Shown in pieces: positions 1 through 48,278 of a stretch of DNA of 48,278 bases. Below the pieces are notes generated by a model. The model saw nothing but the letters and a program-made list of their open reading frames with translations. It did not search any database and had not been told where the DNA came from. This DNA is from an uncultured Clostridia bacterium (GTDB lineage Bacteria > Bacillota > Clostridia > Christensenellales > CAG-138), in the NCBI GenBank assembly GCA_947168565.1, contig CAMVMM010000016.1, forward strand, positions 1 to 48,278. Reading direction: 5' to 3'. The position numbers were made by a program, and so were the translations under genes. Position 1 is the first letter of the stretch. Every line of letters begins with the position of its first letter.

Positions 1-690
1 AAGCGGATCAAGGTGCTGGAGCAGATGGCGGAAAACCTGTATAAGGAGTGGTTCGTCCGCTTCCGCTTCCCCGGGCACGAAACCGCCGAGTTTGAAAACG
101 GTATTCCGAAGGGGTGGGAGGTTAAACGACTTGGAGACTATGGTCGCATCGAAACAGGCAAAACACCGTCAATGGAGGTTTCCGAGTATTACGGCGATGA
201 TTACTTGTTTATTAAGACACCGGAAATGCACGGTAATGTATTCGTTATCGACACAGAAGAAAAGCTTTCCGAACAGGGGCACAAAACACAGCCTAAGAAA
301 CTGTTGCCTGTAAATTCTATTATGGTCACTTGCATTGGCTCGGGCGGAATTGTAGCAATAAACGCAAAACCGTGTCATACTAATCAGCAGATAAATTCAA
401 TCATTCTTGACGACTCATCGAATCTTGAATGGCTGTTTTTCACTTGCAAATCAATGAAAACGACTGTTGAGATGTTTGGAGCAACAGGTTCTACAATGAC
501 CAATTTAAGCAAAGGGAAGTTTGAAAAACTGAAAGTGATTGAGCCAAAGCAGTCACTAATTGAATCATATCATAAGATTTGTGCGCCAATACTGGCACAA
601 ATAAAAGACTTGATGGAATTAACACGATGCCTAATCAAGCAGCGCGACCTGCTTCTGCCGCGCTTGATGAGTGGAAAATTGGAGGTGTAA
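1..690 (+). CDS. hsdS: Type I restriction-modification specificity subunit, C-terminal part
   Basis: This is the DNA-recognition subunit of a type I restriction-modification complex, truncated by the window start; 229 residues remain and the frame is open from base 1. It opens with the conserved central region (MAENLYKEWFVRFRFPG near residues 9-25). A target recognition domain follows, and the protein closes with the distal conserved helix (LIKQRDLLLPRLMSGKLEV). The central region and the last 20 codons are GC-rich, while the recognition domain (about 125-620) is AT-rich, as expected when recognition domains are swapped by recombination. The stop codon overlaps the next start (TAATG), so translation is probably coupled. 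hsdM presumably lies upstream, outside the window. The family call is secure; the DNA target cannot be read from sequence. Confidence 0.95.
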   Translation, partial: KRIKVLEQMAENLYKEWFVRFRFPGHETAEFENGIPKGWEVKRLGDYGRIETGKTPSMEVSEYYGDDYLFIKTPEMHGNVFVIDTEEKLSEQGHKTQPKKLLPVNSIMVTCIGSGGIVAINAKPCHTNQQINSIILDDSSNLEWLFFTCKSMKTTVEMFGATGSTMTNLSKGKFEKLKVIEPKQSLIESYHKICAPILAQIKDLMELTRCLIKQRDLLLPRLMSGKLEV

Positions 691-1517
691 TGATGACATA
701 CTTTTCACGCAGAAACGGATATAATGACGATGGTATTAAATTAGAATGCGTCAGTAAAGAGCTTATTGGACGCATTTGGGCTCGATTCTATCAACAGGAG
801 TTTGATATTTATGATATTCTTGATTGGAAAGGTTATACAACAGGAATTGAGAATATGATGATTGAGATGGGTGTTTCTTATGAATTCCCAGAAAATAGTA
901 TAATCAAGCAGAAAAATGCAAAACGGTTGGAGGATTTCATACTTAATTCGAAAAAGTGGTTTACTATTTTTGATTTCATAGAAAAGTATCTGCAAATCTG
1001 CGATAAAGGCAAAGTTGCTTCAATGAGTAGTTGTTTTAACAGAATACTGCAAGAGGAAGTTTCTGCATACAGAATACTTGACAATCTTGTGGTTCCGATA
1101 ACAAATGAATCTGAATTAGCAACAATAAAAGAGGCAAAGCAAACACGATACGATAACGTCAATATTCATATTTCAAAAGCATTATCATTATATGCTGACA
1201 GGAAAAAGCCTGATTATGAGAACTCTATCAAGGAATCTATCAGTGCAGTTGAGGCCATGTGCTGCATTATTACTGGTCTGTCAGGGCATTCCGCAACATT
1301 AGGGAAAGCAATCACGAAGTTAAAGGATAATGGGGTGCATATACACACTTCTATGGAAAAGGCATTCTCAGCTTTATATGGCTATACTAACGATGAGCAT
1401 GGGATACGCCATGGAAGTATTGATTTCACGGGTGCAAATGCAGAAGATGCAAAGTATATGCTGATAACCTGTTCTGCCTTTGTCAACTATCTAATGGAAA
1501 AATGGAGTAAGGGCTGA
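690..1517 (+). CDS. AbiJ-like abortive infection protein (AbiJ N-terminal domain 4 type)
   Basis: The protein has 275 residues. I chose the ATG at 690 because GGAGG lies at 681-685; a second ATG follows at 693. The N-terminus (TYFSRRNGY, then a segment ending in GRIWARFY) resembles the AbiJ_NTD4 domain found in proteins related to lactococcal abortive infection. The C-terminal third has the pattern typical of that family: NSIKESISAVEAMC, then LYGYTNDEHGIRHGS, then MLITCSAFVNYL. The family is often called HEPN-like, but I cannot point to a clear catalytic RxxxxH here. It lies between hsdS and the PIN protein in the same operon and is much more AT-rich than hsdR (about 37% GC in one counted 60-base line). 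A defence role is inferred from family and context. Confidence 0.8.
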   Translation: MMTYFSRRNGYNDDGIKLECVSKELIGRIWARFYQQEFDIYDILDWKGYTTGIENMMIEMGVSYEFPENSIIKQKNAKRLEDFILNSKKWFTIFDFIEKYLQICDKGKVASMSSCFNRILQEEVSAYRILDNLVVPITNESELATIKEAKQTRYDNVNIHISKALSLYADRKKPDYENSIKESISAVEAMCCIITGLSGHSATLGKAITKLKDNGVHIHTSMEKAFSALYGYTNDEHGIRHGSIDFTGANAEDAKYMLITCSAFVNYLMEKWSKG

Positions 1518-1531
1518 TTAAAGGGAGTGTT

Positions 1532-2596
1532 ATGATGGAAAATATGGATAAGAAAAAAGCTTTTGTGTTTGATACAAACTTTATTGTTCAAAATAGAGAA
1601 CTCGATATTGTTGTAAAGAATCTGAGTTCAGAATATACTGTCTATGTTCCGCAAGTTGCTATTGACGAGCGAATTGCGCAACAGTGTAGAGAGCTTAAAA
1701 AGGAATATGAGACAGTACAACAGTTTGAAAAGAAATGCCGTAACTATGCGCAAGTAACCTTTACAAAAGAATACCCTGTTGCCGAACAAGCCCTAACTGA
1801 ATGGATAAAAGCAAGCTATGCTAAACTATTCGGTAGCAATATTATCCCTGTTTCGAAGGACGGAAAAACCTTTGGTTTAGTTATTGATAGAGCAAACAGA
1901 AAAATAGCTCCCTTTTCTTCTGATGACAATGCGAGCGATAAAGGCTTTAAGGACTGCTTGTTATGGCTGTCTCTTCTTTCATTCTTTAAGAATCAAGGCG
2001 AGGATGAAATCGTCTTTGTTACAGATGATAACGCCTTCAAAAAGGATAATGCTCAATACTTAATAAATGAGTTTAATGAGGCAACCGGTAAAACAATCGA
2101 AATTAAGCCTAACTCGTTTTATAAGGACTTGACTTTGCCGCAGAGTGAGAAAAAGGACAAAAGCCACTTGGAGCCGATACCAAATCTTGATGTTTTGAGG
2201 AATCAGATTAATGAGACAATTCAAGCCCTTTGCGAGGTAAGAAGCGAGAATTCGTTTGGCGATGAATGTTTTGAGTTGACTTTTAAGACGGCAGAACCTT
2301 TTGATGATAGCATTGTTTCAATCTTTGACAGGTTGAAAAGTTGCATTAACTCGCATGTTTTCGATCTATCGATTAGAGCTACCGAAGTGTTTGCTGCCAA
2401 TAGTGGTGTTGTTGATGCTGATAGTGAGATACCTATAATCTGTTTAGAAAAAGCCTTAAGCATTTACGAAGAAATAAAGAAGTCCTATCCCGATTATTTA
2501 GAACAGTTTTATTCGACAGCAGCAAAAATTCTTAACAGGAATCTTTTTCCTGCTGAGGATCTGTATGCGACACTGCCGGATGATTTCCCATTCTAA
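1532..2596 (+). CDS. PIN-domain protein (DUF4935-like putative RNase)
   Basis: The protein has 354 residues. The start at 1532 follows AAGGGAG at 1521-1527; a second in-frame ATG lies at 1535. The first 200 residues look like a PIN nuclease fold. FVFDTNFIVQNREL near residues 11-24 carries the first acidic residue, VPQVAIDE the second acidic region, and DDNASDKGFKDCLLW and IVFVTDDNAF near residues 130-170 the remaining acidic cluster. The C-terminal 150 residues are unrecognised. PIN proteins are metal-dependent RNases, commonly toxins or RNA-processing enzymes. No antitoxin-like partner is adjacent; the neighbours are an AbiJ-like protein and hsdR. A role as an effector or RNA-cleaving defence component of the type I operon is inference. 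Confidence 0.75.
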   Translation: MMENMDKKKAFVFDTNFIVQNRELDIVVKNLSSEYTVYVPQVAIDERIAQQCRELKKEYETVQQFEKKCRNYAQVTFTKEYPVAEQALTEWIKASYAKLFGSNIIPVSKDGKTFGLVIDRANRKIAPFSSDDNASDKGFKDCLLWLSLLSFFKNQGEDEIVFVTDDNAFKKDNAQYLINEFNEATGKTIEIKPNSFYKDLTLPQSEKKDKSHLEPIPNLDVLRNQINETIQALCEVRSENSFGDECFELTFKTAEPFDDSIVSIFDRLKSCINSHVFDLSIRATEVFAANSGVVDADSEIPIICLEKALSIYEEIKKSYPDYLEQFYSTAAKILNRNLFPAEDLYATLPDDFPF

Positions 2597-2636
2597 TCCA
2601 TATAAAATGCTAAGTATTGTTAATGGAGGTATTCTT

Positions 2637-5600
2637 ATGCGCAACTTCATTTCCGAAGACGATATAGAACGGGCAATACTTCAAAAGCTTGAAGCGGAGC
2701 CTTTCAAATACGGCGTTCTGCGCTGCGATGCTTCACCGGATAAGCGCGAAGCGCTGCCGGACGGCACGGGGCGGTCGAGCAAAAAGGAATGCGTGCTGCC
2801 GGAGGTGCTGCGCGCGGCTTTGGCGCAGCTGAATCCGGGTATTCCAAGCGAAAAGCTTGCGGAGGTCTATAAGGAGCTTTGCCGCGACTACACGGGAACG
2901 GATATGACCGCCACAAACTATACGCTCTATAACCGTATCCGAAACGGTATCAAGGTTTCCTTCCGCAGAAACGGCAGGGATGATTTTGATTTTGTGAAGC
3001 TCGTGGATTTTGAGAATCCCGAAAACAACAGCTTTACCGCCGTTTCGCAGATGTGGATACAGGGGCGCGTTTACTGGCGGCGGCCGGATGTTATCATCTT
3101 TATAAACGGTCTGCCGATGGTGTTCATCGAGCTAAAAAACAGCATAGTTAAGGTCGAGGAAGCGTTCAACGATAATCTGAGCAATTATAAGCGCGATATT
3201 CCGAATCTTTTCGCCTTTAATCAGATCTGCGTGCTCTCAAACGGGCTTGAAACAAGGCTGGGCGCTTGGAGCGCAAGCTATAACCATTTCTTTGAATGGC
3301 TCAAGGTGGATTCGGAAAAGGAGCACCCGAACAGAAAAGAGATAAGAAGCGCGGCAAGCATTGGCGAAAGCTCCGTGAAATACTTTATAGACGGTCTTTT
3401 AAGAAAGGACAGGCTGATAGACTATATCGAAAACTTCATAATGTTCCGCAATCAGAAGAATAAGATCATTGCAAAGAATCACCAGTATCTCGGCGTGAAT
3501 AATCTTATGGAATCGGTGAAAAACCGCGCGGAGCTGCAGGGTAAGCTCGGCGTATTTTGGCATACGCAGGGATCGGGCAAATCGTTTTCAATGGTCTTTT
3601 TCGCAAGAAAGGTTCGCCGCAAGATAACCGGCAATTTCACATTCCTTGTTATCACCGACAGAGCCGATCTCGATGAGCAGATACATAAAAACTTCGTTAA
3701 AACCGAGGTCATCGGCGCAAAGGAGGAGTGCCAGCCCAAGGACGGAAAGCAGCTTCGGGAATACCTTCAAACGAATAAAAGCTTTATCTTCACGCTTATC
3801 CATAAGTTCCGCTACGATAAGGGCAAGAAGTATCCCGTGCTTTCAACGAGAGATGATATTATAGTGCTTGTTGATGAAGCACACCGCACGCAGTATAAGG
3901 ATCTTGCGGAGAATATGCGCACCGCGCTTCCGAACGCAAACTATATCGCCTTCACCGGAACGCCCCTGCTCGGCAGCAAGCGATTGACCAATCAATGGTT
4001 CGGCAGCTATGTTTCCGAATACAATTTCGCGCAGTCGATAGAGGACGGCTCGACCGTGCCGCTGTTCTATTCCCGCCGTGTGCCGGAGGTCGGGCTTGAA
4101 AACGATTTTCTCGATGACGACGTGCTCGATATAATCGAGGAGGAGAATTTGAACGCGGATGAAACGCGCCTGCTCGAAAACTCGGCTTCGCGCATACTTG
4201 AAGTTATTAAACGCGAAAACCGTTTGGATAAGATCGCGCAGGATATTGCGCATCATTTCCCGCGCCGCGGCTTCCTCGGAAAAGGCATGGTGGTTTCCGT
4301 GGATAAATACACCACGGTCAAGATGTATGATAAGGTTCAGCATTATTGGAGCATCGAAAAGCAGAAGATAATGCAGGAGCGCAACGCCGCAGCGACCAAG
4401 GAGGAGCGCGACGAGCTGAAGCGCATTCTCGATTATATGAACCGAGTTGAAATGGCGGTCATAATCTCGGAAGAAGCCGACGAGGTAGAGAAATTCAGAA
4501 AGCAGGAGCTTGATATAGCAAAGCACCGCCAAAAGATGAACGAGATCACGCCAGAGGGTGCGGATATCGAGGATAGGTTCAAGGATCCCGACGATCCGCT
4601 GCAGCTTGTGTTCGTTTGCGCGATGTGGCTCACTGGCTTCGATGTGGAAAACCTTTCCACGCTGTATCTCGATAAGCCGATGAAAGGGCATACGCTTATG
4701 CAGGCCATCGCCCGCGCAAATCGCAATTATCCGAACAAGCCCTGCGGAATAATCGTTGATTATGTAAATGTTTTCAAGTATATGCAGCGTGCGCTGACCG
4801 AGTATGCCTCAGGCGATGACGGCAGCGAGTTTCCCGCAAAGGATATCGACCGGCTTATAGTGCTGCTCGACAGCGCGATAGACGAAGTGGATGAGTTTCT
4901 GCTCGGTCTCGGTATAGATATCGGCGTGATCGCCGCTGAAGAATCGACTCTCGACAGGCTGGACGAGCTGCGCGCGGCATACGATACCATTGTTGCAAAA
5001 GATGAAGGCAAGGATAAGTTCAAGGTGATCCTCAATACGCTGATGAATCTTTACGAAGCATCGCGTCCGGAGATTTTTGAACGGAACTGGAATAACGAAA
5101 AGTTTTCGCCGCTTGCGTATCTTTATGGCCTTTTCCGCCACACGATCGATGATGAAAAGATAAACCAAGCCCGCATCCGAATGGCGCAGCTTTTGGATAC
5201 GAGCGTTTCTTCGCAGGTTGCCGAGGATAACGATGAAGGCTTCGTTATCCACCAAGGCAAGGTGATCGATCTTTCCAAGGTCGATGTTGATGAGTTGAAA
5301 AAGGAGATAAAGCTTGCAAAGTATAAGGCGGTCGAGATCGATGATCTGAAGGCGTTTATCGAAAAGGCGCTGCAGCAGATGCTGAATAGAAACTGTATGC
5401 GCCAGCAGTTTTCGCAGCGTTTCCGCAATATCATTGACCGATATAATGCAGGCGGCTCCGAGAACGAGGATTATTATGAGCAGCTTCTTGAGCTGATTGA
5501 GGATCTCAAGGCCGAGGAAAAGCGCGCCGATGCCGAAGGACTCACCGAGGAGGAGCTTGAGATCTACGATATGCTGATAGCCGGAAAGAAGCTCACAAAG

Positions 5601-5855
5601 GAAGAGGAACAGAAGGTCAAGCTCTCCGCAAAGAATCTGTTCAAAAAACTTAGTGAGGAAAAAGCCGAGCTGATGGTCGTTGATTGGTACCGCGATGAGC
5701 AGCCGAGAGCAAAGGTTAAAACTGCAATCGAAACGTCGCTCGATGAAGATTTGCCCATATCCTACGATAAGGAAACCTTCTCCGCGAAGATCGACCTGCT
5801 GCTAACGCATTTTATCGATATGGCAGTGCAAGGCTATGGATGGGTAGCGGCGTAA
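2637..5855 (+). CDS. hsdR: Type I restriction endonuclease subunit R
   Basis: The protein has 1072 residues, a normal HsdR length. The ATG at 2637 is chosen over upstream in-frame codons because GGAGG lies 8-12 bases before it at 2625-2629. A PD-(D/E)xK nuclease motif is visible (RPDVIIFINGL, then FIELKN, near residues 148-165). Superfamily 2 translocase motifs follow: HTQGSGKS (Walker A, about 308), VDEAHR (about 411), FTGTPL (about 438) and the distal motif MQAIARANRNYPNKPCG. The subunit drives ATP-dependent DNA translocation and cleavage away from the site in complex with HsdM and HsdS. Base use is GC-richer than the two preceding genes, so those look like later insertions into the operon. 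The open frame begins inside the end of the PIN gene, so the longer start would overlap it. Confidence 0.97.
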   Translation: MRNFISEDDIERAILQKLEAEPFKYGVLRCDASPDKREALPDGTGRSSKKECVLPEVLRAALAQLNPGIPSEKLAEVYKELCRDYTGTDMTATNYTLYNRIRNGIKVSFRRNGRDDFDFVKLVDFENPENNSFTAVSQMWIQGRVYWRRPDVIIFINGLPMVFIELKNSIVKVEEAFNDNLSNYKRDIPNLFAFNQICVLSNGLETRLGAWSASYNHFFEWLKVDSEKEHPNRKEIRSAASIGESSVKYFIDGLLRKDRLIDYIENFIMFRNQKNKIIAKNHQYLGVNNLMESVKNRAELQGKLGVFWHTQGSGKSFSMVFFARKVRRKITGNFTFLVITDRADLDEQIHKNFVKTEVIGAKEECQPKDGKQLREYLQTNKSFIFTLIHKFRYDKGKKYPVLSTRDDIIVLVDEAHRTQYKDLAENMRTALPNANYIAFTGTPLLGSKRLTNQWFGSYVSEYNFAQSIEDGSTVPLFYSRRVPEVGLENDFLDDDVLDIIEEENLNADETRLLENSASRILEVIKRENRLDKIAQDIAHHFPRRGFLGKGMVVSVDKYTTVKMYDKVQHYWSIEKQKIMQERNAAATKEERDELKRILDYMNRVEMAVIISEEADEVEKFRKQELDIAKHRQKMNEITPEGADIEDRFKDPDDPLQLVFVCAMWLTGFDVENLSTLYLDKPMKGHTLMQAIARANRNYPNKPCGIIVDYVNVFKYMQRALTEYASGDDGSEFPAKDIDRLIVLLDSAIDEVDEFLLGLGIDIGVIAAEESTLDRLDELRAAYDTIVAKDEGKDKFKVILNTLMNLYEASRPEIFERNWNNEKFSPLAYLYGLFRHTIDDEKINQARIRMAQLLDTSVSSQVAEDNDEGFVIHQGKVIDLSKVDVDELKKEIKLAKYKAVEIDDLKAFIEKALQQMLNRNCMRQQFSQRFRNIIDRYNAGGSENEDYYEQLLELIEDLKAEEKRADAEGLTEEELEIYDMLIAGKKLTKEEEQKVKLSAKNLFKKLSEEKAELMVVDWYRDEQPRAKVKTAIETSLDEDLPISYDKETFSAKIDLLLTHFIDMAVQGYGWVAA

Positions 5856-5891
5856 CAGAAGTAATTTAGTGTTTATGGCCAACACTTTTTA

Positions 5892-5900
5892 TGATATAAT
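5892..5900 (+). promoter_or_regulatory. Extended -10 promoter of the AlbA_2 gene
   Basis: TGATATAAT at 5892-5900 is an extended -10 element (TGnTATAAT). The -35 region at the 17-base position (TTTATG, 5872-5877) is weak, which is usual with an extended -10. The predicted start of transcription is about 5907, leaving a short leader before AGGAGGA at 5921-5927. This separates the next gene from the hsd operon. Confidence 0.65.
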
Positions 5901-5933
5901 AATCTTTAGAAGAAATAACTAGGAGGATAGCTA

Positions 5934-7568
5934 ATGATGTTTGATCATTCTTACACGATAGAAGAACTCTTAGAGGCCAAAGAAGGAGAGAGGGTTCAGT
6001 TTAAAGAGGCAAGGAATAATTTCGATTATGATGAAGCTACGCGTTGTTGCTGCGCCTTGGCTAATTGTGGCGGAGGCAGGTTGGTTTTTGGAATAACAGA
6101 CAAGAGACCTCGCAGTGTGGTTGGGAGTCATGCGTTTGAACAACCAGAACGTACGCGAAGAAGGCTTATCGATAAGCTAAAAATATCGGTGGATTTTCAG
6201 TTGTTTGATTACGACGGGAAACGTGTATTAGTATTTGATGTTGCAAGGCGCCCGCTTGGGCTACCGATTCAAATTAATGGTATTGCTTGGTGGTATGAAG
6301 GGGATAGTTTAATTCCTATGCCAGAAGAGATTCGACGTCGAATCTATGAAGAAACAGGATTTGATTTCTCAAGTAGTATCTGTAATTCCGCTACTGTTGA
6401 CGATCTTGATATTGAAGCAATAGAGTCTTTTCGTGCAAAATGGGAGGAAAAGAGTGGTAATAAACGCGTGCACAACCTGTCGGTTAATCAGTTGTTGCAC
6501 GATTGTGAAGCATTGACTGATGAAGGTATAACTTATGCAGCACTTATCCTCTTCGGAAAAAAAGAAGCACTCGGAAAATATCTTCCTCAATCAGAGATCG
6601 TTTTTGAATACCGTTCATCAAACGCATCTGGCCCAGCGAATCAACGTGAAGAATACCGCATAGGTTTTTTTTCATGCTACAATCGTTTGTGGGAGCTTGT
6701 TAACTTAAGAAATGATACCCAACATTATCAAGAAGGATTCTTTATCTTTGATATTCCTACCTTCAATGAAAGTGTAGTGCGAGAAGCTATACTGAATGCA
6801 GTCAGCCACAGGAACTATCAATTGGCCGGAAGTGTTTTTATCCGTCAGTATCCTGATAAGCTCCGTGTTGAGAGTCCTGGCGGTTTCCCGAACGGTATTT
6901 CAATTGATAACATTTTAGACCGTCAGGTACCTAGGAATAGGCGTATCGCCGAAATACTATCTCTATGTGGTCTTGTTGAACGCTCCGGGCAAGGAATGAA
7001 TATTATGTTTGAAACGAGCATCAAAGAAGCAAAGTCTTTGCCAGACTTTTCTGGGACGGATGATAGCTTTGTATGTCTAACATTGAACGGTTTGGTATTA
7101 GATAAGAAAATGTTGTCACTGATTAATAAAATAGGCAATGAACGTTTGGGGTTCCTTACAACCGCAGATTTTCTTGCTATTGATGCATTGTATCATGATA
7201 AAACAATGAATGACAGCTTGCGACAGCGACTGAAATACTTGGCTGATATTGGCATCGTTGAACATATTGGACGGAACAAATATGTGCTTGCACGCAGCTT
7301 GTATAATGCCGCTGGTAAACCGGGCGTTCACACGCGAATAGTAGGATTGGATCGCGAGACAAATAAAGAGCTTTTACTAAAGCATATTCGGGAGAATAGC
7401 CCAGAAGGGACCCCTTTTATGGAGTTGCAGCAAGTACTGCCAGGACAGAATAGAAGCCAAATCCAAGTGCTGCTTCGCTCTCTTCGTAAAGAAGGGCGAA
7501 TTCATTGTAAGGGGAGAACAAACGGGGCGCGTTGGTTTATAGGACCTGATCCAAATTGCGATTGTTAA
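5934..7568 (+). CDS. AlbA_2 / divergent AAA-4 DNA-binding protein with HATPase_c_4 domain (Schlafen-like regulator)
   Basis: The protein has 544 residues; ATGs at 5934 and 5937 both follow AGGAGGA. The N-terminus (about 1-110) has the AlbA_2 pattern: EGERVQFKEARNNFD, then ALANCGGGRLVFGITD. Residues about 265-360 carry the GHKL-like ATP-binding domain typical of these proteins, with FNESVVREAILNAVSHRNY, a GGFPNGIS loop and ERSGQGMNIMFE. The C-terminus looks like winged-helix units (ENSPEGTPFMELQQVLPG). Such proteins are often annotated as RecG-like or transcriptional regulators and are common in defence islands, but their biochemical role is mostly unknown. The gene is AT-rich and has its own promoter. 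The helically phased TTGCAA array directly after its stop could be its binding site; that is speculation. Confidence 0.85.
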   Translation: MMFDHSYTIEELLEAKEGERVQFKEARNNFDYDEATRCCCALANCGGGRLVFGITDKRPRSVVGSHAFEQPERTRRRLIDKLKISVDFQLFDYDGKRVLVFDVARRPLGLPIQINGIAWWYEGDSLIPMPEEIRRRIYEETGFDFSSSICNSATVDDLDIEAIESFRAKWEEKSGNKRVHNLSVNQLLHDCEALTDEGITYAALILFGKKEALGKYLPQSEIVFEYRSSNASGPANQREEYRIGFFSCYNRLWELVNLRNDTQHYQEGFFIFDIPTFNESVVREAILNAVSHRNYQLAGSVFIRQYPDKLRVESPGGFPNGISIDNILDRQVPRNRRIAEILSLCGLVERSGQGMNIMFETSIKEAKSLPDFSGTDDSFVCLTLNGLVLDKKMLSLINKIGNERLGFLTTADFLAIDALYHDKTMNDSLRQRLKYLADIGIVEHIGRNKYVLARSLYNAAGKPGVHTRIVGLDRETNKELLLKHIRENSPEGTPFMELQQVLPGQNRSQIQVLLRSLRKEGRIHCKGRTNGARWFIGPDPNCDC

Positions 7569-7578
7569 TTATATTTGA

Positions 7579-7626
7579 TTGCAACACAATTGCAACCAAT
7601 TGCAATTGTGTTGCAATTGGTTGCAA
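7579..7626. repeat. Five helically phased TTGCAA hexamers forming two interleaved palindromes
   Basis: TTGCAA starts at 7579, 7590, 7600, 7611 and 7621, so the spacings are 11, 10, 11 and 10 bases, one B-DNA turn each. The block 7579-7595 is the exact reverse complement of 7600-7616, and 7590-7605 is the exact reverse complement of 7611-7626. It starts 10 bases after the AlbA_2 stop codon and lacks a T-run, so it is not a normal terminator. A cooperative protein-binding site is the simplest reading. Confidence 0.85.
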
Positions 7627-9092
7627 TGCTTAATGCGATTCGTTCAACAATAAAACAAATAATTACTCTGTTAAGTTGATTTTGCAAATCAAGTAATAAA
7701 CAAACTAAAACCAGTACGCTTTTTTATCGCCAATAATAACATTGATTCAGAAGCCGATCGGTATAACTCATGGTATGGAACGATGTTCCGTTCAAGAGTT
7801 GGGGAGGTCGGTTTTTAAGTGATGCTAATATATTTTGGAAAGTGAACGCTAAAACTTCAAAAAAGTGTGGAATACAGGGTGAAGGGCAATGCGGATGAGT
7901 TCGTATAGCCAATCATCATGAGAAAACTGCGAATGCTCTCTATGCTAAGAGTGTGCTTGAATAAATCGGTGTTCCGTGTATCGGTCATATATTTCTTAAA
8001 AATATACTGATCATGGTTTCAATAATCGTCGTTTCCCCCCCCTATACATATGGGGATAGTTGTTCAAGCGCATAGGTAGTGATCGATCTCGTGAGAACGG
8101 TTAATCATCGGAAAACAATTATGCCGATCCGCATGTCTGTTAGGAGAAAACTGATTTTGTTTTCCGCCTATGGGTGCGCAAAACTCAATTCTCATTCCTA
8201 TACATACGGGGAGAGTTTATTCACACCGCGAATTAAGCTCAATGAGTGTTCTATCTGCCGTCAACCAAACTGATGGCGATGATAAACTGCGTGCCGATGA
8301 CGAGTGCTGAAAATATACTTCCGCTCGATCCGATTGAAGTTGAACAAACGCCGATTTTCATTCCAATACATATAGGGGGATTATTTCGCAACATGAGTGA
8401 CACGCGAGGAATCATATGTCAGCCTGGCGTTCGGAAGGTCGGGAAAGATGTTTGCCGAGAGATGAATCGGATTCAAAAGTTTCTTGCCACAGACCCCTCT
8501 AAATGCAAAATCCATTCCTATACAAATTGGAGGAATGATTGGCATCAATGAAAAGCGCGGAGGTTTTAATGCGGCGGTATCATTCTGAATATCGAAGTTT
8601 GTGCTTTTGCTCGGCAAGCCAATTTTGAAATATACTTCCGAATCAGACTCCCCAAATTGTAAATTTCGTCCCCTATACATACGGAAGGAGCTATTTTGCA
8701 AGTACTAAATGCAACCTTAGAGTTGGACGAGGTGAAAGGTGCTTTAAATATACTTCTGAATTGCGGTTTTCAAACCCGAAAAAAGTGTGGAATACAGGGT
8801 AGAGGGTAAAGAAAGCAAAGCGGGACGATTGGCTGATCGAAAGAACTATGAAAGGGGTATCGCATGACGACAGAAAACAATCCGCAACTGATACGAATGT
8901 AGTACATTGATTTGCAACAGGCGACATCAAAACGAGGACGGTTGGAAAGTGCTGGGCATGGTCGCTCCAAGAATGAAAATCAAGATCGCAACATTGCAAA
9001 CCGTTCCCTTTGCATCATTGAAGCGACAACGAAATGAAGCTTGCAGTCAGTATTCTCTGCATTGTTGCATTCTTCGTTTGCCGCCGCTGCGT
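7627..9092. other. 1.5-kb AT-rich non-coding region
   Basis: I see no gene here: open frames are short, on both strands, without Shine-Dalgarno sites or recognisable motifs. The stretch 7820-8805 is a degenerate repeat array (separate entry). The rest (7627-7820 and 8806-9092) shows no clear structure. Base composition rises toward GC-rich after about 9060, where the mobilizable element probably begins. Confidence 0.6.
7827..8800. repeat. Degenerate array of about 155-bp units bracketed by identical 22-mers
   Basis: A box with consensus CCTATACATAYGGGGAG occurs at 8041, 8197, 8363, 8517 and 8672, at spacings of 156, 166, 154 and 155 bases. A second box, AAATATACTTCYG, recurs at about 8000, 8311, 8628 and 8746, with a weaker form at 7827, and lies 41-52 bases before the first box in the inner units. 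In the two outermost units the second box is instead followed, 32-33 bases on, by an identical 22-base sequence (7859-7880 and 8779-8800, core GTGTGGAATACAGGGT). The DNA between boxes is not conserved by eye. The function is unknown; no coding frame runs through the units. Confidence 0.7.
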
Positions 9093-9119
9093 GAGCGCAC
9101 AGCCGCGCCGTGTGCGCTC
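9093..9119. repeat. Perfect 9-bp inverted repeat (hairpin)
   Basis: GAGCGCACA (9093-9101) and TGTGCGCTC (9111-9119) are perfect reverse complements with a 9-base loop. It lies in the non-coding left part of the mobilizable element, where the origin of transfer or the recombinase end is expected. The role is unassigned. Confidence 0.6.
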
Positions 9120-9251
9120 TTTGGAGCGATGGGTATGCCGTTGCACATCGAAGTGTTTGGCGCAGATTTGAGGCAAGGAAACCGCAGATTTGCGAAGCGT
9201 GGTTCTGCGTTAGCCTCGTGTCTTCCAAGCACTTCGTTCTCCCGTTTCCGT

Positions 9252-9343
9252 ACTCTCCTTCGGGAGAGTGCAAGCATCGCATTTGACCGGTCATCGGCAA
9301 AGCCGCCGCCGTGCCAAATGCAGTTTTGCGGGCGGAAGCCCGA
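9252..9343. other. Two compact hairpins and a palindrome, candidate oriT-associated structures
   Basis: ACTCTCC-TTCG-GGAGAGT (9252-9269) is a 7-bp stem closed by a cUUCGg-type tetraloop. CGGGC-GGAA-GCCCG (9330-9343) is a 5-bp stem with a GNRA-type loop. Between them TGACCGGTCA (9284-9293) is a perfect palindrome. Such structures upstream of mobC and the relaxase fit a transfer origin, but I recognise no known nic site. Confidence 0.45.
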
Positions 9344-9367
9344 ACCCACTTTTACGAAAGGAAGGTA

Positions 9368-9528
9368 ATACTATCCTACACCTAAAACCTTGATTTGGAC
9401 GGCATCTTTTCCGCTGTATCTGCTTCGTCAAATCTTGATTGACGCTCCGAGTCAAGCTGCGATTTTCCTCATTGATTCAGCGAAAAATCTGCTCGCCCGC
9501 TCTCAATGTTTTAGATGTAGGATAGTAT
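9368..9528. repeat. Long imperfect inverted repeat directly before the mobilization operon
   Basis: ATACTATCCTACACCTAAAA (9368-9387) matches the reverse complement of 9509-9528 at 19 of 20 positions. The pairing continues imperfectly inward: TTTTCCGCTGTATC near 9407-9420 faces GATTCAGCGAAAAA near 9475-9488, giving arms of roughly 50 bases around a loop of roughly 55. The right arm ends 5 bases before the mobC ATG and contains a TAGTAT/TATAAA -10-like element, so promoter and repeat overlap. Candidates are an oriT, a MobC operator or a small palindromic insertion. Confidence 0.65.
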
Positions 9529-9533
9529 AAAAA

Positions 9534-9839
9534 ATGAAAAACAAAAAACTGTGCATACGCATAAGCGAGGATGATCTTTCCGCCGTGCACCGAAAGGCTG
9601 AACAGGCAAAGCTGTCGTTCACCGAGTATGTCACGCGAGCCTGCCTCGGCAAGCAGATAGTTGTTATCGACGGGCTGGATGAGATCATACGGCAGCAGAA
9701 AGCGATAGGAAAGAATCTTAATCAACTGACCATGCTCTGCAACATCGGTCGGGGCGCTGCCGTCGATCTCTCCGCATTGGTTGCGGAGTACGCAGCGGTC
9801 AATGAAAAGCTGTCCGAGATACTTGAACGAAGGAGGTGA
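9534..9839 (+). CDS. mobC: MobC-like relaxosome accessory protein
   Basis: The protein has 101 residues and matches small plasmid mobilization proteins of the MobC type. It has an N-terminal ribbon-helix-helix-like segment (KLCIRISEDDLSAVHRKAEQAKLSFTEYV, written here as the region of residues 5-33). The family's IGKNLNQL core follows near residues 62-69, then a helical tail. MobC proteins bind oriT and help the relaxase melt and nick DNA. An in-frame stop at 9528-9530 forces the start to ATG 9534 or later. The only Shine-Dalgarno candidate is AGGA at 9519-9522, inside the inverted repeat, and a -10-like element overlaps it, so the message could be nearly leaderless. The relaxase start follows after only 4 bases. 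Confidence 0.85.
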   Translation: MKNKKLCIRISEDDLSAVHRKAEQAKLSFTEYVTRACLGKQIVVIDGLDEIIRQQKAIGKNLNQLTMLCNIGRGAAVDLSALVAEYAAVNEKLSEILERRR

Positions 9840-9843
9840 TAAA

Positions 9844-11211
9844 GTGGCAACGGTCAATATCATGAAGAATACCCGTTCGCAGACAAGAGCAGGGCTTGCG
9901 TTCATACTCTCCTATTGCAAGCGTGAAGCTAAGACACAGCATGAGGACAGAAAACTTGTTACCGGTGTCAACTGCGTTGCGGAGTACGCCTACCGCGAGA
10001 TGATGAACACGAAGCTTCAATACGGAAAAACAGACGGAAGAATGTTCTATCATCTTGTGCAATCCTTCTCGCCGGACGAGCGGATAACGCCGCAGAGGGC
10101 GCATGAGCTTGCAATCAAACTTGCGGAGCGACAGTTCCACGGCTTCGAGGTTCTCGTTGCAACCCATGTGGACAAGCATCATATCCATTCGCATTTCGTT
10201 GTGAACAGCGTTGGCTGTGAGAGCGGAAGGAAGCTGCACGCCGATAATGATTTCATCCCAAAGCTGCGCGAAGCATCCGACAGGCTGTGTATGGAGTTCG
10301 GTCTCTCTGTTGTGAACGGCAAGAAGAAGGATAAGCAAGCGGAGCGTATGTCCTCAAGAGAATACAGAGCGGCGGATCGCGGTGAGAGCTGGAAGATGAG
10401 ATTGATCGTAACGATCGAGGAAGCGATGGCTGCGGCAAGGTCGAGAAGCGAGTTCATTCGCATGATGGAAGCCGAAGGCTACGGTGTGCGCTGGACTGCG
10501 GAAAGAAAGTACATCACCTATACAACACCCGACGGTCAAAAATGTCGGGACAACAAACTGCATGAAGAAAAATTCTTAAAGGAGAATATGGAAAATGAGT
10601 TCGGAATACGGAATGAGATCTTCTTCGGAGCTGAAAGCTCTTGCGAAGAAAAGCATACAGACAGCGGAGCAAGCACAGCCCTGCGTAGCGGTAACGGAAC
10701 CCAATTGGAAAGCGATGATAGATACGCAGAAAGCGCAGCTCGCAATGCTGGCAAAGCTTATGGATACGGCGGCAGCGCTTTCAACGAAGGACGAGATCAC
10801 GGAGTATATGCAGCGGCAGATAGTCGTGCTGACGGAGCATACGGAGAACAGCTATCTTATAACAGAGGAGTTTCAGACGGCGATGAAGCAGGCGGCAGCG
10901 GAATACACCGCCGCGATGAAAACGGTACTCTCGGATATGTCGAAACAGGCTGGGAGTATGAAAGAGAGCTTCTCGCGGGAGCTCTCTCGGACGAAGGATA
11001 CGATGAAGAAGTATATGCGGAAGATATTCTGGATAACGATAATCCCTTCGGCGATCACGGTCATCTATTATCTGACTCCGCTTATCTTATCGCTGATCTC
11101 TCGAATCTTTTAGACGAAGACCGCAGAGTGGAGGACAGCACCACAATGCCCAAGCAGAGAAAAGAGAAGAAAAGGAATCAAAGTCACGGTCCCAATATGG
11201 GCGGTATGTGA
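9844..11211 (+). CDS. MOBP-family relaxase (mobilization nuclease)
   Basis: The protein has 455 residues, starting at GTG 9844 with AGGAGGTGA at 9831-9839. It nicks one strand at oriT and pilots it during transfer. The relaxase domain fills about 1-230: Tyr24 in LAFILSYCKREAKT is the likely nucleophile, and the metal-binding HxHxH motif is His113, His115 and His117 (HHIHSHFVVNS). After about residue 245 the sequence becomes Gly-, Asp-, Glu- and Ala-rich, apparently disordered and without family resemblance, which fits dual coding: another complete gene (10595-11113) lies in the +1 frame here. The frame stays open to 11211 and ends in a basic tail (KQRKEKKRNQ). The nuclease call is secure; a function for the tail is not. 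Confidence 0.9.
   Translation: MATVNIMKNTRSQTRAGLAFILSYCKREAKTQHEDRKLVTGVNCVAEYAYREMMNTKLQYGKTDGRMFYHLVQSFSPDERITPQRAHELAIKLAERQFHGFEVLVATHVDKHHIHSHFVVNSVGCESGRKLHADNDFIPKLREASDRLCMEFGLSVVNGKKKDKQAERMSSREYRAADRGESWKMRLIVTIEEAMAAARSRSEFIRMMEAEGYGVRWTAERKYITYTTPDGQKCRDNKLHEEKFLKENMENEFGIRNEIFFGAESSCEEKHTDSGASTALRSGNGTQLESDDRYAESAARNAGKAYGYGGSAFNEGRDHGVYAAADSRADGAYGEQLSYNRGVSDGDEAGGSGIHRRDENGTLGYVETGWEYERELLAGALSDEGYDEEVYAEDILDNDNPFGDHGHLLSDSAYLIADLSNLLDEDRRVEDSTTMPKQRKEKKRNQSHGPNMGGM
10595..11113 (+). CDS. Small coiled-coil membrane protein embedded in the relaxase gene (MobB-like arrangement)
   Basis: The protein has 172 residues, encoded wholly inside the relaxase gene in the +1 frame. ATG 10595 follows AAAGGAG at 10578-10584. 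The composition looks like a real protein. There is an N-terminal Gln/Ala/Lys-rich segment, helical stretches typical of a coiled coil (about 30-135, with repeated Met/Leu/Ala heptad-like spacing), and a C-terminal membrane anchor (FWITIIPSAITVIYYL, about 144-159, continuing hydrophobic to the end). RSF1010 mobB is likewise embedded out of frame in mobA and has a membrane segment that aids transfer. Homology to MobB is not claimed; only the layout matches. In this stretch the relaxase frame is the low-complexity one, so this frame probably constrains the DNA. Confidence 0.75.
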   Translation: MSSEYGMRSSSELKALAKKSIQTAEQAQPCVAVTEPNWKAMIDTQKAQLAMLAKLMDTAAALSTKDEITEYMQRQIVVLTEHTENSYLITEEFQTAMKQAAAEYTAAMKTVLSDMSKQAGSMKESFSRELSRTKDTMKKYMRKIFWITIIPSAITVIYYLTPLILSLISRIF

Positions 11212-11232
11212 CGGAAAGGATAAAAGGATAGT

Positions 11233-11508
11233 ATGAAAACCGAAGGTCAGATCTATTTGGAAACGGGCATACTAGGCGGCTATATGCCAGAGAAGGTTAA
11301 AAAGCGAACTCTCGACGGAGGGAAGATCATGCCGATCTTCCGCGATACGGTATGCACGATCGATAACGGGAGGATCGAGTTGAGCCGTGAAATGCTTGTC
11401 GGCGGCAGATGCTTTCACGTGCGTTCAATCTTCAATGAAAAAGCAAACCGAACGGTAACCGAGCAGATGATAAGAGTCATCGACGGCGAACTTTCAAAAT
11501 CGGAATAA
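11233..11508 (+). CDS. TnpW-like small transposon-encoded protein
   Basis: The protein has 91 residues. The start at 11233 follows a GGAAAGGATAAAAGGA stretch (11214-11229), 21 bases after the relaxase stop. The C-terminal half (VGGRCFHVRSIFNEKANRTVTEQMIRVIDGE, residues about 55-86) resembles the core of TnpW-type proteins of clostridial transposons, which have a short strand with TYxVxSxF followed by a helix with xxLIE. Those proteins have no proven biochemical role. Its place between relaxase and serine recombinase fits. The assignment rests on weak pattern similarity and synteny. Confidence 0.55.
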   Translation: MKTEGQIYLETGILGGYMPEKVKKRTLDGGKIMPIFRDTVCTIDNGRIELSREMLVGGRCFHVRSIFNEKANRTVTEQMIRVIDGELSKSE

Positions 11509-11584
11509 TTGGTCTGGATAATCCAAAGCCGATGCGGTATACTGTCCGTACCGTATCGGCTTGCCCAGGAAAGGAGAGAAAGAA

Positions 11585-13348
11585 ATGGCAAGTCAAGAAA
11601 AATACACCATTCTCTACGCTCGCTTGAGTCAGGAGGATATGCAAAAGAAAAACGGCAAGGAGGATGATTCAAACTCCATCCAGAACCAAAGGCTGCTGCT
11701 TGAAAAGTACGCCGCGAACCACGGCTTCGGCAACACAATATTTATCTCAGACGACGGCTACACCGGAACGAACTTCAACCGTCCGGGCTGGCAGGAGGTA
11801 ATGGAACTGGTCGAATCGAACCAAGTGGCAACGATCGTAGTCAAGGATATGTCCCGCCTCGGCAGGGAGTACCTTCAGGTCGGTCAGTACACCGAGCTTA
11901 TCTTCCCGAGCTACGGCATTCGCTTCATAGCGATAAACGACGGTGTCGACAGTCTGTACGAGAATACGAACGACTTCACACCGTTTCGGAACATCATCAA
12001 CGAGTTCTACGCCAAGGATTGCAGCAAGAAGGGAAGAACATCCGTGCGAGTGAAAGCGGAAACCGGCGCGCGAATAGCATCCCGACCTTGCTATGGGTAC
12101 ATGAAGGATCCCGATGATCCGAAACGCCACATCGTTCCCGATGAAGAAACCGCATGGGTAGTCAAGCATATCTTCGCACTGTGCGCTCAAGGCAGCGGAC
12201 CGGCGCAGATAGCAAAGCAGCTCCAGCGGGAACAGATCGTCAATCCTTCCAACCACTACTACCGCAAGTACGGTAAAGCGATGACCGGACTCGATACAAG
12301 CAGACCATACCGCTGGACTTCGGCAACCGTCGCTTCGATCCTTGAAAATGAAACCTATCTCGGGCATACGATCAATCTGCAGTACACAACGATCTCATAC
12401 AAGAATAAGCAGAGGATCATGCGCCCCGAATCGGAACAGCTTCGCTTCGAGAACACGCACGAACCGCTCGTGGACAAGCAAACATGTGATATAGTGCAGG
12501 ACATACGAAAGCATAAGCGCCGCCATGCCAAATTCGCGGAGCAGAATATGTTCTCCGGGCTGGTGTACTGTGCGGACTGCGGAAGAACGATGGTGCTTCA
12601 TAGGTCGCACACGATGGATGCCGTCAATAACAACTTTATGTGCTCAACATACAAAAAGAAGGGTAAGGAAGTTTGCTCCGCACACTATATCCGTGAGGTT
12701 GAACTTGCCGCCATTCTGCTGGACGATATCCGCAGGATCACGCACTTCGCACGGCAGAACGAGCAGCGCTTTGCAAGGTATATCGGCATGAAGCAAGGCA
12801 AGGAAGCAATGCGGGAGATCAAGGCTCTGCAAAAGAAAGCCTCTGATATGGAGAAGCGCAGAGCGGAACTTACCGCGTTATTCAAAAGGCTCTACGAAGA
12901 CAATGTGCTCGGCAGGATCACAGACGAACAGTTTCGTCTGCTGTCAAAGGATTATACCAAGGAGCAGGAGGAAATCGAAGAAGCACTTCCGAAAGTGAAA
13001 GAACGCCTTCAAACGCTGAAGGACTCTGCTGCAAATGTCAGCCGATTCCTCGAGAATGCTCGCAAGTACACCGAGATCAATGAACTCACTTGCGAGATAC
13101 TGCATATCTTCATCCAAAGGATCGAGGTCGGAGAACGCTCGAAACGCTACTCGCGAAGCGCAGCTCAGGAGATCAGGATCTACTACCGCGATATAGGGCT
13201 GATCGATGAAATGCCGGAAACGATGATAACAGCGGAGAGCCGTTCGGAAACGATAGCGCTCGAGGCAGCAGAAAGCGAAATGTCGGACGATGAAAAGGAT
13301 ATGCCTACAGCACAACCAACAAAACACGCAAGGATAGTTGTGGCATAA
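11585..13348 (+). CDS. Large serine recombinase (TnpX-like)
   Basis: The protein has 587 residues, the usual size for this family. The start is ATG 11585 with AGGAAAGGAG at 11568-11577; the longer frame start at 11561 would lack a site. The resolvase-type catalytic domain has the nucleophile Ser15 within YARLSQED, then DDGYTGTNFNRPGW and KDMSRLGREYLQVG. A recombinase domain follows, then a zinc-ribbon with Cys pairs (GLVYCADCGRTM, about 326-337, and FMCSTYKKKGKEVC). A long coiled coil comes next (about 395-500). It excises and integrates the element, usually with a GA crossover dinucleotide. It is the last gene of the element; a perfect-stem hairpin lies 26 bases after the stop. Confidence 0.95.
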   Translation: MASQEKYTILYARLSQEDMQKKNGKEDDSNSIQNQRLLLEKYAANHGFGNTIFISDDGYTGTNFNRPGWQEVMELVESNQVATIVVKDMSRLGREYLQVGQYTELIFPSYGIRFIAINDGVDSLYENTNDFTPFRNIINEFYAKDCSKKGRTSVRVKAETGARIASRPCYGYMKDPDDPKRHIVPDEETAWVVKHIFALCAQGSGPAQIAKQLQREQIVNPSNHYYRKYGKAMTGLDTSRPYRWTSATVASILENETYLGHTINLQYTTISYKNKQRIMRPESEQLRFENTHEPLVDKQTCDIVQDIRKHKRRHAKFAEQNMFSGLVYCADCGRTMVLHRSHTMDAVNNNFMCSTYKKKGKEVCSAHYIREVELAAILLDDIRRITHFARQNEQRFARYIGMKQGKEAMREIKALQKKASDMEKRRAELTALFKRLYEDNVLGRITDEQFRLLSKDYTKEQEEIEEALPKVKERLQTLKDSAANVSRFLENARKYTEINELTCEILHIFIQRIEVGERSKRYSRSAAQEIRIYYRDIGLIDEMPETMITAESRSETIALEAAESEMSDDEKDMPTAQPTKHARIVVA

Positions 13349-13373
13349 CAGAATCAAATGTGACATAATGCAT

Positions 13374-13402
13374 CCGTTGGCTGTGCAAACACAGCCCAAC
13401 GG
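13374..13402. repeat. Hairpin after the recombinase gene
   Basis: CCGTTGG-CTGTG (13374-13385) pairs with CACAG-C-CCAACGG (13390-13402) around a CAAA loop, with a single bulged C. On the plus strand it is followed by AAAAA rather than T, so it is not a standard terminator for the recombinase. It may mark the right end of the element. Confidence 0.55.
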
Positions 13403-13701
13403 AAAAACTGAAAGGCAAAAATGCTATAAACGACTGTTCACAAAATGTCCCTATGAAAAGGACGAGAGTGCTTCCGATCACATTTTTCGGTACGGCGGCC
13501 GCTTCGAACAGCATTTTCGAGCAGCGCAAGCATTGAATCTGCCCGTTCAGCCTTTCTTGATTCAAAAAACTGTGATATAATATATGTGCCGCAGGCGGAG
13601 CCGCATCAGAGCGGCGTGTTCCGGGCATTGATGCAGAAGCTTGGGAAAGTGCTTCCTGCATTGTCGGAGCGCGGCTTGAAATCAAACCTTGAGGTGAAAA
13701 A
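13403..13701. other. Intergenic stretch with extended -10 promoter
   Basis: No gene is visible. An extended -10 element TGATATAAT lies at 13573-13581, with no good -35 at the right distance (TTTCTT at 13553-13558). It is the likely promoter of the next small gene, leaving a leader of about 110 bases. The Shine-Dalgarno GAGGTG is at 13691-13696. The junction between mobile element and chromosome should lie in 13403-13560, but I found no clear att repeat. Confidence 0.5.
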
Positions 13702-14022
13702 ATGAAGCTTTCTGTTATTTTTGAGGAAAAGCCCGAGAGCTGGGGCTTCAGGGGAGACCCGTATTTCTGGGCTCATCTGAAAGCGCTTGCGGAGAATATG
13801 GAAATGCTGTCTCCAAACGAGCTTGAGGAGTGGATAAAATCGGAATACCTTTCGGTTGCGGATAAGCCCCTGACGGATAAATACGGCGATTTTGCCGTGG
13901 TGAAGCAGTTTGCACACGGCGGGATGAGCTCCGGCGGCGTTGACAATCTGTGGTGGATAGAAACGGGCATACCGCTATTAAAAAGCAGACTGGAGGCGCG
14001 CTCCGATTCGGAAAAGCGTTGA
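13702..14022 (+). CDS. Conserved small protein of unknown function
   Basis: The protein has 106 residues, starting at ATG 13702 with GAGGTG six to eleven bases upstream. I recognise the general pattern of a widespread small uncharacterised family: an N-terminal strand with SVIFEEKPESWGFRGDPYFW, a helix-rich middle, then VKQFAHGGMSSGGV and a WW..GIPLLKSRLE ending. The GGMSSGG segment is the most conserved part. There is no signal peptide and no membrane segment. It is first after the mobile element and has its own promoter, so it may be the native flank. Function is unknown. Confidence 0.75.
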   Translation: MKLSVIFEEKPESWGFRGDPYFWAHLKALAENMEMLSPNELEEWIKSEYLSVADKPLTDKYGDFAVVKQFAHGGMSSGGVDNLWWIETGIPLLKSRLEARSDSEKR

Positions 14023-14185
14023 TAAAGGTGAATAAACCAAGCGCTTTTGCGCACAGCTGCGGTAAGCCAAGCCCGGATAGGGCAAGCACCGAATCGGCGG
14101 AGGAGGCCGCCGCGCCGGATGATAGGATCATCTCCGCATGGACCGGGCATGGTAATGCTTGCAGCGTCGCTCAACCGATCCGCGT

Positions 14186-14214
14186 TTGAAATCTTCCATG
14201 ACTTGCGTTATAAT
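14186..14214 (+). promoter_or_regulatory. Sigma-A type promoter of the lipoprotein operon
   Basis: TTGAAA (14186-14191), a 17-base spacer, and TATAAT (14209-14214). The predicted transcript starts near 14221, about 50 bases before the GTG start at 14270. Confidence 0.7.
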
Positions 14215-14269
14215 GGTACCGGCGAATCGATAAAGCGAACGCAAATAACGAAGGACGGGGTGTTTTGCC

Positions 14270-14881
14270 GTGAAAAAAACTGCATTTATGCTTCTATCCG
14301 TTGTATCATCGATGCTGCTGCTTGCGGGCTGTGCGGTGCGTAATGACGCAGCAGAGGGTGATAAGCAGGCCTCGGGCGTTCCTTACCAAACGCCCCGGAT
14401 AAGCGCGGCTCTGCCGACAGAGGCTGCCGAAACGACCGAACCCGCTGCCGAAACAGCGGCGCCCGCCGCGGAAACGACTGCGCCCGCCGCCGAAACACCG
14501 TGGATCACCCCGAAGGAGGAAACCGAAAAAATGCTTGCTATGCGAATAAACGATACCGCAGTTGCCGTGGAATGGGAGCAAAACGCTTCCGTGGAGGCGC
14601 TTGCGGAGCTTTGCAAGGCTGAGCCGCTTGTGATAGAGATGTCTATGTACGGCGGCTTTGAGCAGGTCGGCCCGATCGGCACGCGCCTGCCGTCGAGCGA
14701 CATGCAGACCAAGACAGCGCCGGGCGATATAGTGCTTTATTCAAGCAATCAGATAGTGGTGTTTTACGGCGCCAATTCCTGGGCATACACGCGGCTCGGG
14801 CGCATCACGGACAGGAGCGCGGCGGAGCTTGCGGAGCTGCTTGAAAACGGAAACGTGACGATAAGCCTGAGCATGGAGTAA
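14270..14881 (+). CDS. Cyclophilin-like domain lipoprotein
   Basis: The protein has 203 residues from GTG 14270; the Shine-Dalgarno match is weak and distant. It has a lipoprotein signal peptide with lipobox LLAGC (Cys about 21). A Pro/Ala/Glu/Thr linker follows, made of four near-repeats of the type APAAETT (about 55-80, DNA 14430-14500). Then comes a cyclophilin-like domain with WEQNASVEALAEL, MYGGFEQVGPIGTRLP and GDIVLYSSNQIVVFYG. Proteins with this domain are small surface proteins of unknown activity; prolyl isomerase activity is not established. It heads a probable operon, as the FMN reductase starts 18 bases later. Confidence 0.85.
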   Translation: MKKTAFMLLSVVSSMLLLAGCAVRNDAAEGDKQASGVPYQTPRISAALPTEAAETTEPAAETAAPAAETTAPAAETPWITPKEETEKMLAMRINDTAVAVEWEQNASVEALAELCKAEPLVIEMSMYGGFEQVGPIGTRLPSSDMQTKTAPGDIVLYSSNQIVVFYGANSWAYTRLGRITDRSAAELAELLENGNVTISLSME

Positions 14882-14899
14882 CGGGCAGGAGCGGCATAT

Positions 14900-15421
14900 A
14901 TGAGGATCCTGATTTTGAACGGCAGCCCGCACACAAACGGAGCCACCGCCTTTATGACGGAGGCCTTTGCAAAGGGCGCTGCCGAAGCGGGGCATGAGGT
15001 GGTAAGCATCAATGTGGCGCATATGAATATTCGCGGCTGCATGGCCTGCGAATACTGCCGCGAAAAGGAAAAGGGCGTTTGCTGCCAAAAGGACGATATG
15101 CTTCGGGTATATCCCGAGATACTTTCAGCGGATATGATAGTGTTCGCTTCGCCCATATACTATTTCACGCTCTCCGCGCAGCTTCAGGCGGCGATACACA
15201 GAACGTATTCGATAGATATTCCCAAAAACGTCCGGAAAACGGCGCTTATAATGAGCTCCGGCAGTCCCTTTGTTTACGGCCCGGCGATCGCGCAGTATTA
15301 TCAATCCATAGTCGAATACTGGGGAGTGGAAAACGCGGGGATCTTCACCTCAAACGATAAGCAGAATATGTCCGAAAAAAAGCGCGATGAGCTGTACCGT
15401 TTCGGCAAAAACCTTCGATAA
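14900..15421 (+). CDS. NADPH-dependent FMN reductase / flavodoxin-family protein
   Basis: The protein has 173 residues. Flavodoxin-like fold signs are the opening MRILILNGSPHTNGATA (phosphate-binding loop), a Cys-rich CMACEYCREKEKGVCCQKDD segment (written across residues about 50-69) and FASPIYYFTLSAQLQAAIHR. The CxxC-type segment is common in the iron-sulfur flavoprotein and FMN-reductase branch of gut anaerobes. It probably reduces flavin or quinone-type substrates in the cytosol. It sits between the cyclophilin-like lipoprotein and the alpha/beta hydrolase with short gaps (18 and 20 bases), so co-transcription is likely. The substrate is unknown. Confidence 0.88.
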   Translation: MRILILNGSPHTNGATAFMTEAFAKGAAEAGHEVVSINVAHMNIRGCMACEYCREKEKGVCCQKDDMLRVYPEILSADMIVFASPIYYFTLSAQLQAAIHRTYSIDIPKNVRKTALIMSSGSPFVYGPAIAQYYQSIVEYWGVENAGIFTSNDKQNMSEKKRDELYRFGKNLR

Positions 15422-15441
15422 AAATGAAAGGATAATTCTAT

Positions 15442-16410
15442 ATGGAAAAACTTGAGCTTACAGCGGAATGGGATAAGGTATTCCCGAAAAGCAAAAGGGT
15501 CGAGCATAAAAAGGTAACCTTCACAAATCACTTCGGCATCACGCTTGCCGCCGATATATATACCCCGAAAAATGCGGAGGGAAGGCTTCCGGCAATAGCA
15601 GTCTGCGGCCCCTTCGGCGCGTGCAAGGAGCAGAGCTCCGGCCTTTACGCGCAGGAGATGGCGGAGCGCGGCTTCCTTGCGATAGCCTTCGATCCCTCGT
15701 TCACCGGCGAATCCGGCGGCTTCCCAAGGGCAATGCACTCTCCGGATATAAACGTGGAGGATTTTCAGTCGGCGGTCGATTTTCTTTCCGTGCAGGAAAA
15801 CGTCGATCCCGAAAGGATAAGCATCATAGGCATCTGCGGCTGGGGCGGCATGGCGCTTCAAACCGCCTGCGTGGATACCCGCGTGAAGGTGACCGTGACC
15901 TCCACCATGTACGATATGTCCCGCGTGGCGGGCTGCGGCTATTTCGACGGGGCGGACAGCGCACAGGCGCGAAACGAGGCCCGCAGGGCGGTGAACGCGC
16001 AGCGCATAGCCGATCTTAAATCGGGCGAATATAAGCGCGCCGGCGGCGTTGTGGATCCGCTTCCTAATGATGCGCCGTGGTTTGTGAAGGATTATTACGA
16101 CTACTACAAAACCCCGCGCGGCTACCATCCACGTTCGCTCAATTCAAATTCCGGCTGGGCGGCGCAGGCGGGCACCTCCCTTATGAACACGAGGCTTTTT
16201 GCATACGCGGGCGAGATCGAAAACGCGGTGCTCATGGTTCACGGCGATAAGGCGCATTCCTGCTATTTCAGCCGCGATGCCTTCAAGCTTTTGAACGGGG
16301 AAAACAAGGAGCTGCTGCTCATTCCCGGCGCGGTGCATACCGATCTTTACGACAGGAAGGATATCATCCCCTTCGACAGGATAGAGCGGTTTATCAGAAA
16401 ATACGTATAA
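15442..16410 (+). CDS. Alpha/beta hydrolase, dienelactone-hydrolase-like
   Basis: The protein has 322 residues; GAAAGGA precedes ATG 15442. It has a prolyl-peptidase or dienelactone-hydrolase-like fold with VCGPFGACKEQSSGLYAQEMAERGF, a nucleophile-elbow region IIGICGWGGMALQTA (about 130-144) and a C-terminal GAVHTDLYD with the likely catalytic His (about residue 303). The elbow carries Cys rather than Ser, which is seen in dienelactone hydrolases and in a related uncharacterised clade. There is no signal peptide, so it is cytosolic. The substrate is unknown. Neighbouring reductases suggest small-molecule turnover. Confidence 0.85.
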   Translation: MEKLELTAEWDKVFPKSKRVEHKKVTFTNHFGITLAADIYTPKNAEGRLPAIAVCGPFGACKEQSSGLYAQEMAERGFLAIAFDPSFTGESGGFPRAMHSPDINVEDFQSAVDFLSVQENVDPERISIIGICGWGGMALQTACVDTRVKVTVTSTMYDMSRVAGCGYFDGADSAQARNEARRAVNAQRIADLKSGEYKRAGGVVDPLPNDAPWFVKDYYDYYKTPRGYHPRSLNSNSGWAAQAGTSLMNTRLFAYAGEIENAVLMVHGDKAHSCYFSRDAFKLLNGENKELLLIPGAVHTDLYDRKDIIPFDRIERFIRKYV

Positions 16411-16438
16411 ATTCTATTATTTTAAGGAGACAGATCAA

Positions 16439-17128
16439 ATGAACAGAAGCAGGGTCATCTGCCATATGTACGTTTCTTTGGACGGAAAGATAGACGGCAG
16501 GTATATGAGCGAGGACGAGCGCGCCGATTCCGGCGAGTATTACGACGTTGCCATCTGGGAAATGGGCAACGCGAACGCAAACGGCAGGCGCACGGCGGAA
16601 ATGTATTTTGCCCACGAGAATATAGATTACGATAAATACGACACCTCCGGCATCGACTACGAGGACCACGTGCTGAAAGCGGAGTATTACTGGATCGTGT
16701 TTGACCGCAGGGGTTCCTGCAACTGGAGCGTGAGCGAGGTCACCTACGGCGGCAAAACGGCGAAGGTGCTGATGGTGCTCACGAAGCAGGTGAATAAGGC
16801 GTATCTGGCGCATCTTCGCGCTCTTGGCATAGCGTACGTCTTCGCCGGGGAAAAGGAAATGGAGCTTGCCCTCGCGCTGCAAAAGCTGAAGGCGGATTTC
16901 GGCGTAGACAATCTCATTCTCTGCGGCGGCGCCACCATCAACGGCGCGTTCCATGAGGCGGGGCTTATAGACGAGATCTCGCTCATCATGGCGCCCTATA
17001 TCGAGGGCAGCCATAAGGAAAAGGGCTTTGCCGAGCTGAACGATTACATCGGCAAAAAGTACGTTTACGATTCCATAAAGCCCTTCTCCGACGGCGGCAT
17101 CCAACTCATCTTCAAGGCGGCTGAATAA
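16439..17128 (+). CDS. RibD C-terminal / dihydrofolate reductase family protein
   Basis: The protein has 229 residues; AAGGAG at 16422-16427 precedes ATG 16439. The family pattern is visible: CHMYVSLDGKIDGRYM at the N-terminus, then NLILCGGATINGAFHEAGLIDEISLIMAP, the NADPH-binding and core strand region near residues 160-188. It resembles the reductase domain of RibD, but stands alone without the deaminase and away from riboflavin genes, so it is probably a reductase of another pyrimidine-like or pterin-like compound. It is the last gene of the lipoprotein-reductase-hydrolase group and ends at a bidirectional terminator. Confidence 0.85.
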   Translation: MNRSRVICHMYVSLDGKIDGRYMSEDERADSGEYYDVAIWEMGNANANGRRTAEMYFAHENIDYDKYDTSGIDYEDHVLKAEYYWIVFDRRGSCNWSVSEVTYGGKTAKVLMVLTKQVNKAYLAHLRALGIAYVFAGEKEMELALALQKLKADFGVDNLILCGGATINGAFHEAGLIDEISLIMAPYIEGSHKEKGFAELNDYIGKKYVYDSIKPFSDGGIQLIFKAAE

Positions 17129-17175
17129 AAAAACGAGGCTCCGAAGCGGTGAAAAGCCGTTTCGGAGCCTTTTGC
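17129..17175. terminator. Bidirectional rho-independent terminator
   Basis: GGCTCCGAA (17137-17145) pairs with TTCGGAGCC (17161-17169), extended inward by four pairs, followed by CTTTTGCTT on the plus strand. On the minus strand the stem is followed by a run of seven T (plus-strand A run at 17128-17133). It serves the convergent genes on both sides. Confidence 0.9.
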
Positions 17176-17196
17176 TTCAATATTCAAGGCCTCGCG

Positions 17197-17886
17197 CTAT
17201 TCGTGCATAAGCGCATCAAGCTCCGCATCGGATTTTGCGGAGAGCTCGCCCTCTTTATAGAAGCGGGTCAGCAGGGTGGCGATCGCTTTTCCCTCGTAGG
17301 TGAAAACAAAATCATAATAGCCGGGTTCGCATTCGTCCGGAAGCAGATAAAAGTCGCCCCAGGACCATTCGTCCGGATTTTCCGCATCCTCGGGATAATG
17401 AAGATCGCAATAGTTCGCAAAGTTCGGATCGAGATCGGAGAATTTGGCTTTGTTGTAATACTCCTGATCGTCGCGGTGCTTGAGGATCCAGACGCGAAGA
17501 GCATAGTCTTTGTCGGTATCCGGGTAGAACGAGACCCACTCGTTCAGTTGAAAAATGCAGCGGACGTCGGTAAGGGAAGACTCTTTGCCGTTGAAGCCGT
17601 CGAAGGAGCCGACTTGGTTGCCTTTGATGACCACGCCGCGAAGGACGGATGGATCGCGGTCGTCAAGATTGATGATATTGAGCTTTCCCGAAAGCTTCGC
17701 GCCTTGGGCGGGCGGGTTCGTTTGAGCGCCCGGTTGCTCACCGCCGCTCGGCGTGGTCTGCGCCTGCCCGGTGGGCTGAGTGGTGTCCGAGGGCTTGGGA
17801 TTACCGCTGCCCTTTCCGCATGCCGCAAGGGAAAGGAGCATCAAAGCGGCAAGGGCTATACAGATAAAGCGTTTGTTTTTAAACAT
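17197..17886 (-). CDS. Lipoprotein of unknown function
   Basis: The protein has 229 residues on the minus strand; AGGAGG precedes its ATG. It has a signal peptide with lipobox LAAC (Cys about 23), then a Gly/Ser/Pro/Thr/Gln linker to about residue 65. A globular domain follows, with LNIINLDDRDPSVLRGVVIKG and YYDFVFTYEGKAIATLL. I do not recognise the domain. It is monocistronic: its own promoter lies upstream and the bidirectional terminator follows. A longer plus-strand frame over this region was rejected because only the minus frame has a signal peptide, ribosome site and promoter. Confidence 0.85.
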   Translation of the reverse strand: MFKNKRFICIALAALMLLSLAACGKGSGNPKPSDTTQPTGQAQTTPSGGEQPGAQTNPPAQGAKLSGKLNIINLDDRDPSVLRGVVIKGNQVGSFDGFNGKESSLTDVRCIFQLNEWVSFYPDTDKDYALRVWILKHRDDQEYYNKAKFSDLDPNFANYCDLHYPEDAENPDEWSWGDFYLLPDECEPGYYDFVFTYEGKAIATLLTRFYKEGELSAKSDAELDALMHE

Positions 17887-17974
17887 AGTAACCTCCTGAA
17901 TAATGGCGCTCGCAGGCGGCTCGACCGAACGGGCAGCTCTTTCGGCATCCCACGAGGCGATACAATATCTGAAA

Positions 17975-18040
17975 ATACAACCGAATGGAAAACGGTTGTA
18001 TATTCACATATAGAATACATCTAAAAAGCTCGCGTGTCAA
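17975..18040 (-). promoter_or_regulatory. Promoter of the minus-strand lipoprotein with a hairpin at the transcript start
   Basis: On the minus strand TTGACA (18040-18035), a 17-base spacer and TATTCT (18017-18012) form a good sigma-A promoter. The predicted start is near 18005. Immediately after it lies a perfect 9-bp inverted repeat, ATACAACCG / CGGTTGTAT (17975-17983 and 17993-18001), which could be a 5' stabilising stem or an operator. Confidence 0.7.
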
Positions 18041-18099
18041 TACCATTTGCAAAAATCGTGCGTTGACGGAGCTTATGAAGCTTATTTGGAGGTAAAAAG

Positions 18100-18405
18100 A
18101 TGGCTTCAAGCAGGGAATATCTTGATTTTGTGCTCGAAAAGCTGAATGCGCTTGAAGGGCTTACTTGCAGAAAAATGATGGGGGAGTATCTGCTGTATTA
18201 CTCCGGAAAGCTCGTGGGCGGCATATATGATGACCGCCTGCTGCTCAAGCCCACCAAATCCGCGCTTCGGGTGATGGCGGATTCCGCAGGGGAGCTTAAA
18301 ATGGAAACGCCCTACGACGGCGCAAAGGCTATGATAGCGGCGGATATAGACGATGCGGAGCTGACGGTAAACGTGATAAAGCTTATTGCATCCGAGGTAA
18401 AATAA
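18100..18405 (+). CDS. TfoX N-terminal domain protein
   Basis: The protein has 101 residues; GGAGG at 18088-18092 sets ATG 18100. It consists only of the TfoX/Sxy N-terminal domain, with CRKMMGEYLLYYSGKLVGGIYDDRLLLK near residues 24-51 and METPYDGAKAM. Stand-alone copies of this domain are common in Firmicutes. Unlike full-length Sxy of Gammaproteobacteria they have no proven role in competence. No other competence gene is near. Function is unknown. Confidence 0.85.
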   Translation: MASSREYLDFVLEKLNALEGLTCRKMMGEYLLYYSGKLVGGIYDDRLLLKPTKSALRVMADSAGELKMETPYDGAKAMIAADIDDAELTVNVIKLIASEVK

Positions 18406-18479
18406 GCCGGATAAAGCAAAGTCGATCCGGCAAAGCATAATAAAAAAATACGGGACTATCCCTTCGTTTTCACCTTTTC

Positions 18480-18512
18480 GGCGCATCGGCCTTCGGTGCG
18501 CCCTTTGCTTCG
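18480..18512 (+). terminator. Probable terminator after the TfoX-domain gene
   Basis: GGCGCA (18480-18485) pairs with TGCGCC (18497-18502) and is followed by CTTTGCTTCGTTT. The stem is short and the T-run interrupted, so confidence is moderate. Confidence 0.5.
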
Positions 18513-18546
18513 TTTAAAGAATTTTTATGTTTTTTTGAAAAAGCGC

Positions 18547-18600
18547 TTGACAAACGCTGTTTATTAGGATAAACTATAACCGTGGTTTATTGGAGTAAAC
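18547..18600 (+). promoter_or_regulatory. Promoter with two palindromic operators of the BlaI-type repressor
   Basis: TTGACA (18547-18552), 17 bases, TAAACT (18570-18575). Two 16-bp palindromes follow one pattern: GTTTATTAGGATAAAC (18559-18574), filling the spacer and overlapping the -10, and GTTTATTGGAGTAAAC (18585-18600), just downstream. Their starts lie 26 bases apart. The location fits repression by the encoded regulator and autoregulation of the operon. The half-site GTTTA differs from the TACA/TGTA half-sites of staphylococcal BlaI. Confidence 0.8.
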
Positions 18601-18619
18601 AAGCGGAAAGGAGCTGCCA

Positions 18620-18985
18620 ATGAAGGATTTTGAGCTTGGAGCAATACAGGAGCGCTTTGCGGACATAGTTTGGGAGCATGAGCCCATCGCCTCCGGCGAG
18701 CTTGCGAAGAAGTGTGAAAAGGAGCTGAACTGGAAGCGGCCCACAACGTACACCGTGCTCAGGAAGCTTTGCGAAAAGGGGCTGCTTCAAAACAGCGACG
18801 GCATAGTAAGCTCGGTTATCTCGCGCGATGAGTTTTATTCCGCGAAAAGCGAGCATATAATCGAGGATTCGTACCGGGGCTCGCTCCCCGCGTTCGTGGC
18901 TGCGTTCATATCAAAAAAGAGCATCTCCGCCGAGGAGGCGGACGAAATACAAAAGCTTATAGACGCATTCAAAAAGGAGGGCTGA
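18620..18985 (+). CDS. BlaI/MecI/CopY-family transcriptional repressor
   Basis: The protein has 121 residues; AAAGGAG at 18607-18613 sets ATG 18620. The winged-helix pattern of the family is clear: LGAIQERFADIVWEHEPIASGELAKKC, then WKRPTTYTVLRKLCEKGLL with the recognition helix (about 40-58), then the C-terminal dimerisation helices (SAEEADEIQKLIDAFKKEG). The protein would be cleaved or released when the adjacent M56 sensor protease is activated. The M56 gene starts 2 bases after this stop and its ribosome site lies inside this gene's end, so both are co-translated. The inducing signal is unknown. Confidence 0.93.
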   Translation: MKDFELGAIQERFADIVWEHEPIASGELAKKCEKELNWKRPTTYTVLRKLCEKGLLQNSDGIVSSVISRDEFYSAKSEHIIEDSYRGSLPAFVAAFISKKSISAEEADEIQKLIDAFKKEG

Positions 18986-18987
18986 AA

Positions 18988-21393
18988 ATGAGCGGTTTGT
19001 TTTTGAAAATCATGAATATGAGCATCGCCGCCACATGGCTCATCCTGGCCGTGGTGCTCACAAGGGCTTTGTTAAAAAAGGCGCCGAAATGGATCACCTG
19101 CCTGCTGTGGGCGCTCGTTGCCTTTCGGCTTATCTGCCCCATCTCGTTTGAAAGCGTGCTGAGCGTTGTGCCGAGCCGCGAAACCATACCTGCGGATATC
19201 GCCGTGCGGCCCGATCCGGGCATAGATTCGGGAATCGCCGTTGTAAACCGGGCGGTAAATCCGGTCATTTCGCAGTCGCTTGCACCCGCTGCCGAAATCG
19301 GCGCAAATCCAATGCGCGGCATCGTTTCCGCCGCATCCATCGTGTGGGCGGTCGGCGCCGCAATAATGCTTGTGTACGCGCTGATAAGCTATTTAAGGCT
19401 TAAAGGAACCCTTGGAGCAAGCGTGCCGCTTGAAAAAGGGCTTGCCGCCTGCGATGAGGTCAAATCGCCGTTCATCCTCGGCTTATTCAAACCGATGATC
19501 TACGTGCCGTCCTCCATGAGCGGGCAAACGCTTGAAAACGTGCTCCGCCATGAAAGGGCGCATATAAAGCGGCTCGATCACTGGTGGAAGCCGCTCGGCT
19601 TCCTGCTTCTCTCGATCTACTGGTTCAATCCACTGTGCTGGGCGGCATATATCCTGCTTTGCCGCGATATCGAGCTTGCGTGCGATGAAAAGGTCATCCG
19701 CGATATGGACGGATCGGATATTGCTTCTTACTCACAGGCGCTGCTCGATTGCAGCCTGCCCAGAAAGCGCATCGCCGCCTGCCCGCTTGCCTTCGGAGAG
19801 GTGGGCGTGAAGGAGCGCGTTAAGGGCGTTTTGAGCTATAAAAAGCCCGCATTCTGGATAATTATGATCTCCGTTGCCGCCTGCGCGGTGCTTGCCGCCT
19901 GCCTGATGACCGATCCCAAGAGCAGCTTTGCGCTAAAAAGAGCGGATATCGAAAAGGTTACTTACTACAACGCCTTTACGGACGGCGATCCACTCATGGG
20001 CGAGCTGAACGCGGAGCAGACAGACGAATTGGCGGAGCGGTTTTCCGCCGTCCGCGAGGCGAGGCGGAGCGATGTCTACGCCGGGCAAACGCCGGGCTAT
20101 AAGCTCACCGTGCAGATGAAAAACGGCTCGTTCGTGTATGCAAACGGCTATAACGCCTCCTTGGATATGGCGGAGATAGTGATGAACGGAAAAAGCTATG
20201 CGGTATCGGATGCGGAATTTGCTTCGTACCTGCGGAAGGTCTGCTCCGGCGCTATGCTGCACGCGATAAGCTATGAGCTTGGCGAAACAGCGGAGTATTT
20301 CACAGGCACACCCACCGAGGCCGGGGCGGGAGATACGGTTGAAATAAGAACCGCGGTGCTGTACGATGCGGATATCCACGTTTACGCTGACGGAGTTGAA
20401 ATAGAAAAAACTCATTACGACAGCGATTATTGGGGCTATTCCTTCGTGATGCCGGATAAGGAGGTAAAGGTGAGCGCAAGGTTTTTCGGCAAGGAAGAGA
20501 TGGGCAGCGGCGAAACCGAGCATATCGCCTCGCTGCGGAAGCTGTATCCGGAATACTTCGACCTGCCAGCCTCGGATGGGCTGGAGGTCTACGTGTGGCA
20601 GTTGGCTGCGGGCAGCTATTCGTTCGGACTTCTGCCGGGAACGATCCGAGAAAGAACCTTTGCCGAATTATTGAATCTCAAGGGAGTCACCAAAAAGGAG
20701 ATGAGGGCGATCCTTTCAACCTACGATATAGACGAAAGCAGCATTACCATCTATCCGTGGCAAAACCCGATCTCAAGCTATGTCGGCGAATACTGGATCA
20801 GAATGCCCTACGAAACGGAAGCCATGGCGGAAAGGCGCAGGCAGCAATTTGTTGAAAAAATAAGGCAGATGCTCTTCGGCGAACCGAAAATATGGAGCCG
20901 CGAACTGCCGAATCAGGGGATGCAGGTGAAAACGGCGGTTGCTTTCACCACGTGCGTCACCGAATACGATAAGGTGTCGGACTGCCTGAATGCTGACAGG
21001 CTTTCTCTAAGCGCAAATTGGCATCTGCCCGTGTATAAGCTCGATACACAGGAGGAGCTGACCGAGTTCATGATAAACCATTGGCATATTTTTGACCTTC
21101 ACTCCGAATATGACGGGCTTCCCTCCTTCCGCGCCGTAACGGAGGAATACGACGATGCGTTTTTTGCCGAGCATTCCGTGATACTCGCCTACGTGAGTTC
21201 ATCTCAAAGCAGCTCCTACCGCTATGCGCTCCAAGGCGTTTCAACGCAGGGATCCGCGCTGACGCTGAATATAGCGCGCACGAACGATCCCGAGGTGTTC
21301 GACGAGATGGCTGCTGGCTGGTTCGTGTTTGCGGAGGTGCTGAAAACGGAGATAGCGGAATACACGATCTTCGACGCTTTGATGAACAATTGA
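18988..21393 (+). CDS. M56-family (BlaR1-like) membrane metalloprotease with unusual C-terminal sensor region
   Basis: The protein has 801 residues. The N-terminal third is a BlaR1/MecR1-type gluzincin protease with about five membrane segments (including ATWLILAVVLTRALL, WITCLLWALVAFRLI and AFWIIMISVAACAVL), a zinc motif HERAH at 188-192 and the downstream ligand region RDIELACDEKVIRD. It has no penicillin-binding domain. After the last membrane segment (about residue 305) come roughly 490 extracellular residues: a small domain ending near SYLRKVCSG (about 415), a segment with DADIHVYADGVEIEKTH and FVMPDKEVKVSARFF, and two further stretches I do not recognise. Signal detection probably lies there, followed by cleavage of the BlaI-type partner. 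The start follows AAGGAGG at 18974-18980. Confidence 0.88.
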   Translation: MSGLFLKIMNMSIAATWLILAVVLTRALLKKAPKWITCLLWALVAFRLICPISFESVLSVVPSRETIPADIAVRPDPGIDSGIAVVNRAVNPVISQSLAPAAEIGANPMRGIVSAASIVWAVGAAIMLVYALISYLRLKGTLGASVPLEKGLAACDEVKSPFILGLFKPMIYVPSSMSGQTLENVLRHERAHIKRLDHWWKPLGFLLLSIYWFNPLCWAAYILLCRDIELACDEKVIRDMDGSDIASYSQALLDCSLPRKRIAACPLAFGEVGVKERVKGVLSYKKPAFWIIMISVAACAVLAACLMTDPKSSFALKRADIEKVTYYNAFTDGDPLMGELNAEQTDELAERFSAVREARRSDVYAGQTPGYKLTVQMKNGSFVYANGYNASLDMAEIVMNGKSYAVSDAEFASYLRKVCSGAMLHAISYELGETAEYFTGTPTEAGAGDTVEIRTAVLYDADIHVYADGVEIEKTHYDSDYWGYSFVMPDKEVKVSARFFGKEEMGSGETEHIASLRKLYPEYFDLPASDGLEVYVWQLAAGSYSFGLLPGTIRERTFAELLNLKGVTKKEMRAILSTYDIDESSITIYPWQNPISSYVGEYWIRMPYETEAMAERRRQQFVEKIRQMLFGEPKIWSRELPNQGMQVKTAVAFTTCVTEYDKVSDCLNADRLSLSANWHLPVYKLDTQEELTEFMINHWHIFDLHSEYDGLPSFRAVTEEYDDAFFAEHSVILAYVSSSQSSSYRYALQGVSTQGSALTLNIARTNDPEVFDEMAAGWFVFAEVLKTEIAEYTIFDALMNN

Positions 21394-21418
21394 TTCCAAG
21401 CCCACTACCACGGGAAAA

Positions 21419-21458
21419 AGGGGAGCGGCGCTCATTTTGCGTCCGCTCCCTGCTTTTT
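21419..21458 (+). terminator. Rho-independent terminator after the M56 gene
   Basis: GGGAGCGG (21421-21428) pairs with CCGCTCCC (21443-21450), followed by TGCTTTTTTGC. It closes the blaI-M56 operon. Confidence 0.9.
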
Positions 21459-21459
21459 T

Positions 21460-21793
21460 GCTTTGTACCCTTTTGCCGCGTCACCCCGTGAAGCTTGCAA
21501 AGCAGTCTGTCGGCCTTTCAAGCGCGTGCTCCGAGAAGTCAGGGCCGCCTGCAAAGCGGGGTCGGCATCAGCTTATAAGCTTGCTCAAGCGCCGCTCTGT
21601 TTTCCGCACAAAGACACAAAAGCTTATGATTCACCCGAGCCCTGACAATTCACGATTTGATTGAAAAAAGCTTCATTATAAGCTATAATTATATTATAAG
21701 CTCCGCTAACCCTTTATAAAAAAGGGCGGGGGGCGTTCATGCGTGAAAGCCGTGTGAAGCAAAGAAAAAATAAATGAAGAATTGTGAGGCAAT
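21460..21793 (+). promoter_or_regulatory. Intergenic region with promoter for the ZIP transporter
   Basis: No gene is supported in these 334 bases. A consensus-like promoter is present: TTGAAA (21661-21666), 17 bases, TATAAT (21684-21689). The decamer ATTATAAGCT occurs twice around the -10 (about 21675 and 21694), which could be an operator. The leader is about 100 bases. The 21460-21650 part shows nothing I can assign. Confidence 0.65.
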
Positions 21794-22570
21794 ATGAATA
21801 CTGAGGTGATTTTCGGCATACTGATCCCGTTTATCGGCACGAGCCTGGGAGCGGCGATGGTGTTTTTTCTGCGCAGGCAGATATCGCGCGGGCTTCAGAA
21901 GGTGCTTGCGGGCTTCGCCTCGGGCGTGATGGTGGCGGCCTCCTTCTGGAGCCTGCTTCAGCCCGCGCTCGAAGGCTCGGAGGGCATGGGCAAGCTTTCG
22001 TTCATCCCCGCCGCCGTGGGCTTTTTGATAGGCATAGGCTTTTTGCTGCTGCTGGACGTAGCAATTCCGCATATCCACATGGATAATATGGAAGGCCCCA
22101 AAAGCGGACTCAAGCGCACCACGAAGCTTATCCTCGCCGTAACTCTGCATAATATTCCGGAGGGCATGGCGGTGGGCGTTGTGTACGCGGGCTGGCTGAG
22201 CGGCAGAAGCGATATCAGCTCCGCCGCCGCCCTCGCCCTTGCGATAGGAATAGCGATCCAGAATTTTCCCGAGGGCGCAATAGTTTCAATGCCGCTGCGT
22301 GCGGAGGGCATGAGCAAGGGAAAAACCTTTCTTTACGGCGTTTTATCGGGCGCAGTTGAGCCGCTTGCCGCCGCGCTGACGATACTTGTTTCAAGCGCGG
22401 TGGTGCCGGTGCTTCCGTATATGCTCTCCTTTGCGGCGGGCGCAATGATGTACGTGGTGGTGGAGGAGCTTATACCCGAAATGTCCGAAGGAAAGCATTC
22501 AAACGCCGGAACCATCGCCTTCGCCGTCGGCTTCGTGCTTATGATGATACTCGACGTGGCGCTCGGATAA
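21794..22570 (+). CDS. ZIP-family metal transporter
   Basis: The protein has 258 residues with about eight membrane segments. The ZIP signature is present in membrane helix 4, LHNIPEGMAVGVVY (about 117-130), and the partner helix carries IAIQNFPEGAIVSMPL (about 153-168). These two helices form the binuclear metal site. The protein imports divalent metal, most often zinc, down its gradient. A short His- and Asp-containing loop (PHIHMDNMEG) lies before helix 4. The ribosome site is weak (GTGAGG, about 21784-21789). The promoter region contains a repeated decamer that could bind a metal regulator; this is inference. Confidence 0.92.
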   Translation: MNTEVIFGILIPFIGTSLGAAMVFFLRRQISRGLQKVLAGFASGVMVAASFWSLLQPALEGSEGMGKLSFIPAAVGFLIGIGFLLLLDVAIPHIHMDNMEGPKSGLKRTTKLILAVTLHNIPEGMAVGVVYAGWLSGRSDISSAAALALAIGIAIQNFPEGAIVSMPLRAEGMSKGKTFLYGVLSGAVEPLAAALTILVSSAVVPVLPYMLSFAAGAMMYVVVEELIPEMSEGKHSNAGTIAFAVGFVLMMILDVALG

Positions 22571-22617
22571 GGCGGCAGAAGCATTGGAAGCATTATAACA
22601 ATAAAATATATTCGTAA

Positions 22618-22647
22618 TTGACAGAACAGGGATATATGTGATACAAT
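22618..22647 (+). promoter_or_regulatory. Strong promoter of the NRPS operon
   Basis: TTGACA (22618-22623), 18 bases, then TACAAT (22642-22647) preceded by TG at 22639-22640 (extended -10). AT-rich DNA lies just upstream (22600-22617). The predicted transcript starts near 22654, giving a leader of about 150 bases. Confidence 0.8.
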
Positions 22648-22659
22648 TACAGAAGGTGA

Positions 22660-22754
22660 AATGCCGTGGAGCTTCATTTTGAAGCGCAAAAAACACCCTC
22701 GCCGCGCCGCGAACTTGCGGTGAAAACGAGGATTTGATCTTACCGCACGGCATT
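22660..22754 (+). promoter_or_regulatory. Structured 5' leader of the NRPS transcript (three-way junction fold)
   Basis: AATGCCGTG (22660-22668) pairs perfectly with CACGGCATT (22746-22754), closing a domain with two arms. The first arm is GCTTCA-TTT-TGAAGC (22671-22685). The second is CCTCG/CGAGG (22697-22701 with 22727-22731), capped by CCGC/GCGG (22707-22710 with 22717-22720). It begins within a few bases of the predicted transcript start. I compared it by eye with c-di-GMP, FMN and cobalamin riboswitch cores and found no match. It could be a riboswitch-like regulator or a stabilising 5' fold. Confidence 0.6.
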
Positions 22755-22806
22755 ATTATGTTAAGAAATAAAATAGCAAAAATCATATAAGGAGTAGCTT
22801 TTTGCC

Positions 22807-25800
22807 ATGAATTTTTTAAATAATTTCAGCAGCATCGCGCATAAATGCGCGGATAAAGCTGCGATAGTTGACCATGACGGCCTGCGGGAAACCTCCTACG
22901 CCCGCCTGGACGAGCTGAGCGGAAAGGCGGCGGCGAAGCTTCTCAAAATGGGCTTTTTGCCGGGAGATCCCGTGATGATCTGCCTTGGCAGGCGCATGGA
23001 GTACGTTGCGGCATATATCGGAGCGCTGAAGGCGGGCTGCGTCGCGGTTCCGGTGGTTCCGGATTATCCGCAGGAGCGTTTGGAGCACATTCGGCGCGAT
23101 TGCGAGGCGGTTTACGTGATCCGCGACGACTTTTTTTCGGATATCGAAGCTTTTGACCCTGCCGAACCCGTAATTCTGCAGGACGGCGCGCCCGCCGTGC
23201 TGGTGTATACCTCCGGCTCCACGGGCAAGCCAAAGGGAATACCGCATTCCGTGCGCTCGGTTGCCGATGCCGTGCGGCGCAGCAGCCTGCTTTTGGAGGA
23301 TCTGGAGCCCATAGCTTTCGGCGCAACCGCCCCGCTGTCCTTCGTGGCGTTCGTGCTGGAATATCTCAGCGTGCTGAACATGGGCGGCTGCTCGCATATT
23401 CTTGAGGATTCCGTGCGCAGGGATATGCGCCTTATGGAAGCCTATTTTGAAAAGCACGGTATAAGCTGTGCATTCATAAGCCCGCAGATGCTCAAGCTGT
23501 ATCGCGGTTCAAACGGCATGAAGCGCGTTATTGCGGGCAGCGAGGCGCTCAAAAACGCATACAGCGAAAGCTACACGATCTATAATGCGTACGGCATGAG
23601 CGAAACGCTTGCCACGGCGATGTATTTCGTTGTGGATAAGCCGTATGAAAACACCCCGATCGGCAAGCCCGCGGAGGGCGTTGAACTTTTCCTTTTGGAT
23701 GAAAACGGAAACGAGGCCGCAAAAGGGCAGGAGGGCGAGATCTGCCTTCTGGGGTATTTTGCCGAGGGCTATCTGCATCAAAACAGCGATGCGTTCGTCA
23801 AGCAGGCGGACGGCAGAGTGCTTCTGCATACGGGCGATATCGGCCGACTGAATGAGAACGGCGACCTTGTGTATCTGAACAGGCGCGACTGGATGGTAAA
23901 GATAAACGGTCAGCGCGTTGAAACGGGCGAGATAGAATCGCGCCTGTGCGCCTGCAGGGGCGTGACCGGAGCCGCGGTGAAGGCCTTCGACGATGCGATG
24001 GGGCAGAAGTATCTTGCGGCGTATTATACCGCGCAGGGCAGCGTTGCCCCCGCCGCGCTTGCCGCAGAACTGAAAAAGGTTCTTCCGAAATATATGCTGC
24101 CGAGGTATTATAAACGCCTTGAAAAAATGCCCGTCAACGCAAACGGAAAGCTCGACAGGCTTGCGCTGCTCCCGCCGGAGATCGACGATTATAAGAGTGC
24201 ATACGCCGCGCCGGAAAACGAGCTCCAGGCCGCGCTTTGCGGCGCGATCGAGAAGCTGCTTGACTGCGGCAGGGTCGGCGTGGACGACGACTTTTTCAGC
24301 CTGGGCGGCGATTCCATAAAGGTGCTTGCGCTGATCTCGGATTCCGGCATGGATGAGCTCACTCCGGATATGATCCTGCGCGGCAGAACGGTGCGCGGAA
24401 TATGCGCTCTGCTTGGAGGCGCGGGGAAAACGGAGCGGATCGCGCATAAGGCCGAGCTTTCGGAATTCTATCCGCTCACCGAGGCGCAGCTTGGCGTGTA
24501 TCTTCAGTGCGTTGAGGAGCCTCAATCCATGATGTATAATATCCCGATGTGCTGCGAGCTCGGCAAGAATATCGACCCCGAGCGCTTCGCCTCCGCCGTA
24601 AAAGCCGCGCTTGAAAAGCATAGTGCGCTCGGCGTGCGCATCGGCAAAGCTGCGGACGGCACTCCGGGCATGATGCCTGCGGACTTCACGGCGCAGGTTC
24701 CTGTAAAGCCGGTCGAGCGCCTTGAGGACGAGATAAAAGCCTTCATCCGACCCTTCGATATTGAAAACGAGCCGCTTTTCCGTGCGGAAATTGTAAAAAC
24801 CGCGAATGGAAACAGCTTTTTATTCGATATTCATCACCTCGTGTTTGACGGCAGCTCCGTGAAGGTGCTGCTTGAGGACGCCGCAAAAGCCTACGACGGC
24901 GGGCGGCTTGCGGACGAGGAGCTGACTATATTCGATATTTCGGAATACGAAAAAACCCTTAAACAGAGCGAACGCTATAAGGCGGCGCAGGATTACTTCG
25001 ATAAGCTTCTGAGCGGCGTGGATACCGATTCCCGCCCCATTCGGGATCACGTCGGAGCTTCCTTGCAAAAGGGAGCTGGCAGGATAGTTATCCCATTGGG
25101 CGCAGAGCTTGCGATAGACCATGCCGAGAATTTTTCAAAGGAGCGCGGCATAACCGAGGGAACGCTCTTCCTTGGAGCCTTTGCCTATACTCTTGCCAAA
25201 TTCAACGGCGCGAATGAGGCGCTGTTCTGCACCGTGAACAGCGGCAGGCACGATCCGCGTCTTAACGGCGCGATAGGCATGTTTGTGAAAACGCTTCCGT
25301 TCTATATGCGCACGGATAAGGGCGAGCGCGTAGTCGATTACCTTGAGCGCACACAGAAGCTGCTTTTTGAGGAGATGGGGCATGACTGCATCTCCTTTGC
25401 CGAGCTTGCGCGGAATTATGCCGTCAGGCCGGATATCAGCTTTGTTTATCAATCCGAGCTGCTCAGAGGCGCGCTCACCCGCGACGGCGCAATTGAAGCC
25501 CGCTCGATAGAAACGGGCAGCACACAATTCGATATCAGCGTGATGGTGCTCAAAACGAAAAACGGCTATGAGCTTTCCGTGGATTACAGAACCGAGCTCT
25601 ATTCGGCCGCAATGATGCGCGGCTTTGCCGATATGCTCATAAAGGTGGCTTCGGAGCTTATGACTGCCGAGAGAATGGGCGATATTTCCTTCGTTTCTCA
25701 TTCCGCCGCCGAGACCCTTGCGCTCTTCAACCTTACCGCAAGGAGCTATGAGGTTTCGGATATAGTGACCATGTTCAGAAGGCAGGCGAAGGCAGCGCCC

Positions 25801-28800
25801 GATAATACCGCCGTTATCTGCAATGAGCGCACCCTGACCTACCGCGAACTCGACGATCTTTCCGACCGCATCGCAGCCTGCCTTGCGGGAAGGGGCATCG
25901 GAAAAGGGGACGCGGTGTCGGTGCTAATAAACAGAAGCGAGTATATGCCCGTTTCATCCATCGGCGTGCTGAAAAGCGGCGCAATGTATCAGCCCCTCGA
26001 TCCCTCCTATCCGCCGGAGCGGCTTGAATTTATGATCTCCGATGCGGGAGCGAAGCTGCTTATTGCCGACAGGCAGCTTATGGACAGGGTGCCGGGCTAT
26101 AAGGGGGAAGTGCTGTTCACGGATGAGATCGCCGCGCTTGCGCAGCCCGCAAAGCTTCCCGAAGGCCCTTCTCCCGAGGACGGCTTTATACTGCTCTACA
26201 CCTCCGGCTCCACGGGCACTCCAAAGGGAGTGATCCTCGAGCACCGCAACCTGTGCAATTTCTGCCGCTGGTACTGCGAATACTTTGCGCTCGGCGCCGA
26301 TTCCACCGTTGCCGCGTACGCAAGCTACGGGTTCGACGCCAATATGATGGACACCTATCCCGCGCTCACCTGCGGCGCAAGGGTCGTGATAGTGCCGGAC
26401 GAGATCCGACTTGATCTTGCCGCGATAGAGCGCTGCTTCAATGAAAACGGCGTTACCCACAGCTTCATGACCACGCAGGTGGGAAGGCAGTTCGCGGAGT
26501 ATTACACCGGCAGCACGCTGAAGCATCTTTCCGTGGGCGGCGAAAAGCTGACCCCCATCGCTCCGCAGGGCAAGAGCTTCACCCTTTATAACGTTTACGG
26601 TCCCACCGAGTGCACGGTGCTTGTGACCGCATTCCCGGTGGACAGGCTCTATACCTGCGTGCCGATCGGCAAGCCCGTGGCAAACGTGCGGCTCTACGTG
26701 GTCGACGATGCCGGCAGACTGCTCCCGCCGGGAGCCACAGGTGAGCTTTGGATCGCCGGCAGGCAGGTGGCGCGGAGCTATCTGAACCGACCGGAAAAGA
26801 ACGCGGAAGCGTTCGTTAAAAACCCGTTCTCGGACGATGCCGAGTATTCCCGCGTATATAAAACGGGCGACGCGGTCCGCTGGAATCAGCGCGGCGAGAT
26901 AGATTTCGTCGGCAGAGGCGACGGGCAGGTGAAGATACGCGGCTTCCGCATCGAGCTTACCGAGGTCGAGGGCGTGATACGCGAGTTCCCAGGAGTTGCG
27001 GACGCCACGGTGCAGGCGTTTGATCTGCCCTCCGGCGGCAAATACCTTGCGGCTTATATCGTGTGCGATGGAAAGCTGGATAAGGACGCGCTGCGTGCGT
27101 TCATCCTGGAGCGCAAGCCGCCGTATATGGTTCCGGAGGCGATAATGCAGATCGAGCGCATCCCTCTGAACCAGAATCAGAAGGTGAACAGGCGCGCCCT
27201 GCCCATGCCCGAAAGGAAGGCGGAAAACGCCGTTCCGCCGCAGACCGAGCTGCAGCGGGAGATCTTCGATATAGCCGCGGAGGTGATAGGCCACGGCGAT
27301 TTCGGAGTGAATACCGATCTTTATGAGGCGGGACTCACCTCCATAGCCACCCTCAAGCTGAACGTGCGGCTTTCCGAAAGATTCAAGGTGCCGGTAAAAT
27401 CGGCCGATCTGAAGGAAAACAGCACCGTTGAAAAGCTGGAGCGCTTTTTCCAAGGCGCGGACGGCGGAGCGGAGGAGAAATTCGAGATGATGGCGGATTA
27501 CGCCCTCACCAAGACGCAGGAGGGCATATTCGTTGAATCCATCGCCAAGGCGGACAGCACCGTTTACAACGTGCCGCTGCTGCTTGAGATCAGCCCCGAG
27601 CTCGACACGGAAAGGCTGAAAAAGGCGATCGTGGCGGCGGTGAACGCGCATCCCTATATCAAGACCCGCCTGTTTATGAATGAAAACGGGGACGTGCGCC
27701 AGCGCAGGCTGGACGGCGACTTCTCCTTCGATGAAAACGAAATAGAGCTTATCGGCACCGACCGGATCGAAAGCGTGGCGGGAGAGCTTGTGAAGCCCTT
27801 CAAGCTGCTCGGCGGCAGGCTGTTCCGCGTGAAGCTTATTAAGGCGGATCGCAGCTATATGCTGCTGGAGATGCACCACGTAATCAGCGACGGCACCTCG
27901 CTTAATATACTGCTTGACGACATAGAGCGCTCGTACCGCGGCGAAAAACCGGAGGCGGAGACTTTCAGCGGCTACGAGGTGGTGCTGAACGAGCAGAGGC
28001 TCCGCGAGGGCGAATACCTTGAAAAGGCCAAGAGCTATTACGAAAACCTGCTTGACGGCGTGGACACGGACTGCCTGCCGGTTGCGGATATACGCGATAT
28101 GCGGCCGGACGGAGTGGCGCAGGGCTCGCTTTTGAGCGAAAACGTTACCGTGGAGGACGTTAAGCATTTTTGCGAGGTGAACCGCTGCGGCATGAACGCC
28201 TTCTTCACGTCCGTGTTCGGCCTTGTGCTCTCGCGCTTCAACGGAATGCAGCAGAGCGCCTTTGCCGGCATCTACAACGGCAGAAACGATTCCCGCCTTG
28301 CACGCACCGTGAGCATGCTCGTCAAGACCCTGCCCATAGTTGCAGCCGCCTCAAACGATAAAACGATTGGAGAATACGTTTCCTCAATGAACGGCCAGCT
28401 TCTTGACAGCATGGCAAACGATATCTATTCCTTTGCGGAGATCAGCCGCGAATACGGCGCCAAGGCGGACGTGATGTTCGTTTATCAGGGCGATGAGATG
28501 GAGCCGGACAGCTTCTGCGGCTTCCCCGCGCGCATAGTGCCGCTCAGCCTCGACACCGTGAAGGCGCCGCTGAACGTGTTCGTGTACCTGAAGGACAACA
28601 GGGTGCGCTGGGCAAGCGAATACAATTCCGGCCTGTACAGCGCGGAGCTGATGCAGGGGTTGCTTGAGGCGCTGGACAAGGCCGCCGAGGAATGCCTGAA
28701 AAAGACGCTGCTCGGGGACGTTTCCATCCTTACCGAGAAGGCAAGGAGGATGGTAGACGGCTTCAACGAAACGGATAACCCCTATGACGATGCCAAAACC

Positions 28801-31716
28801 GTGGTGGATCTTTTCACGGTGCAGGCTCAAAAAACGCCGGAGCGCACCGCCGTGGTGTATGAAAACAGGAGCTATACCTATTCTCAGCTTGAGCTGCTCA
28901 CGCGAAGGCTTGCGCAGCACCTCACGGCAAAGGGCGTTGGAAGGGAAACCGTGACCGCCGTGCTCATCCCAAGGTGCGAGCACATGGTGATCTGCTCGCT
29001 CGGCGTGCTTCGCGCGGGCGGAGCGTATCTGCCGCTCGATCCCACCTACCCGCCGGAAAGGCTGAATCTTATGGTGAAGGATTCCGGAGCCGGGGTGCTT
29101 ATCACCACGCCGGAGCTGAACGCCATGATCTCGGACGAATTCACCGGCCCCAGGATAATGACGGACGAGATTGCGCAAATGGAGGAGCTGGGCATCGAGC
29201 TTACCGCACCCAAGCCCGAAAACCTGTTCGTGATGCTGTATACCTCCGGCTCCACCGGCACCCCGAAGGGCGTTATGCTGGAGCATAGAAACGTGTTTGC
29301 ATTCTTCACCTGGTATATCAGAAAAACCGGAGTGGATGAAAACACCCGCGCCTCATCCTACGCAAGCTATGGCTTCGACGCCTGTATGCAGGATCTTTAC
29401 CCCGCGCTGATGTGCGGCGGCTGCGTATACATTATTCCGGACGATATGAGGCTGGATCTGAACCGTCTCAGGGAGTATTTCTGCGAAAACGGAATGACCC
29501 ACGCCTTTATGACCACCCAGATCGGCAGGCAGTTTGCCATAATGGAACGGGTGCCGAGCATGAAGCTGCTCATCATGGGCGGCGAAAAGCTTGTGCCCTT
29601 TGCACCGCCGGATTATCTTGTGATGAACGGCTACGGCCCCTCGGAATGCGCGATGGGCTCAAGCATGTATCCCATCACGGCTGTTGAAAAGGACGTGCCG
29701 ATCGGCCGTCCGCTGGATAACCTTAAAATGTACGTCGTGGATCCGCAGGGCAGGATGCTTCCTCCCGGCGCCACGGGCGAATTGTGGATCGCGGGCCCGC
29801 AGGTTTCAAGGGGCTACCTGAACAGACCCGAGCAGACCGCTGCGGCTTATACGGCAAACCCGTTCTGCAGCGACGAAAAGCACGCAAGAGTATACCATAC
29901 CGGCGATATGGTGCGGTGGCTGCCGGACGGCAACCTTCAGTTCATAGGCAGGCGCGACGGCATGGTGAAGGTGCGCGGCTTCCGCATCGAGCTTACCGAG
30001 GTGGAGGAGGTCGTGCGCCGCTTCCCGGGCATCAAGGACGCCACAGTTGCCGCCTTTGACGATAACGCGGGCGGCAAATACCTTGCGGCGTATCTCGTGT
30101 CCGATTCCAAGCTTGATATAGAGAAGCTCAAGCAGTTCATTCTTGCGGAAAAGCCGCCGTACATGGTGCCGGCGGTTATGATGCAGATAGACGCCATTCC
30201 CTACACGCAGAATCAGAAGGTGAACAGAAGAGCCCTTCCGCAGCCCGAAAGAAGATCCGGCGGCAGGGAGCCCGCAAACGATATGGAGCGGAGGCTCTGC
30301 GAATTTTTCGCGCAGGCGCTTGGCGTTGAAAAGGTTTATGCGGACGATGATTTCTTTGAAATGGGCGGCACCTCGATCTCGGCAGCCAAGATCGCCATGA
30401 AGTGCTCCATGGATGATATACCGGTAGTCTATAAGGATATTTTCGACTACACCACGCCGCACAGCCTCTCCGAATTCGTGCGTGCGCAGTCCGGAGAAGC
30501 GACCCCGGCCGTTTCCGAGTCCGAGCCGGCCGCGCAGGCGGAGCAGAGCTCTGCGGAGCATGAGGAGCTTTGGAGCGTGCTTGAGCATAACCGCGCCGCC
30601 GAGGTGAACGACGTGGTTTATTCGGATATAGGCAGCGTGCTCGTGACCGGCTCCACGGGCTTCCTCGGCACCCATATCATCAGGGAGCTTATAGAGGGCA
30701 GCACCTGCCGCATCTTCTGCCTTGTGCGCGGAAATAAGGAATCCTCCGCACAGCAGCGCCTTATGGCGATGCTTGAGTATTATTTCGACGATACCTACGA
30801 GCAGCTTCTGGGCGACCGCCTTGTGGTGGTGGAAGGCGACATTCTGGATGAAGATCTCATGGATAAGCTGAAGGAGCTTCCCTTCGATACCCTCATAAAC
30901 TGCGCCGCGATAGTAAAGCATTTTACCGCCGACGACGAGTCCGACAGGGTGAATTTCCACGGCGTTGAAAACCTTATAGATATCTGCCTCAAGCTGAATA
31001 AAAAGCTTATCCAGACCTCAACCATCAGCGTTGCGGGCATGAGCTCCGCCGATCCGATGCCGGTTATGACGGAAAGCATGCTTTCCTTCGGGCAGAGCAC
31101 GGATAATAAATACATAAATTCCAAGTGGAAGGCGGAAAGGGCGGTGCTCACCGCCGTGCGGGACAGGGGGCTTCGCGGAAAGGTGATACGCCTTGGCAAC
31201 CTCATGAGCAGGTATCACGACGGCGAGTTCCAGGCCAATTTCAAAACGAACGGCTTCATGAGCCGCCTGAACGCCTACGTGCAGCTCGGCTGCTACAGCG
31301 TGAACGCTTTGGATGCGAACGTTGAGTTTTCATCCATAGACTATACCGCAAGGGCCGTGCTTGCGCTTGCGGGAACGCCGGATAAATTCACCGTGTTCCA
31401 TGCCAATAACTGCCACGCCGTGCACATGGCGAACGTGCTGGAGGCGATGGCGAAGCAGGGCGTCAGTATCGACGTTGTGAACGATGAGGAATACATGGCA
31501 AGGTTCGATGCCGCCATGAGGGATGAGTCAAGAAACCTTGAGGTTTCCGCGCTCATATCCTATAATTCGCACGACGAGCTGCTTCTTCCCGTGGAGGCGG
31601 ATAATTCCTTCACCGTGAAGGCGCTCTATCACCTCGGCTTCTCTTGGCCGATAGTGAGCGTGGATTATATCGAGCGCACGGTCAGGATGCTGATCGAGCT
31701 GGACTATTTCTCCTGA
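22807..31716 (+). CDS. Nonribosomal peptide synthetase, A-T-C-A-T-C-A-T-R, reductive release
   Basis: The protein has 2969 residues. Module 1 has A1 (A3 motif YTSGSTGKPKG about 134, NAYGMSE about 261) and T1 (Ser503 in GGDSIK). C1 follows (HHLVFDG at 676-682), then A2 (about 985-1470; binding-pocket Asp1177), T2 (Ser1512, LTSI) and C2 (HHVISDG from 1690). A3 (about 1985-2480; Asp2191), T3 (Ser2523, GGTSI) and a thioester reductase domain complete it (VTGSTGFLG about 2614; YxxxK at 2769-2773). A1 has Val180 in place of the Asp that binds the alpha-amino group, so it probably loads a non-amino carboxylic acid. Hand-aligned pocket codes are DAMFSGVVLK (A2) and DAQFIGGMGK (A3); I cannot assign substrates. 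Release with NAD(P)H should give an aldehyde or alcohol. AAGGAG lies 12 bases before ATG 22807. Confidence 0.96.
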   Translation: MNFLNNFSSIAHKCADKAAIVDHDGLRETSYARLDELSGKAAAKLLKMGFLPGDPVMICLGRRMEYVAAYIGALKAGCVAVPVVPDYPQERLEHIRRDCEAVYVIRDDFFSDIEAFDPAEPVILQDGAPAVLVYTSGSTGKPKGIPHSVRSVADAVRRSSLLLEDLEPIAFGATAPLSFVAFVLEYLSVLNMGGCSHILEDSVRRDMRLMEAYFEKHGISCAFISPQMLKLYRGSNGMKRVIAGSEALKNAYSESYTIYNAYGMSETLATAMYFVVDKPYENTPIGKPAEGVELFLLDENGNEAAKGQEGEICLLGYFAEGYLHQNSDAFVKQADGRVLLHTGDIGRLNENGDLVYLNRRDWMVKINGQRVETGEIESRLCACRGVTGAAVKAFDDAMGQKYLAAYYTAQGSVAPAALAAELKKVLPKYMLPRYYKRLEKMPVNANGKLDRLALLPPEIDDYKSAYAAPENELQAALCGAIEKLLDCGRVGVDDDFFSLGGDSIKVLALISDSGMDELTPDMILRGRTVRGICALLGGAGKTERIAHKAELSEFYPLTEAQLGVYLQCVEEPQSMMYNIPMCCELGKNIDPERFASAVKAALEKHSALGVRIGKAADGTPGMMPADFTAQVPVKPVERLEDEIKAFIRPFDIENEPLFRAEIVKTANGNSFLFDIHHLVFDGSSVKVLLEDAAKAYDGGRLADEELTIFDISEYEKTLKQSERYKAAQDYFDKLLSGVDTDSRPIRDHVGASLQKGAGRIVIPLGAELAIDHAENFSKERGITEGTLFLGAFAYTLAKFNGANEALFCTVNSGRHDPRLNGAIGMFVKTLPFYMRTDKGERVVDYLERTQKLLFEEMGHDCISFAELARNYAVRPDISFVYQSELLRGALTRDGAIEARSIETGSTQFDISVMVLKTKNGYELSVDYRTELYSAAMMRGFADMLIKVASELMTAERMGDISFVSHSAAETLALFNLTARSYEVSDIVTMFRRQAKAAPDNTAVICNERTLTYRELDDLSDRIAACLAGRGIGKGDAVSVLINRSEYMPVSSIGVLKSGAMYQPLDPSYPPERLEFMISDAGAKLLIADRQLMDRVPGYKGEVLFTDEIAALAQPAKLPEGPSPEDGFILLYTSGSTGTPKGVILEHRNLCNFCRWYCEYFALGADSTVAAYASYGFDANMMDTYPALTCGARVVIVPDEIRLDLAAIERCFNENGVTHSFMTTQVGRQFAEYYTGSTLKHLSVGGEKLTPIAPQGKSFTLYNVYGPTECTVLVTAFPVDRLYTCVPIGKPVANVRLYVVDDAGRLLPPGATGELWIAGRQVARSYLNRPEKNAEAFVKNPFSDDAEYSRVYKTGDAVRWNQRGEIDFVGRGDGQVKIRGFRIELTEVEGVIREFPGVADATVQAFDLPSGGKYLAAYIVCDGKLDKDALRAFILERKPPYMVPEAIMQIERIPLNQNQKVNRRALPMPERKAENAVPPQTELQREIFDIAAEVIGHGDFGVNTDLYEAGLTSIATLKLNVRLSERFKVPVKSADLKENSTVEKLERFFQGADGGAEEKFEMMADYALTKTQEGIFVESIAKADSTVYNVPLLLEISPELDTERLKKAIVAAVNAHPYIKTRLFMNENGDVRQRRLDGDFSFDENEIELIGTDRIESVAGELVKPFKLLGGRLFRVKLIKADRSYMLLEMHHVISDGTSLNILLDDIERSYRGEKPEAETFSGYEVVLNEQRLREGEYLEKAKSYYENLLDGVDTDCLPVADIRDMRPDGVAQGSLLSENVTVEDVKHFCEVNRCGMNAFFTSVFGLVLSRFNGMQQSAFAGIYNGRNDSRLARTVSMLVKTLPIVAAASNDKTIGEYVSSMNGQLLDSMANDIYSFAEISREYGAKADVMFVYQGDEMEPDSFCGFPARIVPLSLDTVKAPLNVFVYLKDNRVRWASEYNSGLYSAELMQGLLEALDKAAEECLKKTLLGDVSILTEKARRMVDGFNETDNPYDDAKTVVDLFTVQAQKTPERTAVVYENRSYTYSQLELLTRRLAQHLTAKGVGRETVTAVLIPRCEHMVICSLGVLRAGGAYLPLDPTYPPERLNLMVKDSGAGVLITTPELNAMISDEFTGPRIMTDEIAQMEELGIELTAPKPENLFVMLYTSGSTGTPKGVMLEHRNVFAFFTWYIRKTGVDENTRASSYASYGFDACMQDLYPALMCGGCVYIIPDDMRLDLNRLREYFCENGMTHAFMTTQIGRQFAIMERVPSMKLLIMGGEKLVPFAPPDYLVMNGYGPSECAMGSSMYPITAVEKDVPIGRPLDNLKMYVVDPQGRMLPPGATGELWIAGPQVSRGYLNRPEQTAAAYTANPFCSDEKHARVYHTGDMVRWLPDGNLQFIGRRDGMVKVRGFRIELTEVEEVVRRFPGIKDATVAAFDDNAGGKYLAAYLVSDSKLDIEKLKQFILAEKPPYMVPAVMMQIDAIPYTQNQKVNRRALPQPERRSGGREPANDMERRLCEFFAQALGVEKVYADDDFFEMGGTSISAAKIAMKCSMDDIPVVYKDIFDYTTPHSLSEFVRAQSGEATPAVSESEPAAQAEQSSAEHEELWSVLEHNRAAEVNDVVYSDIGSVLVTGSTGFLGTHIIRELIEGSTCRIFCLVRGNKESSAQQRLMAMLEYYFDDTYEQLLGDRLVVVEGDILDEDLMDKLKELPFDTLINCAAIVKHFTADDESDRVNFHGVENLIDICLKLNKKLIQTSTISVAGMSSADPMPVMTESMLSFGQSTDNKYINSKWKAERAVLTAVRDRGLRGKVIRLGNLMSRYHDGEFQANFKTNGFMSRLNAYVQLGCYSVNALDANVEFSSIDYTARAVLALAGTPDKFTVFHANNCHAVHMANVLEAMAKQGVSIDVVNDEEYMARFDAAMRDESRNLEVSALISYNSHDELLLPVEADNSFTVKALYHLGFSWPIVSVDYIERTVRMLIELDYFS

Positions 31717-31737
31717 CGGCGGTAACAGGTAAGCAGC

Positions 31738-32406
31738 GTGAATATCAAGGTGTACACGGCCGACGTGGATCGGCTTATGGATGCGGAGCTTTTCGCGCGG
31801 CTCTACCGCAGCGTTTCATCGGAGCGCAGGGCAAAGGTGGACCGCATGATATTCGCAAAGGATAAGCGCCTTTCACTCGGGGCGGGAGCGCTGCTTGAAG
31901 CGGCTCTCGCCGCCGAAGGCGTGGATGAATTTGCCTTTACCACAAAAGCAAATCTCAAGCCCTGCCTTGCCGGCGGCGGCATATTCTTCAATCTTTCCCA
32001 TTCCGGCGCCAGGGTAATGTGCGCCGTTTCGGATCATGAGATAGGCTGCGACGTGGAGAAGGTAACGGATACCGATATGGAGATAGCGCGGCGGTTCTTC
32101 TATGCCGAGGAGTACGCCTCGCTCAAGCGCTGCGAGGACGGGGCGAGCCTGAACGATCTGTTTTTCCGATACTGGACTTTAAAAGAAAGCTTTATGAAGG
32201 CAACGGGACAGGGCTTTAGTCTGCCGCTCGATGAGTTTTGCATCGTTTTGAATGGCGATCGCGTTACCGTGCGGCAGAACGTGGACGAAAGAGCGTATTA
32301 TTTCAAGGAGTTTTGTTTAAACGACGGATATAAGTACGCGATATGCAGCGTGGATAAGCCTGCGGACGGAGCGGAGCTGAAAACGGCCTGCGAGCTGCGG
32401 CTTTAA
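31738..32406 (+). CDS. Sfp-type 4'-phosphopantetheinyl transferase
   Basis: The protein has 222 residues, starting at GTG 31738, 21 bases after the NRPS stop. The Sfp family motifs are present: FFNLSHSG (about 82-89), IGCDVEKV with the metal-binding Asp and Glu (about 101-108), and YWTLKESFMKATGQG (about 144-158). It transfers phosphopantetheine from CoA to the three carrier-domain serines of the NRPS. Direct adjacency in one operon makes that its likely dedicated role. The start codon is weakly supported (AGGTAAG upstream), so translation may depend on coupling to the NRPS. Confidence 0.94.
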   Translation: MNIKVYTADVDRLMDAELFARLYRSVSSERRAKVDRMIFAKDKRLSLGAGALLEAALAAEGVDEFAFTTKANLKPCLAGGGIFFNLSHSGARVMCAVSDHEIGCDVEKVTDTDMEIARRFFYAEEYASLKRCEDGASLNDLFFRYWTLKESFMKATGQGFSLPLDEFCIVLNGDRVTVRQNVDERAYYFKEFCLNDGYKYAICSVDKPADGAELKTACELRL

Positions 32407-32431
32407 ACGAGATTACAAACGGAATAAAAAG

Positions 32432-32480
32432 GGGCTTTGAAGCATTGTGCTTCAAAGCCCTCTGTTGCGTTTGTTTTTTT
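32432..32480 (+). terminator. Rho-independent terminator of the NRPS operon
   Basis: A perfect 13-bp stem, GGGCTTTGAAGCA (32432-32444) with TGCTTCAAAGCCC (32448-32460), has a TTG loop. It is followed by TCTGTTGCGTTTGTTTTTTT. Confidence 0.92.
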
Positions 32481-32512
32481 CAAAGCCGTTTGCGGCTGAT
32501 GAAACAAAGCGC

Positions 32513-33898
32513 TTATGCGGCAGGCTGCAGCGCATACTCGTCTATCAGCAGGTCGTAAGCTTCTATGCTGCGCCTCAAAAGGTTCATGAAGTCGTTTTCC
32601 TCATATAAGCCTGCGCCGTTTGCGTTCAAACCCGAAAAGCGCATGCCCACTATTGCGGGATGCACGGCAATATCCAAAAGCTGCGTGCTGCGAAGCTGCT
32701 CCACGGTTTGATAAACCATGTCCAGGCTGATGAATTTCTTTCCGCTCGCGTCGCTCCAACGGCTGAAAACAAGCTTGCAGCCGATTGGCGTTTTCTCTAT
32801 TGAGCCGGGAAGCTTGTACTCCTGTGCGCCGAGCGCGGCAAGCACGCTGCCCACGTTGGAATCATGCCCGCAAAGGAAGGTAAACTCCCTGCCGCCCGCT
32901 TTAAACTCCTTTTCGATCTCCTCCAGCAGCGGATGCGCCACGTTCACCGAAACGAGGGGCGCTGTAAACAGCACGTCTCCGTAAATATCCTTTATTTCGG
33001 AAAGCTGCCTCCATTGCTCTGCCGTAAGCTCATGACCGAAGGCGGCCTTTACGGGATCGGCCTGCTCGTAGTATTGAAGCACGAGCGCATCCGTCACGGA
33101 GCAGGCGGTTTTAAGCGAGCCCTTCATGCCGGGTTCGGCAAGCTCATTCAGTATCAGCTCCGTGTCACCCGTTTTAAACTCCGTGGCGCTGCCGTCCTTC
33201 CATGCCTCGGAATCCTTCATGTCTATAACCTCGGTAAGCAGTCTGTAAGCCTTTTCAAGCTTTGCGTCATTTGCTTTTATAAGCTCCCGCATCTGCTCCT
33301 CTGCTGCGGCGTTGTATTCGGGGGACACAAAGGTAAGCTGCGGCGTGAACACCGGGTCCATCTTGTCAAACTCTACGTGCGTTTCAATGCTTGTCGGAGA
33401 GGTGGGCAGCAGACCGGAGGTGAAATAGCGCGCGGTGGCTATCGTGCGCTGCTTTGAATTTGCGTAAATGCGCACCGATTCGCCCTCGGGATGGTAGTTT
33501 TCCGGGAAAAGCCCCTCGCTCTCAAGCCATTTGCGGAAATACTGACCCATTTCGGTTTCCAGCACGCCGCCGCGCAGCGATAATTCGCTTGGGTTGGAGG
33601 ACCAGTCGAACCATTTATGCGGCGTTAGCTTATCGAGCGCGGAGCCGCTCCCGCTCAGCGGAGCGCGGATATTGTGGCGGCTCAGCACAACCACCTGCTC
33701 AAGCGTATAGCCCTCCCGCGAGAGGCTGCCGACCGCCTCGCCGGAGGCACTCTGCTGCGGGGAGGAAGGCTGAGTGCGCCTTTTGAGTACGCCCGTCCAG
33801 AAAAGGATCTGGACGATGATCGCGCATACAAGCAGCAGGGAAACTACCGCAAGCAGCGATTTGGTCGCTTTAGGTGATAAAGCTTTTTCGTTTTGCAT
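32513..33898 (-). CDS. Membrane-anchored histidine acid phosphatase, glucose-1-phosphatase (Agp)-like
   Basis: The protein has 461 residues on the minus strand; AGGAGGG precedes its ATG. An N-terminal membrane anchor (about 15-37, SLLAVVSLLLVCAIIVQILF) places the enzyme outside the membrane. The catalytic motif RHNIRAP (74-80) has Asn where most histidine phosphatases have Gly. E. coli periplasmic glucose-1-phosphatase Agp has the same RHNxRAP form. The neighbouring sequence (PHKWFDW, then LRGGVLETEMGQYFRKWL) also follows Agp. The proton donor lies in LCGHDSNVG (about 335). A role in scavenging phosphate from sugar or inositol phosphates is likely. It is a single gene with its own promoter, divergent from the amidohydrolase. 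Confidence 0.88.
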   Translation of the reverse strand: MQNEKALSPKATKSLLAVVSLLLVCAIIVQILFWTGVLKRRTQPSSPQQSASGEAVGSLSREGYTLEQVVVLSRHNIRAPLSGSGSALDKLTPHKWFDWSSNPSELSLRGGVLETEMGQYFRKWLESEGLFPENYHPEGESVRIYANSKQRTIATARYFTSGLLPTSPTSIETHVEFDKMDPVFTPQLTFVSPEYNAAAEEQMRELIKANDAKLEKAYRLLTEVIDMKDSEAWKDGSATEFKTGDTELILNELAEPGMKGSLKTACSVTDALVLQYYEQADPVKAAFGHELTAEQWRQLSEIKDIYGDVLFTAPLVSVNVAHPLLEEIEKEFKAGGREFTFLCGHDSNVGSVLAALGAQEYKLPGSIEKTPIGCKLVFSRWSDASGKKFISLDMVYQTVEQLRSTQLLDIAVHPAIVGMRFSGLNANGAGLYEENDFMNLLRRSIEAYDLLIDEYALQPAA

Positions 33899-33931
33899 AA
33901 CAAAACCCTCCTGTTTTTTTTCTTCAGAACA

Positions 33932-33960
33932 ATTATACAGCTTATTCAGTCAAAATGCAA
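33932..33960 (-). promoter_or_regulatory. Promoter of the phosphatase gene
   Basis: On the minus strand TTGCAT (33960-33955), 17 bases, TATAAT (33937-33932). The leader to the ATG is about 30 bases and carries AGGAGGG. Confidence 0.65.
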
Positions 33961-34054
33961 TCGTCAACAGGGCAAAAGAGTGATATTCTCAGCTTTTGTC
34001 CTATGATGAAACCGTGCTTTTCTTCGGTAATAAGCTTCGATCGCTCTTTTTCAG

Positions 34055-34083
34055 TGGACATTCCTTCAAAATTAAAGTATAAT
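34055..34083 (+). promoter_or_regulatory. Promoter of the amidohydrolase gene
   Basis: TGGACA (34055-34060), 17 bases, TATAAT (34078-34083). Confidence 0.75.
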
Positions 34084-34131
34084 CACGTTGAGCGGCATAA
34101 TAGCGCTCCGATAAACGAATAAGGAATGATT

Positions 34132-35748
34132 ATGAAAAAGGTTTATTATAACGGAAAAGTATATACGGGCGAGCTGCCCCTCGCATCTGCCTTCGCCGTC
34201 GAGGGGGGAAGATTTATCGCTGCGGGCGAGGATGAAGCCGTAAAAGCGCTTGCCGGTGCGCATGATGAGCTTATAGATCTTGGCGGCGCGTTCGTGTGCG
34301 CGGGCTTCAACGATTCGCACATGCACCTGCTGAACTATGCCCAAACCCTGCTTGCGGCGAGGCTTTACGAGCATACCGAAAGCCTTGCAGCCGTGCTGGA
34401 GTGCATGAAGCATCAGCTCGAAGCCTATCCGCCGGAAAACGGCGCGTGGCTGAGGGGCAGGGGATGGAACCAGGATTATTTTACCGATGTGAAGCGAATG
34501 CCGAACAGGTACGATCTGGACGCCGTTTCAAGGGAGGTTCCCATCATGATAACGCGCGCCTGCGGGCATTGCTGCGTGCTCAATTCAAAGGCGCTGGAGG
34601 TCTGCGGCATCACAGGCGAAACCCCCTCGCCCGGGGGCGGCGCGATTGGCATGGAGAGCGGCGAGCCGGACGGCAGATTGTACGACAACGCGATGGAGCT
34701 TGCGTTTGAGAAAATGCCGCTTCCCGATAAGGCGGCGCTCAAGCGCATGATACGTCTTGCCTGCGAAGCGCTGAACGCCTTCGGCATCACGAGCGTGCAG
34801 ACGGACGATTACTGCGTTTTCCGCCAAATACCCTTTGAAGCCGTGAACGAGGCGTACAGGGAGCTGGAAGCGGAGGGGCTGCTGAGTGTGCGCGTTTACG
34901 AGCAGTGCAATTTCACGGAGCTTGATGAGCTGAAGCGCTTTATTGAAGCGGGGAATATCACCGGAGCGGGCAGCGAAATGTTTAAAATCGGGCCGCTCAA
35001 GCTGCTTGGGGACGGCTCCCTCGGCAGCCGCACCGCACATCTCTCCGTGCCGTATATCGGGGATGAAAAAAACAGGGGCTTTTCGCTGTTTTCAAAGCGC
35101 CGGCTTAACGCGCTCTGCTCCTATGCGAACGCGCACGGGATGCAGATAGCCGTTCACGCGATAGGCGACGCCTGCCTGGACAGCGTGCTGGACGCGATCG
35201 AGGCGGCGCTTGCGGAGCACCCGAGGGAGGATCACCGGCACGGCATAGTGCATTGTCAGATCTCGCGCCGCGACCAGCTTGAGCGCATGATCCGATCGAA
35301 ATTGCACATATACGCGCAGTCTGTTTTTCTGGATTACGACAACCATATAGTTGAAAAGCTTGTGCCAAGGGCGCTTGCCGAAACGAGCTACAACTGGAAA
35401 ACGCTGCTTCGCGGCGGGCTGACCGTTTCAAACGGCTCGGACTGCCCCGTGGAGCTGCCGGACGTGATGAAGGGGGTGGAGTGCGCCGTAACGCGCCGCT
35501 CGATGGACGGCACAGGGCCGTACCTTCCCGATCAGGCATTCACCGTGCGCGAGGCCCTGGACAGCTTCACGGTGAATGGAGCTATCGCAAGCTTTGAGGA
35601 GGGCGTAAAGGGCAGGATAGCGCCGGGGCAGCTTGCCGATTTTGTGATCCTCGGCGCAAACCCGTTTGAAGCGGCGAGCGATGAGCTGCACTCGATAGGC
35701 ATAGTTAAAACCTTTCTTGGCGGGGATGAAGTGTTTTCAAATCGCTGA
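34132..35748 (+). CDS. YtcJ-like amidohydrolase (amidohydrolase family 3)
   Basis: The protein has 538 residues. I chose ATG 34132 because AAGGA (34121-34125) touches the earlier ATG at 34126 but is six bases from this one. The fold and motifs of the YtcJ branch are clear: GAFVCAGFNDSHMHLLNYA with the HxH metal ligands (about 58-65), DGSLGSRTAHLSVPY, HGIVHCQISRRDQLERM and SDCPVELPDVMKGVECAVTRR. The family contains metal-dependent amide or imine hydrolases of mostly unknown substrates. No signal peptide is seen, so it is cytosolic. It is monocistronic: a good promoter lies upstream and tandem repeats follow. Confidence 0.92.
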   Translation: MKKVYYNGKVYTGELPLASAFAVEGGRFIAAGEDEAVKALAGAHDELIDLGGAFVCAGFNDSHMHLLNYAQTLLAARLYEHTESLAAVLECMKHQLEAYPPENGAWLRGRGWNQDYFTDVKRMPNRYDLDAVSREVPIMITRACGHCCVLNSKALEVCGITGETPSPGGGAIGMESGEPDGRLYDNAMELAFEKMPLPDKAALKRMIRLACEALNAFGITSVQTDDYCVFRQIPFEAVNEAYRELEAEGLLSVRVYEQCNFTELDELKRFIEAGNITGAGSEMFKIGPLKLLGDGSLGSRTAHLSVPYIGDEKNRGFSLFSKRRLNALCSYANAHGMQIAVHAIGDACLDSVLDAIEAALAEHPREDHRHGIVHCQISRRDQLERMIRSKLHIYAQSVFLDYDNHIVEKLVPRALAETSYNWKTLLRGGLTVSNGSDCPVELPDVMKGVECAVTRRSMDGTGPYLPDQAFTVREALDSFTVNGAIASFEEGVKGRIAPGQLADFVILGANPFEAASDELHSIGIVKTFLGGDEVFSNR

Positions 35749-35962
35749 GCGGATAAGCGAATGAGCGGATGAGCGGACTTTGGTTTTATTAACCGAATGA
35801 GCGGACTTTGATTTGATTAACCGAATGATCGACCTTCACCCATATATATAGTGGAAACGATCCCCTTCCGATACGGCGGGGGATCGCTTGCCTGTAATTC
35901 AATTTATTGTGTGGAACGGCTTTGATCCGAAACGGCGAGCATATTTGAAAAGCGCGGCGGAA
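35749..35962. repeat. Intergenic 28-bp tandem repeats and a hairpin
   Basis: A 28-bp unit starting ATGAGCGGACTTTG occurs at 35769-35796 and 35797-35824 with three or four differences; a partial third unit starts at 35825, and related GAGCGGAT pieces precede it. A hairpin follows, CGATCCCC (35858-35865) with GGGGATCG (35879-35886). It lacks a T-run on the plus strand, so terminator function for the convergent genes is uncertain. Confidence 0.75.
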
Positions 35963-37573
35963 TCAACCAAGCTCCGCATATCTCCTCGCGCCCCACGTAA
36001 CGATCAGCCTGTAAAGGATGAAGCATATTGCGCCGAACAGCACGGCCGCAATAAACAGGAATCCGAGCGGGGGAACGGCCGATTTGAGCAGGAAATACAG
36101 GCCGCCCATCAAAAGAATTGCCGCAAAGCTGCCAAACATCGAGATAAACACGGGCATGCTCTGCTTGATTGGTATAACCTCGTTCGTCCAATGCAGGTTC
36201 GTCCATTTAAGATTGGCGGCAAGCCCGATAAGTGCGATAAGCAGCACGTACAGCAGCGACACCACGCACATAATAACGGATTCGAGCAGCGGGAAGCGGA
36301 AAACGATAATAACAGAAGCAAGCAGCAGCGCAAGCGGGGGAAGCACGATGGTAAGATGCAGCCTCAGCTTTGCAAGCAGCGCCTTTCTTGCGTCCACCGG
36401 CAGGCTCTGCGGAAGCCAGATATGCTTGCCCTCGAGCGAAACGGAGGAGGCGGTGGTGATGTTCGTGCCGCTCAAAAGGCAGACCGCACCGCAAGCGATA
36501 AGCGCAAGAATGTCGTAGTTGCCCGTCAGGATCGTCTCAAGCCGCTGCCGAAGCTCACTGCCCATAATGAGCAGCGCCACCGCCGCGCCAACCATGAAAA
36601 CGAGCCCTATATTCGCGTTCAGCATATAGTTTGGGCTGCTTGTGAAGCGCAGCAGCTCCTTTTTGAAAAGCGCGGAGGAGGCGGAGCCCGCCTTGATGGA
36701 GCTTTCGGAATAAACGGCATTCTTCTTTGCGCTTGAAACGCTGCCGCCCGAAATGACGGATTTTGCGAAGCCGAGCGAGATAATGAAGTAAACTATTGCC
36801 GCCGCGCCGATGCACATGAGCGCGAAAAGCAAAAGCTTCACCGCGTCGCCCGCCGCGCCCTCGCCCATCAGATAGAAGGGGTAGATATAGCCCTTGAGCA
36901 CGTTTGCTATCAGCAGGGGCGATGCGAGTATCTTTGCAAGCAGGCCGGATATACGGAAGTAGAAGAAGTAATAGAGGCCAAGAAACAGGATCGCCACAAG
37001 CACCGTAACAAAGCTCTTGTTTTTCAGCCTTCGAGCAACCAGCGAAATGAGCCAGCCGAGCACGCAGGAAACGGCGGAGGACAGCAGCGCGAGCGCGAGC
37101 GCCGCCAGCACCACGAGAAGTATTCCGCCGATGCCGGGCTCAGCCGCCCTGAAGTATGCCGCCGCTGCGGGAGCGAAAACGATGAGCGTATACAGCAGGC
37201 TGAGCAGATAAACGCTCACAAGCCTTGAAAGCAGTATCGTGCGCGGCTTTATCGGCATGGAAAACAGCATTTCGTTGTCCTTGGCAACATAGATGGAATT
37301 ATAGGTTGAAAACGCGCTGCCAAGCACTCCGAACAAAAGCGACGCAAGCCCAAACAGCGCGAAATAAAACCACGCAAGGCCCGCGGAAACGAGCGGCTCG
37401 CAGAGCTGATTCGCCACCAGGTATATATTTACCGCCACCACTCCGAAAAGCAGCAGATACAGCGCGATATTCAGAATAACGGAGCCGGATGAGCGCTTCG
37501 TGCCCTTTCGCTTATCTATGAATACGGAGGCAAAAACCTCTAAAAACTGCTTTTTTATAAGCGCTTTAAGCAT
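35963..37573 (-). CDS. ABC exporter permease subunit
   Basis: The protein has 536 residues on the minus strand. ATG 37573 overlaps the stop of the ATPase gene by eight bases, a classic coupled arrangement; the longer frame upstream has no support. There are about twelve hydrophobic segments, including VILNIALYLLLFGVVAVNIYL, ILLVVLAALALALLS and ALLIALIGLAA near the C-terminus. A cytosolic YSLS/KDNEMLFSMPIKPRTILLSRL segment (about 80-105) is typical of the large ABC-2-like permeases of Firmicutes. With the ATPase it should form a two-gene exporter. The substrate is unknown. It is not co-directional with the NRPS, so a role in product export is only a guess. Confidence 0.88.
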   Translation of the reverse strand: MLKALIKKQFLEVFASVFIDKRKGTKRSSGSVILNIALYLLLFGVVAVNIYLVANQLCEPLVSAGLAWFYFALFGLASLLFGVLGSAFSTYNSIYVAKDNEMLFSMPIKPRTILLSRLVSVYLLSLLYTLIVFAPAAAAYFRAAEPGIGGILLVVLAALALALLSSAVSCVLGWLISLVARRLKNKSFVTVLVAILFLGLYYFFYFRISGLLAKILASPLLIANVLKGYIYPFYLMGEGAAGDAVKLLLFALMCIGAAAIVYFIISLGFAKSVISGGSVSSAKKNAVYSESSIKAGSASSALFKKELLRFTSSPNYMLNANIGLVFMVGAAVALLIMGSELRQRLETILTGNYDILALIACGAVCLLSGTNITTASSVSLEGKHIWLPQSLPVDARKALLAKLRLHLTIVLPPLALLLASVIIVFRFPLLESVIMCVVSLLYVLLIALIGLAANLKWTNLHWTNEVIPIKQSMPVFISMFGSFAAILLMGGLYFLLKSAVPPLGFLFIAAVLFGAICFILYRLIVTWGARRYAELG

Positions 37574-38279
37574 TTTCCCCCTCCAGCTCAAGGAATACGG
37601 ATTCAAGCGAGGCGTCCCCGCGAACCTCGTCCATGGTGCCGCTCTTTATGAGCCTGCCGCCCTTGATTATAGCCACCTTGTCGCAAAGCTTTTCCGCAAC
37701 CTCAAGCACATGCGTGGAGAAGAAGATCGCGCCGCCCCGATTGCAGATATCGCGCATGATCCCCTTTAAAAGATGCGTTGCCTTGGGGTCGAGGCCCACG
37801 AAGGGCTCATCCATCAGCATGAGCCTGGGTTCGTGAATGAGCGCGGAGATAATGGCAAGCTTCTGCCTCATGCCGTGCGAATACGATGAAACGGGCTGCG
37901 CAAGCTCGTTTTTAAGCTCAAACATTTCGGCGTATTTTTCTATCCTATCGCGGCGTGCGCCTGCGGGAATACCGTAGATATCCGCAATAAAATTCAAAAA
38001 GCCGATCCCGCTCATGAATTCGTAAAGATCGGGATTATCCGGAAGATACGCCATGCGCCTTTTGCATTCTATGGGGTACTCGTCAAGCGCGATCCCGTCT
38101 ATCCTTATGCGCCCCGTGTCGGGCTTGAGTATGCCGCAGCACGCCTTGAGCGTGGTGGTTTTACCCGCGCCGTTATGACCGATAAAGCCGAAGATCTCGC
38201 CCTTTTGAATGTGAAGGCTCAGATCGTCAACTGCCTTTTTGCTGCCGTAGCTTTTGGAAAGCGATTCTATTGTAAGCAT
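37566..38279 (-). CDS. ABC exporter ATP-binding subunit
   Basis: The protein has 237 residues on the minus strand. All ABC motifs are present: Walker A GHNGAGKT (about 34-41), signature SSYSHGMRQKL (about 131-141), Walker B LMLMDEPF (about 153-160) and the switch His in FFSTHVLE. The signature is SHGMR in place of LSGGQ, as usual for ABC-2-type exporters. It powers the overlapping permease. The ribosome site is AAAGGA six bases upstream. A second, stronger GGAGG (38308-38312, minus strand) serves a six-codon frame (MPLRKE) that ends two bases before this ATG. Confidence 0.94.
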   Translation of the reverse strand: MLTIESLSKSYGSKKAVDDLSLHIQKGEIFGFIGHNGAGKTTTLKACCGILKPDTGRIRIDGIALDEYPIECKRRMAYLPDNPDLYEFMSGIGFLNFIADIYGIPAGARRDRIEKYAEMFELKNELAQPVSSYSHGMRQKLAIISALIHEPRLMLMDEPFVGLDPKATHLLKGIMRDICNRGGAIFFSTHVLEVAEKLCDKVAIIKGGRLIKSGTMDEVRGDASLESVFLELEGENA

Positions 38280-38281
38280 TT

Positions 38282-38351
38282 TTATTCCTTTCTTAGCGGC
38301 ATAGTATCCTCCGCCGAGCTCTATTATATACTGTTATACGGAATATATCAA
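38282..38351 (-). promoter_or_regulatory. Promoter and possible leader peptide of the ABC exporter operon
   Basis: On the minus strand TTGATA (38351-38346), 17 bases, TATAAT (38328-38323). The leader contains GGAGG (38312-38308), then ATG CCG CTA AGA AAG GAA TAA (38302-38282). This six-codon reading frame stops two bases before the ATPase ATG. The peptide is a candidate only. Confidence 0.6.
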
Positions 38352-38380
38352 TACTAAAAGGCTCCTGAAAGGTTAAATCG

Positions 38381-38472
38381 TTGTGGCAAACAGCGGCGGA
38401 ACATGGCAAACAGCGGCGGAACATGGCAAACAGCGGCGGAACATGGCAAACGGCGGCAGAGCATGGTAAAGC
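38381..38472. repeat. 20-bp tandem repeat, four and a half copies
   Basis: The unit AACATGGCAAACAGCGGCGG is repeated with period 20 at 38380-38460; the first and last copies are degenerate, and a half copy (GCATGGTAAAGC) follows. The unit length is not a multiple of three and there is no continuous conserved reading frame, so it is not coding. It fills the gap between the divergent ABC exporter and the solute-binding-like gene. Confidence 0.9.
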
Positions 38473-38505
38473 ATAAGCGGGCTTGGTTTTTCATAGCTTT
38501 TTGGT

Positions 38506-39423
38506 ATGAGTGCTTTCAAGAAAACCCTGTCAATACTGCTTATGGCCGTTATGCTCCTTTTGCTCGTGCTGCTTCCGAAAAGCGCGGGCAGCCTTTTGAA
38601 TTCACGCGATCCGCTTGCCTGGTTCAGACCGAAGACCGAGCCGTTTTCGGGCAGGATATCGGTTTGGCATATAGCAAAGCTGAAGCCCTATTCGGGCAGC
38701 CTCGGCGCGTGGATCGGTAAATACGCAAAGAAGGTGGAAAAGCGTCATTTCGGCGTGTATATCGAGCTTGAATCCATAGCGGCGGAAGAGGCGGAGCAAA
38801 GGCTGGCTGCCGGAGTATTTCCCGATATAATAAGCTTTCCGGCGGGCTTTTTGAGCGGAAACGAGCTTGCTGAGCTTGATTATTTAAAAGCGGGGGATAC
38901 GGGCGCGGATACGGGCTCTGAAAACGGCATGGAAAACGCCGCCTCCGTTCGCGCGGTGCCGCTTGCCGCTTCATGCGAGCTGCTGCTCAGTTATCCGGAG
39001 GCGGAGGAGAAATACATCGCAGGCGAGCTGCAAAAGGAAGCCGAAAAACACAGCTTTGCGGAGTTCAAGGCGGGCAAGGCGCCCTGCTGCATTACTGACG
39101 TGCGCGGCGCGGGGGATATGCAGCGCCTGCTTTCGGCGAATAAGGCGGGCTATTTCACGGTAAAGCCCGTGAAAAGCGAAACGGAGCTTGTGCAGTTTTT
39201 CGGCGTTTCAGCCAGAAGGGAGGAAGAAAAGCGCGGGATAGCCATGGAGCTTTTGGAGCAGCTGCTTTCCGAAAAGGCGCAGGCGGAGCTTGTGAAGCTC
39301 GGGCTGATGCCGCTTTGCGCGCAGGCGGAGAAAATTGAAGCGCAGTATGAGCAAAGCTTTCTTGCACAGGCGTATAAGATTATAAGGGATGCGGGCGGCG
39401 TTGTGCTCAAGCCGTTCAAATAA
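38506..39423 (+). CDS. Extracellular solute-binding-like protein, membrane-anchored
   Basis: The protein has 305 residues. A signal anchor (about 8-24, LSILLMAVMLLLLVLLP) is followed by no lipobox Cys, so it is probably tethered by its N-terminal helix. The body resembles family 1 solute-binding proteins: ISVWHIAKLKPYSGSLGAWI, FPDIISFPAGF near residues 105-115, and a C-terminal segment with LLEQLLSEKAQAELVKLGLMPL, which matches the usual sugar-binding-protein end. It is shorter than typical members (400 or more), and part of the middle seems missing. No permease pair of the importer type is adjacent. The start has only a weak ribosome site. The ligand is unknown. Confidence 0.65.
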   Translation: MSAFKKTLSILLMAVMLLLLVLLPKSAGSLLNSRDPLAWFRPKTEPFSGRISVWHIAKLKPYSGSLGAWIGKYAKKVEKRHFGVYIELESIAAEEAEQRLAAGVFPDIISFPAGFLSGNELAELDYLKAGDTGADTGSENGMENAASVRAVPLAASCELLLSYPEAEEKYIAGELQKEAEKHSFAEFKAGKAPCCITDVRGAGDMQRLLSANKAGYFTVKPVKSETELVQFFGVSARREEEKRGIAMELLEQLLSEKAQAELVKLGLMPLCAQAEKIEAQYEQSFLAQAYKIIRDAGGVVLKPFK

Positions 39424-39546
39424 GCGCGCATGCGCACTTCGGGCTTGAAAAAAGGCAAATATACCCTCGAAAGCTGTTTACACGAAAGCAAAACGGTGGT
39501 ATAGTATAATCGTATTTATATGCAAACAAGGGAGAAATATCGGATA

Positions 39547-40449
39547 ATGCCGACCACAAAATGCCTTGAAAACAAGCTGCTTTCGCTCGGCGCAAGAAAG
39601 GGCGTTCGTGCAAGAAGCTTCACAAGCTTTCGCATTGGGGGCGAGGTCGCCTTCTTCGCGGAGCCGAATAATGCGGACGAGCTGAAAAGCCTTTTAGCCG
39701 CCGCCAAATGCTGCGATTATCCCGTTCACGTAATCGGAAACGGCAGCAATCTGCTCGTTTCGGACGAGTTTATAGACGCGCTTTTCATTAAAATAGGCGG
39801 AGGGATGGCCTCTTATTTCATCAATGGCACAAGGCTCGTTTCGGATGCGGGCGCGCTGCTGTGCACCGTGGCAAAGGCTTCCGTTTCGGCGGGCCTTGGC
39901 AATATGGAATGGGCGGCGGGCATTCCGGGCTCCGTTGGCGGCGCCGTGGCGATGAACGCGGGCGCATACGGCGGGGAGATAAAGCAGATCCTAAAACGGG
40001 TTACTTTTTTTTCAAATGGCAGGCTCATCACACGGGATGTTTGCGATTGCGATCTCGGCTATCGCCGCTCGGCTTTTTCGTGGCCCGATGCTGTGGTGAT
40101 CTCCGCCGAATTCGAGCTTGAAAAGGACGACGGGCTTGCGCACGCGCGAATGGAGGATTACAACACGCGCCGCAGGGAGAAGCAGCCGCTTGAATACCCC
40201 TCGGCGGGCAGCACTTTCAAGCGCCCCGCCGTGAAGGATACGTACGCCGGAGCGCTTATCGAGCAGGCGGGGCTGAAGGGCAAGCGCATCGGCGGGGCTA
40301 TGGTCAGCCCCAAGCATGCGGGCTTCATAATCAACTGCGGCGGCGCCACGTTTGACGATGTTATGAATCTTATCGGCTTTGTGCAGGATGCCGTTTACAA
40401 GAATTCCAAGATCATGCTTGAGCCGGAGGTTCGGATAATACGCGGGTAA
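39547..40449 (+). CDS. murB: UDP-N-acetylenolpyruvoylglucosamine reductase
   Basis: The protein has 300 residues. MurB makes UDP-MurNAc for peptidoglycan in the cytosol, using FAD and NADPH. Motifs are SFRIGGEVAFFAEP (FAD domain start), HVIGNGSNLLVSDE (about 67-80), SVGGAVAMNAGAYGGEI and YPSAGSTFKRP, which carries the proton-donor Ser (about 218-228). The catalytic Glu is in MLEPEVRII near the end. It is the shorter type IIb form. I prefer ATG 39547, behind AAGGGAG (39528-39534). The upstream ATG 39520 lies only ten bases after TATAAT (39505-39510), so it would be almost at the transcript start. Confidence 0.95.
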   Translation: MPTTKCLENKLLSLGARKGVRARSFTSFRIGGEVAFFAEPNNADELKSLLAAAKCCDYPVHVIGNGSNLLVSDEFIDALFIKIGGGMASYFINGTRLVSDAGALLCTVAKASVSAGLGNMEWAAGIPGSVGGAVAMNAGAYGGEIKQILKRVTFFSNGRLITRDVCDCDLGYRRSAFSWPDAVVISAEFELEKDDGLAHARMEDYNTRRREKQPLEYPSAGSTFKRPAVKDTYAGALIEQAGLKGKRIGGAMVSPKHAGFIINCGGATFDDVMNLIGFVQDAVYKNSKIMLEPEVRIIRG

Positions 40450-40511
40450 GCTTTTATCCGATGGCTTATGATACCGCCGCCCCTTTTGCGGCACACAAAG
40501 GAGGAAGCATT

Positions 40512-41402
40512 ATGTATATTCTGATAGTGACCGGTCTTTCGGGAGCGGGCAAAACGGGCGCGCTCAACGTGCTGGAGGATCTGGGCTTTGTTTGCGCGGA
40601 TAATATGCCCTGCCAGCTTCTTGGGGAATATCTTTCCCTTTGCAGCTCGAGCGAGAATACCATCGACAAGGTGGCGGTGGTTATAGACAGCCGCGAATCC
40701 CATTTCGGCTACAACCCTCAGAAGGCGTTTTCGGAGCTGAAAAATCTGCCGTTTAAATACGAAATAATGTTTCTTGAATGCGAGGATGCGATGCTGCAGC
40801 GCAGATACAGCGAAACGCGGCGCATCCATCCGCTGAATGACGATGTGAGCATAGGCATCAGCATGGAGCGCGAAATGCTCGTGCCGCTCAAGGAAAACGC
40901 GACCTATATCATAGACACCACCAATATGCGCCCGCAGGAGCTTTCCCGCGCCGTGGAGGAAAAGCTGAACAGGCAGAGCGTGGATCTCAATATGCGCCTT
41001 ATCATCTCAAGCTTCGGCTTCAAAAGGGGCATACCCGGCAACGCGGATTTTGTGTTCGATATGCGCTATACGGACAACCCGTTCTATATTCCGGAGCTTC
41101 GCCATAAATCGGGAAGGGATCCGGAGGTGCGCAATTACGTGTTTTCCGATAAGGCGGTTTGCGAGCAGCTTGACGGCTTGGAGGTTATGGTCAGAGCGCT
41201 CGTGCCGAAATTCATTGAGCAGGGCAAGCGCAGGCTGATGATCGCCTTCGGCTGCACCGGCGGCAGGCACAGGTCGGTTGCAATGGCGGAGGCGCTGCAC
41301 GACAGGCTTTCGCACGATTTCACGGTGCTGCTTGAGCACAGGGATCTTGTGTACGAGGCTGAATCCATCAGCGAGCGCTTCGACCGGCAGAATCAGCAGT
41401 AA
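40512..41402 (+). CDS. rapZ: RapZ/YvcJ-type nucleotide-binding protein
   Basis: The protein has 296 residues; AAGGAGGA at 40499-40506 sets ATG 40512. The P-loop GLSGAGKT lies at 8-15, followed by the family's DLGFVCADNMPCQLL. The C-terminal domain has FGCTGGRHRSVAMAE (about 255-269). In E. coli RapZ directs RNase E to the small RNA GlmZ; in Firmicutes YvcJ binds and hydrolyses nucleotides and its target is less clear. The order murB-rapZ-whiA is usual in Clostridia and links cell-wall precursor synthesis with growth control. Confidence 0.95.
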   Translation: MYILIVTGLSGAGKTGALNVLEDLGFVCADNMPCQLLGEYLSLCSSSENTIDKVAVVIDSRESHFGYNPQKAFSELKNLPFKYEIMFLECEDAMLQRRYSETRRIHPLNDDVSIGISMEREMLVPLKENATYIIDTTNMRPQELSRAVEEKLNRQSVDLNMRLIISSFGFKRGIPGNADFVFDMRYTDNPFYIPELRHKSGRDPEVRNYVFSDKAVCEQLDGLEVMVRALVPKFIEQGKRRLMIAFGCTGGRHRSVAMAEALHDRLSHDFTVLLEHRDLVYEAESISERFDRQNQQ

Positions 41403-41515
41403 CGTCTGCACAGGGGCAGCAGCGGCAGCAGCAACAATTGCGCCGATAAGCGCGAATAACAGCTAAAAGCAGCTGAAAACAGCCGATAGACGCTGCATTG
41501 AGCGAAAAACAAGCG
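41403..41515. other. Gap between rapZ and whiA, gckA/yvcK missing
   Basis: This short spacer is rich in CAG/CAGC repeats (41410-41445 and 41460-41485) and shows no promoter or terminator. In most Clostridia the gckA (yvcK) gene sits here; it is absent. Confidence 0.7.
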
Positions 41516-42499
41516 ATGCGTACTACAAATACGGAACAGAAGGAGTCCTTCTCCACACAGGTCAAAACCGAGCTTTCGCTCCTTAGAATAAAGCGCTTTG
41601 AGGATGCGCGCTCGCTTCTTTGCGCCTTCACGCTTTGCATCGGCACCCTCAGATTCGTGCCCCAAGGGCGTAGCTGGGGAGTGCATTATTCGCTTAAAAG
41701 CCGACAGGCGATCGACCTTTGCGCCAAGCTTTGCAGGCAGTATTATGAGCTTGACTGCACCTTGAGCGAGGTGAAGCATGAGCGGCTGAACGCAAACAAC
41801 TGCGAGCTTCTGGTTTTTGGTGAAAAAATCGACGAATTCATGCGCTCGGTGGGGCTTATAACGGTTTCGGAGGAGGGCGAAAAAAGCTTTTCTCCGTGCG
41901 TTCCCTGTGACGTTGCGGTGACGGACACGCAGATGCGTATGTTTGTGCGCGGGCTTTTCCTTTCCTGCGGAATGATCTCCGATCCCGAAAAGGCGTTTCA
42001 CCTTGAATTCGTGATCTCAAAGCCGGAGCTTGCCCAAGCCGCGTTCGATATTCTTTCACTCCACGGAATAGAACCGAGAGAATCAAAGCGAAAGAATAAC
42101 ACCGTGCTGTACGTGAAGGAGGGCGAGAAGTTAGAGGATCTGCTTGCATTCATCGGCGCTTCGGAGGCCATGATGCGTGTGAGCAACGAGCGAATAATCA
42201 AGCAGGCGAGCAATACGGCAAACCGATATGTGAACTGCATGAATGCGAATACAAACAGAGCCACGGCTGCGGCGCAAAAGCAGGCGGAGGATATTGAGCT
42301 TGTGCTGAAAACCTGCGGGGCGGAGGCGCTTGGCGACGAGCTGTTGATCGTGGCAAAGGCAAGAATGGATAATTTTGAGCTTTCGCTCTCTGAGCTTGCG
42401 GACGAGCTGGATATGGGCAGATCCGCCGTGAATTACCGCCTGAAAAGGCTTTCCAAAATGGCGGATGATATAAGAGGGGCGGAAAAGAGGGCCACTTGA
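41516..42499 (+). CDS. whiA: WhiA-family DNA-binding protein (sporulation/cell-division regulator)
   Basis: The protein has 327 residues from ATG 41516; a TTG at 41498 is also possible, and neither has a good ribosome site. WhiA combines a homing-endonuclease-like fold with a C-terminal helix-turn-helix. The N-terminus SFSTQVKTELSLL matches the family opening. The C-terminal half has NRYVNCMNANTNRATAAAQKQ, then the HTH segment LSLSELADELDMGRSAVNYRLKRL (about 288-311), which is very conserved. In Firmicutes WhiA affects cell division and chromosome segregation. It is co-directional with rapZ and dnaE. Confidence 0.95.
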   Translation: MRTTNTEQKESFSTQVKTELSLLRIKRFEDARSLLCAFTLCIGTLRFVPQGRSWGVHYSLKSRQAIDLCAKLCRQYYELDCTLSEVKHERLNANNCELLVFGEKIDEFMRSVGLITVSEEGEKSFSPCVPCDVAVTDTQMRMFVRGLFLSCGMISDPEKAFHLEFVISKPELAQAAFDILSLHGIEPRESKRKNNTVLYVKEGEKLEDLLAFIGASEAMMRVSNERIIKQASNTANRYVNCMNANTNRATAAAQKQAEDIELVLKTCGAEALGDELLIVAKARMDNFELSLSELADELDMGRSAVNYRLKRLSKMADDIRGAEKRAT

Positions 42500-42518
42500 A
42501 TATCGAACGATGCTTTTT

Positions 42519-42666
42519 TGAACGACTGCCGAATGACTTCTGAACGACTGCCGAATGAATGTATAATGACTGTTGAATTACTGCTTGCTGACTGTATATT
42601 GAGCAAACAATGACCTTGAACGAATAATGACTTAGTTGGATTATTGATATTGATATTGATATTGAG
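42519..42666. repeat. Intergenic repeats upstream of dnaE
   Basis: TGAACGACTGCCGAATGA is repeated exactly at 42519-42536 and 42541-42558 (period 22). Further degenerate AATGACT and TTGAACGAATAATGACT pieces follow. The hexamer ATTGAT then occurs four times in tandem at 42643-42666 (last copy ATTGAG), ending five bases before the dnaE ribosome site GGAG. A -10-like TATAAT lies at 42562-42567 with a weak -35 (TTCTGA, 42538-42543). Confidence 0.85.
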
Positions 42667-42681
42667 ATACGGAGAATCGAT

Positions 42682-45600
42682 ATGAGCTTTACACATCTGC
42701 ACGTACACACCGAATACAGCCTGCTTGACGGCGCGTCCAGAATCAGCGAGCTTGCCGAGCGCATAAAGGAGCTTGGCATGGATTCCGTGGCGATAACGGA
42801 TCACGGAAATATGTACGGCGCGATCGAGTTTTATAAAAAATGCACCGCCATCGGCATCAAGCCGATAATCGGCATGGAGGCGTACGTTGCTCCCAGGTCG
42901 CTGAGCGAGAAAACCGGAATGCGTGAAAACGCGCATCTTATTCTTCTTTGCAAAAACGATACCGGCTATAAAAACCTTATCAAGCTTTCGAGCATCGCTT
43001 TTGTGGACGGCTATTACTACCGCCCCAGGATAGATTACGACGTGCTTGAGGCGCACAAGGAGGGGCTTATCTGCCTTTCCGCCTGCCTTGCGGGCGATAT
43101 TCCCTCATATCTGCTGATGAATCAATACGATGAAGCCAAAGCGCTCGCCCTGCGCCTTAAAAAAGCGTTCGGCGATGATTTTTATATAGAGCTTCAAAAC
43201 CACGGGATACCGGAGCAGCTCGTGGTGCTGCCGAGGCTCAATAAGCTTGCCGAGGAGCTTGGCATCAAAACCGTGGCAACAAACGACGTTCACTACGTTA
43301 AAAAGGAGGACGCGGAGGCGCAGGACGCGCTTTTGTGCGTTCAAACGGGCAGATTTGTGGACGAGGAAAACCGCATGCGCATGCAGACCGAGGAATTCTA
43401 CGTTAAATCCGAGCAGGAGATGCTTGAACGTATGCACGGCTATGAGCAGGCCGTTTACAATACCGCCGAGATCGCCGAAAAATGCGACGTCAAGATCGAA
43501 TTCGGAAAGCGCCATCTGCCCGGCTTCACCGCTCCCGACGGTCTGACGAACGAGGAGTATATCCGCAGGCTCTGCGCGGAGGGCATGAAGCGGCGCTACG
43601 GCGAGCCGAGCAGGGAGCATTGGGAAAGGCTTGAGTTTGAGCTTAACGTCATCACAAAGATGGGCTTTGTGGACTACTATCTCATAGTGTGGGATTTTAT
43701 TCGCTTCGCCAAATCAAACGGCATAGAGGTCGGCCCGGGCAGGGGCAGCGGCGCGGCGTCGATTGCGGCGTACACAATGGGCATAACCGATATAGACCCC
43801 ATAAAATACAACCTGCTTTTCGAGCGCTTTTTGAATCCGGAAAGGGTCAGTATGCCGGATTTCGACGTGGATTTCTGCTATGAGCGCAGGCAGGAAGTAA
43901 TAGAATATGTTAAAGAGAAATACGGAAGCGACCACGTTGCGCAGATAGTCACCTTCGGCACGATGGCTGCGCGCGCCTCCGTGCGGGACGTGGGCAGGGT
44001 GCTCCGCGTGCCGCTCAACGAGGTGGACAGAATAGCGAAGCTTGTGCCCCAGCGGATAGGCATCACGCTCAAGGCGGCGCTTGAATCGGTGGACGAGCTT
44101 AAAGCCCTGTACGATACGGACGAGCAGGTGCATAAGCTGCTTGATCTTTCAATGAAGGTGGAGGGGCTGCCGCGAAACACCTCCACCCACGCGGCGGGCG
44201 TTGTGATCTCCTCGCTTCCAACTATGGAGCTTGTGCCGCTTCAAAGAAACGACGAATCCATCACCACGCAGTTCACAATGACCGAGCTTGAGGAGCTTGG
44301 CATGCTCAAGATGGATTTTCTTGGGCTGCGAACGCTCACCGTGATACGCGACTGCCTCGACCTCATCAGGGCGAGGGGCGAAACGCCGCCCGATTTTTCC
44401 GCCTGCGATTACGACGATAGGCGCGTTTACGATTTGATAAGCTCCGGCGAAACGGTGGGCGTGTTCCAGCTTGAATCTCCGGGCATGACAAGCTTTATGA
44501 TGCAGATGAAGCCCACCTGCCTGGAGGATATAATCGCGGGCATCTCGCTTTACCGCCCCGGCCCGATGGATCAGATACCGCGCTATCTGGAGGGAAAGCA
44601 GAACGCGGGTAAGGTGCATTACGAAACCGAGCTGCTGCGCCCCATCCTTGAAAACACCTACGGCTGCATGGTATATCAGGAGCAGGTGATGCAGATAGTG
44701 CGCGATCTTGCGGGCTATTCCCTTGGCAGAAGCGACCTTGTGCGCCGCGCCATGAGCAAGAAAAAGCACGACGTGATGGCGAAGGAGCGGCAGAATTTCA
44801 TCTACGGCATCGAGGAAAACGGCGTTGTGACCGTGGACGGCGCACTCAGACGGGGCGTTTCCAGGGAGGCGGCGGAGAAGATCTTCGATGAAATGATGGA
44901 TTTTGCCTCCTATGCCTTCAATAAAGCCCATGCCGCCTGCTACGCCGTTGTGGCGTACAGAACCGCGCTTTTGAAATGCTATTATCCGGTTGAATTCATG
45001 ACCGCGCTTCTGAACAGCTTCATCACCGTGCAGGACACCGTGGCGTCCTATATCGGCTACTGCAAGCAGCGGGGGATAAGGCTGCTTCCGCCGGACGTGA
45101 ACAGGAGCCTCACGCGCTTCTCCGTTGAGAACGGCTGCATCCGCTTTGGGCTTGCGGCCATAAAAAACGTTGGCGAGGGCGTGGTGAACGAGGTGCTTGA
45201 GCAGCGCGAGGCGGGCGGACCCTTCCGCGATTTTTCGGATTTTGTGAAGCGTGCGGGCTCAATAAACAAGCGCACGCTCGAATGGCTCATCAAGGCGGGC
45301 TGCTTCGACAGCTTCGGCGTTTCAAGAAAATACCTCATGGCGCATTATGAGCTGGAGCTTTCAGCGGCGGGTGCGGAGCGCAAGCGCATAGAGCTTGGGC
45401 AGTTCTCGCTTTTCGATATTCAGGAGGGCTCCTCCGCTCCTCAAAAAGCGCTCTCAAAAGAGGAAACGGACGAATTTCCCCTTGCAGAGCTTTTGACTGC
45501 CGAGCATGAGGCAACCGGCGTTTATATCAGCGGGCATCCGCTCATGGAGTACGCGGGCGAGCTTTCCGAAATGAAGCTCAGCTGCAAGCAGCTCAATGAT

Positions 45601-46119
45601 GCGGAGGAGGGCCCCGCGATCACGGACGGCTATCCGGTGCGCGTGGGCGGCATAATCGCTTCTATAAAAACCCGCCCCGTCCGAAACGGCTCCGGCACGA
45701 TGGCAACGGGCGTTTTGGAGGATATGAACGGCACCGTGGAGTTTCTGGCGTTTCCGAGCGTTTATCAAAAATTTGCCCGCCAGCTTTTGAAGGACAGAAA
45801 GGTGATCATCACCGGCCGCCTCTCCATGCGCGAGGATAAGCCCAATACCGTGATGATAGACGACGTTGCGCCGCTTATAAAGGGCAAGCTCAAGCGCCTT
45901 GCGCTCAATTTCACCTCCAAAACCGAGCCGCTCCGCAATAGCGCCGCCGAGCTGCTTCGCCGCTATCCCGGCAATATGGAGGTGGTTTTCGCAAATTCCG
46001 AACCGCGAAAGCTCGTTCTTGCGCCGAAGGAGCTTTCAGTACACGCCTCGGACGAGCTGATAAAGCAGCTTGAGGGGCTGCTTGGCGAAGGAAACGTTAA
46101 GCTGATACCTAAAAAATAA
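42682..46119 (+). CDS. dnaE: DNA polymerase III alpha subunit, DnaE type
   Basis: The protein has 1145 residues, the usual DnaE length. The N-terminal PHP domain starts at once (FTHLHVHTEYSLLDGA, then AITDHGNMYGA). The polymerase palm carries PDFDVDFCYERR (about 393-404), with the catalytic aspartates, and a preceding GPGRGSGAASIAAY. Later landmarks are IYRPGPM-type SLYRPGPMDQIPRYL, the fingers segment FNKAHAACYAVVAYRTALLKCYYPVEFM, and the C-terminal OB fold (VRVGGIIASIKTRPVRNG, VIITGRLSMRED). In Firmicutes with two replicases DnaE works with PolC. GGAG at 42671-42674 precedes ATG 42682. The rlmD-like gene starts one base after its stop. Confidence 0.97.
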   Translation: MSFTHLHVHTEYSLLDGASRISELAERIKELGMDSVAITDHGNMYGAIEFYKKCTAIGIKPIIGMEAYVAPRSLSEKTGMRENAHLILLCKNDTGYKNLIKLSSIAFVDGYYYRPRIDYDVLEAHKEGLICLSACLAGDIPSYLLMNQYDEAKALALRLKKAFGDDFYIELQNHGIPEQLVVLPRLNKLAEELGIKTVATNDVHYVKKEDAEAQDALLCVQTGRFVDEENRMRMQTEEFYVKSEQEMLERMHGYEQAVYNTAEIAEKCDVKIEFGKRHLPGFTAPDGLTNEEYIRRLCAEGMKRRYGEPSREHWERLEFELNVITKMGFVDYYLIVWDFIRFAKSNGIEVGPGRGSGAASIAAYTMGITDIDPIKYNLLFERFLNPERVSMPDFDVDFCYERRQEVIEYVKEKYGSDHVAQIVTFGTMAARASVRDVGRVLRVPLNEVDRIAKLVPQRIGITLKAALESVDELKALYDTDEQVHKLLDLSMKVEGLPRNTSTHAAGVVISSLPTMELVPLQRNDESITTQFTMTELEELGMLKMDFLGLRTLTVIRDCLDLIRARGETPPDFSACDYDDRRVYDLISSGETVGVFQLESPGMTSFMMQMKPTCLEDIIAGISLYRPGPMDQIPRYLEGKQNAGKVHYETELLRPILENTYGCMVYQEQVMQIVRDLAGYSLGRSDLVRRAMSKKKHDVMAKERQNFIYGIEENGVVTVDGALRRGVSREAAEKIFDEMMDFASYAFNKAHAACYAVVAYRTALLKCYYPVEFMTALLNSFITVQDTVASYIGYCKQRGIRLLPPDVNRSLTRFSVENGCIRFGLAAIKNVGEGVVNEVLEQREAGGPFRDFSDFVKRAGSINKRTLEWLIKAGCFDSFGVSRKYLMAHYELELSAAGAERKRIELGQFSLFDIQEGSSAPQKALSKEETDEFPLAELLTAEHEATGVYISGHPLMEYAGELSEMKLSCKQLNDAEEGPAITDGYPVRVGGIIASIKTRPVRNGSGTMATGVLEDMNGTVEFLAFPSVYQKFARQLLKDRKVIITGRLSMREDKPNTVMIDDVAPLIKGKLKRLALNFTSKTEPLRNSAAELLRRYPGNMEVVFANSEPRKLVLAPKELSVHASDELIKQLEGLLGEGNVKLIPKK

Positions 46120-46120
46120 T

Positions 46121-47482
46121 ATGACCGAAAGCAAAACAGGCAATCAAATAATCGAGCTTGAGATCACCTCCTATGGCTCCGAAGGGCAGGGCGTGGGCAG
46201 AAAGGACGCGCTTGCGGTGTTCGTTAAGGGCGCTCTTGTCGGCGAGCGCGTTCGCGCCGAGATCGTTAAAAACGCGCCGCGCTTTGCGGAGGCAAGGCTT
46301 GTGGAGGTGCTTGAAGTAAGCCAGCACAGGCTTGAACCCGCCTGCCCGAATTATTCGCGCTGCGGCGGCTGCGATCTGATGCACATGGATCGCGCGCATC
46401 AGCTCGAATTCAAGCGCATGAAGGTGGAAAACGCATTCAGGCGCATCGGCGGCTTTGACGCCGTTCAGGTTCAGCCCTGCGTGCCCTCGCCAAGCACGCT
46501 CCGTTACCGCAATAAAGCGGTTTTCAGCTTCCGTCAGTCGGGCGGCAGGGTGGTTTCCGGCACCATCGAGGAGCACAGCCACAGGGTCGTGGCGGCTTCG
46601 GACTGCCTTTTGCAAACGGAAACCGCGCTCAAGGCGCTTCAAACGGTCACAAAATGGGCGAACGACCTGCGCATTCCCGCTTTCGATGAAGCCTCCGGCA
46701 AGGGCATTCTGCGCAGGCTGATGGTGCGCGAAGCCTCAACGGGCGAGGTGATGGCGGTCATCATCGCCGCAAAAAGGCCGCCCGAAGAAAAGGAGCTTGT
46801 TTCAAGGCTTCTTTCCGCCGTGCCCTCGCTTAAAAGCATCGTTTTGAGCCTTAATTCGGATAGGAAAAACACCGGGCTTGGCAGGGCTTGCACAACGGTT
46901 TTCGGCTCACAGCGCATACGCGAGCGCATACTCGGGCTTGATTATTCCGCAAACGCGCAAAGCTTTTTGCAGATAAACCACGCGCAGACCGAGGCGCTTT
47001 ACTCCTTCGCCGTGGATTCGCTCATGCTCACGGAGCGGGATTCCGCCGTCGATCTGTACTGCGGCATCGGCAGCATTTCGCTGCTTATGGCACAGCGCGC
47101 CAGGAGCGTTATCGGCATTGAATACGTTTCCAAGGCGATCGAGGACGCGAACGAAAACGCAAAGCGAAACGGCATACAAAATGCAAGCTTTATCTGCGGC
47201 GCTGCGGAAACGGTGCTGCCGAGGCTGGTTCAAGGCGGCATGCGCATATCCAGGCTGCTTTTGGACCCTCCCCGCGCCGGCGCGATGAGACCCGCCCTCG
47301 ACGCGATCTCAGCCTGCGCTCCTAACCGCATAACCTACGTTTCCTGCGACCCCGCAACGCTTGCCCGCGATTGCAGAATTCTTGTAAACGAGGGCGGCTA
47401 TGCGATAGAATGTATACAGCCGTTTGATATGTTTCCGCAAACGAGGCATGTGGAGTGCGTGGTATTGATGACGAAGAAATAA
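46121..47482 (+). CDS. 23S rRNA (uracil-C5)-methyltransferase, RlmD/RumA family
   Basis: The protein has 453 residues. A TRAM domain forms the N-terminus (ITSYGSEGQGVGRKD, KGALVGERVRAEIV). An iron-sulfur cluster motif follows, CPNYSRCGGCDLMHM (about 70-84) with a later Cys. The methyltransferase domain has VDLYCGIGSISLL (about 309-321), LLDPPRAGAMRP and the catalytic YVSCDPATLARD (about 408-419). It methylates C5 of uracil in 23S rRNA or tRNA using SAM; RlmCD-type Firmicutes enzymes may act on two positions. It starts one base after dnaE without a clear ribosome site of its own, so it probably depends on coupling. Confidence 0.94.
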   Translation: MTESKTGNQIIELEITSYGSEGQGVGRKDALAVFVKGALVGERVRAEIVKNAPRFAEARLVEVLEVSQHRLEPACPNYSRCGGCDLMHMDRAHQLEFKRMKVENAFRRIGGFDAVQVQPCVPSPSTLRYRNKAVFSFRQSGGRVVSGTIEEHSHRVVAASDCLLQTETALKALQTVTKWANDLRIPAFDEASGKGILRRLMVREASTGEVMAVIIAAKRPPEEKELVSRLLSAVPSLKSIVLSLNSDRKNTGLGRACTTVFGSQRIRERILGLDYSANAQSFLQINHAQTEALYSFAVDSLMLTERDSAVDLYCGIGSISLLMAQRARSVIGIEYVSKAIEDANENAKRNGIQNASFICGAAETVLPRLVQGGMRISRLLLDPPRAGAMRPALDAISACAPNRITYVSCDPATLARDCRILVNEGGYAIECIQPFDMFPQTRHVECVVLMTKK

Positions 47483-47501
47483 GCAAATCGCAGTTTATCT
47501 C

Positions 47502-47519
47502 TGAGACAAACCTGTCTCA
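47502..47519. promoter_or_regulatory. Palindrome upstream of the Xre-family regulator
   Basis: TGAGACA-AACC-TGTCTCA is a perfect 7-bp inverted repeat with a 4-base centre. It lies 90 bases before the regulator start, flanked by GCAAAT (47483) and ATTTGC (47534), which could extend it into a larger stem. It is a candidate operator for the downstream helix-turn-helix protein. Confidence 0.5.
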
Positions 47520-47609
47520 TTGTAACTTACCGGGTATTTGCTCAATTTGTGTCCTGTTTTTTTCAAGAGTAAGGCAGTATGCTGAAGTCGAAAGGGAGGT
47601 CATGAAACC

Positions 47610-48131
47610 ATGGATATGATCAAAACAGGAAAATTCCTTCAGGAGCTTCGCAAGGAAAAGGAATTGACTCAGGAGCAGCTTGCAGAGCAGCTTGGAGTTG
47701 CTCGCAGAACGGTATCCCGTTGGGAGACAGGAAATAACATGCCTGACTTGGACATCCTGGTCGAATTGTCTGATCTATATTCCGTTGACCTCCGTGAAAT
47801 CTTAAGCGGAGAAAGGAAAAGTGAGACCATGGATCAAGAACTGAAAGAAACCGTATTACAGGTTGCCGATTACAGCAGTGAAGAAAAAAACAAAATGCTT
47901 CGGAGGATGCATTGGCTGTTTATAGTCGGACTCATAGGATTTGCCGCATTCCTTGTAATCACACTGCTGGGACTGGAAGCTACTGCTCCTTATGATGCAA
48001 TAGGAAGTTTCGGACTTGGAATTGCATTTGCTATGATGATCCTGGGAGTGATCTTTACCGGGAGAAGTGTGGCCAGAATCAGAGAATTCAAGATGCGACT
48101 GCTGGGAAAAACGGAGGCGGGCAAGAAATGA
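47610..48131 (+). CDS. Xre-family transcriptional regulator with C-terminal membrane segments
   Basis: The protein has 173 residues. ATG 47610 lies ten bases after AAAGGGAGG (47591-47599). Another ATG, at 47602, is only two bases away and opens a five-codon frame (MKPWI) whose TGA overlaps the in-frame ATG at 47616. The Xre/Cro helix-turn-helix fills about 8-65 (LRKEKELTQEQLAEQLGVA, then TVSRWETGNNMPDLDIL). Two membrane helices follow (about 98-118, WLFIVGLIGFAAFLVITLLG, and 130-150). Membrane-linked Xre proteins of this type are frequent in Firmicutes and often pair with a small membrane protein, as here. Base use is more AT-rich than in the preceding genes. Confidence 0.88.
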   Translation: MDMIKTGKFLQELRKEKELTQEQLAEQLGVARRTVSRWETGNNMPDLDILVELSDLYSVDLREILSGERKSETMDQELKETVLQVADYSSEEKNKMLRRMHWLFIVGLIGFAAFLVITLLGLEATAPYDAIGSFGLGIAFAMMILGVIFTGRSVARIREFKMRLLGKTEAGKK

Positions 48132-48278
48132 ATATTCTGATCGTCATTGGGATCCTTCTTGGAGGAGGCACCATTCTTACTGATCGTTATATCAAGCCTT
48201 TGCCTAACTGGCTTGCCATTGTGCTCTATGTGGCTGCTGTGATCCTGATTATTGCCGGGATGATCGTAAGCAAACATA
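48128..48278 (+). CDS. Small membrane protein, 5' end only
   Basis: ATG 48128 overlaps the stop of the regulator (ATGA), so the two are translationally coupled. Fifty codons lie in the window: hydrophobic helix MNILIVIGILLGGGTILT, a short basic loop DRYIKPLPN, and a second helix WLAIVLYVAAVILIIAGMI. No family is recognised. It is probably the membrane partner of the regulator. The gene continues beyond the window. Confidence 0.7.
   Translation, partial: MNILIVIGILLGGGTILTDRYIKPLPNWLAIVLYVAAVILIIAGMIVSKH

What the first reader, a model, noticed from the sequence alone, without database searches (positions are those of the whole stretch)
22807..31716. NRPS loading A domain lacks the amino-group-binding Asp; predicted N-acyl dipeptide aldehyde synthetase
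Aligned by hand with GrsA, A2 and A3 keep the binding-pocket Asp (D1177, D2191), but A1 has Val180. A domains without it usually activate acids with no alpha-amino group (aryl, hydroxy or fatty acids). With A-T-C-A-T-C-A-T-R architecture and a reductase at the end, the product should be an acyl cap plus two amino acids released as an aldehyde. Reductase-ending NRPSs of gut Clostridia are known to make peptide aldehydes that inhibit cysteine proteases, or pyrazinones when the N-terminus is free. A blocked N-terminus here would favour a stable aldehyde and exclude pyrazinone cyclisation.
Basis: partly seen in the sequence, partly recalled or inferred. Interest (0 to 1): 0.85.

Follow-up and report, generated by a model that had tools for sequence, protein, structure and literature searches.

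The report
Gut peptide-aldehyde synthetase with acyl-loading domain
A gut-bacterial assembly-line enzyme that most likely caps two amino acids with an organic acid and releases them as an aldehyde, a kind of molecule known to block proteases; its unusual first domain is real and is shared by relatives in other gut bacteria.

Summary
One intact 2969-aa NRPS (22807-31716, +) reads A-T-C-A-T-C-A-T-R, with a phosphopantetheinyl transferase 21 bases downstream. Against GrsA, A1 has Val180 at D235; A2 and A3 keep Asp. Among sampled relatives, V or I stands there in 40 of 40 A1-type domains, D in 177 of 178 other A domains. Two further signatures: the A5 proline is Met in A1 and non-Pro in 40 of 40 A1-type domains, Pro in 177 of 178 others; pocket residue 330 is G/A/S in 31 of 40 against 0 of 178. 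Five A1-type domains checked later agree on the first two in 5 of 5, on the third in 3 of 5. A1 fails the curated amino-acid-adenylation cut-off; A2 and A3 pass. So A1 most likely activates an acid without an alpha-amino group, giving an N-acyl dipeptide aldehyde. The acid and both amino acids remain unknown, and McyG shows that Val there does not exclude an amino acid. Gut N-acyl dipeptide aldehydes are already known; what may differ is loading by a dedicated A-T module rather than the C-A-T-C-A-T-R order described in print. The two founding papers could not be read.

The parts
22807..31716 (+). NRPS, 2969 aa, A-T-C-A-T-C-A-T-R
22807..24192 (+). A1 loading adenylation domain, code VALFIGAATK, lacks Asp235 and the A5 Pro
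23344..23346 (+). codon of Val180 (GrsA D235 position)
23596..23598 (+). codon of Met264 in NAYGMSE (GrsA P325 position; LgrA P483 by counting in the alignment)
24211..24426 (+). T1 carrier domain (GGDS motif)
24451..25686 (+). C1 condensation domain, HHLVFDG; would join the acyl group to the first amino acid
25732..27216 (+). A2, code DAMFSGVVLK, Asp1177 present
27247..27462 (+). T2 carrier domain
27487..28701 (+). C2 condensation domain, HHVISDG
28777..30261 (+). A3, code DAQFIGGMGK, Asp2191 present
30292..30501 (+). T3 carrier domain (GGTS motif)
30607..31713 (+). R, NAD(P)-dependent thioester reductase, GxxGxxG and YxxxK present
31738..32406 (+). 4'-phosphopantetheinyl transferase (Pfam ACPS), 21 bases after the NRPS stop
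22618..22647 (+). promoter-like site TTGACA-18-TACAAT (11 of 12) upstream of the NRPS; the scan as a whole is not above chance (7 found, 5.9 expected)

Best explanation
A self-contained N-acyl dipeptide aldehyde synthetase. The PPTase arms the three carrier domains. A1 adenylates a carboxylic acid without an alpha-amino group (most likely a medium-chain or branched fatty acid) and loads it on T1. C1 joins it to the amino acid chosen by A2, C2 adds the amino acid chosen by A3, and R reduces the thioester with NAD(P)H to free an aldehyde. Because the first amine is acylated, the product cannot close to a pyrazinone, and the aldehyde can act as a covalent reversible inhibitor of serine or cysteine proteases. 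Shown: architecture, intact motifs, the pocket changes and their conservation. Inferred: substrate class, product, target.
For: Architecture and motifs. D235 to V/I in 40 of 40 A1-like domains against D in 177 of 178 others; the 10 first-in-ORF A domains that are not A1-like all keep D (two of these ORFs, L052 and L085, are cut or split at the start). A5 Pro lost in 40 of 40, kept in 177 of 178 others; the matching Pro is Met in the keto-acid domain StsA, and LgrA P483M gives a small rise in keto-acid activity (PMC11253843, passages). Position 330 G/A/S in 31 of 40 against 0 of 178, as expected if the pocket is enlarged. Five A1-like domains checked later: V/I and non-Pro in 5 of 5. TIGR01733 cut-off 317.4: A1 233.4, A2 392.6, A3 372.5. 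The 40 lie on one side of a branch, SH-aLRT 100. Known products: N-octanoyl-Met-Phe-H and ruminopeptin (PMC8518294, passages).
Against: McyG keeps Val at this place and binds L-Phe. The A1 model is closest in fold to amino-acid A domains such as LgrA and GrsA, though that reports only the general fold. C1-type domains do not group with the starter C domains of C-A-T-C-A-T-R synthetases, so the C-domain tree gives no support for an acyl donor. The third signature fails in 9 of 40 and in 2 of 5 later cases. One relative of the same A-T-C-A-T-C-A-T-R order, L066, has a D-type first domain, so the order alone does not imply an acyl cap. No exporter gene adjoins this copy. No code in hand gives the substrate.
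Confidence: 0.72

Rival explanations
1. A1 loads an alpha-keto or alpha-hydroxy acid (as StsA or enniatin synthetase do), so the cap is a 2-oxo- or 2-hydroxyacyl group.
For: An aliphatic residue at 235 together with Met in A5 is the pair reported for StsA (PMC11253843, passages). A sister A-T-C protein of the same genome lies beside a D-2-hydroxyacid dehydrogenase.
Against: No ketoreductase domain was found in the NRPS; no 2-hydroxyacid dehydrogenase among the 16 neighbour ORFs scanned with Pfam (6, 10); the A5 residue varies (M, C, A, S, L) among A1-like domains.
Confidence: 0.15
2. A1 activates a hydrophobic amino acid despite Val, as McyG does, making a tripeptide aldehyde with a free amine.
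For: McyG precedent; best fold matches are amino-acid domains.
Against: A5 Pro also lost, 330 small, TIGR01733 cut-off not met; the first A domains of the 8 A-T-C-A-T-R ORFs in the set and of L066 all keep Asp.
Confidence: 0.08
3. A1 loads an aryl acid, giving an aryl-capped dipeptide aldehyde.
For: Asp is absent in the aryl-acid domain DhbE too (PMC11253843, passages).
Against: The same passage gives Asn235 and a distinct A5 motif for DhbE; A1 has Val and NAYGMSE. No aryl-acid synthesis gene among the 16 neighbour ORFs scanned.
Confidence: 0.05

Closest known systems
Gut C-A-T-C-A-T-R aldehyde/pyrazinone family (Guo et al. 2017)
   Same: reductase-ended dimodular gut NRPS; dipeptide aldehyde is the protease-inhibiting form (PMC10979478, passages)
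   Different: described there as beginning with C; this one begins with an A-T loading module. Original paper not held
Ruminopeptin pathway (Ruminococcus bromii)
   Same: gut NRPS, N-acylated dipeptide aldehyde (PMC12327764 and PMC8518294, passages)
   Different: original paper not held, domain order not checked. Ruminococcus MAG loci L057 and L070 are C-A-T-C-A-T-R; that they are rup-like is inference
BGC0001686, N-octanoyl-Met-Phe-H (gut Clostridium)
   Same: acylated dipeptide aldehyde made by a gut NRPS (PMC8518294, passages)
   Different: sequence and domain order not available here
AusA/aureusimine synthetase
   Same: top NCBIfam match of the NRPS; reductase release; the PPTase has a weak AusB match, 54.7 of 225 bits
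   Different: 1359 of 2500 bits needed; from recall AusA is A-T-C-A-T-R with a free amine, leading to pyrazinones
OaaA/OaaACP/OaaC fatty-acid amide system (Coprococcus eutactus)
   Same: an adenylation domain loads a fatty acid on a carrier for a C domain (PMC13142362, introduction)
   Different: free-standing proteins, no peptide, no reductase; OaaA sequence not compared
StsA keto-acid A domain
   Same: aliphatic residue for D235 and Met for the A5 Pro (PMC11253843, passages)
   Different: works with a ketoreductase domain (PMC11355689, passages); none found here

Membership tests
reductase-terminated NRPS making peptide aldehydes | C-terminal NAD(P)-dependent thioester reductase after the last T domain | tested here: met
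   NAD_binding_4 at residues 2613-2851, GxxGxxG and YxxxK
reductase-terminated NRPS making peptide aldehydes | intact A, T and C motifs in two amino-acid modules | tested here: met
reductase-terminated NRPS making peptide aldehydes | aldehyde product detected | not testable with these tools
   needs expression and mass spectrometry
gut C-A-T-C-A-T-R family as described in PMC10979478 | begins with a C domain | tested here: not met
   begins with A-T; description seen
N-acyl dipeptide aldehyde synthetases | acyl initiation (starter C domain or acyl-loading module) | tested here: inconclusive
   loading A-T module with non-amino-acid signatures; chemistry not shown
fatty-acid ligases (CoA ligases; FAAL) | match to a fatty-acid ligase model over its cut-off | tested here: not met
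   of the 25 of 50 families shown for A1, the best fatty-acid ligase model is PRK06187 with 167 of 476 bits; the amino-acid A model scores higher, 233. No FAAL-specific model was seen, so FAAL proper is untested
alpha-amino-acid A domains | Asp at GrsA 235, Pro in A5, TIGR01733 over cut-off | tested here: not met
   A1: Val, Met, 233.4 of 317.4
beta-amino-acid A domains | D235 holding the beta-amino group, as in VinN and engineered TycA (PMC11253843, passages) | tested here: not met
   Val at 235 and no D or E in the code VALFIGAATK

The most novel reading that the evidence does not exclude
The Asp-less, A5-Pro-less loaders form one clade of acyl-activating NRPS domains that serves both capped peptide-aldehyde synthetases and stand-alone A-T-C proteins of gut bacteria, with a signature (V/I at 235, non-Pro at 325, mostly small 330) that predicts acyl-capped products from sequence, and with varied pockets that set different acyl caps.
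Probability: 0.45. Interest if true: 0.6.

Novelty: new variant of a known kind. Interest (0 to 1): 0.42.

Why it matters
Acylated dipeptide aldehydes of gut bacteria inhibit cathepsins and proteasomes in vitro and induce a stress response in a gut epithelial cell line (PMC8518294, passages). Whether a cluster makes a stable capped aldehyde or a pyrazinone decides its biology; pocket positions that separate loading from extending domains would let this be read from sequence. The window is a compact two-gene case (NRPS plus PPTase), convenient for expression.

Tried and rejected
C-domain tree (29 of 38 C domains after an A1-like domain, 28 of 37 first-in-ORF C, 29 of 81 other C, 9 after a D-type first A, 3 of the A-T-C proteins): I expected C1 to join the starter C domains if both take acyl donors. 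It did not; C1-type domains fall mostly in groups of their own, a few elsewhere. Treated as neutral. L018's C1 is labelled Cstart there only because its gene is split into two ORFs.

Gene neighbourhood: MATE-exporter-like genes occur in the fetched flanks of 24 of 32 relatives (30 with the A-T-C-A-T-C-A-T-R order plus L049 and L116; 4 of the proteins checked as MatE; several flanks are cut by contig ends), but not in this window; the best match elsewhere in the genome is only 26% identical. Of 11 window neighbour genes, the PPTase recurs in 26 of 88 loci and the ABC ATPase in 10 (probably generic); the other nine recur in 0 to 2.

Structure: A1 model pLDDT 89, pTM 0.85; Foldseek's listed matches are general A domains.

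Substrates of A2 and A3: no predictor or reference set at hand. By tree path A2 is nearest to the first A domains of L057 and L080; a Leu-like guess through ruminopeptin is weak. The A3 code DAQFIGGMGK recurs at the last position only in L018, and as DAQFVGGMGK in the middle module of L016. No prediction is offered.

Literature: Guo et al. 2017 and Schneider and Balskus 2018 are not held, so whether this loading architecture was described there is unknown. By title and start of abstract, searches listed no paper on Asp-less loading domains in gut aldehyde synthetases. One search did find the architecture string inside a longer one of an Aspergillus terreus NRPS (PMC4274970, passage), and C-A-T-C-A-T-R as the usual order of the gut/pyrazinone family (PMC10979478, passages). 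Reviews name gut peptide aldehydes only in general terms (PMC12282076 and PMC10794557, passages).

Full report
What is there. The window is contig C16 of a 2.36-Mb draft genome. The ORF 22807-31716 is uninterrupted, 2969 aa. Pfam finds three AMP-binding, two condensation and three carrier stretches and a C-terminal NAD_binding_4 reductase; own-domain scans give the order A-T-C-A-T-C-A-T-R. Motifs are intact: two HHxxxDG, three carrier serines, GxxGxxG and YxxxK in R, and the A10 lysine in each A domain. A PPTase gene starts 21 bases after the NRPS stop. The genes on either side of the pair are a ZIP transporter and, on the other strand, a histidine acid phosphatase.

The loading domain. From these 88 loci and the window, 95 NRPS-like ORFs were classed: 31 A-T-C-A-T-C-A-T-R (window included), 33 C-A-T-C-A-T-R, 8 A-T-C-A-T-R, 4 A-T-C and 19 others, many cut by contig ends. 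Of the 31, 28 begin with a scorable A1-like domain, 2 with an A1-like fragment (L016, L054) and 1, L066, with a D-type domain, DFMMDGGISK. Of 218 A domains long enough to score, 40 are A1-like; all 40 have V or I at 235. Of the other 178, 177 have D; the exception (L055, G) also has Arg for the A10 Lys.

Two further signatures. The A5 proline (GrsA P325) is replaced in 40 of 40 A1-like domains (M 15, C 9, A 8, S 6, L 2) and kept in 177 of 178 others. Counting along the alignment, this is LgrA P483. A review says the equivalent residue is Met415 in the keto-acid domain StsA, that StsA also has an aliphatic residue for D235, that M415P abolishes StsA activity, and that LgrA P483M gains a small keto-acid activity (PMC11253843, passages). 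Residue 330, one of the GrsA pocket residues, is G, A or S in 31 of 40 A1-like domains and in 0 of 178 others; A1 has Ala. The stretch 321-332 aligns without gaps in 40 of 40, and 232-240 in 38 of 40. Five A1-like domains examined only afterwards (L018, L113, L114, L115, L116) have V/I at 235 and no Pro in A5 in 5 of 5, while 330 is small in 3 of 5; the L016 fragment lacks the first region and has Met in A5.

Independent checks. TIGR01733, the amino-acid adenylation model, has a 317.4-bit cut-off: A1 233.4, A2 392.6, A3 372.5. A tree of 96 A domains (all 40 A1-like and 56 of the 178 others) puts the 40, the four A-T-C proteins included, on one side of a branch with SH-aLRT 100 (quick method, long branches warned of). 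The A1 model (pLDDT 89) is a normal A-domain fold, nearest LgrA and GrsA. A C-domain tree did not unite C1 with starter C domains, so it neither helps nor refutes.

Interpretation. The simplest reading is an acyl-loading module: acid to T1, two amino acids, reductive release. Such products are known from gut bacteria: N-octanoyl-Met-Phe-H from BGC0001686 and ruminopeptin (PMC8518294 and PMC12327764, passages). An acylated amine cannot condense with the aldehyde to a pyrazinone. The main caution is McyG, with Val at this place and L-Phe-AMP in its crystal (PMC11253843, passages). The StsA-like pair leaves a keto- or hydroxy-acid cap open. Fatty-acid loading by an adenylation domain onto a carrier for a C domain has a gut precedent in the Oaa system (PMC13142362, abstract, introduction and section 9), but I could not compare OaaA itself. 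L066 shows that the order A-T-C-A-T-C-A-T-R also occurs with an ordinary Asp-bearing first domain, so the pocket, not the order, carries the prediction.

Distribution and place among the known. Full-length relatives occur in named Lachnospiraceae such as Sporofaciens musculi (L020) and Petralouisia muris (L025) and in MAGs whose titles name goat, water buffalo or 'Lapin' samples. In the window's own order, 7 of 396 genomes, the own one included, have a match to A1 at 1e-65; in three of the other six (G011, G305, G379) the match lies in an A-T-C protein, and in G100 it is an extender-type domain. The relative with the highest best-segment identity is L018 from a goat rumen (64%); it shares the A3 code, but its contig ends before R. 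In 24 of 32 relatives a MATE-exporter-like gene lies in the fetched flank; the window has none, so this copy is a compact form. The usual order described for the gut aldehyde/pyrazinone family is C-A-T-C-A-T-R (PMC10979478, passages); this one starts with an A-T loader instead. I therefore file it as a new variant of a known kind, with the caution that Guo et al. 2017 and Schneider and Balskus 2018 could not be read and may already include this form.

Noticed in passing
L099:8510-11482 (-), own genome contig C1: A second protein of the loader clade: an A-T-C protein (990 aa, code VAKFYGAFSK, C motif NHIFTDG) in a polysaccharide locus beside a D-2-hydroxyacid dehydrogenase, flippase-like gene, DegT aminotransferase and acyltransferase. 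It might N-acylate an amino sugar.
   Followed up: partly
18620-21393 (+): A BlaI-type repressor and an M56 (BlaR1-like) sensor lie upstream of the NRPS; a close pair (E 6.5e-41 and 1.2e-119) also adjoins the PPTase and NRPS in L096, another genus of the family, and L046 has a weaker M56 match (4.4e-13) near its NRPS. The genome has one other M56 ORF. Possible regulator of the cluster.
   Followed up: partly
22654-22806 (+): The leader between a good promoter match and the NRPS start folds into a closed multi-hairpin structure (-43.7 kcal/mol, z -2.6, 2 of 200 shuffles as good); one copy in the genome, no Rfam match in the window.
   Followed up: partly
L020:18928-20697, L096:1677-3452, L019:18565-23775: Genes beside the NRPS in relatives: MatE proteins, in 2 of 4 checked with a C-terminal HATPase_c_2 domain (L020, L096), SpoIIE phosphatases, a GH3-type ligase and a glyoxalase-like gene. 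An exporter fused to an anti-sigma-kinase-like domain is odd.
   Followed up: no
L079:414-3404 (-) and 5925-12461 (+): A stand-alone A-T-C protein of the loader clade sits close to a C-A-T-C-A-T-R synthetase and a PPTase.
   Followed up: no
L066:9932-18994 (+): A-T-C-A-T-C-A-T-R synthetase whose first A domain is D-type (DFMMDGGISK): predicted to start with an amino acid, unlike the window.
   Followed up: partly
13-13348: Left part of the window: type I restriction genes, AbiJ-like and PIN genes, a Schlafen-type gene, a MobA relaxase and a serine recombinase, with lower G+C at the far left: mobile element or defence island.
   Followed up: partly
L028, L035, L078: Synthetases of this family on contigs labelled archaeal (Methanomethylophilaceae, Thermoplasmata, Euryarchaeota MAGs; the L035 contig is 232 kb): gene transfer or misbinning.
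   Followed up: no
28777-30261 (+): The last A domain lies in a different A-domain clade from the A3 of L019, L021, L022, L029, L048, L059, L062, L068, L074 and L096 (code DVLTNGGIGK occurs 15 times in the set), as if the aldehyde-forming module had been exchanged.
   Followed up: partly
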